This document shows, in pieces, positions 1-64,000 of a stretch of DNA of 64,000 nt; position 1 is the stretch's first letter; the number at the start of each line of letters is the position of its first letter. Source of the stretch: Hexactinellida sp. DTS-2022 (Eukaryota; Porifera; Hexactinellida); contig JAPNXP010000001.1 in the NCBI GenBank assembly GCA_028753945.1, positions 14,312,501-14,376,500 of the forward strand, written 5' to 3'. Both the position numbers and the translations under genes were made by a program. Below the pieces are notes generated by a model, which made no database searches, had not been told where the DNA came from, and worked only from the letters and a program-made list of their open reading frames with translations.

Positions 1-65
1 TTAACATTTTAATGGATCTGAGACTGAAATTTCATTGGTTGTGGATCTGTTAGAACGTATAGGCT

Positions 66-75
66 TATATAAAAA
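66..75 (+). promoter_or_regulatory. TATA box of NLR promoter module 2, unit A
   Basis: TATATAAAAA lies about 125 bases before a consensus splice donor (GTGAGT at 193). The module is repeated at 29209 and 63900, and a diverged relative lies at 26865 and 61556. A transcription start near 95 would give a roughly 100-base non-coding first exon. Linkage to the NLR 9 kb downstream is inferred from the splice acceptor just before the NLR start codon. Confidence 0.55.
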
Positions 76-95
76 GAAAATCTTTAATCAGAAAT

Positions 96-192
96 ATAAA
101 CGATTATAATTTGCATTGTTTAAACAGAATATTCCATATAATCTATTCTATAGATTCATTTCGAATATCAACATTCCAGAGAAACAGATCAA
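96..192 (+). other. Putative non-coding first exon, unit A
   Basis: This runs from the expected start about 25-30 bases after the TATA box to the donor ATCAA|GTGAGT. No long reading frame fills it. The same structure is in unit B (to 29335) and begins in unit C. The 5' end is estimated. Confidence 0.4.
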
Positions 193-514
193 GTGAGTTT
201 CAATTATAGTTGCTAAATTGACATACGTATATGTATACAAACTCTTCCATTAGAGTTCAAAACCATAGTAAATTCGGTTCTAACGTACCCCTCCAGCAAA
301 ATAAAATTGGTTACAACATACAAGATTGTAACTACTTACCCTACATAGAAATACGTACATATTATGTGGCAGCACATCTTGTGCGGGACGTGCGGAAAGC
401 TCTGTACTACTTTTTAAAAGAGAAACTTCGAAGTTTCGGCATAGAGTCATCTGATTAGCGAGAAAATCTGATCATAGAATCGGTTGTGTATTGTGGCCGC
501 CATGTTACCTCCAT

Positions 515-936
515 CAGAGTGGACCATGGGTCAACATTGGTGACCCATGACCCATCTGACCCATCCCATTTCTGACCCATGACCCATGACCCATTGACCC
601 ATTGACCCATGACCCATCGAGTGACCCATTGACCCATCACACAATTTAAATATCTAAATACTATAGTGTAACATTAACAGAATAACAGAATAACCGTTTA
701 AATTACCTCAACAAACCTACTTGTTGCAATGTTGAATACGTTTAGTATTTCAATGGACATCATCAATGTTATAATAATATTGATGATGATGAGTGAAACG
801 TATTTTAACTGAATATTACATTGAAATTCACATGGGTCATGGGTCATGGGTCACGGAGCCGTGACCCATGACCCATCTGACCCATCGATTTAGGTGACCC
901 ATCTGACCCATGACCCATGACCCATGGTCCACTCTG
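515..936. mobile_element. hAT-type MITE with TGACCCA subterminal repeats
   Basis: A 19-bp perfect terminal inverted repeat, CAGAGTGGACCATGGGTCA, bounds the element. It is flanked by a perfect 8-bp target duplication, ACCTCCAT, at 507-514 and 937-944. An 8-bp duplication is characteristic of hAT transposases. Both ends carry many direct and inverted copies of TGACCCA, as expected of subterminal transposase-binding repeats. Unit B has the empty site near 29656 with a single ACCTCCAT, so insertion followed the duplication or was lost precisely from B. No transposase is encoded. Confidence 0.9.
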
Positions 937-944
937 ACCTCCAT

Positions 945-3167
945 ACAGGTCAAAAAATCAATTAATTCCTATTTACAGTTTGGTAGTAAAATGAGTCACC
1001 CTATATAATGAGTAAAATTCGGTTAACGAGTGTGACAATTCTATCCATAGAGAGAGACATTACCAAAGTTACGAATTTTCACAAATTTATCAATGGCTTT
1101 GAGGTTATGAATTCAAGAAAACTTTTATATAAATGTAAAATGTATCATATTATCTCACGCTTGGGTAAGGGGGAGGACTCTTGTGAAGTATGCCACTTGA
1201 TCGAATCACTTTATTGAAATGCCCTGTATCATTAAGTCCTGATGGTTACATTGTGAGATTACACTGAGGTTATGAGGTCATATATAATTAGCTTACATGT
1301 CTGTTAGGCCATATAAAATAAATAACTTGTTTATCATCCCCGTCCGTCCCAATATTTACCTCCCGTCAGGAAATATTTTATTGTTATCTTATTAACATAA
1401 CTATAAACTTGTGTAAAGTACTCCTAATGTAGCAAATTTTAATTAGTCTTGTATTTAGGGCATTACTTTCATTATTTGGGCATTGGCATGTGATTTTATA
1501 TTAAATTCAATTATTAATTTGTATTGTTTGGCATAGGATAATGTTATTTGCATATTAATGGAAATAAAAAATAAAATCCAGTCCGCCGTCCGTGATATCT
1601 GAAAAGATCTGGATGATAAACAATTTATTTATTTAACCTGGCCTTAGTACTTCTATCTGTATCAGCTCTATGGTACAGTGCAATGTGCCACGTGCTACGC
1701 TTCTGATAATGCATAGCTTGTGAATAAGTATGCAGATACAGCCATAGCTCTTAGTGTATACTGAGTATAAGAATACTTAGATTAATAGTAGTCATAAAAT
1801 ACTAAACGCAAATTCAACTGTAACAACAAACTCAAACAATAATAACAATTCAATAACACTGCTTGTAACGATCTACTACATTAGAAGAGAGATTTGTAAA
1901 CAAACTGTGCACAAAGTGAGTTAAATATGTAGATATAATTGTCAGTTTTAAGTTGGCCAGCCATTTTCCTGGCTGTAGTGTGATTAAACTATTTGTAGTT
2001 CCCATGATAAAATCATTTCCGTACTCTTATCGTCATCAAACTTGAAAATATATTTTAATGAATCAATTATGATCAACTTGTAATGTTTTACTGTTCAGCT
2101 TAATTGGGTCATTTTCGCTGTAGCAGAATTATAGTTAAAGGCTAGTAGAAAATGGAAAGGAATTTCAGGTTTTACATAATTCAAAAATTAAGTACATGCA
2201 TCAAAGTTTTGTTATTCGTGTCCATATTTGGTCACTCTATGGATATATATATAATATATATATAAATATATTATATTATTTTGTTATTTTGTATTATGTA
2301 ATTAAATCAAAGATTCTGTAAAATTCACGGTAATTGTGTCAAAGTACTTACTTAAATACATAGATGTATCACTCGTTTATTGAATATTATTGCTCACAAG
2401 ATAGCATATTTCGGTTTACTAATTCGCTTCACCGCCCTACTACCTATAAATTAACTATAGATATAGTTATCATTCGAGCTACCATATAAACTAAAATAAT
2501 TATTGACATCGATACACTGTTAGTATCAAATTATTCTACGTAATGAACTTTATAATTCCAGAATGTTCTTAGACAATTATTTCAACTTAAGGTTCATTAA
2601 TTTATTCTCATTGAACTATATCGTCTTACAGAGACTAGTACAAACAACTCCAGTAGAGTCTATAACATGCTTTTGAATTATAGCTATCCTAATTACTGCA
2701 TTCCTATGAACCACATCGTCACTAAGATTATATTTGCCTAAATGCTGTAGACTAATCGATAAACAAGTCTATTTAAAATTCGTATCATTGAGAAGTATAA
2801 TTTTAGGCGAACTGTTCCAAAGACTATTAAATGTAAATTAATCCACGCCAATAAATTATGTCACAATCTCAACACATTTTGTCTTCTGTTATTTTTATGT
2901 TTATTGACATCATCTATACATTAAATTTATGTCGCATTATTAAATGCTGATTTGCAAAGTTGTAAATTGATTGAACATCACTTATTAATTATACAAACTA
3001 TAAAACAGAATGACAATTGAGAGGATATCCCTGTAATATGATATAACTACATTATTTACAAAGATTAATTTTTCATTAAGAATTGATTTTATAGATGAAC
3101 ACTTGACTATTAATTTGTGTCAGCTAATTATTATTAACATTATATTATTGCTTGTATCTATTTGTAG
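945..3167. other. AT-rich intron-like DNA, unit A
   Basis: No gene is supported here. The stretch matches 29657-31766 in unit B. It includes a GTGAGT donor-like site at 1916, kept as 30452 in B, and an AT-only run around 2240-2280. Short open frames here are not preserved between the copies. Confidence 0.6.
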
Positions 3168-3266
3168 AATAAAAGAATCAATCAATAACCGAGAATCGAG
3201 AATCAATCCAATCCAAATAACGCAGAACTAACAATTGACTGCTGTGAAGTATTATCTGAATACAAA
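3168..3266 (+). other. Putative non-coding exon, unit A
   Basis: Ninety-nine bases lie between an acceptor TTTGTAG (AG at 3166-3167) and a donor AAA|GTGAGT (GT at 3267). Unit B has the same 99-base interval at 31767-31865 with both splice sites intact. It could be an alternative 5' UTR exon of the NLR. The evidence is splice-site consensus and paralogous conservation only. Confidence 0.4.
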
Positions 3267-3567
3267 GTGAGTTAGTATTTGCATTAGCTTCGGTCTCGTT
3301 GGCTTGCTACGGATCATTCAATTGCTACATGTAGTGTCGCTTGTTCACAATTTGTTAATAGACTCTAAAATAACTTTATTAATATTTCGGCCTATTTGGT
3401 GCCGTACAAACGTTAAGTAAATTAAAGTCACACGATATTTTAACCCTCTTCTTATTCACGCTTTTTACAATTTTGTAAACAAAAGTATTATATGACACAC
3501 ATTTGTAAACTCCACCCCCTTTGAAAAGGTTTATTGATATTTAACTTTATATCGCATTATTTTGTAG

Positions 3568-3627
3568 AATCGACTTTATCAAACACTAACAAACTCCGAG
3601 ACGAACACACCACACATTCTGTATCAA
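3568..3627 (+). other. Putative non-coding exon, unit A
   Basis: Sixty bases lie between acceptor TTTGTAG (AG at 3566-3567) and donor ATCAA|GTGAGT (GT at 3628). The donor context is the same as that of the first exon. It is preserved at the same length in unit B (32167-32226). Confidence 0.4.
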
Positions 3628-3650
3628 GTGAGTTATTATTGAGTTGAGTA

Positions 3651-4173
3651 CAGTGGATACCGGTTACCGAATATAACAACCAATGAGCATTTTAATATTC
3701 GTTTGAATTTTTGAACAAGTTTCCGGATTTAAAAACATCAGATTTTTGGAACACTTTAGCAATTATGAAATTCGATTTCTCGCCTCGGTTAACAGGTTAA
3801 CCACCGTCATTACACAACAAATATCTTAGTGCATTTTAATTTTCCACAGAATAGAATAGAGCAACACAACGTATTACTTAATCCATATCTACAGTAATTA
3901 ACCCACAAGGACATTACCTATACATTTTATACAGCTGAGTTAATTTGATATTTATTTGTTAAGAATCTCTTTAGCTTGGTTCCTAATTTATTTATAACCG
4001 ACAGTGAAACAGTAAAGCTTTTTCGCCTGTGTTAGTCAAAAAGTAAAGATCCATATACCATGTTCTTAAATCCTGATTAATATTACGAAGTATAGAATAC
4101 TACACTGTTTACAAGAACATATCGGTTATACGAATATATCTGTGATATATTTTCTCTAAACCGGTATCCACTG
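3651..4173. mobile_element. Tigger/pogo-like MITE, unit A
   Basis: Terminal inverted repeats CAGTGGATACCGGTT and its complement are flanked by TA on both sides. The CAGT start and TA duplication fit Tc1/mariner-pogo (Tigger) elements. It is shared with unit B (32250-32973), so it predates the duplication. No transposase frame remains. Confidence 0.7.
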
Positions 4174-4175
4174 TA

Positions 4176-5193
4176 TTGTGTAGTTTGTGAATTGTTTATA
4201 CCTGCCAACCGTACAGTTTATACACTATTTTCCCAGGAATTTTAGTTATTTTAAATATTCTGTGTTTTAATTTCACGCACCCAAATTAGTATGTATACAC
4301 TAACACGGCCAAAAGTATTTGAACTACAATAATTCAAATAAAACTATATGTTAGTATGATAAAATAGCAAAATATATGAATTTATTTTTCTATGGAGGTG
4401 TCTCATTAACTAATAATGATCTAATTAAATATAGAATTTCTGATCATTTTGAGGCAATTGGAATATAGGTATAATTCAGATTTCAGATTTGAATACCACA
4501 TGGTCGAATTGCTATATGTGCAGAATTTCTAATTCATGCCATAATTTTCCACTGAGATACATCCCATTTCCTTATGTGCTTCTTGGCCCAAAGTGGTACG
4601 TGGCACGACACTAATGCCACTTCATGAATATATTATTGAATACAAATGTGTTAAAATCATAATTTTATGAAATGTATAATTAGTGTAAGATATTAATTAA
4701 AGACATTTTTTATAATTAAAGTAGTTTAATCAGAGTTAATGAGAAACACGAAATTTGTGTCTGGAATAAAATTCCTGTAGTCTGAATGCTTTAGTCCGGT
4801 TAGTGTACATATTGGTTCGTGCAAGTAAACTTTCCAGCAATCCCCTGGACCTGTTCCACCATAGAAACATAATTATAAGATATTTTTTAAGTTAATCACA
4901 TTCCTAAACACATTCATTATGTGTTCATTAATAATGACATCGAGCCTGTATAGCAAACAAGCGAAATTTCAGAGCCTCGAGCCTGTAAAAATGTGTCCAG
5001 GAAATTATTGGCATCCATTGATTTTCTTTTACTAAGTTGGCAGGTATTAATTATATTTGATACATATTCCAATTTGTATTTCTCATGATAATGTGTTAGC
5101 TAACTAATGATACCAATAATTGCATTTCCTGCGAATTTTATCAGTTACAATGGGATCAAATTTAGCTGAGATGCGTGCCATTAATATTTAATA
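4176..5193. other. AT-rich DNA without a recognisable gene
   Basis: I see no coding signal, RNA gene or TIR element here. It aligns with about 32976-33980 in unit B with scattered substitutions and small indels, behaving like neutral intronic sequence. Confidence 0.5.
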
Positions 5194-5341
5194 CATTAGA
5201 ACTCGGTTATAACGTATCCTCGCGAATAGTACTAACCGAGGTTACCCTCATAGAAATAAATACTGTTGTTTGGATAAAAATAGTAGTACATACTAAGGCA
5301 AAGTAGGTACTAATCCAGGACGTTATAACCGAGTTCTACTG
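5194..5341. mobile_element. Short Tigger-like MITE, unit A
   Basis: Inverted repeats with core AGAACTCGGTTATAACGT are flanked by TA. The left end reads CATTAG where the right end implies CAGTAG, so one end has decayed. The unit B copy is at 33981-34127. Confidence 0.7.
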
Positions 5342-5596
5342 TATTCCCGTATTGATTAATTCTACTATCGAATGTATGTAAACAACATGTTGATTCATGT
5401 TTTAATAAATTTAACTAAGAGCTAAATATAAAATTAAAGTTAAGTAAATAACCAAACAAGTGGAGATCATAATATAATGGTCATCCTTTCAAAGTTCTAA
5501 TCTGGTAGATTATAGCTATAACTAGTTCCGCAGGTATTATTAAATATCAAATTGGCCAAGAGCTAAACGACCCTCCCTTAGAATAATTATACTCTC

Positions 5597-6560
5597 TTAG
5601 TCTCTATTTCTGAGGGGAGGCCTCCTATCCCTATTGTATCTCCTCTGGTATAGTCTGTCTGCATGGCTTCCTATTCGGTATGGTCCTCTTAGCAATTCCG
5701 ATTCAACACTTATTAAGTGACCAACCTTGCTTCCTATCATTAAACTGGATCCTACGTTAGCAACCAATCGCTCTTTGTTAAGATAATACCAACGAAAACA
5801 GGATTCTTCTGACCAATGTTCATTTTTCAAAACAACTGTGACTCTTATCTGTACGTTTGTTGTGGGAGGCTACATCTTTAATCGTTTCAATCCTGGAATT
5901 TGGAGTTGTGAGATTGGAATTAGCCTTTCTATTCACTCGGAATCGGGAATTGTTGACTTCTTGCAGCCATACTTGAGTTGTAACCTCAGTATCATAGTTC
6001 GGACCAGGCAAGTAATCCACCCAATGAAATAAAACTAGTTATCAGATCGAACAGTATGTTGTTGTTTACCTTTTTAATGCACTCTGCATTTGGTGTAGTA
6101 CCAAAGGGAAATATCAACGTTATCCGAATGCATTCACATGTCATCTAAATAGGATGGCAATCTCATCTCCACTTAAAGTTTCACAATTGAGTCTCTTGTA
6201 TATCGCGTGTCTGCTACAAAGACATAATGCCACACTGCTCTCGTTGCGAGAAAAGAATTTGTAAGTTGAATACGTCAAGTTTGAAGACAAGGACAGGTCC
6301 GTATATTATGCACAGTCTTTTGAGTTCGGCATAAGCAAGCATCTTCGGTGATGAATCGCGGTCCATAGCCAGTGATCCCCCCGAGCGCTCTGATTCACTG
6401 GATGAGAACTCCTGGTGTAGAATCCATGTTTCCCATTGATGTGATGGCTGGTGTATTTGGATTCTCACGAATACCCAGCAATATTCATCCGAAGGTTCGT
6501 ATATTCGCCAAACTCGGTATTAACGAAGTTTTATTCCTAATTCGCAGATGGTCTTGTATC
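5597..6560 (-). pseudogene. Degenerate retroelement-like coding relic, unit A
   Basis: Several broken minus-strand frames (5597-5830, 5820-6020, 6214-6468) correspond to frames in unit B at about 34350-35310, so this relic predates the duplication. It lies directly downstream, in minus-strand order, of a Gypsy reverse transcriptase at about 6620-7100, so it could be that element's 3' part. I cannot recognise RNase H or integrase catalytic residues, so the family call here is by context only. Confidence 0.35.
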
Positions 6561-6614
6561 CAGGTACAGAGCTACCAATTCTGAGTCCGGGAACATCTGT
6601 CAACTACGATTCTA

Positions 6615-7110
6615 GGGAACCACTTAGTAAGCGAAGAAATTACGTATTCGAGACATTATTATGTCATCTACGTGAATCTCCACATTGTCTAGCTGGCCGA
6701 GTGCTTGGCTCATCAAACCTTTGCATGCTGCCTGCCTGTTACAGAGTCCAACCACATTACGATCATTCCAACAGGCCGCGAGGAGTGTGGTACGCGGTTA
6801 TTTCTATATCTCGTGAACGTATCGGAATCGTCCTGTACGCGAAAGCCATATATAGTTTGGAAAAGTATACTCTTCCCTTTACACTATAATAGATGCTTTG
6901 GGGTTGGGTAGCCTGTATGCGTCCCGCATGGTAACGGCATTTAGTCAGCAATAGTTAACTGCGAAACGAAGGCTGCCGTCTTTCTTCTTCACTAACACTG
7001 CATCCGCCCATGGTGAAGAGCTGGGTCAGATAATCGGGGTTCTGTTGCGAGCATCTCCCTTAGTTGCCTATTTATTCTTACCATTTAGGGGGCACACTTC
7101 AGGAAAGACT
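6615..7110 (-). pseudogene. Gypsy (Ty3) reverse transcriptase fragment, unit A
   Basis: Minus-strand translation shows the start of a Gypsy RT domain (SPWADAVLVKKKDGSLRF near 7010). The palm follows near 6760-6900 (FSKL, then PIRSRDIEITA and HTPRGLLEW), then a catalytic block near 6660-6700 reading EIHVDDIIM, the family's VDD motif. Frames are interrupted by stops and shifts, so it is dead. It lies just after protease-like sequence in the expected gag-pro-RT order. Unit B has no equivalent at this spot. Confidence 0.75.
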
Positions 7111-7258
7111 TCTCAGGTTGCGATCCCCTGTTATAATATGGCGTGTTGCCCGATATATGTAGTCCTTGAGGACTTCTTGTGGTCTTATGCGTACGCGTGT
7201 TCGAATAGCTGGGTCAGCTTCTATAGTTGTTTATGCTCAACCTCTGGTAGTTCGGGAT

Positions 7259-7492
7259 TCACCTGAAGCACATGTGCTTCATTGTGTCTAGGGTATCTTT
7301 TTCCTTGGCAACCTGAGAGCGTGCCAGAGGCGTTGCCCACATTACTGTTGCCTTGTAGATTTCCCACGCGTTCCCCATTTTGATTCTTCTACTCAACAGG
7401 TTAAATGTGATACTTCCTAACTGTCTCAATAGCTGGCGTCCTAATAAGATCGTTGGCTCTTCGATATTGTATAACTGATTCCCGAGATCCAC
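7259..7492 (-). pseudogene. Gypsy aspartic protease C-terminal fragment
   Basis: A 77-residue minus-strand frame contains PTILLGRQLLRQLGSITFN and RRIKMGN. This matches the family pattern after the active-site aspartate, in which an ILGxDFL-like strand precedes a short turn. The DTG active site itself is not seen in this frame. It lies immediately upstream, in minus-strand sense, of the RT fragment and belongs to the same dead element. Confidence 0.5.
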
Positions 7493-7557
7493 GCTGATAC
7501 TTGCTTGTGCATATCCTAATACTGGGCCATTGTTCCTTCTTCTAAATACCGGGGGAG

Positions 7558-7793
7558 CAGGCCTTCATCTGGGTGCGCGGCGCGCACCCAGGGGTGCGTG
7601 ATTTTTAAGGAAAATGCTGGAAGGGTGCGTGGAAATGGAATTAATTGGGTGCGCTATGCGCACCCAGAGTATTTTTAATACTAAATTTGGTCTTTTTTTG
7701 GTAAATATGCTATTTTTGGTTTATTTGGGTGCGCGATTGTAAAATAAACATTTCCTAGGGTGCGCGGATCTCTTAGGGCTAGATGAAGGCCTG
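7558..7793. mobile_element. hAT-type MITE with twin GGGTGCGC hairpins
   Basis: The 236-bp element has a 13-bp TIR, CAGGCCTTCATCT, and a perfect 8-bp target duplication, CGGGGGAG, at 7550-7557 and 7794-7801. Internally it holds two perfect hairpins built from the same arm, TGGGTGCGC with loops GGC and TAT, plus further single copies of GGGTGCG. It sits inside the Gypsy relic and has no coding capacity. Confidence 0.9.
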
Positions 7794-7801
7794 CGGGGGA
7801 G

Positions 7802-9155
7802 GAAATCCGAAATCATTTCCAAAAGGGACCATGGCATTTCCCTATATCTCTTCGTTGCGGCGAACTCATCGACTTATGGATTCAAGTAGTTATGAAGGCC
7901 TCCTCTAGCTACTGCTTCCCTAACGATTTCAAAGCGACTCTACGCTCTAGTTCAGGTAGGCTGGTAGCAGTCTTATTGTCGCTCTTTGTCCTCGTTCGCT
8001 TTGGCTTGTGTTGACACGGCAGCTTCGAAAAAGGGACGCCAGGCATTGATTATCCTTCTTTAGCGTTTGGGTGGAAAGCCAACAGAATAGGAGTTGCCAT
8101 TCATTGGTTCCGATAATTATGTATTTATGTTACAGGTTTGGTAAACTCTAATAAATAGAAAATACAACCAAGTATGGCCACCTAGTATCTAATCTACAAT
8201 AAGTGAACATTATAAATTCTAAAGCCTATGGTTCGATATAGTTTCTTGTCCATAATTTAACTAGATGCATTTAAGTAGATTATTGGGAGGATGAATATAT
8301 TTGAAAAAAATCGTCACAGCTGACGTTCTGAAGCCGCCACCTTAGATGTGTTTAGATTCCATACATACCTTAGATATATTTCAATGGAATAGTTTTGGAC
8401 ATAACGATTTACTAATATTTAACATTTCTAACAAATTTGCTATGTTATGAAAACACAATAATTCGCCTGAAAAATAACAAATACGTACACTGGAATTGCT
8501 TTATTATCAATTTCCCTATCAGCAACATTGCTCTATTAGCAACTTATTTTAGTTCACATGCGAGCTTTTAATGTTATTTCTGTTCCTCCAAAAGAAACTT
8601 CGCCAATTAGCAACCAAATTTCATGCAAAATGCGAGTTGGTATTAAAGCGATTCCTATGTATATCACAATCCTGAAGGGTGCCAGAAATACATTGATATA
8701 ATAATGTTCATATATAGTAAGTAGAATGCAGTTATCAGGTTATCATAACTAATTATTGGAGATAAAGACAAAATAAGTTTCCTATATATCAATGCCCTTT
8801 AAGTAATGTATGATTCGGAATTATGTTATTGCATTATATAAAGAAGGTCACATTTAATCAATAAAATTCAGAAGAAAAATGTAATTACCGTATTTTCCTC
8901 GAATAAGAGCTTCAGACTTGAATAAGCACCGTGTCAAAAAAATGGTATTGATATGAAGAATTATAGCACATTAATTGATAACTAAGTGTAAATCCATTGA
9001 TTTGGGATTTATACTGTGGGAAAAATATTAGAACCGACGTAATATCATATTTTGATTTACAAAAATAAATCATGAATAATTGGGCTCACGAAAACAATAA
9101 GCGCCGGGGCAATTATTCGTCCAATGCGGTAGTTTAATTTATGCTTCTTTTACAG
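7802..9155. other. Non-coding DNA upstream of NLR copy A
   Basis: No gene is seen. Sequence near 8889-9120 has partly inverted ends (CGAATAAG and CTTATTCG-like with GCGCC), which may be an old TIR element. This stretch does not align with the DNA upstream of NLR copy B. It ends with an acceptor-like CTTCTTTTACAG (AG at 9154-9155), seven bases before the NLR start codon. Confidence 0.45.
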
Positions 9156-9161
9156 AACGAA

Positions 9162-12100
9162 ATGGCAAAAGCACGCATTCAAGAAATGAAATATATGAAT
9201 GAGTTGGCAAAATCGTTGACACATGAAAATATTCGCACTCTACAAGAAATACTGGGTATTCCGTCAGCAATAATCGAACAAACTGGAACGAAACCGATCG
9301 ATTTCCTAAATTCGCTAAAATTCAAATTCGGTGCTTTTGATTTGCATAAATTTATCGAAGCGTTACAAACCATAGAAAGACCCGACCTAATTCCGCTAGC
9401 AAGCAATATAAGTTGGAACAAAACTAGCGATGTCCATCGAAGCGGAAACACGGAAGATCCCCAATCAGCTAAATCACTGGTAAATTTGCTAAGAAGTGAG
9501 GTAGAATCTACTCAGTGGAAAATTATAGTGAGCACTGGACTGGGCAAAGATGTTTCAACGGAAATAGAATTCGATACAGCCTTCCAACTGTGCATTGAAG
9601 GAGGGTTAATTAGCACGAATATGGAAGACTTATGCGAGGCCATGGAAGCTGTAGATCGTAATGATCTAGCGACTAAAATTAAAACATATTCACCAATTTT
9701 CAAGAATATGAATGAAACCGAATTTCAAAGCAAAATGATGGAGGAATCACAATCCAATGAAATTGAGGATAAGGAAGACTGGGTAAAGAGATTGAGAGAG
9801 TATACCATCCAGCAAAATGTAAATGTGTACATACACTTTGATGATGAGGAGAGCACCAAATTGGAATCCGTCTATACACCTCTAACCATTGTGGAAGAGG
9901 AAATAATGAGAGTTAAGGAAAATGAAGAGACCAGCCTAAACGAAATTGCATTCCTAAGGTCGATGAACCAAAAAGATAAGGCTTTGAAAGTGGTTGATTT
10001 CATTGCCATTATTTCCCAGCATGACCCAACTGATCCCAAAGTATTTTGTCTGATAGGGAATCCTGGTTCTGGCAAAACATTCCTGTGCAAATACCTAGCC
10101 CTCCAGTATGGAAATGGCACCCACACTAATTTCAGTTACGTCATATCGATACAGTGTCGCAGTGAGGAGTGGCACGGCATGGAGAAAACGAGACAAGATG
10201 CCGAGACGGAAATCGACCAAGAATTCATCCAAAAATGGTTTTCATATGCAATGCCAATGGGCATTAAATGGTCGAAATCCCTAGCGAAACATCTGACCAA
10301 GACAGGAGGAGAAGGTCTCTTACTAATCATTGATGGGGTGGACGAATTCATCAAGGATGTTCCATTCAAAACGACACTGCTGTACTTCCTGCTGCAGAAA
10401 CGTGTCCTTAACCGCGCAACGCTACTTGTGACCAGCAGGCCCGGTGCATGGAATGACATCAGAGAGGAACACGGTCAGGCCTTGTGCGTGGACTCCAGCT
10501 TCCAGGTGCTGGGGTTCTCTCCCCCAGACAGAGACAGCTACTTTGAGAAGAGGATTAGCACGGTTGATAAACTGAGAGACACAAAGGAGCTGTTCTTCCG
10601 ACACGATGAAATTAATCAGTTGTCACTAGTGCCAGTTAACGCTAGTCTCTTCTCGTCGCTATTCAACGCCACAAACAACATTCTATCTCAGACACTGACA
10701 CAGCTCTACTCCGCACTGATTGTGTACATAATAAGGCGGCAATTGCATCGCATGGGACTGAAGCGATTAACGCGGGTAGAGCGCATGGAACAGTTCCATC
10801 CATCCATCCATCCTAGCCTGCATAGACTGCATAGGAAAGGAAGCCTACGAAGGCATATTCCACAGGGAGCTCAGCTGCAGAGAAGAGGATGTGTCGATTC
10901 GCGTAGACTCCCGAGACTACAAGACTGAGCGACTAGGCATTATGCAGGTACAAGTGAAGGTTCTAAAGCTAGGCCAGAAAGTGAATGTTTGGACCTTTGC
11001 TCACTTGACACTGCAAGAGTACATTGCTGCAGTGCATCTTAGCAACAAGACATGGACAGTGGAATGCATAATAGTTCGATTCATCGTGAGTAGTGAGGAG
11101 GTGTTCGCAATGTATAGGATGGTAGTGAGGTTCCTATGCGGTCTGCTATCGGATAGAGCTGCCTGTCTCATGCCCATTATCTGTTGCAATATTATACCAG
11201 ATACAATGCCACTAATCGGTATACCTATGGTACATCAACTCGGGTACTTAGACAATATCATCGATGTCTCTGACTGGAGTCAATTTACTCAGGTATATCT
11301 ACTCATTTGTACACTAATAGTAGAAACTAACTCTCGCTCAATGAAAGAGTATTTCGAATATTTTATTAAACTGTTGCCAGAACATGTGCACTTCACTTTC
11401 GATAAATCCATCGCACCAAATGAATTCCATTGTTTTCTGCAGTCACTGAATTACTTTTGTCAAATAGAAATATTATACATAGACACATCTCTAATTAATC
11501 CTAACCAGTTCAGTCTACTACTGCATCAGCTCTCCTCCTGCAGCCTACACTACCTAGCCATTGCATTCTATGGAACAGATACAGATCCGATCCAATCTTA
11601 TACGAGCCTCCTATTCTCTGCTGATACACCAATTAACTATAAGATCAGTATTAGCCTCTTTAAGTGTGATCTAACAGAGAGTCTGCATTCCAATCCTCTC
11701 TTCCTAACAACAAGCAATACATTGACTGGAAGCATTAGGTTATACGAATCCGCAATATCCAATGAAAAGCTGACACATTTGACCAATCAGTTTGCTAGCA
11801 TTGAAAATCTATTCTATTTCCCCAATTCAGATGATTCTAATTGGTCTATTCTGCTTCCATTGATATCCAACAACAGAGCTATTAAGGGGCTGACCATATC
11901 GGATCCTGAATCATACCTGCCAGAGACAACAGACATACTATCAGGCCTCTCCTTCCTAGAAGAGTTACGCTGGCGCAATAAGGATCCCTACGCTGTCCTA
12001 CCTAACCTACAGACTAACAACAGTCTCAGTTATCTATCGCTAATAGCACCTGATAAGCCTCCTCTTAGGAAGAATTACCAAGACCTTCTCGTAAACCTAA

Positions 12101-12579
12101 TTGCTAATAATACCACTTCATTGAGGGAAATACGCTTATATTATTTACCATCAGTCGGATTCAACAGCTGTACCAGCATCTTATCTCCAATTCAGTCCTG
12201 TTGTAATCTGGTATCTCTAGAGCTACTTGATATTCCATTCACCTCAGATGATATCAGCTGCTGGGACACTGCTATCCCCTATCTTCAGTCTCTTGTGGAA
12301 TTGAGTCTCATTGGTATCCCCTTGCAGGACACAGGACTAATGGAACTGTGCAAGAGTCTGTATAAACACCCAGCTATTCGTAGCTTACAGATCTACGTTT
12401 GCGGACTAACTTCCGACTCGTGTGAGCCTATTTTCATGCTTATTTCCACACTCCCGTATCTACGCCTACTGCAGTTATACAAGTCTGAGCTCTCTCTCCC
12501 CGATCCCAGCCCGCTACAGCTACTCCGGCAAACAGCAGAGCTATTCTCTGTTGAAGTGAAACTGATGGGAGATACCTAA
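9162..12579 (+). pseudogene. NLR immune receptor, copy A, frameshifted
   Basis: This is a NOD-like receptor with N-terminal death-fold-like region, NACHT ATPase, winged-helix region and LRRs. I start at 9162 rather than 9141: the seven upstream codons overlap a splice acceptor (AG at 9154-9155), and 9162 aligns with copy B's start. Walker A GNPGSGKT, Walker B LLLIIDGVDEF and sensor LLVTSRPG are intact. At 10797-10812 there are four CATC units where copy B has three (39986-39997). The 4-base gain shifts the frame and ends it at 10928. The rest continues in another frame (from about 10813) to 12579 without further breaks. The N-terminal third is only about 60% identical to copy B, the NACHT about 95%. 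The break looks recent, because downstream coding sequence is otherwise clean. Sequencing error in the repeat is possible. Confidence 0.88.
10797..10812 (+). repeat. (CATC)4 slippage tract causing the frameshift
   Basis: Four tandem CATC units here correspond to three in copy B at 39986-39997. The gain of one unit changes phase in the NLR reading frame, typical of polymerase slippage. Confidence 0.95.
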
Positions 12580-12890
12580 TGATATGAGTACCACATCCTC
12601 CCAATCTAGTTGTTCTAATTATGATTAACTTTATTCACGTGTATTGTATACTGACTCTATAGATTTAGAAATGTATTATCTATTTTTATTTCTGTTTGAA
12701 CAAATTAAAATCTTATACCCCTGTTTAATTCAATTATACATAGAAAAAGGGTATATACGTATTTTAATACTCTCTAATTTTATCTGTAAATTGTCAGATA
12801 TAATTCAAGTGAATATTTATCATCACTTAATTAGTGGGCGAATTTGCATGTTAATAATGTATTCATTTTAGAACACTTATTTTTCTATAC
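12580..12890. other. 3' flank of NLR copy A
   Basis: It aligns with 41753-42060 of unit B with indels. An ATTAAA at 12704-12709 is the only polyadenylation-like hexamer I see close to the stop; it is weakly supported. No gene is present. Confidence 0.4.
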
Positions 12891-13346
12891 CAGTGTTCTG
12901 CAAATTACATTTTGCGGCCGGCTGAATTTCAGACAATAATTTTTTTATAGAATCTCTTATGGATTTGAAGTTCCATGCAATAAAGCATATTAAAATGTTC
13001 CTAGGACCATTTTTCCACCGAAAACCTTTCAGGGACCAATTTTCCAAGGGGACCAAAATTTTCGTGACAGGCCTTTCAATTTATATTAAATATTTCGTTT
13101 CTATTCAGAGCCTAGTCTACTAATTTGGGCGTTGACATTTAATTTATAAACTATCATTATATTATACGTAATTTGTTTATTAGGGTTCTCCACCTTTTGA
13201 ACAATAAAACATTTAGTATACTATACTACTACATAAACCACCAAAATAAGTGATACACTAGGGAAATTTTCGATTTTTATTCTGGCCGGCACTGCTGTGG
13301 GCTATAGAAAATTGGCCTCGAGATTCAAAAAGGTTGCGGAACACTG
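12891..13346. mobile_element. hAT-type MITE (CAGTGTTC ends)
   Basis: Ends read CAGTGTTCTGCAA and, on the complement, CAGTGTTCCGCAA, a classic hAT terminus. Flanking 8-mers TTCTATAC and ATCTATTC match at 6 of 8 positions. Unit B near 42066 shows the empty site reading ATCTATTC, which supports the right-hand 8-mer as target. Confidence 0.75.
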
Positions 13347-13391
13347 ATCTATTCTGATCTATATATATTCTAACAAATATCCAAGACAAAT

Positions 13392-13744
13392 CAGGCGCGG
13401 CACATCCTTTTCAAAATTGGTACGGCGGAAGATTTATAATATTCTAAGTGGTACGGCGACGACAGACTACCAAGATATAAAATCGCATCAACTATTTAAT
13501 AGTCATTGTTCCCGTGTTGTCTACACCGTTAACCTTTCAATTGATGGTCGTAGCATCCGTATCCGTTGCACCACACATGAATTTGTACTTGTTTTTAGCG
13601 GTTTCAGTCCATTTCATTTTAGCATTGTGTGATAAAGCCCCCGATATTTGAAAATCTTTTGAAAATGAGCTGCGGCGACGCCGGACCACTCTGAAAAGTG
13701 GTATGGCGCTCGCCGTAGCTGCCGCAACGGGTATGCCGCCCCTG
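13392..13744. mobile_element. TIR element with 5-bp target duplication
   Basis: Imperfect inverted ends, CAGGCGCGGCACA and CAGGGGCGGCATA, are flanked by direct CAAAT at 13387-13391 and 13745-13749. A 5-bp rather than 8-bp duplication is unusual for hAT-like CAGG ends. Unit B shows uninterrupted AT-rich DNA at the equivalent place. No transposase is encoded. Confidence 0.6.
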
Positions 13745-13859
13745 CAAATATATTTAACCTCAGCACTCAATTTCTAATGCATTATTACTCAATTATTCTA
13801 TAAGAGAGCTAATTATCTTATCTATGTTTTAGATAAGCCAATTTCACAAAGTTAAATTG

Positions 13860-14135
13860 CATACTTGCCAACCTATAGCAAGTCTTTGGCGGGACGGAGG
13901 AATGAATTTTGGCGGGACATGGCGGGACAAAGAACATTAGTACATAAATAAGTGAAGTAGCTAGTAGTATTACTATTACTAGTTAATAATAATTTATATA
14001 CTATATATTCTATAATTAGAGTTCAAAATAGTCCTAATAATTGTAATAATTTGATTATCAACCTTGCTCCAATTGCATAAAACGAGACGTCCCGTCAAAA
14101 ATCTTTGCCAAAAAGCGGGACGGTTGGCAAGTATG
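13860..14135. mobile_element. MITE with CATACTTGCCAACC ends
   Basis: A perfect 14-bp TIR bounds 276 bp. Direct AAATTG flanks it at 13854-13859 and 14136-14141. If the element is taken to start two bases later, the flanks become an 8-bp AAATTGCA, so the duplication length is ambiguous. The interior carries repeated GGCGGGAC. The superfamily is not assigned. Confidence 0.7.
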
Positions 14136-14579
14136 AAATTGCAAGTACAAACCATTTATTACTCCCGATCTAATCCGAATTGATCAGTTCCTATTCAATA
14201 ATTATGTTCCGATTTGTGAAACACTCAAACCTCCGAGATCCGGACCTCTCAGACACGGACACCTCACTCAACCGGTCACACTTATTGGTGTAAAACCAAA
14301 CTAAATATGAATTCATTTAACCAGCGCTTTTTTTAGCTCTTTCGGCGCCCCACGCAAAAAGTATCTTGGCGTCCCGAGTTTTCCATCAAATACGAACTTA
14401 AGATGTAATTTTCGCTCCCTAAGCATGGCGCCCAAGCGGTTGCTTGTGTTGCGTGTGCCTAAAACCGGGCTTGCATTTAACCAATTATAGAGTTCAATCA
14501 CAAATTATATAGCAAATGCACATTATAATTGACCACAACCCGTTAAAAACAATTTTCGATTTTTGAATGAATCTAGATT

Positions 14580-16983
14580 ATTTAATCTCGTTTGTTGTGT
14601 GTGTCTACCAATGACATGAACCCTCCGCATGTCGTCACCTCGATCCTCTCTCCGTCTACCAACTCTCCTCTCTTGCGTAGCTCCACTTCTTGGTGCCCTT
14701 GTTCCAGGTGTAGTACTCGGGAAACTAGGGTACTTAATGCTCTTTGCAAAGCTGTCTTTGGTGCAGAGTTCAAAGAAGGCTGTCAGAGTAGTTGTTGGGG
14801 TGGGCCTTGTGCTCTCTCCAGGACGTTGGTTTCGGAGAACATCACCTCTGGCCGTTCTCCAGGTGCACTGCCAGGCCAACTACAGGCTGGAAGTGCTCGT
14901 GAGTGGGGTGTCGAGGTAGCGCAGCCTGCTTCGCTGCTGCCCACATACCTGGCATTCTGGAACTGGGCGATCTCGTCCACTGCCCTGAGCTGGTGTGGCT
15001 GCTCTTGGTGTCTCCCTGCTCTGTGCGCTGCAGTTCGAACACTACTGGGTCCGTTCCCTTCGTGACGTATTTCAGTACGGACTAGATGCTTTTGATGCTG
15101 CTGCAGATCTCCACGTTGGTGTGACAGTTGAACTGACGCAGCAGGAAGGGATTGTATGGCACTATCCACTGGTTGGTGACCTCCTGTCTATCTGCTGGAC
15201 ATACTGGCGCATATTTGTAGTGCCTGTGCTGCGGCCGTTATCTGGCTTGCGGCGGCGGTATATTTGGGTAGCTGTCGTTTCCTTGCTCTGTGCATTGGAG
15301 GAACTGCTTGGGGAAACCCTTGGTGCACTGACCCTCGACCATGCAGGGAGAGTTCTTGTTTAGAGTGCCGCATGGACCGTGAATCATATGAGATAGGACC
15401 AGTTTGTGGAGCGTCATGTCATTAGTCTCAACGGGGATCTTCGCTGAGATGACCAGGTAAATTTCTTCAGGCCTGCATATAAATTGCATATAAAATTAAC
15501 CTCCCAAAGGTTGTGCAACTTTTCTGTGATGAATAATTTGATTAATGTACATATATACCTAAACTTATCCTCCGGAACCAGCCAGGTGAGGATGTGAGCA
15601 TGAGGAAGACCACGTTTCTGGTACTCGATTGAATACAGCCATGCCCGGAGTTTGCCGAATGCGTCTTTCTTGATCAGATTTATCATTTTTTTAAGTTTGC
15701 ATGTCATTGTGTTGAATAAGTCAGCCCTCCCATGCATCGTACGTGTGCCATGGCATCGCACTGTTTCGCATGCATGTACCTCGGCCCACCTGTGTGTGTA
15801 GCTGGGAGCACCACCCTCTGGCCGACTTGGCCATAATCTCCATCTGCTGCCAGCAGGCTGTATCGGAGCCTCGCTAGCTTCCGTCCTGAGGGTCTGCTGC
15901 TCGCGATCTTGCAGCAGGCATCTACCAAGTACTGCTGGAAGAGACGCGCACCCTGTAGCAGGTAGTTTCCGTCCCTGACCATCATGTGTAAGCAGTAATA
16001 CTGCTGCTGTGTTACTTACGCCCGTTTCTCCTCTGCATGTAGATGTGGTAGCCATCAGTGCCATATGGGAACAGCAGCGGGTATTGCAGCGGGTCGTATC
16101 CTGGGTGCAGCTCGAGATACGCTTGAGGTGGCCATCCTTGAGGCGAATGACGATGTCTCTGTTCTCTGTTGACTCAATAGACATGAAGATTGCCACTTAT
16201 GCAGCCTTCTGGGGATTGTAGCGTCGCTCGTGTTCGCCCTGGGGCATAGGCGTCATGAATTCAAAAGTCCATCCTTCAGGCCTCCTGGAAATTCAGGGTA
16301 AACTCCGGGTAAACTCCGGATAGACTATTACATAGGGGCAACGCTTCCGGGCCGTCCGGACATTTCTGGGCACCCGGGCGGGTTACAACGCCTATGCCCC
16401 GGGCGTCTGTCCTCTCGGATCACGATCTTTCGCTCTTCGATGTTTCCCTCCTCGGTTATTTCCTTTGCCGTATTGAGCTCACGAATATAGTGTTATTGTG
16501 GTGGAAACAATCGGTGAGGTTTCTGATGATCTCTTGACTGAGGACTCGTCCGTCCCTAACTGAAGCCTGCTCTGCGAAGGTGTCCAGAAAGTAGACCTGC
16601 AGAAACTTTGGTTGAGCTTCCTCAAGTGGAAGAAGGCTGCCAATACGGTGAAACACCTGCAAATAATAGTAATCATGTTCGCGAACGTGACGTAATGTTC
16701 GTACCTGGCCTTGAATCCTGAAGCTGGGGTTCCAGACCTGTGCGGAGGCATCCTGGCGGCCGAAGCTAGTCATAGAGAAGCAGCCGTTGTCTATAGCTGC
16801 GATGTAGCTGCGAGTCATATTTGCTAGCAGCAGTGTATACCGTAGTTTGGACTGAGCACAACCCACTTGCGTGGATGAGGAAACAGAAGGACACCAGAGG
16901 CAGGTATGCCGGTGGATTCTCGAGCTAGAACCCATAAACCACGTTGTGATACCGGAAGGGTTGCTGAAAACCTCGCAGCCCAT
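14580..16983 (-). pseudogene. Helitron Rep N-terminal half, unit A
   Basis: Minus-strand fragments appear in order. 16983-16456 carries SFRIQGQV then HRIGSLLPLEEAQPKFLQVY, a conserved Helitron block. 16196-15414 carries the Helitron_like_N region, with DLFNTMTC then DAFGKLRAWLYSIEYQKRGL and PHAHILTWLVPED. 15489-15188 has GPCGTLNKNSPC and CTKGFPKQFLQCTEQGNDSYP. 15169-14523 continues towards the linker. Helitrons are rolling-circle DNA transposons; this part contains the HUH nuclease region, of which PHAH lies in the upstream block. Stops and shifts show it is dead, and the helicase half is absent. It abuts unit-shared DNA at about 14575. The unit B Helitron (49226-51481) is homologous. Confidence 0.85.
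16241..16400. mobile_element. Short inverted-repeat insertion in Helitron relic
   Basis: A perfect 13-bp inverted repeat, GGGGCATAGGCGT, bounds 160 bp. A further CGCCC/GGGCG pairing flanks it with one base of slippage. No clear target duplication is seen. It lies between two Helitron Rep blocks with GC-rich, repetitive content, so it is probably a small MITE. Confidence 0.5.
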
Positions 16984-17159
16984 CAGCTAATCAGATGTCT
17001 GACAGGTGAGACAACGTAGTTAACGACGACGTAGAGTACTTTGTAGGAATGTTTACATTTTGAATAGGGAATATTTAGATGGCTAAGGTAGTGAGTTCCC
17101 GGATTGAGTAAAGAAGATATTGGAAGCAAATAGGAACGACAAGATGACGACAGACACAC

Positions 17160-17900
17160 GGTATACTTGGTTCAGGCCACTTTAGAAGTTTTTCGGCCTT
17201 AAGATTAGAAATGGAATCTTGTATATACGAAAATGGATAGTCATACCAGCTTCCTTACGCGATGAGATTTCCGAAACTATGGAGACATGCAACGCACAAT
17301 TCATGAGTTCACAATGAGATTTTATTGGCGTGTCATGTATACGGACACCGAGAGTGTATGCAAGCGGTGTATGGTTTGTTTAAAGAAGAAGAGATCGTAA
17401 TTCCCAAAACAACCCTTAATCCCATCAAGTTGAGTTGAGAGCTTCCCCAAATTGACGTCGCGACCCTAAACGTGGAAAAAGGACTTATATTGTGGATTTA
17501 TTCTCCAAATACATCGAGGCTATGCTATTCCGATGAGGAACAAAATCGCCAGGGCATTGTAGAATCCTTAGATTCCGGGTGGCTATTGTGGCATGGGTAT
17601 CCTGTCACGATTCTTTCGTACCAGGGCTTGAACGTGGATGTGCATATAGTACGACGGTCATGTCACAGCTTGGTATCCAGAAGTGTCATTCCACACCATA
17701 TCACCCCCAAGGGATGGTGAGCATTCAGTCTTGCAAACAATCCTTGAGTTGTCAGCTCGCGGGAAAGGAATGATTTGGACCGATTGGCCAAAATTACTAC
17801 AGGAAACCGGTTTCATCCACAATGCACAGATAAGCGCTAGTACGGGTGTTACACCTAACGAGGTCATGTTCGGAACGCGTTTGCAACAAGGTTGATGTCA
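17160..17900 (+). pseudogene. Gypsy integrase fragment (plus strand)
   Basis: Plus-strand translation, with several shifts, gives a zinc-binding tail region (FYWRVMYTDTESVCKRCMVC near 17310-17390). The integrase core follows (IVDLFSKYIEAMLF near 17490-17530, STPYHPQG near 17690-17720, TGVTPNEVMFGTRL near 17840-17880). This is the Ty3/Gypsy zinc finger plus DDE-core order. The second catalytic aspartate region is altered, and stops interrupt every frame. Upstream RT is not adjacent. Confidence 0.8.
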
Positions 17901-18463
17901 CCCTCTCTCTTGGAGAACCGATACTTCACGAGCCCGCGGGAGTATTGTGAGGTATCTAAGGAGAGAGGGAGAGCCTACTTTCGAGAGAGTGGCTGCGAAC
18001 ACGGATTCAGGTAGGGAGAAATGAAAGAGAGCTACGATAGGGGATAAAAGTATCTGTAAACTCATCCGGGAATTGGGTACTCATAAAGACGAAGCGTGAA
18101 CCGATTCACTGTCGCCCGTTTACCGCGGACCTTGGAGAGTACTTAAGAGAAGCGGAGTTAACGTACACCTCAAGGTCCCGTGTGTAGAGAGAGCTCGCGT
18201 GGTACATTTGAATAGGTGCAAATACTCCCCACCACCTGCGAATGAGAATGGGGGCAGTACAGGTCATATAACCTGGATAACCCCAGCTCGAGTGACATTC
18301 AGGGCTCACACTCGGACGCTGAAGAAGTTGGGACTACCTTAGAAGCGACGAAAGCGTCCCGATACCAGAGCAAGAACACAGAAGGTCTTCTAGGCAACAC
18401 AGAGTCCCCAATCGTTTTAGCGAATGGTTGTGCATTAGTGAACAGCCCTGCCAGTAGCTCTTT

Positions 18464-18620
18464 GAAGGGGGAGTGATGTAACGATGTTATATCTATTATA
18501 CGCCCATTAGTTTAGTAAAGTTAGTATAATTTATTACTTATAGTTCACCTATAGTCGGTAACAACAATTTAGGATTTAGGCTTCTTAACTGTGTTCTAAT
18601 AGTTAATATACAGTCATAAC
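18464..18620 (+). mobile_element. Gypsy polypurine tract and probable 3' LTR start
   Basis: After the integrase region, a purine run GAAGGGGGAGTGA is followed directly by TGTAACGATG at 18476. A polypurine tract followed by TG is the usual junction of an internal region with a 3' LTR. The LTR's right end and a matching 5' LTR are not found, so its length is a guess. Confidence 0.45.
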
Positions 18621-18771
18621 TTATGATCCATGTTTCATATGTCACAGACGTTAAAGGCTATCTGCAAGTTGAAGAAGTTAACTTTTATAGAATCGGGAAT
18701 GTTCCCGAGAGGGTCTCTCTAGTCGATCTTTGGAGTATCAGGGGAACTCTCCTCGCTATCCGCTTGAGTCT

Positions 18772-18835
18772 GAGAGTCGAGAGGGTGTGGCTCTCGACTC
18801 TCCTACCAGCCGGACTGTGTTTGTCCTGCTGGTAG
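18772..18835. repeat. Two adjacent perfect hairpins
   Basis: The first has a 12-bp stem GAGAGTCGAGAG with a 7-base loop (18772-18802). Immediately after comes an 8-bp stem CTACCAGC with a 17-base loop (18803-18835). No open frame crosses them cleanly. Function unknown. Confidence 0.6.
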
Positions 18836-18849
18836 AAGCGTATGCACAG

Positions 18850-20870
18850 GTGCTCAGGCTCTGGGACCTGCCACTTCTAGTTGGTCCCGCTAGGCTTGCA
18901 GGCTAGTTTGGTGAAAGATCCGACTCGCCTGACTGCAGAATTTTGTGCAGCGCTTCTCCGCTCTTTTCTCCCTGCACGTAGTTAGTGATGGTTTTGAGCA
19001 TAAGGAATGTGACGTATAGCTGCTCCACTGATTTGTCTGCAATCCGCATGCAGTCCGTAGCCAGGCTGAGAATAGGCAGCAGAGAGGTATTATCCTTAAC
19101 AGGGAGAGTAGAGCGCTTAATTCTAACTTCTTTCTCCAGGAAACTCTTCGGCTGCTGGAGTTTGCCAGTATGACCTCGCAGCTGTTCTCCTCTTTGGTCT
19201 GCAACATGAGTCCGGACAGCGGACCGGAGCTCTTCTGCTGATTTCTAGCTGCATTCCAAATGCCGGGAGCTCTGGGAACCCAGCAACGACCAGCAGATGG
19301 AATATGCAGGTGGGGTCTGGCGTATTTGGGAGGGGCTCCAGGTGTTTGTGGAGGTTGTACGCATATGCGTGCATCCAGTCCTCCGAGGCTAGTGGCTCGT
19401 GCAGGTAGTGCCTACAGTGGGGCTGTGGGGGTCTGTATTAGCTGTGTTTCTGTAGGAACACATTGCAGTGGTTTGTGAGGAAGTGGATATAGGCAACCCC
19501 GGAGGGGGCGAGGAGACAGGGGCGCATATTCGGGTTTATACTGAAGATGACCTCGTAAACAAGCTGAGGGTCTACTCTACAGATGAAGCGGAGCAAGCAG
19601 CGATACGGACAGGAGTTGGGTCTTCTCATAGTTCTTAAGAAACGGCGATCGTATAACGTAAGCAGGAAAGCCAGCACCTCGTTACAGATCACCGTCTGGA
19701 TATAAATGTCCGCAGAGCTCCAACGGGCGTGACCAGGATAAATGGGCGTGAGACCCCCAGCGGGCGTAGGTTGCGGGTAAGATTCTCCTCGCAGAACTTA
19801 AGCTGAGATTCTATGAAGTCCGAGGGACCGCTCTTGTCCTTAGAAGGAGACTGTTCGTCTGATCCCAAAATACCATTTTGGGAGAATCAAAACTTTAAGA
19901 CTCAATCTTTCAGTTTTATCTGACATTCCATTTGCTTCCTCCTTAACAACAGCCTTCTCTTCAGGAATGCTAATCTCCGATATTCCATTCTCCCTCACTT
20001 CTTCAGTTCTGTTCCTCCTTACTGGTATCCGCTGCCAGCTGTGTTTCTGTACCACAGTTGAGAGTAGGCTCTGCAACAGGTTATGTTGTACAGTAGAAAC
20101 AAGCAATTTCTAGTTAACACTCGTCTTTTGCTCAGAAGTTTGTACCTTAGTTTCTCTCTCTCCGATCTCCTCTTTTTTTCGGTCCTTCTTCGCCCTTTCT
20201 CCTTCTTGTCGCCTTTCCCCCTCGCTCCTCCTCCCGCCTCTTCTGCTCTCTCTGCTTAACCGCCTCCACTCCGGGGCGTGTGGACTGATCAGTTCCCTGC
20301 GCAGCCACGAATAGCAGAATAGCCGAGTTTGTGCACTGCTCCTGCTCTCGCTGCTGTGTTCTGATGCGCGCGGAGAGCTGGAGAGAGGGAGTGGAACTGG
20401 ATCAGACTGACACTCCCCAAGCATTCCTACTTTTAGAGTCGTTACTACTCAGTTCTTCTGGCTTTTCTCTTTTCATCGCCAGCCTGTTTTCAGCTATTTT
20501 GTAGAGCAACCGAGTAAGCTGGTGCTCGTGAATAAATGAAAAGTCAAAGTCGTTCCAAATGTTATTGAATAGATGGTGCAGGATCGAGAGTGGAAATTTC
20601 AAGTTTCGAGGCGCTTTTGAAATATACAGTATTTGGAATCATTTTGATCCAAAGTCCAGAGGAAAGCTTCTTTGTCAGACTGTAGAAAGATTCTATCACT
20701 CGACTCTCCAGCTCCAGGCCGCACCCATCCAGACTCCCTACGTAATGTGACGGTATTTCGGTGTAGTCACTGAAACAGGCGGTCAGGTATACAGAGAGGA
20801 TGTGGTGAGACTCGCTGTCAAGAGGACTCCGGGTGCGAATAGAAAAAAATCGCGAGTAAAGTTGTACGTC
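18850..20870 (-). pseudogene. Unrecognised decayed coding-like sequence
   Basis: GC-richer than the surroundings, with long minus-strand frames of protein-like composition that must be joined across shifts. Blocks include 21068-20562 (its part below 20870), a Lys/Glu/Arg-rich probable coiled coil at 20110-20300, 19860-19700 (GPSDFIESQLKFCEENL), 19692-19438 and 19130-18910 (LEKEVRIKRSTLP and EQLYVTFLMLKTI). I do not recognise a family. It could be a host gene fragment carried by a mobile element or a decayed processed copy. It is absent from unit B. Confidence 0.4.
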
Positions 20871-21070
20871 AGACTCCGATTTTTCGTCTAGTTGCATGTT
20901 AATCTCTTCTTCCCAACGGGGTGGTAACAAACGAGGTCTATTTTTGACAGGTGGCACATCATCTCCAACATAAATTGCATGTTCGCACCTTTCTGTCTTC
21001 CCTGGTCTTTCATCAAATGTTGACTCGTATTCGCCAATGAGCTGATTTATGGCTTGTCTTTGCATCAATG
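20870..21070 (-). pseudogene. Gypsy RT N-terminal fragment
   Basis: The minus-strand frame contains FDERPGKTERCEHAI and PPVKNRPRLLPP followed by WEEEINMQL, the linker that leads into Gypsy RT. The catalytic RT core does not follow; sequence changes to the unrecognised block near 20870, so the element is truncated there. Confidence 0.75.
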
Positions 21071-21093
21071 GTATATCACAGTTAATAACTTCC

Positions 21094-21480
21094 CTATGCT
21101 GACTTCCGGTCTTGGCCTCTTCTAGACTCGACCTTACTACTCGGGCTCTCTCTAAAGGATCGCCCCCAGTCGCTCTTGCGAGGATAGGCAGCTTGGTTCT
21201 CCCTAACTCTACTACACCTGACTTCCAGTCGAATACAACACTTTTGCATAAACTGTCGTCCCAAGAGGAGCGTTTGTTCGTCTCCCCTAAGCACTTGGCT
21301 ACGTTCCACCTGGTTCTTGTCTCCTAATACATTGATAATACACTGACCGGAGTTTGCATACTCCGTAAACTTGTCCACCTGTAGCCACTAGTTTGTGTTG
21401 CAACCCCAATCTGTTCATACTCTTCATGTCCATTACGCTGATCCTCGCACCGGTGTCAAAGAGTGCGCGGGTAGTGACCC
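21094..21480 (-). pseudogene. Gypsy aspartic protease fragment
   Basis: Minus-strand translation near 21480-21440 reads ALFDTGARISVMD, with the DTG active-site triad of a retropepsin. Further along (21378-21094) comes LLLGRQFMQKCCI, the typical later strand. It lies between the zinc knuckle and the RT linker, in the correct gag-pro-RT order. Confidence 0.75.
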
Positions 21481-21572
21481 CGGCTATTTATATTGCGATT
21501 GTCGCTGCCTCTTCGCTCCACTGTCCATTGCCGTCTACCTTAAATATTATCCGCGGATAGCCAGACGAACCC

Positions 21573-21761
21573 TTATGCCCTTTTGGTAACTACTCCCCCT
21601 ACAGTGGTTCGCACTGTCTTCCCGCCTATGGCATTTTCGCACTTTCTGTCTGGACAGGTTCTCCATCCATGGTTCATTTTTCCGCAGGTGAAGCATTTGG
21701 AATATGTCTTAGCTTCCCGAAGGAAGCACCTTTTTTCTAGGGAGTTCTCTGTGAGCACCAA
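21573..21761 (-). pseudogene. Gypsy gag zinc knuckle
   Basis: The frame contains CFTCGKMNHGWRTCPDRKC, a CCHC knuckle (C-x2-C-x4-H-x4-C) as in retroelement nucleocapsids. The frame ends close to the start of the protease region. Further gag-like sequence up to about 22200 is too broken to define. Confidence 0.75.
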
Positions 21762-22514
21762 ACTTTACATACTTCATGGTTCATATGTCATATCGCTTCC
21801 TTCGGATTCCACCGATAGGGGCTCACTGTGCGTCATCTCCGTCTTTCTGATAATCTCTCCACTTGCCGCCGGTCGGGCCCCGTGATCTAGTGCCAATCCT
21901 TTTTGTCGTAAAGTAGACTGTACTAGTGTTACAAATTCCCTCGCCTCTTTTTCAGTGCATTCTTCTCTCCCTTTGACCCAGGTCTTGTTCGCTGATTGAA
22001 TTTGTTCTGGGAGTTCTCCTACTAGAGCTGAACAGGCCGCCAGGTTAGGTTGCCCGGATCGTTTTGCTTGCTTTCTGAGCTCTTCAAAAAATAATTCTAT
22101 TCTGGAACCTCCAGCCTATTGCATTTTTCGGAATTGTAACATCGCTTCGAACTGGTCAATCGGTGGATCCAGGCTTGTATTTAGTATGGAAAAGCGGCTT
22201 CAGAGTGTCTTCTATAATTCATTTAGTTTAAATTTAGTTTTAGTTAGTCGTTCCCCGCACCACCGTGTCCCTATCCCAATCTCAACCCCTCAACCTCACG
22301 CCACCACACCTGATGAACGCGACATACGATTTACCGGATAAGCTACCCTACTTCGACCCCTTGATCTCCTGCTGCTGGATACAACTGAGGAGCGCTTGCT
22401 CAATCTCTCCCTGTTTGAAGCTACCACTCTCTCCTTAATGACAACACAGCACAGTCAAACCCCGTCGCTTCCTCCTACCTTGACTGAGGAACCTACTCCT
22501 CCTGCTTCCCCCCT

Positions 22515-23027
22515 TTGAAGCTTCCGCCGCCGCCGCTCGTAATCCTACGCATGCGCCATCTGCCGATGGCGTCCTCAACGCCTATCAAATCTCGGCCGAC
22601 CCGCATGCTTGTGGACCCAGTACCAGCAGTAGCAGTAGCAGCAGCATACATGGCGCATGAGCAGTACCAGGACCAGATGGAGGTGCTATACTCCCCACTG
22701 AGTCCCCAGCAGCCCCGCGTACGCCTGCATACAATGTTTATCCACCTCACCTTACTCTCGGCCACCGAACACAACTACCGTTGGCCCATTAACACCCGTT
22801 TGACGTATCAAACTACCCTCTCCTATAAGAAGGATATTCCTACTAGCCTTCGCGAGACGTTTGCCAGTTGGCTACACGATTCAACGCTCACAGCTGCCTG
22901 CACGAGCTTGCCCGGACACCCGCTGCCGCCTACCGGGCGACTAACCAGCCTGCTACACTCAGTCTCAACAGCTGTCGAGGAGGCCTGCTTCAGACATCAG
23001 CTGTGTTATACCCAGTGTTCTCGCTAG
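22515..23027 (+). pseudogene. N-terminal region of the Penelope-like ORF, unit A
   Basis: A 170-residue open frame is rich in Pro, Ser and Thr with no motif I can name. Its frame ends where AT-rich sequence interrupts it. Unit B's N-terminal segment (about 56960-57480) is not obviously the same portion, so the two copies may keep different parts of a longer N-terminus. Confidence 0.4.
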
Positions 23028-23199
23028 GCCTCTATCAAAAGGAACATGCCCTTCTTGAAAGCTATTGTACCCTTTATTCACATGTTGTGAGTGGGCATGT
23101 ACCCTTTGAGTCAATATTAGTATTTGAAGGTTTCATTAAATCATTGACATTAAGTATTATCTCGCACTCATGTACCCTTACAACGAAAGATCCTGGCGA

Positions 23200-24888
23200 G
23201 AACCCTGGTTTATGCGCCGCCACATTACCCCCCTCCTGGAGGACGCCTTCAGCATTCTACTTAACCCAAGACGTATTTGAGACGATGGGCCGCCTTGATT
23301 TGAATATACACGGCCAACCTTGTCCAATTCTATCCCTCCACGCCTCACCGCGCCGTCCTCGATGCCTTCCTTTGCTATTCCCGGAGAAGAAACTGGCACT
23401 CCAACTGCTGTGCGGCCTCCTACAATTTAACTATGCGACGGACGGGCACAAGGTATATCACCTGGGCAGCTGTGGGATTCCAATGGGCCTCCCTCTCGCC
23501 CCAGAACCGGCACTGCTAGTCACCTGCCTCCTGCTACGCACCTTCAGACCACCGCCCCTCGGCGTATTCACTATTTATTTCGACGATTTGGCGGCCGTCT
23601 TCCCTCTAACACCGGAGCACCTCACCCAACTGCCAGCCTGTACATGACGGAGGACAACCGAACACAGGACGCGGAGTACCTCCCAGACAGGAAAGCATGG
23701 ATTCCGCGTGTACAGCCGCACCGGCCTCCTCTACCCGTCGATGCAGCCTCCTTTCAAGTCTCCCGCCACCTTATAGAGAATGCTCACATGGGGACAGCTC
23801 ATCGCATCGATGGGATTGCGACCTACCCGGCGGATGCCCTGAACCATTTACTACAACATTATCTGGGACCGCTTGTGGATCGCGGGAAAACAGCATACAC
23901 CATCATTCCAGCCTTGGTGGAGATCTGTTATTTCCCTGTCCCTAAGGAGCCCTAGAAGATACACAAACCCGTACCCACACTATACTACAAATTTAGCACA
24001 CGCAGGCCCACCTACAAAAGCATCTCCAAGTGCACAAAGCCAGAATATCGACCTGTTCCTGAACGCGTCCGCAGCCACCTCCTCCTACCCATTTACACAT
24101 CCACGTACCGCTCGACCCCGACCCCGACCTCTGCGGCACCACCCCTACTAGGACCTCGACCTCGAATCACACGGCTACCCGACACATGTGGGCACCCTCA
24201 CCGGACCCAGACGACACCGACAACGACTCATCCGAAAATTCAAGCTGAAAGGTTGTATGGAAATGCCTTCCCTGAAAGCCCTCAGAGATTACACGAAGCC
24301 GTTCCCGAGGGGGGCCCCGGCTGCACCACCAGCCCAGCCGCCTATCCCGAGAGGCAACCCATACCCGACGCTGATTCAACGTCGCTTCGCCGCGGCCCAG
24401 TACAATCTTGCCCTCCCCGACTAGTGCAGATTTGCCCAGTGTACCACGCGGCCAGGTCCTACCCCTCCTCCTCCTACACCGAGACTCCCCCTCCGCCGCC
24501 CTGTCTCTTGGGCTCCAACTACAGGGAATTTATTCCTGTACGGCTCATGACACCCGTCACACCCTGTACATACCTCAAATATTGCTACTATTGACATGGG
24601 AGCAGCCACGCGATCCAAGCAACCTACGCACTTCTACGTGGGCAAAGCTAACAATTTGGGAGGCAAGCTCACCGATCTGAAATTTCGACACTGATCATTC
24701 GTGATCTCTCGCGAAATCTCCTCTACTGGCAAATCCTGGCCCTCTATCCAGCAAACTATCAACTCGAGGCCGGCCAGGTGGATGCCCTTGTTATACGATG
24801 GATCGATAAGCTTCTCCGACACTATCTTGAAGGCCACTGTTATAATTTCCAGGAATTAAATCAATTCTATAGACAGGCGAAGCACTAG
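23200..24888 (+). pseudogene. Penelope-like reverse transcriptase, unit A (broken)
   Basis: The RT palm shows FNYATDG then GSCGIPMGLPLAPE and, about 30 residues later, FTIYFDDLAA. GxPMGxPLAP followed by a [YF]xDD box is the layout of Penelope-like RTs, with FDD here instead of YxDD. After a shift near 23640, the thumb-like part continues (HRIDGIATYPADALNHLL then PLVDRGKT), followed by a stop at 23955. The C-terminal part (near 24640-24888) has FYVGKANNLGGKLTDL, which faintly resembles a GIY-YIG-type strand but is not convincing. Several shifts make it non-functional. Confidence 0.6.
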
Positions 24889-25016
24889 CATCTATGTTTT
24901 ACATTACAACCACTCACTAGCATCGACTTTTCTACTACTAGATCCTCTTTAGTATCCTTTCGCTCCTTTTTTGTTTTTGTTTTGTTAGTACTATTAGTTG
25001 CCTCTCTATTATATTA

Positions 25017-25037
25017 GTTGTTGTTGTTGTTGTTGTT
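25017..25037. repeat. (GTT)n tail of the Penelope-like element, unit A
   Basis: Seven GTT units occupy the place where unit B has about 29 (59614-59699), so the tract is length-unstable. Confidence 0.95.
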
Positions 25038-25535
25038 CATAGCTTGTATGACATACCCTTAATGAAGATACACGATTAGTTTATACTTTGCTTTTATTAG
25101 TTTTAAACACATATTCACTTACAAACCAATCAATAACAGTGATGGCAGTATAGTCTTATGTATATGTTCTATAGTATTCAGTATACTATAGAGTAATTAC
25201 AATATTGAGATATATTTTCAATAACTAATTCGAATTATTAAAGAGTCACTGGATAAGAACACAAAATTTCGATTTACTGACGAACGAAAACGAAATTGAG
25301 AAATTGGACATAGAGGTGCACATTTCCAGGAAATTCTATATCTCCTGTCTAAATTTGAAATCTCTATCACCAATGGTCTAGTCAGGCCATCGCGTACGGC
25401 CGGAAGTCCGACAGAGGTAAATTCAATACTGTGCATCTTAAAGTATAAAACTATAGTAGGACCCTGCTATAACGTTTTTACTAGAAGTAGCACACTAAAA
25501 ATGTATGTACACAAATGTCGCTGTACACAAAAATG

Positions 25536-26347
25536 ACTGTACATAGATGTCGTACCAAAGTTGTACACAAATGTCGTTTTTCGTCTAAATTATGGTAGCT
25601 AGGCTTACTCTCCTCTGTAAAATAGCTCTGTAAAATTGATAAATAATCCATTAGAATTTGAAATTTCCCATATAGTATAGGAATACTACATATACGTATA
25701 GGGAATGCAAGGCAGAGATGGAACCGGTCGGGATTTTCATGACCCGACCCGACGGTGCAGTTGGAAATTTGATCCGACCAAACCGGCCGGTCGACCGGTC
25801 AATCAACAGTTAGCAATAATTTTTAAATAATAGAATCAGAATCTACTGTAGTGTCACGTCATATAATTTAGGAATAAATATTATGGCCGTAGACCATTTA
25901 AGGAAGCCTCCTATAAGCTCTCAAGGGGTATTGGAGCCAGATTCAATCAAAACAAATTATGTTATTTTGATATCGAATAGATCATATAGAGATATCGACC
26001 GGCCGGTCAGGGTTCGACCGGTACACGACCCGACCCGACCGGTCTACCGGTTCCGTTCTGATGCAAGGCCTGAAATCCAATTTTAATATTAACACCGGAG
26101 TGAATAGTGAAGTCATATACAGTCAAGTGAAGCGTATGCATTGTTATTTTGATTGATTAACAGAAAAATGTCTCGAAGTGATACAGTATAGGTATATTAA
26201 CTAATCAATGTCAGGGAAAATGTGCATTCTTACGATATGAAGTTATATATTGCTTGTATTTTACCTACCGGTTTCTCTTTACCTACCGGGTTGACTGTCC
26301 CTGTACACAACAACTGTACATAGATGTCGTACCCAAGTTGTACACAA
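25536..26347. repeat. 35-bp direct repeat flanking the hAT MITE, unit A
   Basis: ACTGTACATAGATGTCGTAC plus 15 more bases occurs at 25536-25570 and again at 26313-26347 with one mismatch. The same pair lies near 60217 and 61003 in unit B. Further GTACACAA copies sit beside the first. Confidence 0.6.
25713..26060. mobile_element. hAT-type MITE (CAGAGATGGAACCGG), unit A
   Basis: TIRs CAGAGATGGAACCGG and (right, complemented) CAGAACGGAACCGG are flanked by a perfect 8-bp duplication ATGCAAGG at 25705-25712 and 26061-26068. Subterminal CGACCCG and ACCGGTC repeats are frequent. Shared with unit B (60400-60749), so it predates the duplication. Confidence 0.9.
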
Positions 26348-26864
26348 CTCTTTCTCTCCGATAATACTTATCGTATGATAGAGAAAAATATCTGATACGG
26401 AGTCATTCTTTTCAAATATTCCAATTGAATATCTTCACTATCTGTGGTAAAGTGATCAGCTCCTTTAGGCAGATGTGTGTGTTAATTAATAGATAATGTA
26501 TATAATAGTTCTTATGTTAATTAATTAAGCTAAATTAAACTAAGGAGTCATCTCAATTGAACAGACATACGGACATATTTGAAGTGTAGCAGTTAACTAT
26601 TGACATACTACGTAGCAGTTAACATAGCGGGTGAGTTATGGAATATCCTTAATAAAGCATTCCCTTTCTACCACTTTCATAATTAAACATTTTTTGAGTT
26701 TGTATGTCGAATAAACAAGTAAATATTTAATGTGTCCCTATCGTAATGATACATTGTCAACAGGTTATTAGCCAACAAGATTAGAAGGTATCAATATACG
26801 TCAGTTTGAATGGCATTTGAGGCTGCAATTTAATTGGTTAGGACTCTGTAAAATATAATAGGCT

Positions 26865-26874
26865 TATATAAATA
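26865..26874 (+). promoter_or_regulatory. TATA box of promoter module 1, upstream of unit B
   Basis: TATATAAATA is followed 126 bases later by a donor GTGAGT (GT at 27000). The surrounding 200 bases are a diverged relative of module 2 at 66/29209: both have a GGCTTATATAAA core, an ATTGGTT upstream box and the same exon layout. Repeated at 61556. Confidence 0.55.
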
Positions 26875-26894
26875 GAGTTGTTATTCATAATTGT

Positions 26895-26999
26895 GAAACG
26901 ATTATTATTTGTGTTACTTGCAAAGGGAAAATTATTTCAGATTTATTCTAGAGATTTATTGAATAGCTTTTTACATCAACATTCCAAAGAATCATATAT
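26895..26999 (+). other. Putative alternative first exon, promoter module 1
   Basis: It ends at the donor ATATAT|GTGAGT. The start is estimated from the TATA box. It is not coding. It would give the unit B NLR a second, distal promoter about 2.3 kb upstream of module 2. Confidence 0.35.
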
Positions 27000-27906
27000 G
27001 TGAGTTTCTATAATTGTTGCATAAATTAACATGTATAAATTATCCTATTTAAATTCAAATTGTTACTACAGTATTTGATTTCTTAATACTACAGTTGAAT
27101 TATAACGTACCCTCCCTAGTCCCTAGGTACTATGAGAAAATAAGCACATATTATATGAGTGTTAGCTAATCAGTGCATCGCTATATAGCTATTAGTAACC
27201 GAGTTGACCCAGTTACCTACACTACATAGAATACATACGTACATTTAAATATGGAAATAGAAACTGCATTTATAATTGCGATAGAGACTTCCAATTTCAA
27301 TGGTAAATAATAGGTAAACAAGTTGGCTGATTTCGAGTTTCGCATTTACAGGTTTCTAATCGAAATATTTTTTGTTGTTGTTTAAAAAACGAGGTAAAAA
27401 TATCTGTTATAATTCAAAATAAACTAGTGACTAACTTCCAAATGCTAGATATTGTAAACAAGTATGTTGAATACAAATTAAATTGTTTCAGAACTTTTAA
27501 TGTAATTATTTATTGTTAATTGAAAAAAGCGGTTGAATAATCAGTCGTGAAGCAACCGACACAGAAGGACTCGTAATGAAAATGACTTAATCTTGGCTCA
27601 TTTGACCTCTAATACGTGGTGATATCCGTGTCATACAACATAATGTGATAATAATTTGTGAGGAAATCGATGCACTCTTTTTCTCAAATTATTCTACAGT
27701 TAACTTTCCAATTCCAGAATGTTCACAAACCATTATTTGAACTTAGAGTTAACTAATTTATTCTCATTGAACAATATCGGCTTACAGAGATAATACAAAC
27801 AACACCAGAAGGTCCATACTATAATGCATTTGCTTTGATTAGTATCTAACCAGTGTATACCGATGAACCAGACCGTAATAAGATTATTTTGATGTGGACT
27901 TGTATA

Positions 27907-28080
27907 CAATGAACTTCCGTTATAACGAATTGCTTGGGACCTGTAAATTTCTTCATTATACCGGATATTCGTTAGAAGCGGATAATAATTAATGCATTGA
28001 GTGTTCTGGGGGAAGAATCTCCAATTGAATATAAGCAATTATTTCGTTATATCCGACTTTGTTATAACGGGAGTTCACTG
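27907..28080. mobile_element. Tigger-like MITE, unit A
   Basis: Ends TGAACTTCCGTTATAACGAA and (complement of right) TGAACTCCCGTTATAACAAA lie inside CAA/CAG termini flanked by TA. A 101-codon minus-strand frame overlapping it (27733-28038) is fortuitous. The unit B copy is 62598-62771. Confidence 0.75.
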
Positions 28081-28196
28081 TATTATCTACCGAAATCATT
28101 CTAATGAAATAATAGTTTAAAGAATATTTATAGGGAACAGATCCACGGACCATTTTTTCGAGTTAATAATTTAATCAAAATCTTTCGTGATTCCTA

Positions 28197-28380
28197 CAGT
28201 AGAACCTCGTTAATACAAACACCAAGGGACGGTAAAAATTTGTCCGCTTTATCCGGAGTTCTGATTAATCTGAGTAATACCCATTGAATAGCTATTGTAG
28301 GGACCTGATTTTGTCGAACTGTTTGTTCGTCTTATCCGGAAATTCGTATTAATCGTGTTCGTATTAACGAGGTTCTACTG
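28197..28380. mobile_element. Tigger-like MITE, unit A
   Basis: TIR CAGTAGAACCTCGTTAATAC, 184 bp long, flanked by TA. The unit B copy is 62888-63071 without visible change. Confidence 0.85.
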
Positions 28381-28681
28381 TATTTGGCAACAGTTGTGCA
28401 TTAATAGCTTTATTACTTTAATATTTATGTACACTGAAAGTTTACAGTTACTTTGTTGAATGCAAGTAACATATTTCATGCAAAATTAAGTGTATCCAGA
28501 ATAGTTTAAATAGTAATCGTTCCAATTATTAATTGGATTAAACTTGATTTACAAATAGGATACGAACAAGTGCCAAATTACAAGGCCGAGCAGATAAATG
28601 TATACGTATATTCACAAATTCTATTACGATCTCCGAATATTCTAGTAGGATCTTGTCAAATCAACTGATGATCTAACATCG

Positions 28682-28826
28682 CATAGGCGTAGCACGCGGT
28701 CCGGCAGGTCCGGCCATCGCCGGAACAGTTTTCATTTATTCTACTATATTTTATAGGAGGTTCCGGTTTTGGCCGGACCACTTTAACTCTTTGGCCGGAG
28801 AGTTTTCAGAGCTTGCGACGCCCGTG
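28682..28826. mobile_element. TIR element with 5-bp CATCG duplication, unit A
   Basis: Ends CATAGGCGTAGC and, complemented, CACGGGCGTCGC are flanked by CATCG at 28677-28681 and 28827-28831. The interior carries inverted GGCCGGA/TCCGGCC copies. The unit B copy is 63373-63517. Confidence 0.55.
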
Positions 28827-29208
28827 CATCGGAGATTAGATAATACTCTTATTAATTGGTTTATAGGATAATTCCAGTTTGGTTCAGGGTTCCATTCAGT
28901 TTGAATTTGGGTCTATATTTTGATAATTTAAACGTTGATAGTTATACAGTTTGAATTTATTCAACTCCTTTGGTAGGGCAGTGTATAGGAGATATGTAGC
29001 AAAAGGAAGCTCGCAGACAATGTGAATCAAATTCAATAATTTATTAAAATGCATGAAGTACTTATGTGTCGGATGAATAATTAACGTCTGTTCAAATATA
29101 AACTATTTTATGCATCGCCCAATCAGATTAAGGCTATTTCACTTCATATTTTTAATGGATCTGAGACTGAAATTTCATTGGTTGTGGATCTGTTAGAACG
29201 TATAGGCT

Positions 29209-29218
29209 TATATAAAAA
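29209..29218 (+). promoter_or_regulatory. TATA box of NLR promoter module 2, unit B
   Basis: TATATAAAAA, with donor GTGAGT at 29336. It is the counterpart of 66-75, 9.1 kb upstream of the intact NLR. Confidence 0.55.
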
Positions 29219-29238
29219 GGAAATCTTTAATCAGAAAT

Positions 29239-29335
29239 ATAAACGATTATTATTTGTGTTGTTTAAACAGAATATCCCATAGAATCTATTCTATAGATTC
29301 ATTTCGAATATCAACATTTCAGAGAAACAGATCAA
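29239..29335 (+). other. Putative non-coding first exon, unit B
   Basis: It is bounded by the inferred start and the donor ATCAA|GTGAGT. The counterpart in unit A is 96-192. Confidence 0.4.
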
Positions 29336-29656
29336 GTGAGTTTCAATTATAGTTGCTAAATTGACATACGTATATGTATACAAACTCTTCCATCAGAGTG
29401 CCAAACCATATTAAATTCGGTTCTAACGTACCCCTTCTGCAAAAGAAAATTGGTTACAACTTACAAGATTGTAACTACTTACACTACATTGAAATAAGCA
29501 CATATTATGTGGCAGCACATCTTGTGCGGGACGTGCGGAAAGCTCTGTACTACTTTTTAAAAGAGAAACTTCTAAGTTTCGGCATAGAGTCATCTGATTA
29601 GCGAGAAAATCTTATCATAGAATCGGTTGTGTATTGTGGCCGCCATGTTACCTCCA

Positions 29657-31766
29657 TACAGGTCGAAAAATCAATTAATTCCTATTTACAGTTTGGTAGT
29701 AAAATGAGTCACCCTATATAATGAGTCAAATTCGGCTAGCGAGTGTGACAATTCTATCCATAGAGAGAGACAATACCAAAGTTACGAATTTTGACAAAAT
29801 TATCAATGGCTTTGAGGTTATGAATTCAAGAAAACTTTTTTATATAAATGTAAAATGTATTAAAAAGTAGTATTATTATCATATTATCTCACGCCTGGGT
29901 AAGGGGGAGGAATTTTGTTTTTATTATTATGAACATAACTATAAACTTGTGTAAAGTACTCCTAATATAGCAAATTTTAATTAATCTTGTATTTAGGGCA
30001 TTACTATCATTATTTTGGCATTGGCATGTGATTTTATATTTAATTTAATTATTAATATTTATTGTTTGGCATAGGATAATGTTATTTGCATATTAATGGA
30101 AATAAAAATAAATTCCCGTCCGCCATCCGTATTTCTAAAGAAATCCGGATGATAAACAATTAATTTATTTTACCTGGCCTTAGTATTACAATCTGTATCA
30201 GCTCTGTGGCACAGTTCAATGTGCCACGTGCTACGCTACTTATAATGCATAACTTGTGAATAAGTATGCAGATACAGCCATAGCTCTTAGTGTATACTGA
30301 GTATAAGAATACTTAGATTAATAGTAGTCATAAAATACTAATCGCTAATTCAACTGTAACAACAAACTCAAACAATAATAACAATTCAATAACACTGCTT
30401 GAAACGATCTACTACATTAGAAGTGAGATTTGTATACGAACTGTGCACAATGTGAGTTAAATATGTAGATATTATTGTCAGTTTTAAGTTAACAAGCCTA
30501 TTTCCTGGCTGTAGTTTGATTAAACTATTTGTAGTTCCCTTGATATAATCATTTCCGTACCTTTTCCTTCTTCAAACTTGAAAATATATTTTAATGAATC
30601 AATTATGATCAACTTGTAATGTTTTGCTGTTCAGCTTAATTGGGTCATTTTTCGCTGTAGCAGAATTATAGTTAAAAGGATAGTAGTAAATGGGAAGAAA
30701 TTTCAGGTTTTTACATAATTCAAACTTTGCTTTAGTACATACATACATCAAAGTTTGGTTATTCGTGTCCATATTTGGTTACTCTAGGGATATATATATA
30801 TTATATAAATTTGTTATTTTGTATTATGTAATTCAATCTAAGATTCTGTAAATTCACGGTAATTGTGTCAAAGTACTTACTCAAATATATGGATGTATCA
30901 CTCGTTTATTGAATATTATTGCTCACAAGATAGCATATTTCGGTTTACTGGTCGCTTCACCGCACTACTACCTCTGAATTAACTATAGATATAGTTATCA
31001 TTCGAGCTACCATATAATTACATGCTGTAGAAGAACGTAACTTGTAATACATTGAATGAGCTCACCAAAGTGTAGTACACTAAATAATTATTGACATCGA
31101 TACACCGTTGGTATCAAATTATTCTACGTAATGAACTTTGCAATTCCAGAATGTTCTTAGACAATTATTTCAACTTAGGGTTCATTAATTTATTCTCAAT
31201 GAACTATATCTTCTTACAGAGACTAGTACAAACAACTCCAGTAGAGTCTATAACATGCTTTTGAATTATAGCTATTCTAATTACTGCATTCCTATGAACC
31301 ACATCGTCACTTAGATTATATTTTCCTAATTGCATTAGACTAATGGATAAACAAGTGTATTTAAATTTAGTATCATTGAGAAATATAATTTAGGCGAACA
31401 CTTCCAAAGACTATTTAATGTAAATTAATCCACTCCATTAAATTATGAAACAATCTCAACACTTTTTGTCTTCTGTTATTTTTATGTTTATTGACATCAT
31501 CTATGCATTTAATTTATGTCGCATTATTGAATGCTGATTTTCAAAGTTGTAAATTGATTGAACATCACTTATGTCACGGGCATTAATTATACAAAACTAT
31601 AGAACAGAATTACAATTGAGAGTATATTCCTGTAATATGAAATAACTGCATTATTTACAAAGATTAATTTTTCTTTAAGAATTGATTTTATAGATGAACA
31701 CTTGACTATTAATTTGTGTCAGCTAATTATTATTAACATTATATTATTGCTTGTATCTATTTGTAG
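29657..31766. other. AT-rich intron-like DNA, unit B
   Basis: It aligns with 945-3167. No gene is supported. A donor-like GTGAGT at 30452 matches 1916 of unit A. Confidence 0.55.
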
Positions 31767-31865
31767 AATAAAAGAATCAATCAATAACCGAGAATCGAGA
31801 ATCAATTCATTCCAAATAACGCAGAACTAACAATTGACTGCTGTGAAGTATTATCTGAATACAAA
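31767..31865 (+). other. Putative non-coding exon, unit B
   Basis: Ninety-nine bases between acceptor TTGTAG and donor GTGAGT, same length as 3168-3266 in unit A. Confidence 0.4.
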
Positions 31866-32166
31866 GTGAGTTAGTATTTGCATTAGCTTCGGTCTCGTTG
31901 GCTTGCTACGGGTCATTCAATTGCTACATGTAGTGTCGCTTTGTTGACAATTTGTTAATAGACTCTAAAATAACGTTATTGATATTTCGGCAAATTTGGT
32001 GCCGTACAAATGTTAAGTAACTTAAAGTCATACGAATATTTACACCCCCTTCTTATTCATGCTTTACTATTTTGTAAACAAAAGTATTATATTACACACA
32101 TTAGTCAACTCCATCCCCTTTGAAAAGGTTTATTGATATTTAACTTTCTATCGCATTATTTTGTAG

Positions 32167-32226
32167 AATCGACTCAATCAAATACTAACAAACTCCGAGA
32201 CGAACACACCACACATTCTGTATCAA
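32167..32226 (+). other. Putative non-coding exon, unit B
   Basis: Sixty bases between acceptor TTTGTAG and donor GTGAGT, same length as 3568-3627 in unit A. Confidence 0.4.
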
Positions 32227-32249
32227 GTGAGTTATTATTGAGTTGAGTA

Positions 32250-32973
32250 CAGTGGATACCGGTTACCGAATATAACAACCAATGAGCATTTTAATATTCG
32301 TTTGAATTGACAAGATTCCGGATTTAAGAACATTCGATTTTTGGAACATTTTAGCAGTGATGCAATTCGATTTCTTTGAATAGAATCTCTTTAGCTTTGT
32401 TCCTAGTTTATTTATAACCGATAATGAGACAGTAAAGCTTTTTCGCCTGTGTTAGTCAAACAGTCGAATGTTACTGTATTGTAGATCAGGGGTTTATCTA
32501 GGATTTTCGTGGCAGGCACTTTATTATGTAGGTATAAATTTCCGTCACCCTAAATGTATTAGCCATAATACATAATCAGTATAATTCAATGATGCGGCAC
32601 TATTTTAAGGAGGTAATTGCAACGGTGCACAAACAGTTGATTATCCAAGCATTTCTGGACCAGAAAATCTGGTGCCATACATCATTTCTGGACCAGAAAA
32701 TCTGGTGCCATACATGTGCCATTCATCCGGCACATAATTAAGTGCCTACCCGGCACCTAAATCGAATCGCAATTCACGAACTTTTTCACCACAACTGATG
32801 CCTGGCTAAAAGTGCCGGCCATGCACCTAGATAAAGCCCTGTTGTAGATCCATATACTATGTTCATAAATACTGATTAACATTACGTAGTATAGAATACT
32901 ATACTGTTTACAAGAACATATTGGTTATAAGAATATATCTGTGATAATATTTTCTCTAAACCGGTATCCACTG
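32250..32973. mobile_element. Tigger/pogo-like MITE with nested hAT, unit B
   Basis: It has the same CAGTGGATACCGGTT ends and TA flanks as 3651-4173. It carries an inserted hAT element at 32487-32841 and lacks about 160 bp of internal sequence present in unit A. Confidence 0.75.
32487..32841. mobile_element. hAT-type MITE, unit B only
   Basis: Ends CAGGGGTTTATCTAGG and, complemented, CAGGGCTTTATCTAGG are flanked by a perfect 8-bp TTGTAGAT at 32479-32486 and 32842-32849. An internal tandem duplication of TTTCTGGACCAGAAAATCTG occurs near 32651-32705. Unit A lacks it near 4045. Confidence 0.9.
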
Positions 32974-33980
32974 TATTGTGTAGTTTGTGAATTAATTATA
33001 CCTGCCAACCCTACAGCATATACGCTATTTGACCAGGGATTTAGTTATTTTAAACAATCTGTGTTTGAATTTCACGCTCCTGAAATTAGTTGTATACACT
33101 AACCCGGCAAAAAGTATTTGAACTACAATAATTTAAATAAAACTATACTTTGGTATAATAAAATAGCAAAATATATGAATTTATATTTCTATGGAGGTGT
33201 TACACTCATTAACTAATAATGATCTAATTAAATATATAATTTCTGATCATTTTGAGGCAATTGAATTATACCTGTAATTCTGATTTCAGATTTGAATACC
33301 ACATTGTCGAATTGCTATAGGTACAGAATTTCTAATCCATGCCATAATTTTCCACTGAGCTACAGCCCATTCCCTAATGTGCCACTTGTGCCCAAAGTGT
33401 CACGTGCTAGTGACACTAATGCCACTTCATGAATATTGAATATAAATGACTTAAAATCACAATTTTCTGAAATGTATAATTAGTGTAAGATATTTAATTA
33501 AAGACATGTAAATAATAAGGACTTGTTTAAACAGAGTTAATGCGAAACAAGAAATTTGTGTCTGGAATAAAATTCCTATGTTTTAAATACTTTTGTCCGG
33601 TTAGTGTACATATCGCTTCGTGCAAGTAAACTTTCCAGCAATCCCTGGACATGTTCCACCATAGAAACATAATTGAAAGATATTCTTCAAATTAATCACA
33701 TTCCTAAACACATTCATTATGTGATCACTAATAATGACATCGAGCCTGTATTGCAAGCAAGCGAAATTTCAATTCCTCGAGCCATAAGAAATGTGTCCAG
33801 GGAATTCTTGGCATCCATTGATTTGTCTTGACTATGTTGGCAGGTATTATATTTTATACATGTATTTCCAAAGTTAATATCTTTGCTAACTAATGATAGC
33901 AATTATTGCATTTTCCTGCGAATTTTAACAGTTACAATGGGATCAAATTTAGCTAAACTGTGTGCCATTAATATTTAATA

Positions 33981-34127
33981 CATTAGAACTCGGTTATAAC
34001 GTATCTTCGGGAATAGTACTAACCGAGTTTACGCTCATAGAAATAAAAATGTTGTTTGGATAAAATAGTAGTAAATACTAAGGCAAAGTAGGTACTAATC
34101 CAGGCACGTTATATCCGAGTTCTACTG
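33981..34127. mobile_element. Short Tigger-like MITE, unit B
   Basis: Counterpart of 5194-5341, with the same AGAACTCGGTTATAACG ends and TA flanks. Confidence 0.7.
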
Positions 34128-34349
34128 TATACCCGTATTGATTAATTCTGCTATCGAATGTATGTAAACAACATGTTGATTCAAGATTTAACATATTTAA
34201 CTAAGAGCTAAATTTACAGTTAAACTAAACAAGTAGAGAAAATTATCTAACACTCATTCTAACAAAATACTAATGGAGTGGATAGCTATAACTAGTTCCG
34301 CACATATTAATATATTTCAAATTGAGCAAGAGCTAAACGACGCTCCCTT

Positions 34350-35310
34350 GAATAATTATACTCTCTTAGTCTCTATTTCTGAGGGGAGGCCTCCTATCCC
34401 TATTGTATCTCCTCTGGTATAGTCTGTCTGCATGGCTTCCTATTCGGTATGTTCCTCTTAGCAATTCCGTTTCAACACTTATTAAAGTGAGCAACCTTGC
34501 TTCCTTTCATTAATCTGGATCCTACGTTAGCACCCAATCGCTCTTTGATAGGATAATGCCATCGAAACAGGATTCTTCTGACCGATGTTCATTTTTCAAA
34601 ACAACTGTGACTCTTAACTGTACATCTTTAATTGTTTCAATCCTGGAATTTGGAGTTGTGAGATTGGAATTAGCCTTTCTATTCACTGGGAATCGCGAAT
34701 AGTTGACTTCTTGCAGTAGTATAACCTCAGTATCATAGTTCGGACCAGGCAAGTAAGCCACGCAATGAAATAAAACTAGTTATCAGATCGAACAGTGTGC
34801 TGTTGTTTACCTTTTTAATGCACTCTGCATTTGGTGTAGTACCAAAGGGAAATATCAACGTTATCCGAATGCATTCACATGTCATCTAAATAGGGATGGC
34901 AATCTCATCTCCACTTAAATCTTCATCCTTGAGCCTCGTGTATATCGCGTGTCTGCTACAAAGACATAATGCCACACTGCTCTCGTTGCCAGAAAAGAAT
35001 CTTTAAGTTGAATACGTCAAGTTTGAAGAAAAGGACAGGTCCGTATAATATTCACAGTCTTTTGAGTTCGGCATAAGCACGCATCTTCTGTGATGAATCG
35101 CGGTCCATAGCCATTCCCTCCGAGCGCTCTGATTCACTGGATGAGAACTCTTGGTGTAGAATCCATGTTTCCTCATTAATGTGATGGCTGGTGTATTTTT
35201 GTTCTCAGCGAATAGCCAGCAATATTCACCCGAAGGTTCGCATATTCGGCTAGCTCGGTATTAACTTGAAGTTTAAATCCTAATTCGCAGATTGTGTTGT
35301 ATTTAGTTAC
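34350..35310 (-). pseudogene. Degenerate retroelement-like relic, unit B
   Basis: Paralogue of 5597-6560 with the same peptide remnants (LPGPNYDTEV, NRKANSNLTTPNSRIETI). Additional small deletions fall in both copies at different places, so neither is functional. Confidence 0.35.
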
Positions 35311-35775
35311 AGATAGTCCAGGATAGCGGTGTTCCTCCAAAGTAAGAAAGAAACCCATTTCTCTCGGTGTCTATCTCTCCCAGTTCTCCATCAATAGCTC
35401 TCCTGCTGAAGCAGGCAACAAGGAATTGGTTTGCTTTTTTTTATACCCAATTCCTTTTCATAGATATAGCTTTTCATAGATTTGCTGGCCACTGCCTGGG
35501 AAAAGACTTTTCCATTCTTCTATACTAATTCCTTCTGTGTGTAGGAATTATTGATGCAACACACATCAATGTTCTTTCCTAGAAATACTACTTAGTAGCA
35601 TAACATTTCGGATAGTCGTGGTAGTTAATCATGCTGCTATGCTTTACAGGAAAATAATGTAATAGTCAATTGCTCATCTAAAAAAAGTAATAAATTATTG
35701 CTTATTAGTCTAGTGCATAAAGATAAAACAAGTAACTAATAGCATAATCTAGCATCCTTTGTGATAACTTATTAC
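35303..35775 (-). mobile_element. Probable 3' LTR of a Gypsy element, unit B
   Basis: On the minus strand a purine run GGAGGGGAGGG is followed by TGTAATAAGTTATC, the usual polypurine tract to LTR junction, just after integrase sequence. The LTR holds a TATA-like GGGTATAAAAAAAAG near 35440. The far end is placed where homology to unit A resumes. I found no matching 5' LTR. Confidence 0.45.
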
Positions 35776-35779
35776 AACC

Positions 35780-36420
35780 CTCCCCTCCACGTTGTTGGAC
35801 GATCTAATCTGACTGGACTGATCAAAAGGCTTGCTTGTTCTGTTGGACCGACGCAAGGGTTGCGTCAGCTCTTCCATTTGAATCTCCCCTCACCGGTTCT
35901 CCATTGGGTCAGGATTTGGTTATACGAATTTATGTGGGGTGGAAACAGTCCAACGAGAGTCCTTCTTGTATTCCTTGAAACTGTAGATGATCTATAGAGG
36001 GCGTACCATCACCCATTCTTTAACATAACATATAATCACTGGAAAACCCATCTGTCGTGTACAAGACTAGCGAACAAATTTGTATGACGAGAAATATCCC
36101 AAAATTATATTCAACCCCTTCCTTTTGACCACTTGATTCGTACCCGAGAGAAGCTTAAAAGTAACTTGAGCTTCCTGTCCATCATGAGCACCGCGTTTGA
36201 TATCCCTGTCGCACTGTGAGGCTTAGTACTGTAGTTAAAGTAAATTTGGAAACCATTGTCTCTATAGAACCTGTGTTTGTTTTCTTAATGGCCTCTATGA
36301 ATGTTGTACTAACTTTTAACTTGGCCGTTAGAAGAGGGGTGATATTGCGCTGCCCGCTTTTCCAAATGCCGTTTCGCTCGGTAATGTCGCAAATACTGTG
36401 CTTGTAAATTCTTTCCCATT
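35780..36420 (-). pseudogene. Gypsy integrase core and C-terminus, unit B
   Basis: Minus-strand translation near 36360-36110, allowing shifts, reads PSSNGQ, then EAIKKTNTGSIETMVSKF, then YSTKPHSATGIS and LMMDRKLKLLL. This is the distal DDE-core and post-core pattern of Mag-like Gypsy integrases. It continues to about 35780, where the polypurine tract lies. Stops interrupt all frames. Confidence 0.75.
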
Positions 36421-36535
36421 ATCCACATTAAATTATTCGGAAGCACATGAGTGGAATAATTATCCGAAACTTCTCAACTGGCGAGTGTGTGGTTGCTGAG
36501 GTCACTACTGCACTTCCATGCATTAAAATTCGTAT

Positions 36536-36745
36536 CTACGTACTACTTACTACTAATCGTACATTTTCTATTTGAGTATTAATCATGCATCCGAGTCCAT
36601 GTGTACAGGGCAGTTCCCAAGGGTGTAAGGGAACCTTTGGCGGTGAATGTCTGGAGGCTGTCATATTTGACATCCTTGAGATACCTGGATGGCTTTCATG
36701 AAGTATGTATGTCACTACGGCTTCGCGTCCTATTGAAGGCACCAC
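36536..36745 (-). pseudogene. Gypsy integrase zinc-binding domain, unit B
   Basis: The frame contains ILHESHPGISRMSNM, the HHCC-type finger that precedes Gypsy integrase cores, on the same strand as and upstream of the core fragment at 36110-36360. Confidence 0.8.
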
Positions 36746-37289
36746 TATCTTGTTGTCCCAGAGGAAACAGCCATGTTGTACGGTTAATTTACCACTTCTA
36801 GTTATACATTCGGACGGAAAATACCATTCCTCGGACCAAATAGTCCGCCCCTATAATAACTCTGGTAGTTTGTTGGATAATACTTGATGTCGATCAGTCG
36901 ATTTTTGCTCCGAATGCAAATGGGACAATCTAATATACTCCATCATCAAAATTAGTTCATTCGGTAAGGAAACAAAATTTGATGCTTCGTATATGTGTGG
37001 ACGGCTCTAAAAATCTATTGTCCATTTAATTCCTTCTTTTGAACTGATCCGGTAACTGTGCGCTCCAAATAATAGTGCCCACCTTGTAATCTTGCCGACG
37101 CCTTCTGTTTCGACGCCTTACTATAATCAGCTTGTGAAAGGGCTGTCCTAGAGAAGTGATCAAACTTTCTACATGCAAGTTTGGGTGTTAATGGTAGCTA
37201 ATAAATATGCATGATCTTGTTCAAGTTTGGAAAGTAAATCGTTGATAAGGGGAAAACGCTTGTATAGACTTGTGCATACCGGTTAACCA

Positions 37290-37593
37290 TCACCTTATAG
37301 CCCCACAAACTCGTATTGACCAGTCACATTTCACAATCGGAACAATTGGTGCTGCCCAGTCGGAATAATATACCCGTTCTATAACTCCTTGAGTTACTAG
37401 TCGTTCATGTTCACTTCCACCTTTTCTGAATCGAAAGTTGTAGTGTTCTTGCATCGTAGTACTTTTGGAAAAGCTGTCGATATAATGGTAATAGTCGCAT
37501 TGCCACCTGTCGTACAAACGGATTCTTTTTAAATAATGTCCCAGAAGTTCCTGGAGTTAATCTATTATACGAACCTGGCAGAGATCTGTCCAA
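37290..37593 (-). pseudogene. Gypsy RT N-terminal fragment, unit B
   Basis: The frame contains ERLVTQGVIERVYYSDWAAP then IVPIVKCDWSIRVCG, matching the highly conserved start of Mag-lineage Gypsy RT. The RT catalytic core and RNase H that should follow are missing: only about 550 bp separate this from the integrase finger, so an internal deletion occurred. Confidence 0.85.
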
Positions 37594-38345
37594 CGCAGTT
37601 TGATAGCAAATCTGAGATAAAAGAACTTTAGAGACTCCTGAGTTTATGTTCCCTCCTCCTGTCTGTTGGACTCTTCATGAATTGGATTGCATACGTTTCG
37701 AATATCAAGTGGCAATTAGTGTTGCGTTGCTTAATGGGTGTATTACCGCATGGTTTGATGCATCAAAGTCTGTAGTAAGTTAGTACAGTTAGTATCTCGT
37801 GACTGTGAGTCAGTGGGATTGGAAATAATATGTGTATTAAGCTAGGCAATAGTTAACTAAACAACCGACTAATCAATAATCATATATAACTAATGTCATA
37901 CAAGTATATCAATCATATTACCTAAGAGCATGTATAGTGTGATAACACGACTGTATAGTCATCCAAGTGCGTGTTGTCCGCGGCCACCGGGATCCATAGA
38001 CCCCCGATTGGTGCTCCACTCATTAATTCGGAAGAATGCCCAGATCAAATATAGGTAAAGTGAACTGTAGTATAAATAGACAATATTACTAAATACGTAC
38101 TTATTTTCAATCTTTACCGGATTGGCATAGCATGCGTTGTGTATCGAGGAGTGTAAACATATTATGACTGTTATTAATTAATTTAAATAACGAAATCAAA
38201 ATATAATAATGTGAGAAATATTGTTGTTTAAAAGCGCGATTTATTCAAGTTCCTCTTAAGCGTCACGTCCCAATAAATGGCGCACATTTATAGATACATA
38301 TTCAATTAGGGGAGACATTTGTATTCCAATATCTCTTATTTATAG
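37594..38345. other. Non-coding DNA upstream of NLR copy B
   Basis: No gene is seen. It does not resemble the corresponding DNA of unit A. It ends in an acceptor-like CTCTTATTTATAG (AG at 38344-38345), five bases before the NLR start codon. Confidence 0.45.
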
Positions 38346-38350
38346 TTAAA

Positions 38351-41300
38351 ATGGAGAAAGTGAATATTGCGGAAATTAAGTCTATGAACGAACTTGCAAA
38401 AACGCTAACGCCAGAGAATGTCCGCACGTTGCAAGACATACTCGGGATTCCGTCCGGAATTGTGGAACGAACTAAAACCAATCCATACGATTTCATTAAT
38501 TCGTTGAAATTCAGATTCGGGGCTTTGGATCCCAAAAGATTCCACAAAGCGCTAGAAACCATAGGGAGATCCGACCTTATACCAATAGCCAATAAGATCG
38601 ACAGGCTCAACATCACCTTCGCAGGGCCTACATCCAAAAGGGATAGCTCCCCTTCAGTAGAATCATTCGTGACCTTACTCAGAAATGAAATGACCATTGA
38701 CCAATGGAAAATGATATTAGGCGGTGGAACGTCGCAAGAGGTTTCGACAGAAATAGAATTCGATTCAGCATTTAAGTTGTGCATTGAAGGAGGTTTGATC
38801 AGCCAAAATATGGAAAGTTTAAGCGAAATGATGCAAGCTGTAGATCGTGAGGATCTAGCTAAAGAGATGAGAAAGTATTCACCAATATTTACGAATATGA
38901 ATGAATCCGATTTCCAAAGCAAAATGATAGTAGAATTGCAATCCAACGAAACAAAGGATCAAGAAGACTGGGTAAAGAGACTGAGAGAGTATACCATCCA
39001 GCAAAATGCAAATGTGTACATACACTTTGATGATGAGGAGAGCACCACATTAGAATCCGTCTATACACCACTAACCATTGTGGAAGAGGAAATAATGAGA
39101 GTTAAGGAAAATGAAGAGACCAGCCTAAACGAAATAGCATTCCTAAGGTCGATGAACCAAAAAGATAAGGCATTAAAAGTAGTTGATTTCATTGACATTA
39201 TATCCCAGCGTGATCCGACTAAACCCAAAGTATTTTGTCTGATAGGGAATCCTGGTTCTGGAAAAACATTCCTATGCAAATACCTAGCCCTCCAGTATGG
39301 AAATGGCACACACACTAATTTCAGTTTCGTCATATCGATACAGTGTCGCAGTGAGGAGTGGCACGGCATGGAGAAAACGAGACAAGACGCTGAGAAAGTT
39401 ATCGACGAAGAATTCATCCAAGAATGGTTTTCCCATGCACTGCCAATGGGCATTAAATGGTCGAAATCCCTAGCGAAACATCTGACAAAGACAGGAGGAG
39501 AAGGTCTCCTAATAATCATTGACGGGGTGGACGAATTCATCAAGGATGTTCCATTCAAAACGACACTGCTGTACTTCCTGCTGCAGAAACGTGTGCTTAA
39601 CCGCGCAACGCTACTCGTGACCAGCAGGCCCGGTGCGTGGAATGACATCAGAGAGGAACACGGTCAGGCCTTGAGCGTGGACTCCAGCTTCCAGGTGCTG
39701 GGGTTCTCTCCCCAAGACAGAGACAGCTACTTTGAGAAGAGGATTAGCACGGTTGATAAACTGAGAGACACAAAGGAGCTGTTCTTCCGACACGATGAAA
39801 TCAATCAGTTGTCTCTAGTGCCAGTTAACGCTAGTCTCTTCTCGTCGCTATTCAACGCCACAAACAACATTCTATCTCAGACACTGACACAGCTCTACTC
39901 CGCACTGATTGTGTACATAATAAGGCGGCAATTGCATCGCATGGGACTGAAGCGACTAACGCGGGTAGAGCACATGGCACAATTCCATCCATCCATCCTA
40001 GCCTGCATAGACTGCATAGGAAAGGAAGCCTACGAAGGCATATTCCACAGGGAGCTCAGCTGCAGAGAAGAGGATGTGTCGATTCGCGTAGACTCCCGAG
40101 ACCACAAAACTGAGCGACTAGGCATTATGCAGGTACAAGTGAAGGTTCTAAAGCTAGGCCAGAAAGTGAATGTTTGGACCTTTGCACACTTGACACTGCA
40201 AGAATACATTGCTGCAGTGCACCTTAGCAACAAGACATGGACAGTAGAATGCATAATAGTTCGATTCATCGTGAGTAGTGAGGAGGTGTTCGCAATGTAT
40301 AGGATGGTAGTGAGGTTCTTATGCGGTCTGCTATCGGATAGAGCTGCCTGTCTCATGCCTATTATCTGCGGGAATATTATACCAGATACAATGCCACTAA
40401 TCGGTATGCCTATGATCCATCAACTCAGATACTTAAGTAATATCATCGATGTCTCTGACTGGATTCAATTTACTCAGGTCTATCTACTCATTTGCACACT
40501 AATTGTGGAAACCAACTCTCGCTCAATGAAAGAGTATTTTGAATGTTTCATTAAATTGTTGGCAGAACATGTGAACTTCATTTTCGATAAATCTATAGCA
40601 CCAAACGAATTCCATTGTTTTCTGCTATCACTGAATTACTTCTTCCAAATAGAAATCCTATATATTTCGACATATTTAATTAATCCTAACCAGTTCAGTC
40701 TACTACTGCATCAGCTCTCCTCCTGCAGCCTACACTACCTAGCCATTGCATTCTATGGAACAGATACAGAGCCAATCCAATCGTATACGACCCTCCTATT
40801 CTCTGCTGATACACCAATTAACTATAAGATCAGTATTAGCCTCAGAGACTGTGATCTAACAGAGAGTTTGCATTCCAATCCTCTCTTCCTAACAACAAGC
40901 AATACATTGACTGGAAGCATTAGGCTATCCCAATCCGCAATATCCAATGAAATGCTGATACATTTGACCAATCAGTTTGCTAGCTTTGAGAATCTATTCT
41001 ATGTGCCCAAATCAGATGATTCTGATTGGTCTATTCTGCTGCCACTGATATCCAACAACAGAGCTATTAAGGGGCTGTCCATAAGGGATCCTAAATCATA
41101 CCTGCCAGAGACAACAGACATACTATCAGGCCTCTCCTCCCTGGAAGAGTTATTCTTGTTCAATAAGGATCCCTACGCTGCCCTACCTAACCTACAGACT
41201 AACTACAGTCTCAGTTCTCTATCGCTAATAGCATCTGATGTGCCTCCTCTTAGGGAGAATTACCAAGACTTCCTCATTAACCTCATTGCTAATAATACTA

Positions 41301-41752
41301 CTTCATTGAGGGAAATAAGCCTAAATTGTTTACCATCAGTCGGATTGAACAGCTGTACCAGCATCTTATCCCCAATCCAATCCTGTTGTAATCTGGTATC
41401 ACTAACGCTAGCTGCTATTCCATTCACCTCAGATGATATCAGCTGCTGGGACACTGCTATCCCCTATCTTCAGTCTCTTGTGGAATTGCGTCTCGTATCT
41501 ATCCCCTTGCAGGACACAGGACTAATGGAACTGTGCAAGAGTCTGTATAAACACCCAGCTATTCGTAGCTTGAGGATCCATAATTGCAAACTAACTTCCG
41601 ACTCGTGTGAGCCTATTTTCATGCTTATCCACACACTCCCGTATCTACGCCGACTGACGCTATACAAGCCTGAGCTCTCTCTCCCCGATCCCAGCCCGCT
41701 ACAGCTACTCCAGCAAACAGCAGAGCTATTCTCTGTTAAAGTGCAACTGTGA
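38351..41752 (+). CDS. NOD-like receptor with NACHT and LRRs, copy B (intact)
   Basis: A 1133-residue cytosolic innate immune receptor in one exon. Residues 1-90 and about 100-178 each resemble a death-fold (DED-like) unit; ETIGRSDLIPIA and QAVDREDLAKEM match the end of such domains. NACHT runs about 285-460: Walker A GNPGSGKT 299-306, Walker B LLIIIDGVDEF 386-396, sensor LLVTSRPG 421-428. A winged-helix-like region follows (TLTQLYSALI, then FAHLTLQEYIAAVHL at 611-625). RNase-inhibitor-type LRRs fill about 760-1115, without a transmembrane segment. NACHT proteins oligomerise on ligand binding, and death-fold ends recruit signalling partners. The start follows a splice acceptor, implying upstream 5' UTR exons. 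Differences from copy A concentrate on LRR strand positions. Ligand and partners unknown. Confidence 0.93.
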   Translation: MEKVNIAEIKSMNELAKTLTPENVRTLQDILGIPSGIVERTKTNPYDFINSLKFRFGALDPKRFHKALETIGRSDLIPIANKIDRLNITFAGPTSKRDSSPSVESFVTLLRNEMTIDQWKMILGGGTSQEVSTEIEFDSAFKLCIEGGLISQNMESLSEMMQAVDREDLAKEMRKYSPIFTNMNESDFQSKMIVELQSNETKDQEDWVKRLREYTIQQNANVYIHFDDEESTTLESVYTPLTIVEEEIMRVKENEETSLNEIAFLRSMNQKDKALKVVDFIDIISQRDPTKPKVFCLIGNPGSGKTFLCKYLALQYGNGTHTNFSFVISIQCRSEEWHGMEKTRQDAEKVIDEEFIQEWFSHALPMGIKWSKSLAKHLTKTGGEGLLIIIDGVDEFIKDVPFKTTLLYFLLQKRVLNRATLLVTSRPGAWNDIREEHGQALSVDSSFQVLGFSPQDRDSYFEKRISTVDKLRDTKELFFRHDEINQLSLVPVNASLFSSLFNATNNILSQTLTQLYSALIVYIIRRQLHRMGLKRLTRVEHMAQFHPSILACIDCIGKEAYEGIFHRELSCREEDVSIRVDSRDHKTERLGIMQVQVKVLKLGQKVNVWTFAHLTLQEYIAAVHLSNKTWTVECIIVRFIVSSEEVFAMYRMVVRFLCGLLSDRAACLMPIICGNIIPDTMPLIGMPMIHQLRYLSNIIDVSDWIQFTQVYLLICTLIVETNSRSMKEYFECFIKLLAEHVNFIFDKSIAPNEFHCFLLSLNYFFQIEILYISTYLINPNQFSLLLHQLSSCSLHYLAIAFYGTDTEPIQSYTTLLFSADTPINYKISISLRDCDLTESLHSNPLFLTTSNTLTGSIRLSQSAISNEMLIHLTNQFASFENLFYVPKSDDSDWSILLPLISNNRAIKGLSIRDPKSYLPETTDILSGLSSLEELFLFNKDPYAALPNLQTNYSLSSLSLIASDVPPLRENYQDFLINLIANNTTSLREISLNCLPSVGLNSCTSILSPIQSCCNLVSLTLAAIPFTSDDISCWDTAIPYLQSLVELRLVSIPLQDTGLMELCKSLYKHPAIRSLRIHNCKLTSDSCEPIFMLIHTLPYLRRLTLYKPELSLPDPSPLQLLQQTAELFSVKVQL

Positions 41753-42980
41753 GGAGACAGCTAGTGCTATGAGTAACCCATCCTCCCAATCTAGTTATTC
41801 TATTTATGATTAACTTTATTCACGTGTATTGTATATACAGACTCTATAGATTTAGAATTGTAATATTCCTGTGCATATTTCTTCAAAATTCACATAGAAA
41901 AAGGGCATATAGCGATATAGCGATTAACGTAGTAAAAGGGCATATAGAGATTTTATTACTCTTGAATATTTACTGAAAATAGTGAAATATTTTTAGGATT
42001 CTTATTATTCATCGCTTAATTAGAGGGGGAATTAACATGTAATAATATATTTATTTTAATACACGTATCTATTCTAATATATATTAAGGCAAAATATATT
42101 AGTCTTTTTTGAATCATTTATCATGCATTATAAATCAATTATTCTATAAGTGAGCTAATTATATTATCTATCTACTCGATATACGTTCACCCTTGCTAAC
42201 CGAACGAATGTATTCCTATTCATTAAATTTGCTCCGATTAGTGAGATAATTCGGATTAGTAATCACATAGACCTTCCGAGATCCGGACCTCTCAGATCCG
42301 GTTACCTACTTCAACCGGGCACACTTGTTGCTGTAAAGTCAAACTAAATATGGATTTATATAAGGCCCTGTTTGTTGGAATTTTGTTTCAGCTCCCTCGA
42401 CGCGTCAGATTTCACTACCGCACGAATATTGTTATTATTTCCATTATTACACTTACATTTCAAAGTAAGGCCACTGTTCGTTGCCAATTTTACGGTAGGA
42501 CACACTCTAAAATAGCCATAATTTGCTAGCAACAAAATCAGAACCTATAACAAGCATTATTACCCAACGATTGCATATTATCAATAAGCACTCACAAATT
42601 AGACTATTTGCTTAAATAATTATTGACTATCTCGTCATCAAATAATAGATAAGATAATGAGATGCCGCCCGCCCGAATCTTCTGATAGACTTCGTGTGGA
42701 GCTGAAACAATATTACCATTAACACCAATAATGGAGTTCTATGACGAATTATATAACAAATGCACATTTTAAATTAACCACATTCCGTTAACAACATAAA
42801 TTTTGATTTTTGTATGAAACCACAAAATATGTATTAGACACTTTGGAATCGCATTAGCCATTGTCTGAGACCCGTGCAAATTCCCAGTTACGGGCACCCT
42901 CCGGACGACAGTGTCCGAATAATGGAGGTTTGAATGCACCTTTTTAATAAATATTAGTAATCTTATATACTACGTATATA
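41753..42980. other. 3' flank of NLR copy B
   Basis: It matches unit A 12580-14575 in pieces, minus the three TIR elements found there. This makes it a natural empty-site reference. No gene is supported. Confidence 0.5.
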
Positions 42981-43160
42981 TCTTATATATTAAATCACAA
43001 TGATTTGTTTTGTTTTTGTTTGTTCGGAATTGATTGAGGAACTAGTAAGAGCTACAGACTTGAAATTTGGCAGGGGGGTGGGAAATAATGTTTCTAGGAA
43101 CAAGTTCTAATATCTAAGAAAAATATTCATGTCTTCCCTCTCAAAGGTGTCAAAACTATC
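42981..43160 (+). repeat. Helitron-like 5' end repeat, first copy
   Basis: It begins A|TCTTATATATTAAATC and contains TAAGAAAAATATTCATGTCT, which resembles TAAGAAAAATATTGACATCT in the Helitron at 52464. A second copy lies at 44556. The TC start after A fits a Helitron 5' terminus; no matching 3' end is proven. Confidence 0.45.
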
Positions 43161-43517
43161 AGTTGTTAAGTATGCATTATAGGAAGCCTAACAGAGACTG
43201 CAAATTAATTGGCTGAAAAAATAAACACAAATAATTCTGGGTCAAATACATTTGACCAATAAATTTTACCCTATAATTTAGTACTTCAATATTCCCATTA
43301 ATTGCATAAATAGTATAATTTTGTAAAAGTTAAACCTTTCATTCCACCTTATAAACTCTTCATTTCCAAACTTTTGATTAATTAATCAATTAGATTTCAG
43401 ATTCGCTACTCATAAACCCGAAAAAAGATATATTTGTCAGTTAAGAATAATTTTCGTATCAATGACTTTCTTTAGCAAGAATTAACGTATTAATTTACCG
43501 AGAATCATGAGCATATA

Positions 43518-43972
43518 CAGTAGAAGCTCGCAAACCGGGGCACCTTGGCGTTTCTGAAATATGCCCCACTTTGGGAGAGTGCCCCGGTTTGCGAGCTTAT
43601 CTACAAAGCTAAAAATACAAATATGAAAACAAAGTAACAAATCAATGAAAAAGAGTGCCCCGGTTTGCGAGCTTTGCCCAGGTACGAGAGCGGAATTTAT
43701 ACAGTCAACTCCGCTTAATTGGGACACCGGTTAATCGGTTTCTCCGCTTAATCGGGTCAAAATTTCACAGGATTTATAGGACAGAATTACAGTTTGGCTT
43801 ACAATATTTTCGGTTAATCGGTTTCTCCGCTTAATCGGGTCAAAACAACCTGGTCCCGATGTGACCCGATTAAGCGGAGTTGACTGTATATGATAAAACC
43901 AAATTCGGCACTATCTGCCCGGTTTGGGAGGTGCCCCAGTTTGCGAGTGCCCCGGTTTGCGAGCTTCTACTG
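43518..43972. mobile_element. Tigger/pogo-like MITE (outer)
   Basis: TIR CAGTAGAAGCTCGCAAACCG (perfect and longer than quoted) is flanked by TA at 43516-43517 and 43973-43974. Several internal direct and inverted copies of GCCCCGGTTTGCGAGC lie near both ends. It hosts a second Tigger-like MITE. Confidence 0.9.
43702..43886. mobile_element. Tigger/pogo-like MITE (nested)
   Basis: TIR CAGTCAACTCCGCTTAAT, 185 bp, flanked by TA at 43700-43701 and 43887-43888. Two internal copies of CGGTTTCTCCGCTTAATCGG are present. It sits wholly inside the outer element. Confidence 0.9.
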
Positions 43973-44069
43973 TATTATTATGATTTAGTCTAAAAGTTTG
44001 AGCTGTTTACTTTCTTTCTGAAGTAACAAATTTGTCTAATCTAATTAAGGAATCAAATTGTTATAAATA

Positions 44070-44555
44070 CACGCGAGGGCCGAAGGCAAAAGAATAAGTT
44101 GCGCGTAGTTCGGACGATCAACTTAAATAGACTGCTTAGGGGCCACAGCTCAATAAGGTTGGGTTCTGCTATACATACTGTCAAGTAGAATCTGCTAAAG
44201 GTTACTCTATAGTCTATACAACGGTCATTTGTACATAGGCTAGCGGCCAGCTATTATAATTCCTGAATGATTTCCCGTAATATAATTAACCTACGTATGA
44301 GGCCTTCGAACTTTACGTAACGCTTTCGAGGGGAGAAGGATTACGAATGTCACAGATCGTACTTTTTATTCCAAAATGGCAAAAAATTGACCTAAGAAAA
44401 GGGATGTATAAATATAGTTAATTTTCCGTTACATTTCACAGTATTTAAATACAACCGGCATAATATTTGAAAAGGTATTTGCCATGAATACAAGCGAGGG
44501 CCGCAGGCCCGAGTGCAAGTTGTAAGAACGCCCGTAGCGCGGACGAGCAGCTTGT
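44070..44555 (+). repeat. Two GCGAGGGCCG repeats, possible Helitron 3' ends
   Basis: GCGAGGGCCGAAGGC (about 44074) and GCGAGGGCCGCAGGCCCGAG (about 44492) share flanks ending GCGGACGA(T/G)CA. The second forms a short GGGCC/GGCCC hairpin. The second copy is joined directly to a Helitron-like 5' end at 44556. I do not find a clean CTRR terminus. Confidence 0.35.
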
Positions 44556-44725
44556 ATATATTAAATCACAATGATTTGTTTGTTTGTTTGTTTGTTCAGA
44601 ATTGATTGAGGAACTCGTGAGACTACAGACTTTAAATTTTGCAGTGGTTTAGGGAATATTGTTTCTAGGAACAAAAGTTCTAATATCTAGAAAATATTCA
44701 CATTAAATCAAAAGGATTCAACACA
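44556..44725 (+). repeat. Helitron-like 5' end repeat, second copy
   Basis: Direct repeat of 42981-43160 (TATATTAAATCACAATGATT, then a TGTTTG run, GAATTGATTGAGGAAC and TTCTAGGAACAA). It leads into a partial, minus-strand Helitron helicase fragment at 44776. Confidence 0.55.
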
Positions 44726-44775
44726 TGTGAAAAGTTATGACGCTATTTCCATAAACCACAATGTGATCTGTGGTT

Positions 44776-44964
44776 TTAATGTGACATCTCATCCGTCAAC
44801 CTGAATTCACCGCAAAGAAGGGTTGGAATGCCGCCCATGGGTTTCTTGAGACTGGTGATGTCCTGCAGAGTCCGATCGACAGCCTCAAATGCTGATCTGT
44901 GTGTCATGGCGCCTCGAATCCCTCGATACGATGATGGCAGCTGCACACGGATGACCTTTGCCAA
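44776..44964 (-). pseudogene. Duplicated Helitron helicase fragment
   Basis: The frame holds AKVIRVQLPSSYRG then SAFEAVDRTLQDITSLKKP and GGIPTLLCGEFR. This duplicates the helicase motif II-III stretch found again at 45700-45860. It must be a second Helitron copy or local duplication, truncated on both sides. Confidence 0.75.
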
Positions 44965-45335
44965 GGGTGAGTTGTACCTTCACAGTACCTTCTCAATATT
45001 CAGAGCATTGATCCCTACTCAGTTAAGGAGCTTGCTCCCCCTCCTAGCTCAGTGTGCTTAGGTATACATATGAACACATTCCGATCAAAACCACTTAAAT
45101 AGCAATCTTTATCAACCAATACTAAACCCATAGCGAGAGCAGAGGTCCACAAATGGCTGCCCGTGAAAGGTTTTATGCCCGTCAAAAATGATTTTATGCT
45201 ATAAATTAATAAATAGCTTTGCAAAAGCTCTCATCACATACTATTTTCTAGTTCGATACCATTGATACCTATTAGCTAAACAAATAATTACCAATTATCT
45301 GTGGAATTTGCACTAACATGAATAATTGCTATTAA

Positions 45336-46086
45336 CTAGCTTGCTGACATTTGTGTTGATTGGAGAGATGATCGCTCAGCCAGCCACTCTGGCCTGGTAC
45401 TGTTTGCAGCCAGGTTCGGGTATACCTCGGCCTTGAGTTCCTCCAGGTTGCCTACACACGTTCCCAGTTCTGTTGGGATGTTGGTGTCCGGATCTGCAGA
45501 GAATGGAATCCGGCCGTCGCCGATAGTCCGGCACAGGTTGGCAAAATCAGTAGCTGCTTCGTCGCCTCTCAGCTGAGCCCTCATGTTGGTATTGAGTCTC
45601 ATTACCCTGATTTGGCTCCACAGGTGAGAGTTTTTGAGACTGACATTGACGAAATTAACCCTTGTTCCGTTCTTGACAACCGGAATAATTTGCCTGAAGT
45701 CCCCGCAGAGAAGGGTTGGAATGCCGCCCATGGGTTTCTTGAGACTGGTGATGTCCTGCTAGGTCCGATCGATAGCCTCAAATGCTGATTTGTGGGTCAT
45801 GGCGCCTCGTCACGATGATGGCAGCTGCACACGGATGACCTTTGCCAAGGGTGAGTTGCTAGTGATGTTGCAGGTGGGCTGGTCCATCCTGTGTGTGTCC
45901 AGGGCACCTTGAATGTGCTGTGGAGAGTTCTTCCGCCTTGTAGGAGGGTGGCAGCAATACCGCTAGAGGCTGGTGCCAGCACGATTTGCCTTGAGACCTG
46001 ATCTTGGAGAGGATGAGGTTGATGAGGTACGTCTTGCCGGTCCCGCCCACAGCATCGAGAAACATGTTGTTGTCATTGTGTTGTTC
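45336..46086 (-). pseudogene. Helitron Pif1-type helicase, unit B
   Basis: The minus-strand helicase domain carries Walker A (DAVGGTGKTYL near 46055-46023) and a DEAP motif near 45800. Next come GIPTLLCGDFRQIIPVV (motif III-like, near 45680-45730) and LNTNMRAQLRGDEAA (near 45560-45600). In Helitrons this 5'-3' helicase is fused behind the Rep nuclease. Here it is separated from Rep by an inserted LINE, and a frameshift splits motif I from the later motifs. Confidence 0.85.
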
Positions 46087-46116
46087 TTGTTGTTGTTGTT
46101 GTTGTTGTTGTTGTTG
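46087..46116. repeat. (GTT)n at the LINE/Helitron helicase junction
   Basis: On the minus strand this is (CAA)n, reading as poly-Gln just ahead of the helicase Walker A. It probably includes the 3' simple-repeat tail of the inserted LINE, fused to a CAA/AAC repeat in the Helitron linker. Confidence 0.7.
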
Positions 46117-46685
46117 AAGCAGCATCAGCGTTTGATCTAGGTAATCCAGTTCGGGTATGCCTTTCTCAGGAACGCTACCACCTTGTCTGAGTCTTCCCAT
46201 AGTGATTATGGCCCTTGCGCGACCGTACCCCAGTGATGTGAAATGAGTGGACAGAATGCCCAGTGTAGATTGTCGTTATCAGGACAGCTCTTGCAGACCT
46301 GGCATAACGGACTGTCTGCTTTCCCAATTCTGTGGAGGTAACTCTGCTTTTGATACAGTGACCTGTTCTGAGTTGACTAATGGTAGTCTGTTCCCTCTTT
46401 GTCGATGTCCTTTAAGTCCTTCTGTCTATTCTTGATCTGTATACTCCCTGTAGGACTGGGTGACATATACCGGGATCTGCAATCTTCTTGGTGATGATGT
46501 GGAACTTCTTGTTTTGGTAGTTCACTTGCTTCTATCACTGACACAAGTGCACTCTCGTCGCCTTTGATTCCTGTGTGTCACAGTATCCACTGTAAGTAGA
46601 GATGGCCTTCAGTTTGTTGGAGCATGATGTTGAGTTGAGAGAAGCCTTGGCAATGTTTTTAGCATAAGCTTGCTGTCTGTTAATT

Positions 46686-47060
46686 TCAGCACTCGGGTCC
46701 AGGCTCTGCCTTCAGCCACTCCAGCGCCAGTCTTAGAGCGTTAAACTCTGCTTGTAAAGGTATAGTGACTTGTCCAGCGGGACATTTTAGCTCTGTCACT
46801 TCCTCCCGGTTGCCATTGCAGGTCACTGAGGCGCTGCCTCCCCTAGTGGATCCGTTGCGTGCAGAGCCATCTGTATATATTAGATAGTCTAATGGGAAGT
46901 GACTATTCTCGATCTCGGTGCTCCTCTCCCTGTAGCTATGGGTTTCTCTCTTTACGAAATCGGTGTTGATGTTAACGTTGGCGAGGTTGGAGTCTGTAAG
47001 CCAAGATGGATGAGTTATTGCTAGCATTAATTCCTCCCTGTTGCATTCATTGATGTTCAT
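46686..47060 (-). pseudogene. LINE RNase H domain
   Basis: The frame reads YLIYTDGSARNGSTRGG then PLQAEFNALRLALEWL. TDGS supplies the first catalytic aspartate and AEFNAL the glutamate of RNase H; the last aspartate lies beyond the end of the open frame. It degrades RNA in RNA-DNA hybrids during retrotransposition. Confidence 0.85.
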
Positions 47061-47654
47061 TTCCTGTGCGCGTTCTCTGCTGTCGTTTGTCTACCCGGCC
47101 TTCTTTCTTAATCTGTTTCTAGGAAAATTTTCAGTCAAGTGTCTCCTTGGGTGTTCGCGCTTAATCTCACGGATTTCTCCCAGGCAATTGCAGGAGCTCT
47201 TATTCCGAGTGTCTCCACCGATGTGAGTTCTGCCTCGATTTGTAACGCTTCTACTGGGGTAGTCAGTAGAAGTCCTGACATTCTCGAGCTGCGTCCCTCT
47301 GTGCTCTCTCTAGTTTGTTGCTGTTAGTTTCAGAGAGCCAAGGCTGCCACGCAGATCTACAATATCCGAGGATCGGCCTGCACATTGTCTGGTACACCGT
47401 CCGGAGTTCGGCAAGTTTCCACCCCCAGTCAGTGCCGGATAGCTAACTAAAAATGCAGTTTCTTCTCTTGATCTATTCTGTGACTCTCTTTGTATGTTCG
47501 GTTGAGGTTAGTGACCTGTCGTAAGTCACTCCGAGGAAGGTAGGGTTTGGGTTCCACGTTAGGCATTTGCCATTAATCTGGAGATTCGGCTTCCATCAGA
47601 CCTCTCACGGATCCTAGGTAAGAAGTATGCTTTCGCATTTGTCGGGGTTTAGTT

Positions 47655-48300
47655 TCATTTTCCATCTGATGCTCCATTCTGCCACCTTGTTAATTGCATG
47701 CTGGACCTTACTGGTGACTGCTGTTTTGTCTCTGTGTGCGTGGCCCAGCACGCGATGTCGTCTGCGAACATACTGACGTGTATGCCTCCATTTCCTACTA
47801 TGCTTTCTGTAACGTCGTTTATGAATACGATAAATAGTAGTGGGCTGAGCACTGCTCCCTGTTGTACGCCTTGGGAAGATTTCCTTGACTTGCTTAAACT
47901 ATTACCGACTCTCACTTGGATTTCCGGTCTCTAAGGAACCCTCTTATCCAGGTTGTCATCTGTTCGGGATTCGAGCTGTATTAGCTAGTTAATCAATCCA
48001 AATCTCCAAACCTTGTCGAAAGCCTTGCTGAAGTCCAGCAGTGCCAGGACAGTTCTCCAGAATGTGTATTTGAAAGCCACTGTGTACCAGTTGTGACAAT
48101 TTGATGGTTTGGTCTTCTGTAGAGTGTAGGGGTCTGAAGCCTGCCTTGGTTCGGACTTAGTTTGCCGTTCTTCACCATAATGTGCATAAGTCTCATGACC
48201 ACCATCCTCTCCATCACTTTTCCCAGACATGATGTTAAGCTGACAGGTCTATATGACTACATCTTCTCAGTATCCTTATTATTCTCTAGTGTAGGAATGA
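47655..48300 (-). pseudogene. LINE reverse transcriptase (broken)
   Basis: Across three frames the minus strand encodes SLTSCLGKVMERMVVMRLM (near 48240-48190), then LLDFSKAFDKVW (near 48040-48000) with the first catalytic aspartate. It then encodes SQGVQQGAVLSPLLFIVFIN and HVSMFADDIACW (near 47765), the FADD catalytic box. These are the ordered RT motifs of non-LTR retrotransposons. At least two shifts and stops separate them. Confidence 0.88.
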
Positions 48301-48859
48301 ATCGAATGATGGTTGCTCTTCTCCGAGATATTGGTGTGTATCCCTGGAACTTCTAGGAGGAGTTGATTATCAACAATAATCTTTCTCGTGCTGTTGTTGG
48401 GAGGAAGGTGATAAATCTCGGAGCTATCTCATCAGGACCGCCTGCCTTGGTAACTTGTGTTTGCTAACAGCTTGTTCCAATTCAGTCCCTATGAAGTCGT
48501 GGCTCCCAGAAAATCCTGAAAATCAGAAAATCCTGGATGTTCGCTCTCGCAATGCTCGGCACTTGTATCCCTTTCTTTGCTATTCTTTAGTTGTTGCTTG
48601 GCGAAACATCCAGGACAGCGTCAGCTGTTGTTATCCCAGTGCATCTGTTGTTTTTCCCTTGTAGTCTTGCTGCATAGTTTATGACAAGTGCTTTGCCATA
48701 CGCGGCATTCATCGGCTGCCGCACCTTTCGGGTTTTCTTGTTTCATACGCAGCATGTTTCCGCTCCTGATGCTGGGTGGGTCTCTGTTGGATGGCTTATA
48801 GAGCTTGACGAGTGTGTACAGTTTTGACATGTCCACTTTATCTATTTGTTTGCTATATC

Positions 48860-48975
48860 CTTGATAGCCTGGTGCATGGTTTGTGGAAGTCTCTGTGGCA
48901 TAGTGCACATGTTATTGGTCTTTGTGTGTCCTCACTCCTGTTTTGCAGCCTGTGCAGGCAGGTCTTGGATTAGTT
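48860..48975 (-). pseudogene. LINE PHD-like zinc finger
   Basis: CTGCKTGVRTHKDQ, then after a one-base shift CALCHRDFHKPCTRLS, gives the cysteine/histidine spacing of the PHD-like finger near the N-terminus of many CR1/I-type LINE proteins. It follows a NIATNPRP block equivalent to the common GDIxxNPGP motif. Confidence 0.7.
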
Positions 48976-49181
48976 GCTATGTTCCCAGCCTGTTTGATTA
49001 GCAGGCAGTGGAGGTAGGCGGATCTCCTCCACTGCCCTCCGAAAACTCGGATTTTCTGAAGTGTGGTCGCGCGGCTCGCGCCCAGTCCAGTATCCTCTTT
49101 GAGGAGTAGCGACTGGTGGTGCTGAGTTCCTGTCATTAGAGTATCTACGGGGCACCGCGAGGAAGTAGAGAGGATTGGCCC

Positions 49182-49182
49182 G

Positions 49183-49223
<41 letters not shown>
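49182..49223. repeat. (GTT)n within the Helitron linker
   Basis: On the minus strand this is (AAC)n, reading as poly-Asn after DQRQVYNAFLEMLDD. It marks the upstream side of the LINE insertion. Confidence 0.9.
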
Positions 49224-49225
<2 letters not shown>

Positions 49226-51481
49226 CATCAAGCATTTCAAGAAATGCGTTGTACACCTGACGCTGGTCGTTGGTATCCAGCCTGGATAGCTAACTCCTCT
49301 TGGTCGTAGTCAACTTGTCTATGGTACTGTCCTGTATTGTGGTCCTTGGCACTCTCTCAGGGCCAGGCAGGCCATAGACTGGCAGTGACTGATCACCCTT
49401 TAAAGACACCTTATTTTCCAGTGACCAGAGCGCCTAAAAGGGAAAGAATATCGAAAATATGCCAGCGTGATCATTTGGATCGAGAGATCACCAGAAAATG
49501 ACGCTCACATACCTGGCTGTATATTTCATTATTGCAGTTGGCCTCTTGGTTGTTGATACTGCGCCTGTGCTGGTGGAGAAGTCCTCAGACAGCTGTCCGT
49601 GAAGAGGTTCCACATTTCTCCAGGATTGCTGGGCTGCCGCTGCATGTGGAGAGGATGATGGCTAAGAGGCTCCTTAGGTTGGCAGGAGACTTGGTGACAG
49701 TGGCCTCCTCCATTGCCAGGCTCAGGTGTTGATCGTTTCAGGAGTCCTCTGAACAAGCAGGCTTCCCGAAATGTGTTGCAGATGTTGTTGTTGACCGTTC
49801 TGAGGTCCTGGAGAGAAGTGGGGTCGGACACCTCGTTGAGCAAGAGCCGCAGGTAGTAGCATTTCCCAGCTCTGGGACTGAAAGTATAGATTCTACCAAT
49901 GGCATGAACCCTCCAGATGTCGTCAACTTGATCCTCTCCGTCTACCAACTCTCCTCTCTTGCGTAGCTCCCACTTCTTGGTGCCCTTGTTCCAGGTGTAG
50001 TACTCGGAAAACTCGGGGTATTTAATGCTATATGCAAAGCTGTCTTTGGTGCAGAGTTCAAAGAAGGCTGTTAGGATAGTTGTTAGGGGTGGGCCTTGTG
50101 CTCTAGGGCGTTGGTTTCGGAGATCATCACCTCCGGCCGTTCTCCAGGTGCACTGCCATGCCAACCCAGGCGGGAAGTGCTCGTGAGTGGGGTGTCGGGG
50201 ATGCGCCAGGCTGCTTCGCTGCTGCCCACATACCTGGCATTCTGGAACTGGGCGACTCTTCCACTGCCCTGAGCTGGTGTGGCTGCTCTTGGTGTTTCCC
50301 TCCTCTGTGCGCTGCAGTTCGAACACCGCTTGGTCCGTTCCATTAGTACGTATTTCAGTGCGGACTAGATGCTTTTGATGCTGCTGCAGATCTCTACGCT
50401 GATGTGACAGTTGAACTGACGCACCAGAAGGGATTGTATGGCACTACCCACTGGTTGGTGACCTCCTGTCTATCTGCTGGACATACTGGCGCATATTTAC
50501 AGTGCCTGTGCTTCGGCCGTAATCTGGCTTGCGGCGGCGGTATATTGGGTAGCTGTCGTTTCCTTGCTCTGTGCATTGGAGGAACTGATCGGGGAAACCC
50601 TTGGTGCACTGACCATCTACCAAGCAGGGAGAGTTCCTATTTAGAGAGCCGCATGGACCGATAATCATTTGAGCGACGACCCGTTTGTGGAGCGTCATGT
50701 GACTCATGTCATTTTTCTTGTCGGGGAACTCCCCAGAGTTTATCATGTCAATTTCTTCAGGTCTGCACAGAAATTGCAGAAATTGAAATTGCCAGCCAGG
50801 TGAGGGTGTGAGCATGAGCACGGACTACTATTCTAGTACTCGATTGAGTACAGCCATGTCCGGAGTTTTCCGATTGCGTCTTTCTTAATCAAGAATATCA
50901 TTTAATTAAGTTTCTTACGAAACCCCCTAGCAACTAAGTCCGGCCGGTCCTGGGGCTCCTTGCTTGGCTTCAGGTCATCCACAATTTCGCGCCGCTTGGG
51001 ATTGCATGTCATTGTGATGAATAAGTCAGCTTCTCATGCGTAGGACGTATGCCATGGCATCGCACTGTTTCTCATGCATGTACCTCGTCCCACCTGTGTG
51101 TGTAGCTGGGAGCTCCACCCTCTGGGAGACTTGGCCATAATCTCCATCTGCTGCCAGCAGGCTGTCTCGGAGCCTCGTTAGCTTCCGTCCTGAGGATCTG
51201 CTGCTGCGATCTTGCAGCAGGCAGCGACCAAGTACTGCTGGAAGAGACGCGCACCCTGTAGCAGGTAGTTTCCGTCCCTGACCATCATGTGTAAGCAGTT
51301 ATACTGTGCTGTGCTACTTACGCCCGTTTCTCCCCTGCATGTAGATGTGGTAGCCATCAGTGCCATATGGGAACAGCAGCGGGTATTGCAGAGGATCGTA
51401 TCCTGGGTGCAGCTGGAGATACGTTTGAGGTGGCCATCCTTGAGGCGAATAACGATTCTCTGTTCCCTGTTGGCTCATTAG
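49224..51481 (-). pseudogene. Helitron Rep region and linker, unit B
   Basis: Minus-strand fragments run from the N-terminal Rep block (about 51480) through a deleted HUH region. They include CGSLNRNSPCLVDG and CTKGFPDQFLQCTEQG (50821-50444) and a long conserved part at 50326-49529. That part contains LTAFFELCTKDSFAYSIKY, IGRIYTFSPRAGKCYYLRLL and SLQDLRTVNNNICNTFREA. The linker DQRQVYNAFLEML (near 49256) should lead straight into the helicase, but a LINE intervenes. Homologous to 14580-16196 but more complete on the C-terminal side. Confidence 0.88.
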
Positions 51482-51489
51482 CCATGAGG

Positions 51490-52463
51490 ATTGTTCTAAA
51501 AAGAATCAATGGACTTAAACGACATCCATGGTCCAAAATTTAACGCTAGTGAACAGGCCTTATTATAGCGTAGGTCACGAGGCATGATATTGAATAGAAC
51601 ACATATAGCATCATTAGGACTAATATATACTCTAATCTACCTATCTGAATTACAGACCTACCTATACTGAGATATTACCAAAATACTGCCCAGCATAATA
51701 TACTGATTATAGTCTAGATTAGTGATTACTTCTTAATTATAGTCTGAGAGCAACAGATGTATCTTTAGCCACTTATGCAGGATGCTTTTGCATCCACTGC
51801 AGCTTCTTACAGCCACTTATGCAGGATGCAGATTTAGACCTACAACGCAAAGCATGCCTTCGATATAATATAACATAATCTACACATTATAAAGACTATA
51901 GAAAGTTATTCTGATCACCAGGATTATTGAATAACGACGTAAGGACCTACCATTGGCAACGATAAACACAGTCCTGGTATTCCTTGTCGTCACTAGAACA
52001 GATAAAAATGCATTAATCATAGACAGATGAACATAACTACTATACTATGATTTGTCAATTACCCAAGAGTTATCGAGTCCATTTCATTGTCACGCGTATA
52101 TTCTCTCACTCTTCCTTCTTCCCTACAAACACAAGTAGAGCAGCGCCGCTAAATTAGGCATCCTTAAAGTGCAAATTTATTACACTTTTTCTTACATGTT
52201 TTTCATTCTGTCATTGAGATCATGGGAATTGCGTTTTGTTCGTACGTTATATTGAACAGATTAATCGAAAGCACGAATGCAGTAGTTGAGAAGCATTCTG
52301 CAATTACCATACGAGCCCTTGGGTATCAATGGTATCAATATCAAGCATACTAAATCAATCTATCCAAATTATTTTATGAACATGGCAGTTAAAAGCAGTT
52401 TATGTACCAAACTAGATTTTGATATGTTTAGATTATTCATATCTCTTTCAGAATGGGACAGAA
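51490..52463. other. AT-rich spacer without a recognised gene
   Basis: No coding or RNA signal found. A short direct repeat, CCACTTATGCAGGATGC, occurs at about 51768 and 51814. An open frame starting at 52286 runs on into the following Helitron and is not a gene. Confidence 0.5.
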
Positions 52464-53198
52464 TCTATATATATAAAAGACAATGTCTGTCTGTATGTCC
52501 TCACATCCCTGAGATGCCTGAACCGATCTCTACCAAATTTTGCATATTATCTAGGAATTACCTGACCACTCCAGATAAGGAATTTTTAAGAAAAATATTG
52601 ACATCTTCCCATCCCCAAGGTGACAAAACCTTTAACCAATTAAATTCGAGGGTTGTCTCAGTATGGATTAGCATCTAGCATTCAATTAGTATAGATGATT
52701 TTTATGTCTCTATCAATTGTTAAATGTGTAGTATAGAATGCCCGACTGATACTGTAATTTAATTGGGCGAGAGTAAATTAATTCATCCAATCAGTTATTT
52801 GTATTCCGTTTGTACGCATAGCTGAACATTGTATCCCTATATGATTTCCCATATTATAAACAACAATTGAATATACATATACGGAGACCAATAAAATTCA
52901 ACCTTACATTTATGTTGTTGAACAATTTAATAGTATTACCTATTGCTATATATAGATCGGGTTGACAAATTTTTGCCAACCTCAGTCATAATTGACATAC
53001 TAAATCCAAACCTGTTATTCAACTATTACTTATGCCACTTAAAAAACGTTCGCGTGTTGGTAATTATTGTAAACAAACTCCCAATACAGCGAGAAAGCGA
53101 TTAAAACGTGAAAATGAAACTGACCACCAAAGACTAAGCGTAGAAAAGCGTAGTAAACTAGCAGAAAAACGCCGCCCCGAGGGCGGCTTTTCGGCTAG
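52464..53198 (+). mobile_element. Non-autonomous Helitron with complete ends
   Basis: It starts with TC (TCTATATATATAAAAGAC) directly after A. It ends with CTAG directly before T, seven bases after a perfect GCCGCCC/GGGCGGC hairpin (53171-53187). TC start, hairpin, CTRR end, A/T insertion and no target duplication are the Helitron hallmarks. An outer inverted repeat AACTAGC/GCTAGTT surrounds the hairpin. It carries a short Rep N-terminal remnant but no nuclease or helicase. Confidence 0.85.
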
Positions 53199-53202
53199 TT
53201 AA
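53032..53202 (+). pseudogene. Helitron Rep N-terminal remnant
   Basis: A 56-residue open frame starts MPLKKRSRVGNY and continues RKRLKRENETDHQRL, EKRSKLAEKRR. This matches the Arg/Glu-rich start of many Helitron Rep proteins with its (E/D)T-Q-R repeats. It runs into the terminal hairpin and stops at the element's end, so it is a truncated start of a Rep ORF fused to the 3' terminus by internal deletion. Confidence 0.6.
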
Positions 53203-53478
53203 CCATAAATGTCTAACTCCCAGGAACTTTCCCTCATCTCTGCTCTAGACAGGAATAGTAGGAATTTTGTATACTAAATTACATGTTGAGTTTCTAACAT
53301 ATTACATTAATCAATACTATTCAAAACTTATTTGTGTAGTGAATATTTGTTTTTAACTTATCCTTGTATTATGCGTAGTAAATATAATCAAATTAAAAGT
53401 TTGTAACTCACAATTCACGATTCCTTGCCTCTTCTAAACGAAAAAATCATAAAATTATACAACACACGTGAGTATTGT

Positions 53479-53640
53479 ATATGTTATGGGCCAATATGCG
53501 AGATTTTTTAATAGGAGCATCTAAGGCGATTATAAAGTCGAGTTTTTTCACTTGTATCGTTACAAACGCTTATTTATATCCAATATGCGAAATTGATCAT
53601 CATGCATTGTGCCCAATTTCGCATATTGCCCATAACATAT
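53479..53640. mobile_element. Short TIR element with internal hairpin
   Basis: Ends ATATGTTATGGGC (inverted at 53640) enclose 162 bp. The right half contains a second hairpin, CAATATGCGAAATT with its complement (53581-53627). Flanks are AT-rich, so the target duplication (perhaps TA) cannot be fixed. Confidence 0.6.
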
Positions 53641-53815
53641 ATATGTCACAGATTATCCCTGGTCCTCGGGAGTGTGTAATTGGGAGCCCTGCATAAGTTG
53701 GCCTCACAGCATTTCTACATACCGTAGATACCTTGTAATATTTTCTGTTGCCTTTGGAAAGCACACACGGACAGTAGGGTATAGGTAACATGGTATCTAC
53801 GGCATACCATGGTTG

Positions 53816-53907
53816 CAGTGGCGTAGCCAAGCCCGGGCCTGGGAGGCACAGGCCCGGGAAACTTCTCTCTGTGCCCGGGCAATCACTCGGGGCTGGCTAC
53901 GCCACTG
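53816..53907. mobile_element. Tiny hAT-type MITE (CAGTGGCGTAGCCA)
   Basis: The 92-bp element has a perfect 14-bp TIR CAGTGGCGTAGCCA, a widespread hAT terminus. Flanks CATGGTTG (53808-53815) and CATGGGTG (53908-53915) are an 8-bp duplication with one mismatch. Internal GCCCGGGC palindromes are repeated. Confidence 0.85.
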
Positions 53908-53961
53908 CATGGGTGTCAAAGTTACTCTTCTGATGGGTCCTGATATTTATGAGGATAGACT

Positions 53962-54290
53962 CAGGCATGGGACCAAGCCCCAAAGGACTTAAGCCCTTTG
54001 GACTTAAGCCCATTTTTGAGAGCTTAAATCCGGACTTAAGTCTTCCTTTATTAAAAGGGCTTAAGTCTGGACTTGGACTTAAGCCCTTTATAGATGAACT
54101 TCAAGCCCTTTTCAAGGTACTTATTTAATAAAATACGGTATGGATTTCTAAATAATTATAGTAAAGACATAAGTCCAGACTTAAGCCCTTTATTAAGGGC
54201 TTATGCTTAGGCTTAGGCCCTTTTTTCAAAAAATGCTTAGAAAAATGGCTTGGACTACAGCCCTTCTGAAAGGGCTTGACCCCATGTCTG
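53962..54290. mobile_element. hAT-like MITE rich in CTTAAGCCC repeats
   Basis: Ends CAGGCATGGGACCAAGCCC and, complemented, CAGACATGGGGTCAAGCCC. About a dozen direct and inverted copies of (CTTAAG)CCCTTT fill the interior and can form extensive hairpins. Both flanks contain GAGGATA (53951, 54291), but an exact 8-bp duplication is not clear. Confidence 0.6.
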
Positions 54291-55419
54291 GAGGATACCA
54301 CTCTCATAGCCTTTTTAAAAATAATATTGGAATAACATATTCTATAGGCTATGCAAAGTTGCCAAATTTGACAATCTTTACCATCCATTGGTGTTCGTAT
54401 TAACGAGTTCTACTGTATACATGTTTTTTGGGCTGAAGAGGATTTCAAATATCATTGAATATTACTAAGCTAAATAATTTTAAGACAACAATATTTTATT
54501 GATTTAGGGGAGATAAAAATATGAGGTGCACGAATAATGGGGGCGAAATGATACTCTCGCAGCTATATTGACATTGGTGGGGAGGGCAAATGCCCCCCCA
54601 TTCGTGCCGTCTTATTGTATGTTGTGTTATTATCTGAAATTGTGAGCGAATCGAATAAAAACTGAAAGAGTTATTCCCAAATATGGGCCTTTATGACGTC
54701 ATAATCCCATTATTTCGCTTAGAAAACCAATAGATCGTTGTCAGCGTGTAAAATTACCGCTGCATGCCAATTTTCAGATCTCTAGAGCCTATGGTATTTC
54801 CTATTAATTCTGGACAAACACACACACACACACAAAAAAGTTTAGACTAAGATCGCTACATCTTAATACAACATCATATTTTCCAAATTCTTGAAGAGAG
54901 GGATCCCCCCTGTATTATTTAACAATGTATATTTAATATTTAATATTATATTAGTGATATTATTGGTGTATACAGTAAACATTGGAATTAAGTACTTGTT
55001 ACTTACTATGCCTTTAAATTATTATCTTAACTCAGCACCAATTGTTTAATTGAAATAATATTTGCTGACCTATCTATGGACGAGTATACATTTCGAACTT
55101 TGTTAAAACGATATGTAGATAAATAAACCAATTGCTTAGCGAACCAGTCATTTATTCATTTTAATCCCATTGCAATTTTTGCAATTTGAATTTTTGCAAC
55201 CCATTCCAATTTGAACCCCGAACTATTAATTATGATCACAGTAAGATCTTGCATGTAATTAATCTTTTCATTATCCAAAAATTGCAACCTATTCAATTTT
55301 GGTAGACACTTTAAACCTACCAAATTATTACCACATAGGGAGATAATTTATCTCAATCGATGATTCTCGTTTTCTCCATATATAGGCATTTACTGATGAT
55401 TGAGTTCTCCCAGCTCTAT
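54291..55419. other. Spacer upstream of the actin gene
   Basis: It contains a Tigger-terminus fragment (GTATTAACGAGTTCTACTGTA near 54397, one base longer than the family core), an (AC)n run at 54816-54834 and AT-rich DNA. No other gene is seen. Near 55376, CCATATATAGG is one base longer than a canonical CArG box and may be a weak SRF-type site. Confidence 0.45.
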
Positions 55420-55428
55420 TATATAAAG
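55420..55428 (+). promoter_or_regulatory. Actin TATA box
   Basis: TATATAAAG lies 108 bases before the actin start codon, a typical core promoter position allowing an 80-base leader. Its presence argues against the locus being a processed retrocopy. Confidence 0.65.
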
Positions 55429-55505
55429 CCAGAAATCTGCGTGGTTCTATAAATTCTATTATCTCAGAAATTCCGTTAGCAAATTCGAACTTTATTCTTC
55501 GCTAA

Positions 55506-56665
<1,160 letters not shown>

Positions 56666-56762
56666 CCGCCCTGCTTATGCTTGTGTGTCACCTGTACTTA
56701 TTGGTTAATACCTCCTCTCGTTTGTGTATAATTGTTAGGATTATGTATGTTAGTTGTGTCAA

Positions 56763-56768
56763 ATTAAA
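56763..56768 (+). terminator. Actin polyadenylation signal
   Basis: ATTAAA, about 100 bases after the actin stop codon, is a common variant of the poly(A) hexamer. Confidence 0.55.
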
Positions 56769-57191
56769 GATCCAAACGAAAAATTGCGCCTAAACAGCTT
56801 AACCACAAATCTGAGATTCTCAATTGGATTCGCAATGGTTGATTACCACATATACAACCCAAATAACAACAATAGGAGGCAAAGTTTATCCTAAAATGAA
56901 AATTAGAAACTGGCCTTCTTCTTTCTTGGCCTTCTCGGGAACATATATAGCCGTATATTAAGTAGGCCATGCCTCAACCCAGGCAGCTATCCAGGCGGAC
57001 ACACACGCCTCCTCAACGACCTCCGGACACGCCTGCGCCAGGGTAACCTAGTCTTCCCTCCGCCGATAGGGCCCCGGCGCCTGTCTCCTCCCCTCTCACC
57101 TGTTGACACCATCTACACACACTACTTAGAGAGATGCTCAGCCCAACCCGCCTCCCCACAGCAGTACCTCAGACAATTAATCGCCCTCAAG

Positions 57192-57503
57192 GTGGCCCTC
57201 GTCATACAATGCTCCGGTGTAGAAATCGGCCCTCGTGATGACCGCTGCCCTAAACTATACTTCAATATCAAGTGTCACAAATACCAATTCCAACAGCTAT
57301 TAGTACCTACGGACGCCCCCCACATCTTTTGGGTGCCGCAGCCACCACAGCCGACTAGACCAACACCTGGCACCAACCTCCACCTGTTAACCTCCCTAGT
57401 GAGACCGATCGTAAATCACTCGCATAGCCTGACAGCACTATGCTCGTTGTATCTGCGCCGCCACATTACCCCCCCCCCCCCCTGGAGGATGCCTTCTACT
57501 TAA
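57192..57503 (+). pseudogene. N-terminal part of the Penelope-like ORF, unit B
   Basis: The open frame extends upstream to about 56960 (includes LLNDLRTRLRQGNLVFPPP). From the ATG at 57192 it reads KLYFNIKCHKYQFQQLLVPT and SLVRPIVNHSHSLTALCS. It leads into RRHIT, also present in unit A, then loses frame in a C14 homopolymer. No known motif; presumably the RT N-terminal domain. Confidence 0.5.
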
Positions 57504-58492
57504 TCCAAGACGTATTTGAGACGCTTGACCGCATTGATTTGAATATACACGACCGACCTTGTCCAATTATATCCCTCCACGCCTCACCGCGCCGTCCTCG
57601 ATCCCTTCCTTTACTATTCCCGGAGGAGAAACTGGCATTCCAACTGCTGTGCGACCTCCTGCAATTTAACTATGCGACGGACGGGCACAAGGTATATCAC
57701 TTGGGCAGCTGTGGGATTCCGATGGGCCTCCCTCTCGCCCCTGAACTGGCACGGCTCGTCACCTGCTTCCTGCTACGCACCTTCAGACCACCGCCCCTCG
57801 GCGTATTCACTATTTATTTCGACGATTTGGCGGCCAACCTCCCTCTAACACCGGCGCACCTCACCCCGCTGCACAGCCTATACATGGTCACCCTGACGGA
57901 GGGCAACCGAACACAGGACGCGGAGTACCTCCCAGACAGGAAGGCATGGATTCCACATGTACAGCCGCACCGGCCTCCTCTACCCGTCGATGCAGCCTCC
58001 TTTCTTGTCTCCCGCCACCATATAGAGAATGCTCACATGGGGACAGCTCATCGCATCGCTCGGATTGCGACCTACCCGGTGGATGCCCTAAACCATTTAC
58101 TACAACATTATTTGGGACCGCTTGTGGATCGCGGGAAAACAGCAAACACCATCAATCCAGCTTTGGTGGAGATCTGTTATTTCCCTATCCCTAAGGAGCC
58201 CTGGAAGATACACAAACCCGTACCCACACTATACTACAAATTTAGCACACGCAGGCCCACCTACAAAAGCCTCTCCAAGTGCACAAAGCCAGAATATCGA
58301 CCTGTTCCTGAACGCGTCCGCAGTCACCTCTTCCTTCCCATTTACACATCCACGTACCGCTCTACGAGGACCCCGACCTCTGCTGCACCACCCCTACTAG
58401 GACCTCGAATTACACGGATACCCGACACACCTATCGATGTGGGCACCCTCAGCGGACCAAGACGACACCGACACGACTCATTCGCAAATTAA
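57440..58492 (+). pseudogene. Penelope-like reverse transcriptase core, unit B
   Basis: A 350-residue frame carries fingers/palm (EEKLAFQLLCDLLQFNYATD), then LGSCGIPMGLPLAPELARLV and FTIYFDDLAANLPLTP. It continues through a thumb-like RIARIATYPVDALNHLL and PLVDRGKTANTINPAL. G-x-PMG-x-PLAP plus FDD is the RT catalytic layout; Penelope-like elements share the LLxLLxxNxxxxG context before it. Its first codons read through the C14 run in a different frame from the N-terminus, so the true start lies upstream. No GIY-YIG endonuclease is certain downstream. Confidence 0.65.
57469..57482 (+). repeat. C14 homopolymer splitting the RT frame
   Basis: Fourteen Cs occupy the place where unit A has six (23225-23230). 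The change shifts the Penelope-like frame. Homopolymer length is also a common assembly error. Confidence 0.9.
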
Positions 58493-59484
58493 AGCTGAAA
58501 GGTGTGATGGAGATGCCGCCCCTGAAAGCCCTCAGAGCTTACACGAAGCCATTCCCAAGGGTGCACCACCACCACCACCACCAGCCCCGCCTATCCCGAG
58601 AGGCAATCCATATCCGACGCTGACGCAACGGCTTCGCCGCGGCCCAGTTCAATATTTCCCTCCCCGACTACGTGCAGAGGAGCCCAGTGTACCACGCGGC
58701 CAGGACCCCTCCTCCTCCTACACCGAGACTCCCCCTCCGCCGCCCTGTCTCTTGGGCTCCAACTACAGGGAATTTAATCCTGCACGGCTCACGACACCCG
58801 TCATACCCTGTAGCTGTACATACCTCAAATGTTGCTACTATTTACATGGAAGCAGCCACGCGATCCAAGCAACCGACGCACTTCTACGTGGGCAAAGCTA
58901 ACCATTTGGGAGGCAAGCTCACCGATCTGAGATTTCGACACGGATCATTCGTGACACCGCGAAATCTACTCTACTGGCAATTCCTGGCCCTCTATCCAGC
59001 AAACTATCAACTCGAGGCCGGCCGGGTGGCAGTGGCGTAGGGAGGGGGGGTTCTGGGCGTCCTAGGACCCCCCCAATCTGTCAGACTTATTTGTTTTCAT
59101 TAGCAATAAAAAAACAGAGGACTACTCAGGTTTCAAAAGTACCTCAAAAAAACATACATAGGGTCTACTTAATAGTACTTGATTACTGTCTGTTAATTAT
59201 CATGTTTATTATTCTATAATAAACATCTGCAATAGAGTTTCCCGTACCGCAATCGGTCTTTTGTTAAAGTAATTTTAAAAAATCGCTCGGGCGATGCCCC
59301 CAGACCCCGTTACTGGCTCACTTCACTTGCTCAGGACCCCTCCAATCCAAAACCCTGGCTATGCCCCTGCCGGGTGGATGCCCTTGTTATACGATGGATC
59401 GATAAGCTTCTCCGACACTATCCTCAAGGCCACTGTTATAATTTCCAGGAATTAAATCAATTCTATAGAAAGGCGAAGCACTAG
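58493..59484 (+). pseudogene. C-terminal region of the Penelope-like ORF, unit B
   Basis: Shifted frames encode a Pro-rich stretch (near 58560-58780), then FYVGKANHLGGKLTDLRF and LLYWQFLALYPANYQL. After the hAT insertion comes WIDKLLRHYPQGHCYNFQEL before the stop. Same order as unit A. Function of this tail is unknown. Confidence 0.5.
59030..59369. mobile_element. hAT-type MITE interrupting the Penelope-like ORF
   Basis: The 340-bp element has ends CAGTGGCGTAG and, complemented, CAGGGGCATAG and a perfect 8-bp duplication CCGGGTGG (59022-59029, 59370-59377). Unit A near 24775 has the uninterrupted site. Termini resemble those of the 92-bp MITE at 53816. Confidence 0.93.
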
Positions 59485-59613
59485 CATCTAAGTTTTACAT
59501 TACAACCACTCACTAGCATCGACTTTTCTACTACTAGATCCTCTTTAGTATCCTTTCGCTCCATATTTGTTTTTGTTTTGTTAGTACTATTAGTTGCCCC
59601 TCTATTTTATTAT

Positions 59614-59634
59614 TTGTTGTTGTTGTTGTTGTTT

Positions 59635-59699
<65 letters not shown>
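59614..59699. repeat. (GTT)n tail of the Penelope-like element, unit B
   Basis: About 29 GTT units with one interruption, against seven in unit A. Confidence 0.95.
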
Positions 59700-60399
59700 C
59701 ATAGCTTGTATGACATACCCTTAATGAAGATACACGATTAGTTTATACTTTGCTTTTATTAGTTTTAAGCACATATTCACTTACAAACCATTCAATCACA
59801 GTAATTGCAGTATAGTCTTTGTAATATGTTCTATACTCTATAGTATTCAGTATACTATAGAGTAATTACAATATGGAGATATATTTTCAATAACTAATTC
59901 GAATTATTAAAGAGTCACTGTATAAGAACACAAATTTCGATTTAACTGACGAATGAGAACGAAATTGAAAAATCGGACATAGAGGTACACATCTTCAGGA
60001 AATTCTATATCTCCTGTCTAAATGAGAAGTCTCTATCACCAATGGTCTAGTCAGGCCATCGCGTACGGCCGCCCGGCCGGCCGGAAGTCCGACAGAGGTA
60101 AATTTAGAACTGTGCATCTTAAAGTATAAAACTATAGTAGGACCCTGCTATAACGTTTTTTTACTAGAAGAAGCACACTAAAAATGTATGTACACAAATG
60201 TCGCTGTACACAAATGTCGCTGTACATAGATGTTGTACCAAAGTTGTACACAACTGTCGTTTTTCGTCTAAATTATGGTAGCTAGGCTTACTCTCCTTTG
60301 TAAAATAGCTCTGTAAAATTGATAAATAATCCATTAGAATTTGAAATTTCCCATATAGCCGAGGAATACTACATATACGTACGTATAGGGAATGCAAGG

Positions 60400-60749
60400 C
60401 AGAGATGGAACCGGTCGGGATTTTCATGACCCGACCCGACCGGTGCAGTTGGAAATTTGACCCGACCCAACCGGCCGGTCGACCGGTCAATCATAGCTAG
60501 CAATAATTTTTTAATAATAGAATAACCATATAATTTAGGAATAAATATTATGGCCATAGACCATTTAAGGAAGCCTCCTTTAAGCTCTCAAGGGCTATTG
60601 GAGCCAGATTCAATCAAAACAAATTATGTTATTTTGATATCGAATAGATCAAATAGAGATCTCGACCGGCCGGTCAAGGTTCCGACCCGAACCCGACCCG
60701 ACCCGACCCGACCCGACCCGATCCGACCGGTCTACCGGTTCCGTCTCTG
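60400..60749. mobile_element. hAT-type MITE (CAGAGATGGAACCGG), unit B
   Basis: Counterpart of 25713-26060, with ATGCAAGG and ATGCAAAGG flanks. A (GACCC)n expansion near 60687-60720 distinguishes it from unit A. Confidence 0.9.
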
Positions 60750-61555
60750 ATGCAAAGGCCTGAAATCCAATTTTAATATTAACACCAGAGTGAATAGCGA
60801 AGTCATATACAGTCAAGTGAAGCGTATGCATTGTTATTTTGATTGATAAAAAGAAAAATGTCTCGAAGTGATACATTATAGGTATATTAACTTATCAATG
60901 TCAGGGAAAATGTGAATTCTTACGGTATGAAGTTATATATTGCTTGTATTTTACCTACCGGTTTCTCTTTACCTTCCGGGTTGACTGTCCCTGTACACAA
61001 CAACTGTACATAGATGTCGCACTAGTCTTGTACACAACTGTTTCTCTCCGATATTACTTATCGTATGATTGAGAAAAATATCTGATACGGAGTCATTCTT
61101 TTCAAATATTCCAATTGAATATCTTCACTATCTGTGGTAAAGTGATTAGGCTCCTTTAAGCAGATGTGTGTGTTAATTAATAGATAATGTATATGATAGT
61201 TCTTCTGTTAATTAACTAAGCTAAATTAAACTAAGGAGTCATCTCAAAGGAACAGACATACGGACATATTTGAAGTGTAGCAATTAACTATTGACATACT
61301 ACGCAGCAGTTAACATAGCGGGTGAGTTATGGAATATCCTTAATAAAGCATTCCCTTTCTACCACTTTCATAATTAAACATTTTTTGAGTTTGTATGTCG
61401 AATAAACAAGTAAATATTTAATGTGTCCCTATCGTAATGATACATTGTCAACAGGTTATTAGCCAACAAGATTAGAAGGTATCAATATACGTCAGTTTGA
61501 ATGGCATTTGAGGCTGCAATTTAATTGGTTAGGACTCTGTAAAATATAATAGGCT

Positions 61556-61565
61556 TATATAAATA
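61556..61565 (+). promoter_or_regulatory. TATA box of promoter module 1, upstream of unit C
   Basis: TATATAAATA with donor GTGAGT at 61691. No visible change from 26865-27005. Confidence 0.55.
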
Positions 61566-62597
61566 GAGTTGTTATTCATAATTGTGAAACGATTATTATT
61601 TGTGTTACTTGCAAAGGGAAAATTATTTCAGATTTATTCTAGAGATTTATTGAATAGCTTTTTACATCAACATTCCAAAGAATCATATATGTGAGTTTCT
61701 ATAATTGTTGCATAAATTAACATGTATAAATTATCCTATTTAAATTCAAATTGTTACTACAGTATTTGATTTCTTAATACTACAGTTGAATTATAACGTA
61801 CCCTCCCTAGTCCCTAGGTACTATGAGAAAATAAGCACATATTATATGAGTGTTAGCTAATCAGTGCATCGCTATATAGCTATTAGTAACCGAGTTGACC
61901 CAGTTACCTACACTACATAGAATACATACGTACATTTAAATATGGAAATAGAAACTGCATTTATAATTGCGATAGAGACTTCCAATTTCAATGGTAAATA
62001 ATAGGTAAACAAGTTGGCTGATTTCGAGTTTCGCATTTACAGGTTTCTAATCGAAATATTTTTTGTTGTTGTTTAAAAAACGAGGTAAAAATATCTGTTA
62101 TAATTCAAAATAAACTAGTGACTAACTTCCAAATGCTAGATATTGTAAACAAGTATGTTGAATACAAATTAAATTGTTTCAAAACTTTTAATGTAATTAT
62201 TTATTGTTAATTGAAAAAAGCGGTTGAATAATCAGTCGTGAAGCAACCGACACAGAAGGACTCGTAATGAAAATGACTTAATCTTGGCTCATTTGACCTC
62301 TAATACGTGGTGATATCCGTGTCATACAACATAATGTGATAATAATTTGTGAGGAAATCGATGCACTCTTTTTCTCAAATTATTCTACAGTTAACTTTCC
62401 AATTCCAGAATGTTCACAAACCATTATTTGAACTTAGAGTTAACTAATTTATTCTCATTGAACAATATCGGCTTACAGAGATAATACAAACAACACCAGA
62501 AGGTCCATACTATAATGCATTTGCTTTGATTAGTATCTAACCAGTGTATACCGATGAACCAGACCGTAATAAGATTATTTTGATGTGGACTTGTATA

Positions 62598-62771
62598 CAA
62601 TGAACTTCCGTTATAACGAATTGCTTGGGACCTGTAAATTTCTTCATTATACCGGATATTCGTTAGAAGCGGATAATAATTAATGCATTGAGTGTTCTGG
62701 GGGAAGAATCTCCAATTGAATATAAGCAATTATTTCGTTATATCCGACTTTGTTATAACGGGAGTTCACTG
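62598..62771. mobile_element. Tigger-like MITE, unit B
   Basis: Counterpart of 27907-28080, flanked by TA. Confidence 0.75.
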
Positions 62772-62887
62772 TATTATCTACCGAAATCATTCTAATGAAA
62801 TAATAGTTTAAAGAATATTTATAGGGAACAGATCCACGGACCATTTTTTCGAGTTAATAATTTAATCAAAATCTTTCGTGATTCCTA

Positions 62888-63071
62888 CAGTAGAACCTCG
62901 TTAATACAAACACCAAGGGACGGTAAAAATTTGTCCGCTTTATCCGGAGTTCTGATTAATCTGAGTAATACCCATTGAATAGCTATTGTAGGGACCTGAT
63001 TTTGTCGAACTGTTTGTTCGTCTTATCCGGAAATTCGTATTAATCGTGTTCGTATTAACGAGGTTCTACTG
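62888..63071. mobile_element. Tigger-like MITE, unit B
   Basis: Counterpart of 28197-28380, TIR CAGTAGAACCTCGTTAATAC, flanked by TA. Confidence 0.85.
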
Positions 63072-63372
63072 TATTTGGCAACAGTTGTGCATTAATAGCT
63101 TTATTACTTTAATATTTATGTACACTGAAAGTTTACAGTTACTTTGTTGAATGCAAGTAACATATTTCATGCAAAATTAAGTGTATCCAGAATAGTTTAA
63201 ATAGTAATCGTTCCAATTATTAATTGGATTAAACTTGATTTACAAATAGGATACGAACAAGTGCCAAATTACAAGGCCGAGCAGATAAATGTATACGTAT
63301 ATTCACAAATTCTATTACGATCTCCGAATATTCTAGTAGGATCTTGTCAAATCAACTGATGATCTAACATCG

Positions 63373-63517
63373 CATAGGCGTAGCACGCGGTCCGGCAGGT
63401 CCGGCCATCGCCGGAACAGTTTTCATTTATTCTACTATATTTTATAGGAGGTTCCGGTTTTGGCCGGACCACTTTAACTCTTTGGCCGGAGAGTTTTCAG
63501 AGCTTGCGACGCCCGTG
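63373..63517. mobile_element. TIR element with 5-bp CATCG duplication, unit B
   Basis: Counterpart of 28682-28826 with unchanged ends and flanks. Confidence 0.55.
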
Positions 63518-63834
63518 CATCGGAGATTAGATAATACTCTTATTAATTGGTTTATAGGATAATTCCAGTTTGGTTCAGGGTTCCATTCAGTTTGAATTTG
63601 GGTCTATATTTTGATAATTTAAACGTTGATAGTTATACAGTTTGAATTTATTCAACTCCTTTGGTAGGGCAGTGTATAGGAGATATGTAGCAAAAGGAAG
63701 CTCGCAGACAATGTGAATCAAATTCAATAATTTATTAAAATGCATGAAGTACTTATGTGTCGGATGAATAATTAACGTCTGTTCAAATATAAACTATTTT
63801 ATGCATCGCCCAATCAGATTAAGGCTATTTCACT

Positions 63835-64000
63835 TCATATTTTTAATGGATCTGAGACTGAAATTTCATTGGTTGTGGATCTGTTAGAACGTATAGGCTT
63901 ATATAAAAAGGAAATCTTTAATCAGAAATATAAACGATTATTATTTGTGTTGTTTAAACAGAATATCCCATAGAATCTATTCTATAGATTCATTTCGAAT
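63835..64000. repeat. Start of a third duplication unit (partial)
   Basis: The last 166 bases repeat the start of unit B without a visible mismatch and the start of unit A with several. They contain a third copy of the TATA promoter and part of its first exon, so at least one more NLR-type unit may follow. Confidence 0.85.
63900..63909 (+). promoter_or_regulatory. TATA box of NLR promoter module 2, unit C
   Basis: Third copy of TATATAAAAA; its first exon is cut by the window end. Confidence 0.5.

Follow-up and report, generated by a model that had tools for sequence, protein, structure and literature searches.

Two paralogous NLR genes, copies A and B, lie in a 64,000-nucleotide stretch of contig JAPNXP010000001.1 of the sponge Hexactinellida sp. 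DTS-2022 (the window), and a first-pass annotation noticed that they differ mainly on the strands of their leucine-rich repeats (LRRs), a pattern that it ascribed to diversifying selection or to short templated exchange among paralogues. Which of these processes has shaped the repeats, and where does it act? The stacking of A/B differences on the strands is confirmed: the quoted strands are present as written, and a recount over the last 205 codons gives 33 replacements and 11 silent changes, where 33 and about 10 had been reported. Many replaced codons were also said to differ at two or three bases; 15 of the 33 differ at two, but none at three, and three-base changes occur upstream of this region (codons 773 and 832). 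Absent from the annotation was the strong divergence of codons 1-205, with dS of about 1.5 between the two copies. From A and B alone selection is not provable, because the pairwise dN/dS stays under 1 (0.90 in LRR block 851-985 and 0.86 in block 986-1133).

The features of both copies are collected in the table. With Pfam profiles, the NACHT domain of copy B matches PF05729 over residues 294-466 (68.6 bits; cut-off 26.7), and a FISNA match over residues 229-277 (E 0.011, 16.4 bits) is below its cut-off of 28.1. NB-ARC has no row for copy B among the 17 Pfam families listed up to E 1. Neither B30.2/SPRY nor WD repeats have a row for it in Pfam; the protein ends within the last LRR strand region, and an LRR fold takes the place of WD repeats. 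The C-terminal repeats match those of RNase inhibitor and NLRP proteins in sequence, and the predicted LRR fold matches NLRC4, NLRP3 and RNase inhibitor, in a model of modest confidence (mean pLDDT 60.7, built with two sequences). In the alignment with the human protein (PDB 1a4y), codons 1075 and 1077 of copy B fall on Trp261 and Trp263, ligand-contact residues of RNase inhibitor. Copy A carries a four-base insertion that shifts the frame, located in a short repeat near 10795-10810 and absent from the 13 other close copies.

Table. Features of copies A and B in the window; strands run from L4 to x8 in copy B, and their rows are based on site models and a hand-set register.
Feature	Codons	Position	Strand	Basis or selected codons
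Copy B, intact single-exon NLR, 1133 aa		38351..41752	+	one open frame
Copy B, N-terminal module, type t1	1-205	38351..38965	+	dS between vs within types; DED match under cut-off
Copy B, pre-NACHT, NACHT and helical domains	206-690	38966..40420	+	purifying selection
Copy B, LRR domain, 14 strands assigned	735-1133	40553..41749	+	model secondary structure, register, fold matches
Type-specific stretch upstream of copy B		35314..38350	+	no alignment of at least 100 bases to copy A counterpart
Copy A, paralogue, N-terminal type t2, frameshifted		9162..12579	+	open pieces 9162-10928 and 10780-12579
LRR strand 1	741-745	40571..40585	+	744
LRR strand 2	770-774	40658..40672	+	773
LRR strand 3	797-801	40739..40753	+	800; also 802, 804 just past strand
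LRR strand 4	829-833	40835..40849	+	832, 833
LRR strand 5	857-861	40919..40933	+	858, 860, 861 with single LRR tree
LRR strand 6	882-886	40994..41008	+	885
LRR strand 7	909-913	41075..41089	+	912
LRR strand 8	934-938	41150..41164	+	935, 937
LRR strand 9	957-961	41219..41233	+	958, 960; also 962, 963 just past strand
LRR strand 10	989-993	41315..41329	+	992, 993
LRR strand 11	1018-1022	41402..41416	+	1019, 1021, 1022
LRR strand 12	1046-1050	41486..41500	+	1049, 1050
LRR strand 13	1074-1078	41570..41584	+	1075, 1077, 1078
LRR strand 14	1102-1106	41654..41668	+	1103, 1105

Genome-wide, 75 of 94 NACHT matches sit in frames of at least 1000 aa. From the genome 52 loci were taken, nine with shorter longest frames were left out, and the full-length set comprises 43 loci (longest frame >900 aa), of which L008 and L039 belong to no group; 40 of the 94 NACHT loci lie outside the analysis. 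Selection models were fitted to 11 of the 14 close copies, L014 (LRR frameshift), L023 and L037 (LRR nearly identical to that of B) having been dropped. In LRR codons 691-1133 of these 11, M2a is favoured over M1a with 2dlnL of 303 on the LRR tree, 272 with three trees and 378 on a star tree, and 14-15% of codons fall in a positively selected class with omega 5.9-6.5. The core, codons 206-690, has an M0 omega of 0.19 and gives no significant M2a signal (2dlnL 3.9). Null simulations reach a 2dlnL of no more than 3.0 on one tree (18 runs) and of no more than 13.5 when tips are relabelled every 30 codons (20 runs).

The selected sites are concentrated on the variable positions x5, x7 and x8 of the LxxLxLxx strands, with 26 of the 42 such codons selected; of the 357 remaining codons in 735-1133, 9 are (Fisher 1.8e-22). 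Position x7 is selected in all 14 strands with the LRR tree and in 13 with three trees, none of the 14 scaffold leucines at L4 or of the 14 at L6 is, and the LRR tree yields ten selected sites at positions other than x5, x7 and x8. The strand register was set by hand; with model-derived strands, selected sites occupy 24 of 97 strand residues against 11 of 302 others (6.9e-9), and 3 of 150 helix residues. Leaving out copy A and L028 gives 2dlnL 276 and selection at 27 of 42 x5/x7/x8 codons against 8 of 357 elsewhere. Tree-free pN/pS is 2.22 at x5/x7/x8, 0.67 at other strand residues, 0.39 in the rest of the LRR and 0.17 in the core, with pN at the x positions fourteen-fold above that of the core. 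The corresponding pS values are 0.145 (interval 0.085-0.219), 0.113, 0.119 and 0.134; silent divergence in the LRR is thus not above that of the core, which indicates selection rather than a mutation hotspot. Selection on the LRR and its concentration at the strand positions recur in six further subfamilies (29 loci), with LRR selection at p between 6e-6 and 2e-25 and x-position enrichment at p <0.005 in all six. G6 loci extend only to about codon 965, G4 has 4 selected sites only and the G3 core has a weak selection signal (p 0.011).

The interpretation of diversifying selection on the LRR strand face is supported by these data, since dN/dS per site is far above 1 at the x positions. In the model, the selected residues are predicted to alternate along the strands and to point outward, outside the hydrophobic leucine core. 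Neither of the two outcomes that the annotation had named as refuting its interpretation was thus observed. By analogy with RNase-inhibitor-type repeats and from the predicted fold, we propose that they may line a concave, ligand-facing surface.

A second regime begins at the other end of the gene. In codons 1-205, dS exceeds 1.4 between N-terminal types and is 0.06-0.16 within types; from codon 206 it is equal within and between types, and codons 206-690 of copy B are alike across all of them. The boundary extends into the flanking DNA: the 550 nt upstream of the gene align in all 22 pairs of like type and in none of the 56 pairs of unlike type, and beyond the type-specific stretch copies A and B align again. 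N-terminal clusters 9 and 13 are each paired with two core clades. The putative promoter and the first ~205 codons are a module that exists in several old types on one shared, recently mixed body, and they behave separately from it; therefore one sensor-NACHT body stands behind several old N-terminal types. The module is probably death-effector-like, with two predicted helical domains. Of 10 N-termini, 8 have a DED match, in no case above the cut-off (best 1.1e-7; copy B, E 0.0012). A fold search with the N-terminal model (pLDDT 51) gave no match at E <=0.001; its top row, a viral tandem-DED protein, has E 0.74.

The reading that we prefer, and hold to be very probable, is that of a genome-wide family of single-exon NLRs in which selection has diversified the solvent-facing residues of the LRR strands and has preserved the scaffold leucines as well as the NACHT core. 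Each gene would join a death-effector-like N-terminal module, a NACHT core and an RNase-inhibitor-type LRR in one exon. The LRR would be the sensor, with its strand face driven to change after duplication and its leucine scaffold, like the NACHT core, conserved; duplication in units of 29-48 kb, together with segment exchange, would supply and mix variants. As in the NLR family at large, the strand face may bind a foreign or self ligand, binding may release NACHT oligomerisation, and the N-terminal module may then recruit death-fold partners. A broader conclusion, to which we give slightly less than an even chance, is that an animal that lacks antibodies has a plant-like, germline-encoded combinatorial repertoire, in which intronless genes join a selected LRR face and a NACHT core to a swappable promoter-effector module that sets timing and death-fold pathway for each specificity.

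The same selection could serve another purpose, namely self or symbiont identity (allorecognition) instead of the sensing of pathogen molecules. Fungal NLRs whose ligand-facing repeats are hypervariable and whose N-termini vary act in non-self recognition, according to the sections consulted of PMC4986451, and the genomic evidence presented here is identical for the two purposes. No datum here favours allorecognition over pathogen sensing, however, and animal NLRs are generally described as microbe sensors, so that we regard it as unlikely while giving it real weight.

It is highly unlikely that short templated exchange (gene conversion) alone made the strand pattern with no selection for change. 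Exchange itself is real in the family. Copies B and L037 form a mosaic, with 50 base differences across codons 1-379 and 4 across codons 380-1133, as do A and L018, which differ by 0.5% upstream, 1.1% in the N-terminal part and 3.9% in the core. Shared two-state sites number 79 in the core (0.56 incompatible) and 95 in the LRR (0.53), against maxima of 57 (0.42) and 69 (0.43), respectively, in tree-like simulations. For the 55 A/B replaced codons in 735-1133, the codon of B is found elsewhere among nine other copies in 37 cases, that of A in 43 and neither in 1. Two tests indicate that recent exchange tracts are few: of 55 pairs, only L032/L036 has a significant shared run (codons 858-914), and a PHI-like test lacks significance for the core (603 of 1000 permutations), the LRR (226) and the body (310). 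Older exchange is supported through the simulations, which may miss some forms of mutation-rate variation. Yet exchange carries silent and replacement differences alike, and here pN is raised while pS, in the LRR and at its x positions, matches the core value; relabelling tips without selection also stays far short of the 2dlnL observed. The argument from multi-base codons did not hold. The 36 most variable codons show one-, two- and three-base differences in shares of 0.54, 0.39 and 0.07, and simulations with selection alone gave 0.62, 0.34 and 0.05 without rate variation (all codons of the high-omega class) and about 0.44-0.48, 0.40-0.41 and 0.11-0.15 with it; such codons are not diagnostic of exchange, because these simulations bracket the observed share. 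The data support exchange as an addition to selection, not as its replacement.

An assembly artefact, in which collapsed or misjoined haplotypes yield near-identical or scrambled copies, is scarcely credible. Copies B and L023 show 7 differences in 3399 coding bases and none in 700 bases downstream, but 34.7 kb of a tandem array separates them. The 11 modelled copies, located on several contigs, differ pairwise by ~4-5% over the core and by 7-11% over the LRR. A local mutator (hypermutation or targeted editing) striking the strand codons is barely conceivable. The changes are tightly focal, and selected codons are rich in A at their second position (0.44 vs 0.28), a bias due to the residues chosen (Tyr, Lys, Asp and Gln); silent divergence, however, is not raised at the x positions or at other strand residues, and the changes fall on codon positions 1 and 2 (0.52 and 0.51) rather than 3 (0.21). 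Relaxed constraint on a decaying or neutral LRR, suggested by the frameshift in copy A and the broken LRR of L014, can practically be dismissed, because relaxation cannot lift pN/pS above 1 while scaffold, helices and core are conserved, the result holds without copy A, and most NACHT matches sit in long frames.

Selection on the LRR strand face thus recurs in seven subfamilies of one genome, where it resolves finely, in animal LRRs, a plant-like solution. It names residues to try for binding and makes it testable whether invertebrates possess specific intracellular recognition, and the family offers a clean natural case of three evolutionary regimes within one exon, one each for the sensor, the switch and the output module of an NLR. 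Hypervariability of the strand face under diversifying selection is a textbook trait of plant NLRs. RNase inhibitor (human, 1a4y) has its LRR type and register in common with copy B but is a single conserved inhibitor with no NACHT domain. Animal NLRs are usually described as sensing rather invariant molecules (PMC4986451, introduction). Among titles and abstract openings, with most subscription journals outside their range, no report was found of invertebrate NLRs with positively selected LRR strand positions. Sponge NLR expansions, in Dysidea avara and others, are large sets with some N-terminal death domains and species-wise grouping, and in the consulted text of that study (PMC12909245) the term "positive selection" occurs zero times, whereas selection is measured here. 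The zebrafish NLR-B30.2 genes, as far as the consulted sections go (PMC4852459), likewise form a very large clustered family with domain-dependent conversion and N-terminal groups; there, however, the genes are multi-exon and positive selection lies in B30.2, to which the authors ascribe recognition rather than to the LRRs, whereas here the single-exon genes lack B30.2 and the LRR is the selected module.

The diversification described here has, to our knowledge, no counterpart in RNase inhibitor. The closest analogues are the plant hypervariable NLRs and the fungal HNWD receptors. In the former (e.g., RPP13), parts of PMC8226289 describe hypervariable exposed LxxLxLxx residues on the concave LRR face that overlap sites of positive selection, together with recombination and conversion between paralogous genes; selected hypervariable residues on the LRR face are common to both systems, being placed there by register and model in the sponge. 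The sponge genes differ in having NACHT and no plant-type NB-ARC, and a death-effector-like N-terminus, and the sequences compared here are paralogues within a single genome and not alleles from different individuals. In Podospora anserina, the HNWD NLRs combine one core with different N-terminal domains, exchange among members and diversifying selection at a few ligand-facing positions per repeat (sections of PMC4986451). A core with varied N-termini, exchange and a selected repeat face is thus shared with the sponge family, although the repeats are WD repeats there and LRRs here, and HNWD exchange shuffles near-identical repeats, whereas in the sponge the repeats differ from one another and keep their position in the array.

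A NACHT search of the 112 Mb genome (18 contigs) gives at least 94 matches, 75 of which lie in open frames of at least 1000 aa, indicating one-exon genes. Contig JAPNXP010000001.1, on which the window occupies bases 14,312,501-14,376,500, carries 51 of the 94, and 50 of these 51 fall within 10.0-17.6 Mb. Fifty-four of the 94 loci were read: 52 from the genome plus copies A and B, the frameshifted and the intact NACHT gene of the window. The close relatives of B comprise 12 loci and copy A (protein identity 78-99.7%). Custom-written codon models (M0, M1a, and M2a) were run on 11 copies, with the exclusion of L014, whose LRR is broken, and of L023 and L037, which are almost identical to B. The strand register (L4-x5-L6-x7-x8) was set by hand from the LxxLxL pattern, and codons passing a posterior of 0.95 were taken as selected.

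The LRR of this family is under diversifying selection, as the first-pass annotation had proposed: per-site dN/dS over the 11 copies reveals a class of codons with an omega of 5.9-6.5, enriched at strand x positions and taking up 14-15% of LRR codons 691-1133. Here 2dlnL of M2a against M1a is 303 on one LRR tree, 272 on three segment trees, and 378 on a star tree, and is 276 without copy A and L028 (longest branch). Null simulations give at most 3.0 on one tree (18 runs) and at most 13.5 with tips relabelled every 30 codons (20 runs). Core codons 206-690, with an overall omega of 0.19, yield no significant selected class (2dlnL 3.9, p = 0.14). On the LRR tree 36 codons are selected, including 26 of the 42 x5/x7/x8 positions of the 14 strands versus 9 of the 357 other codons of 735-1133 (Fisher, 1.8e-22); the ratios are 22/42 versus 10/357 on three trees, and the star tree gives 26 versus 11 codons. 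Position x7 is selected in all 14 strands on the LRR tree and in 13 on three trees; no strand has a selected leucine-type position (L4 or L6) on the LRR tree. When the register is shifted by one residue or two, the x-position hits fall from 26 to 6-18, and with strands taken from a predicted structure the enrichment persists (24 of 97 strand versus 11 of 302 other residues; helices, 3 of 150). Tyr is 3.6-fold enriched at selected positions. A mutation hotspot or imported divergent DNA would also lift pS, which is flat: 0.145 (0.085-0.219) at x5/x7/x8, 0.113 in other strand residues, 0.119 in the remaining LRR, and 0.134 in the core. Tree-free pN/pS is 2.22, 0.67, 0.39, and 0.17 in the same order, and this rise of pN over a flat pS argues for selection.

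The pattern recurs in six further subfamilies (G2-G7; 29 other full-length loci, roughly 35-60% residue identity to B). In all six the LRR favors M2a (p = 6e-6 to 2e-25) and the x5/x7/x8 positions are enriched for selected codons (p = 0.0043 to 1e-10); only four sites are selected in G4, and G6 sequences extend only to codon 965. Five of the six cores are not significant, and G3 is weakly so (p = 0.011). Selection also falls outside the x positions of the hand-set register: on the penultimate codon, 1132, in B's group and three others of the six (G2, G3, and G7), and on codons 693-697, which precede the LRR, in G5 and G6 as well as B's group.

Between A and B, the last 205 codons contain 33 replacements and 11 silent changes, matching the 33 and about 10 counted earlier, and the earlier strand-by-strand list of differences is exact. 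As to replaced codons said to differ at two or three bases, two-base changes are found (15 of 33) and three-base changes are not (0 of 33). Pairwise dN/dS is 0.90 in LRR block 851-985 and 0.86 in 986-1133, so the selection claim is unsupported by this pair and needs the whole family. In copy A, four inserted bases shift the frame within the helical domain; since the insertion is missing from all 13 other close copies, A is a truncated receptor or a pseudogene, or carries an assembly error. All 14 close copies have a short four-base tandem repeat at one and the same coding position, and its unit number deviates in A alone, breaking the frame.

The N-terminal module behaves as an interchangeable unit. 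Among the 11 copies, dS between N-terminal types exceeds 1.4 in every 50-codon block through codon 205, and then drops to the within-type level (0.09-0.35) across the other 928 codons; the types (codons 1-205) are far older than the remainder of the gene. The 550 bases upstream align in 22 of 22 pairs of the same type (median identity 90.6%) and in none of 56 pairs of different types. An edge near codon 200-225 recurs across 45 full-length sequences: in 110 pairs of the same core clade and different N-terminal clusters, identity is 0.36-0.62 before codon 200 and 0.83-0.95 past 225. Two N-terminal clusters are each found with two core clades (L049 with L043/L045/L046; L042 with L047), pointing to exchange of the module between subfamilies. 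The units of A and B align in an upstream block and again along the gene body, with no alignment of at least 100 bases between this block and the gene, as would result from replacement of the promoter and N-terminus inside a duplicated unit.

Exchange among paralogues, also suggested in the first-pass annotation, is evident in the gene body (codon 206 onward), where two-state sites are scrambled beyond simulations and mosaic copies occur. Shared two-state sites outnumber those of tree and star simulations; their incompatible share is 0.56 in the core and 0.53 in the LRR, compared with 0.57-0.60 and 0.54-0.55 after column shuffling and at most 0.42 and 0.43 in simulations with or without rate variation. 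The mosaics are B/L037 (codons 1-379 differ at 50 bases, 380-1133 at 4), L032/L036 (codons 858-914), A/L018 (divergence 0.5% upstream, 1.1% N-terminal, 3.9% core), and, on separate contigs, B/L036 (0.9%, 3.1%, and 4.3%). As evidence against exchange, local compatibility excess is absent (PHI-like test not significant), and significant shared runs occur in 1 of 55 pairs. Exchange is read as frequent and mostly old, with a few recent events.

Six NACHT genes, A and B among them, form a head-to-tail array on a single strand at a spacing of 29-48 kb, and their flanking DNA was duplicated along with them (~88-96% identity). N-terminal types run t1, t3, t2 (A), t1 (B), t1, t2. Three of the six (B, L023, and L037) have practically one common LRR face, B and L023 differing by 7 coding bases, which leaves the array with fewer specificities than genes. 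The actin-like sequence in the window, being split over two overlapping frames, looks like a broken processed copy; together with the NLR architecture it points to an animal genome. Open stretches of a repeat pair resemble, by eye, reverse-transcriptase-type coding remnants.

Positions of features in the window
Feature	Position	Description
Copy A	9162-12579 (+)	NACHT gene, one of two in window
Copy B	38351-41752 (+)	NACHT gene, one of two in window
Upstream block of A/B units	7-6570; 29150-35313	Aligned with each other
Four-base tandem repeat	10791-10810; 39980-39998	In coding sequence
Actin-like sequence	55506-56665 (+)	Intronless; frames 55506-56093 and 55889-56665
Repeat pair	23213-24781; 57454-59029	~90% alike, long open stretches

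In this family a conserved switch and a face selected for change are joined by an N-terminal module that is interchangeable and linked with a promoter of its own. By analogy with known NLRs, the LRR strand face would hold the ligand, NACHT would oligomerize, and the N-terminal module would then start death-fold assembly; 8 of the 10 N-termini examined are death-effector-like, all with scores under the Pfam cut-off. Pathogen sensing is the default reading of the purpose, and self or symbiont recognition a possible alternative. No report of this pattern in invertebrate NLR LRRs was found in one open-access library, which falls short of proving that there is none. The family works like plant hvNLRs, fungal HNWD, and zebrafish NLR-B30.2 and belongs to none of the three, as their defining domains are absent from copy B. 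Plant hvNLRs have the same LRR face pattern (PMC8226289), HNWD receptors likewise join diverse N-termini with exchange and with repeat faces under selection (PMC4986451), and zebrafish NLRs likewise undergo domain-wise conversion but, unlike this family, are selected in B30.2 (PMC4852459).
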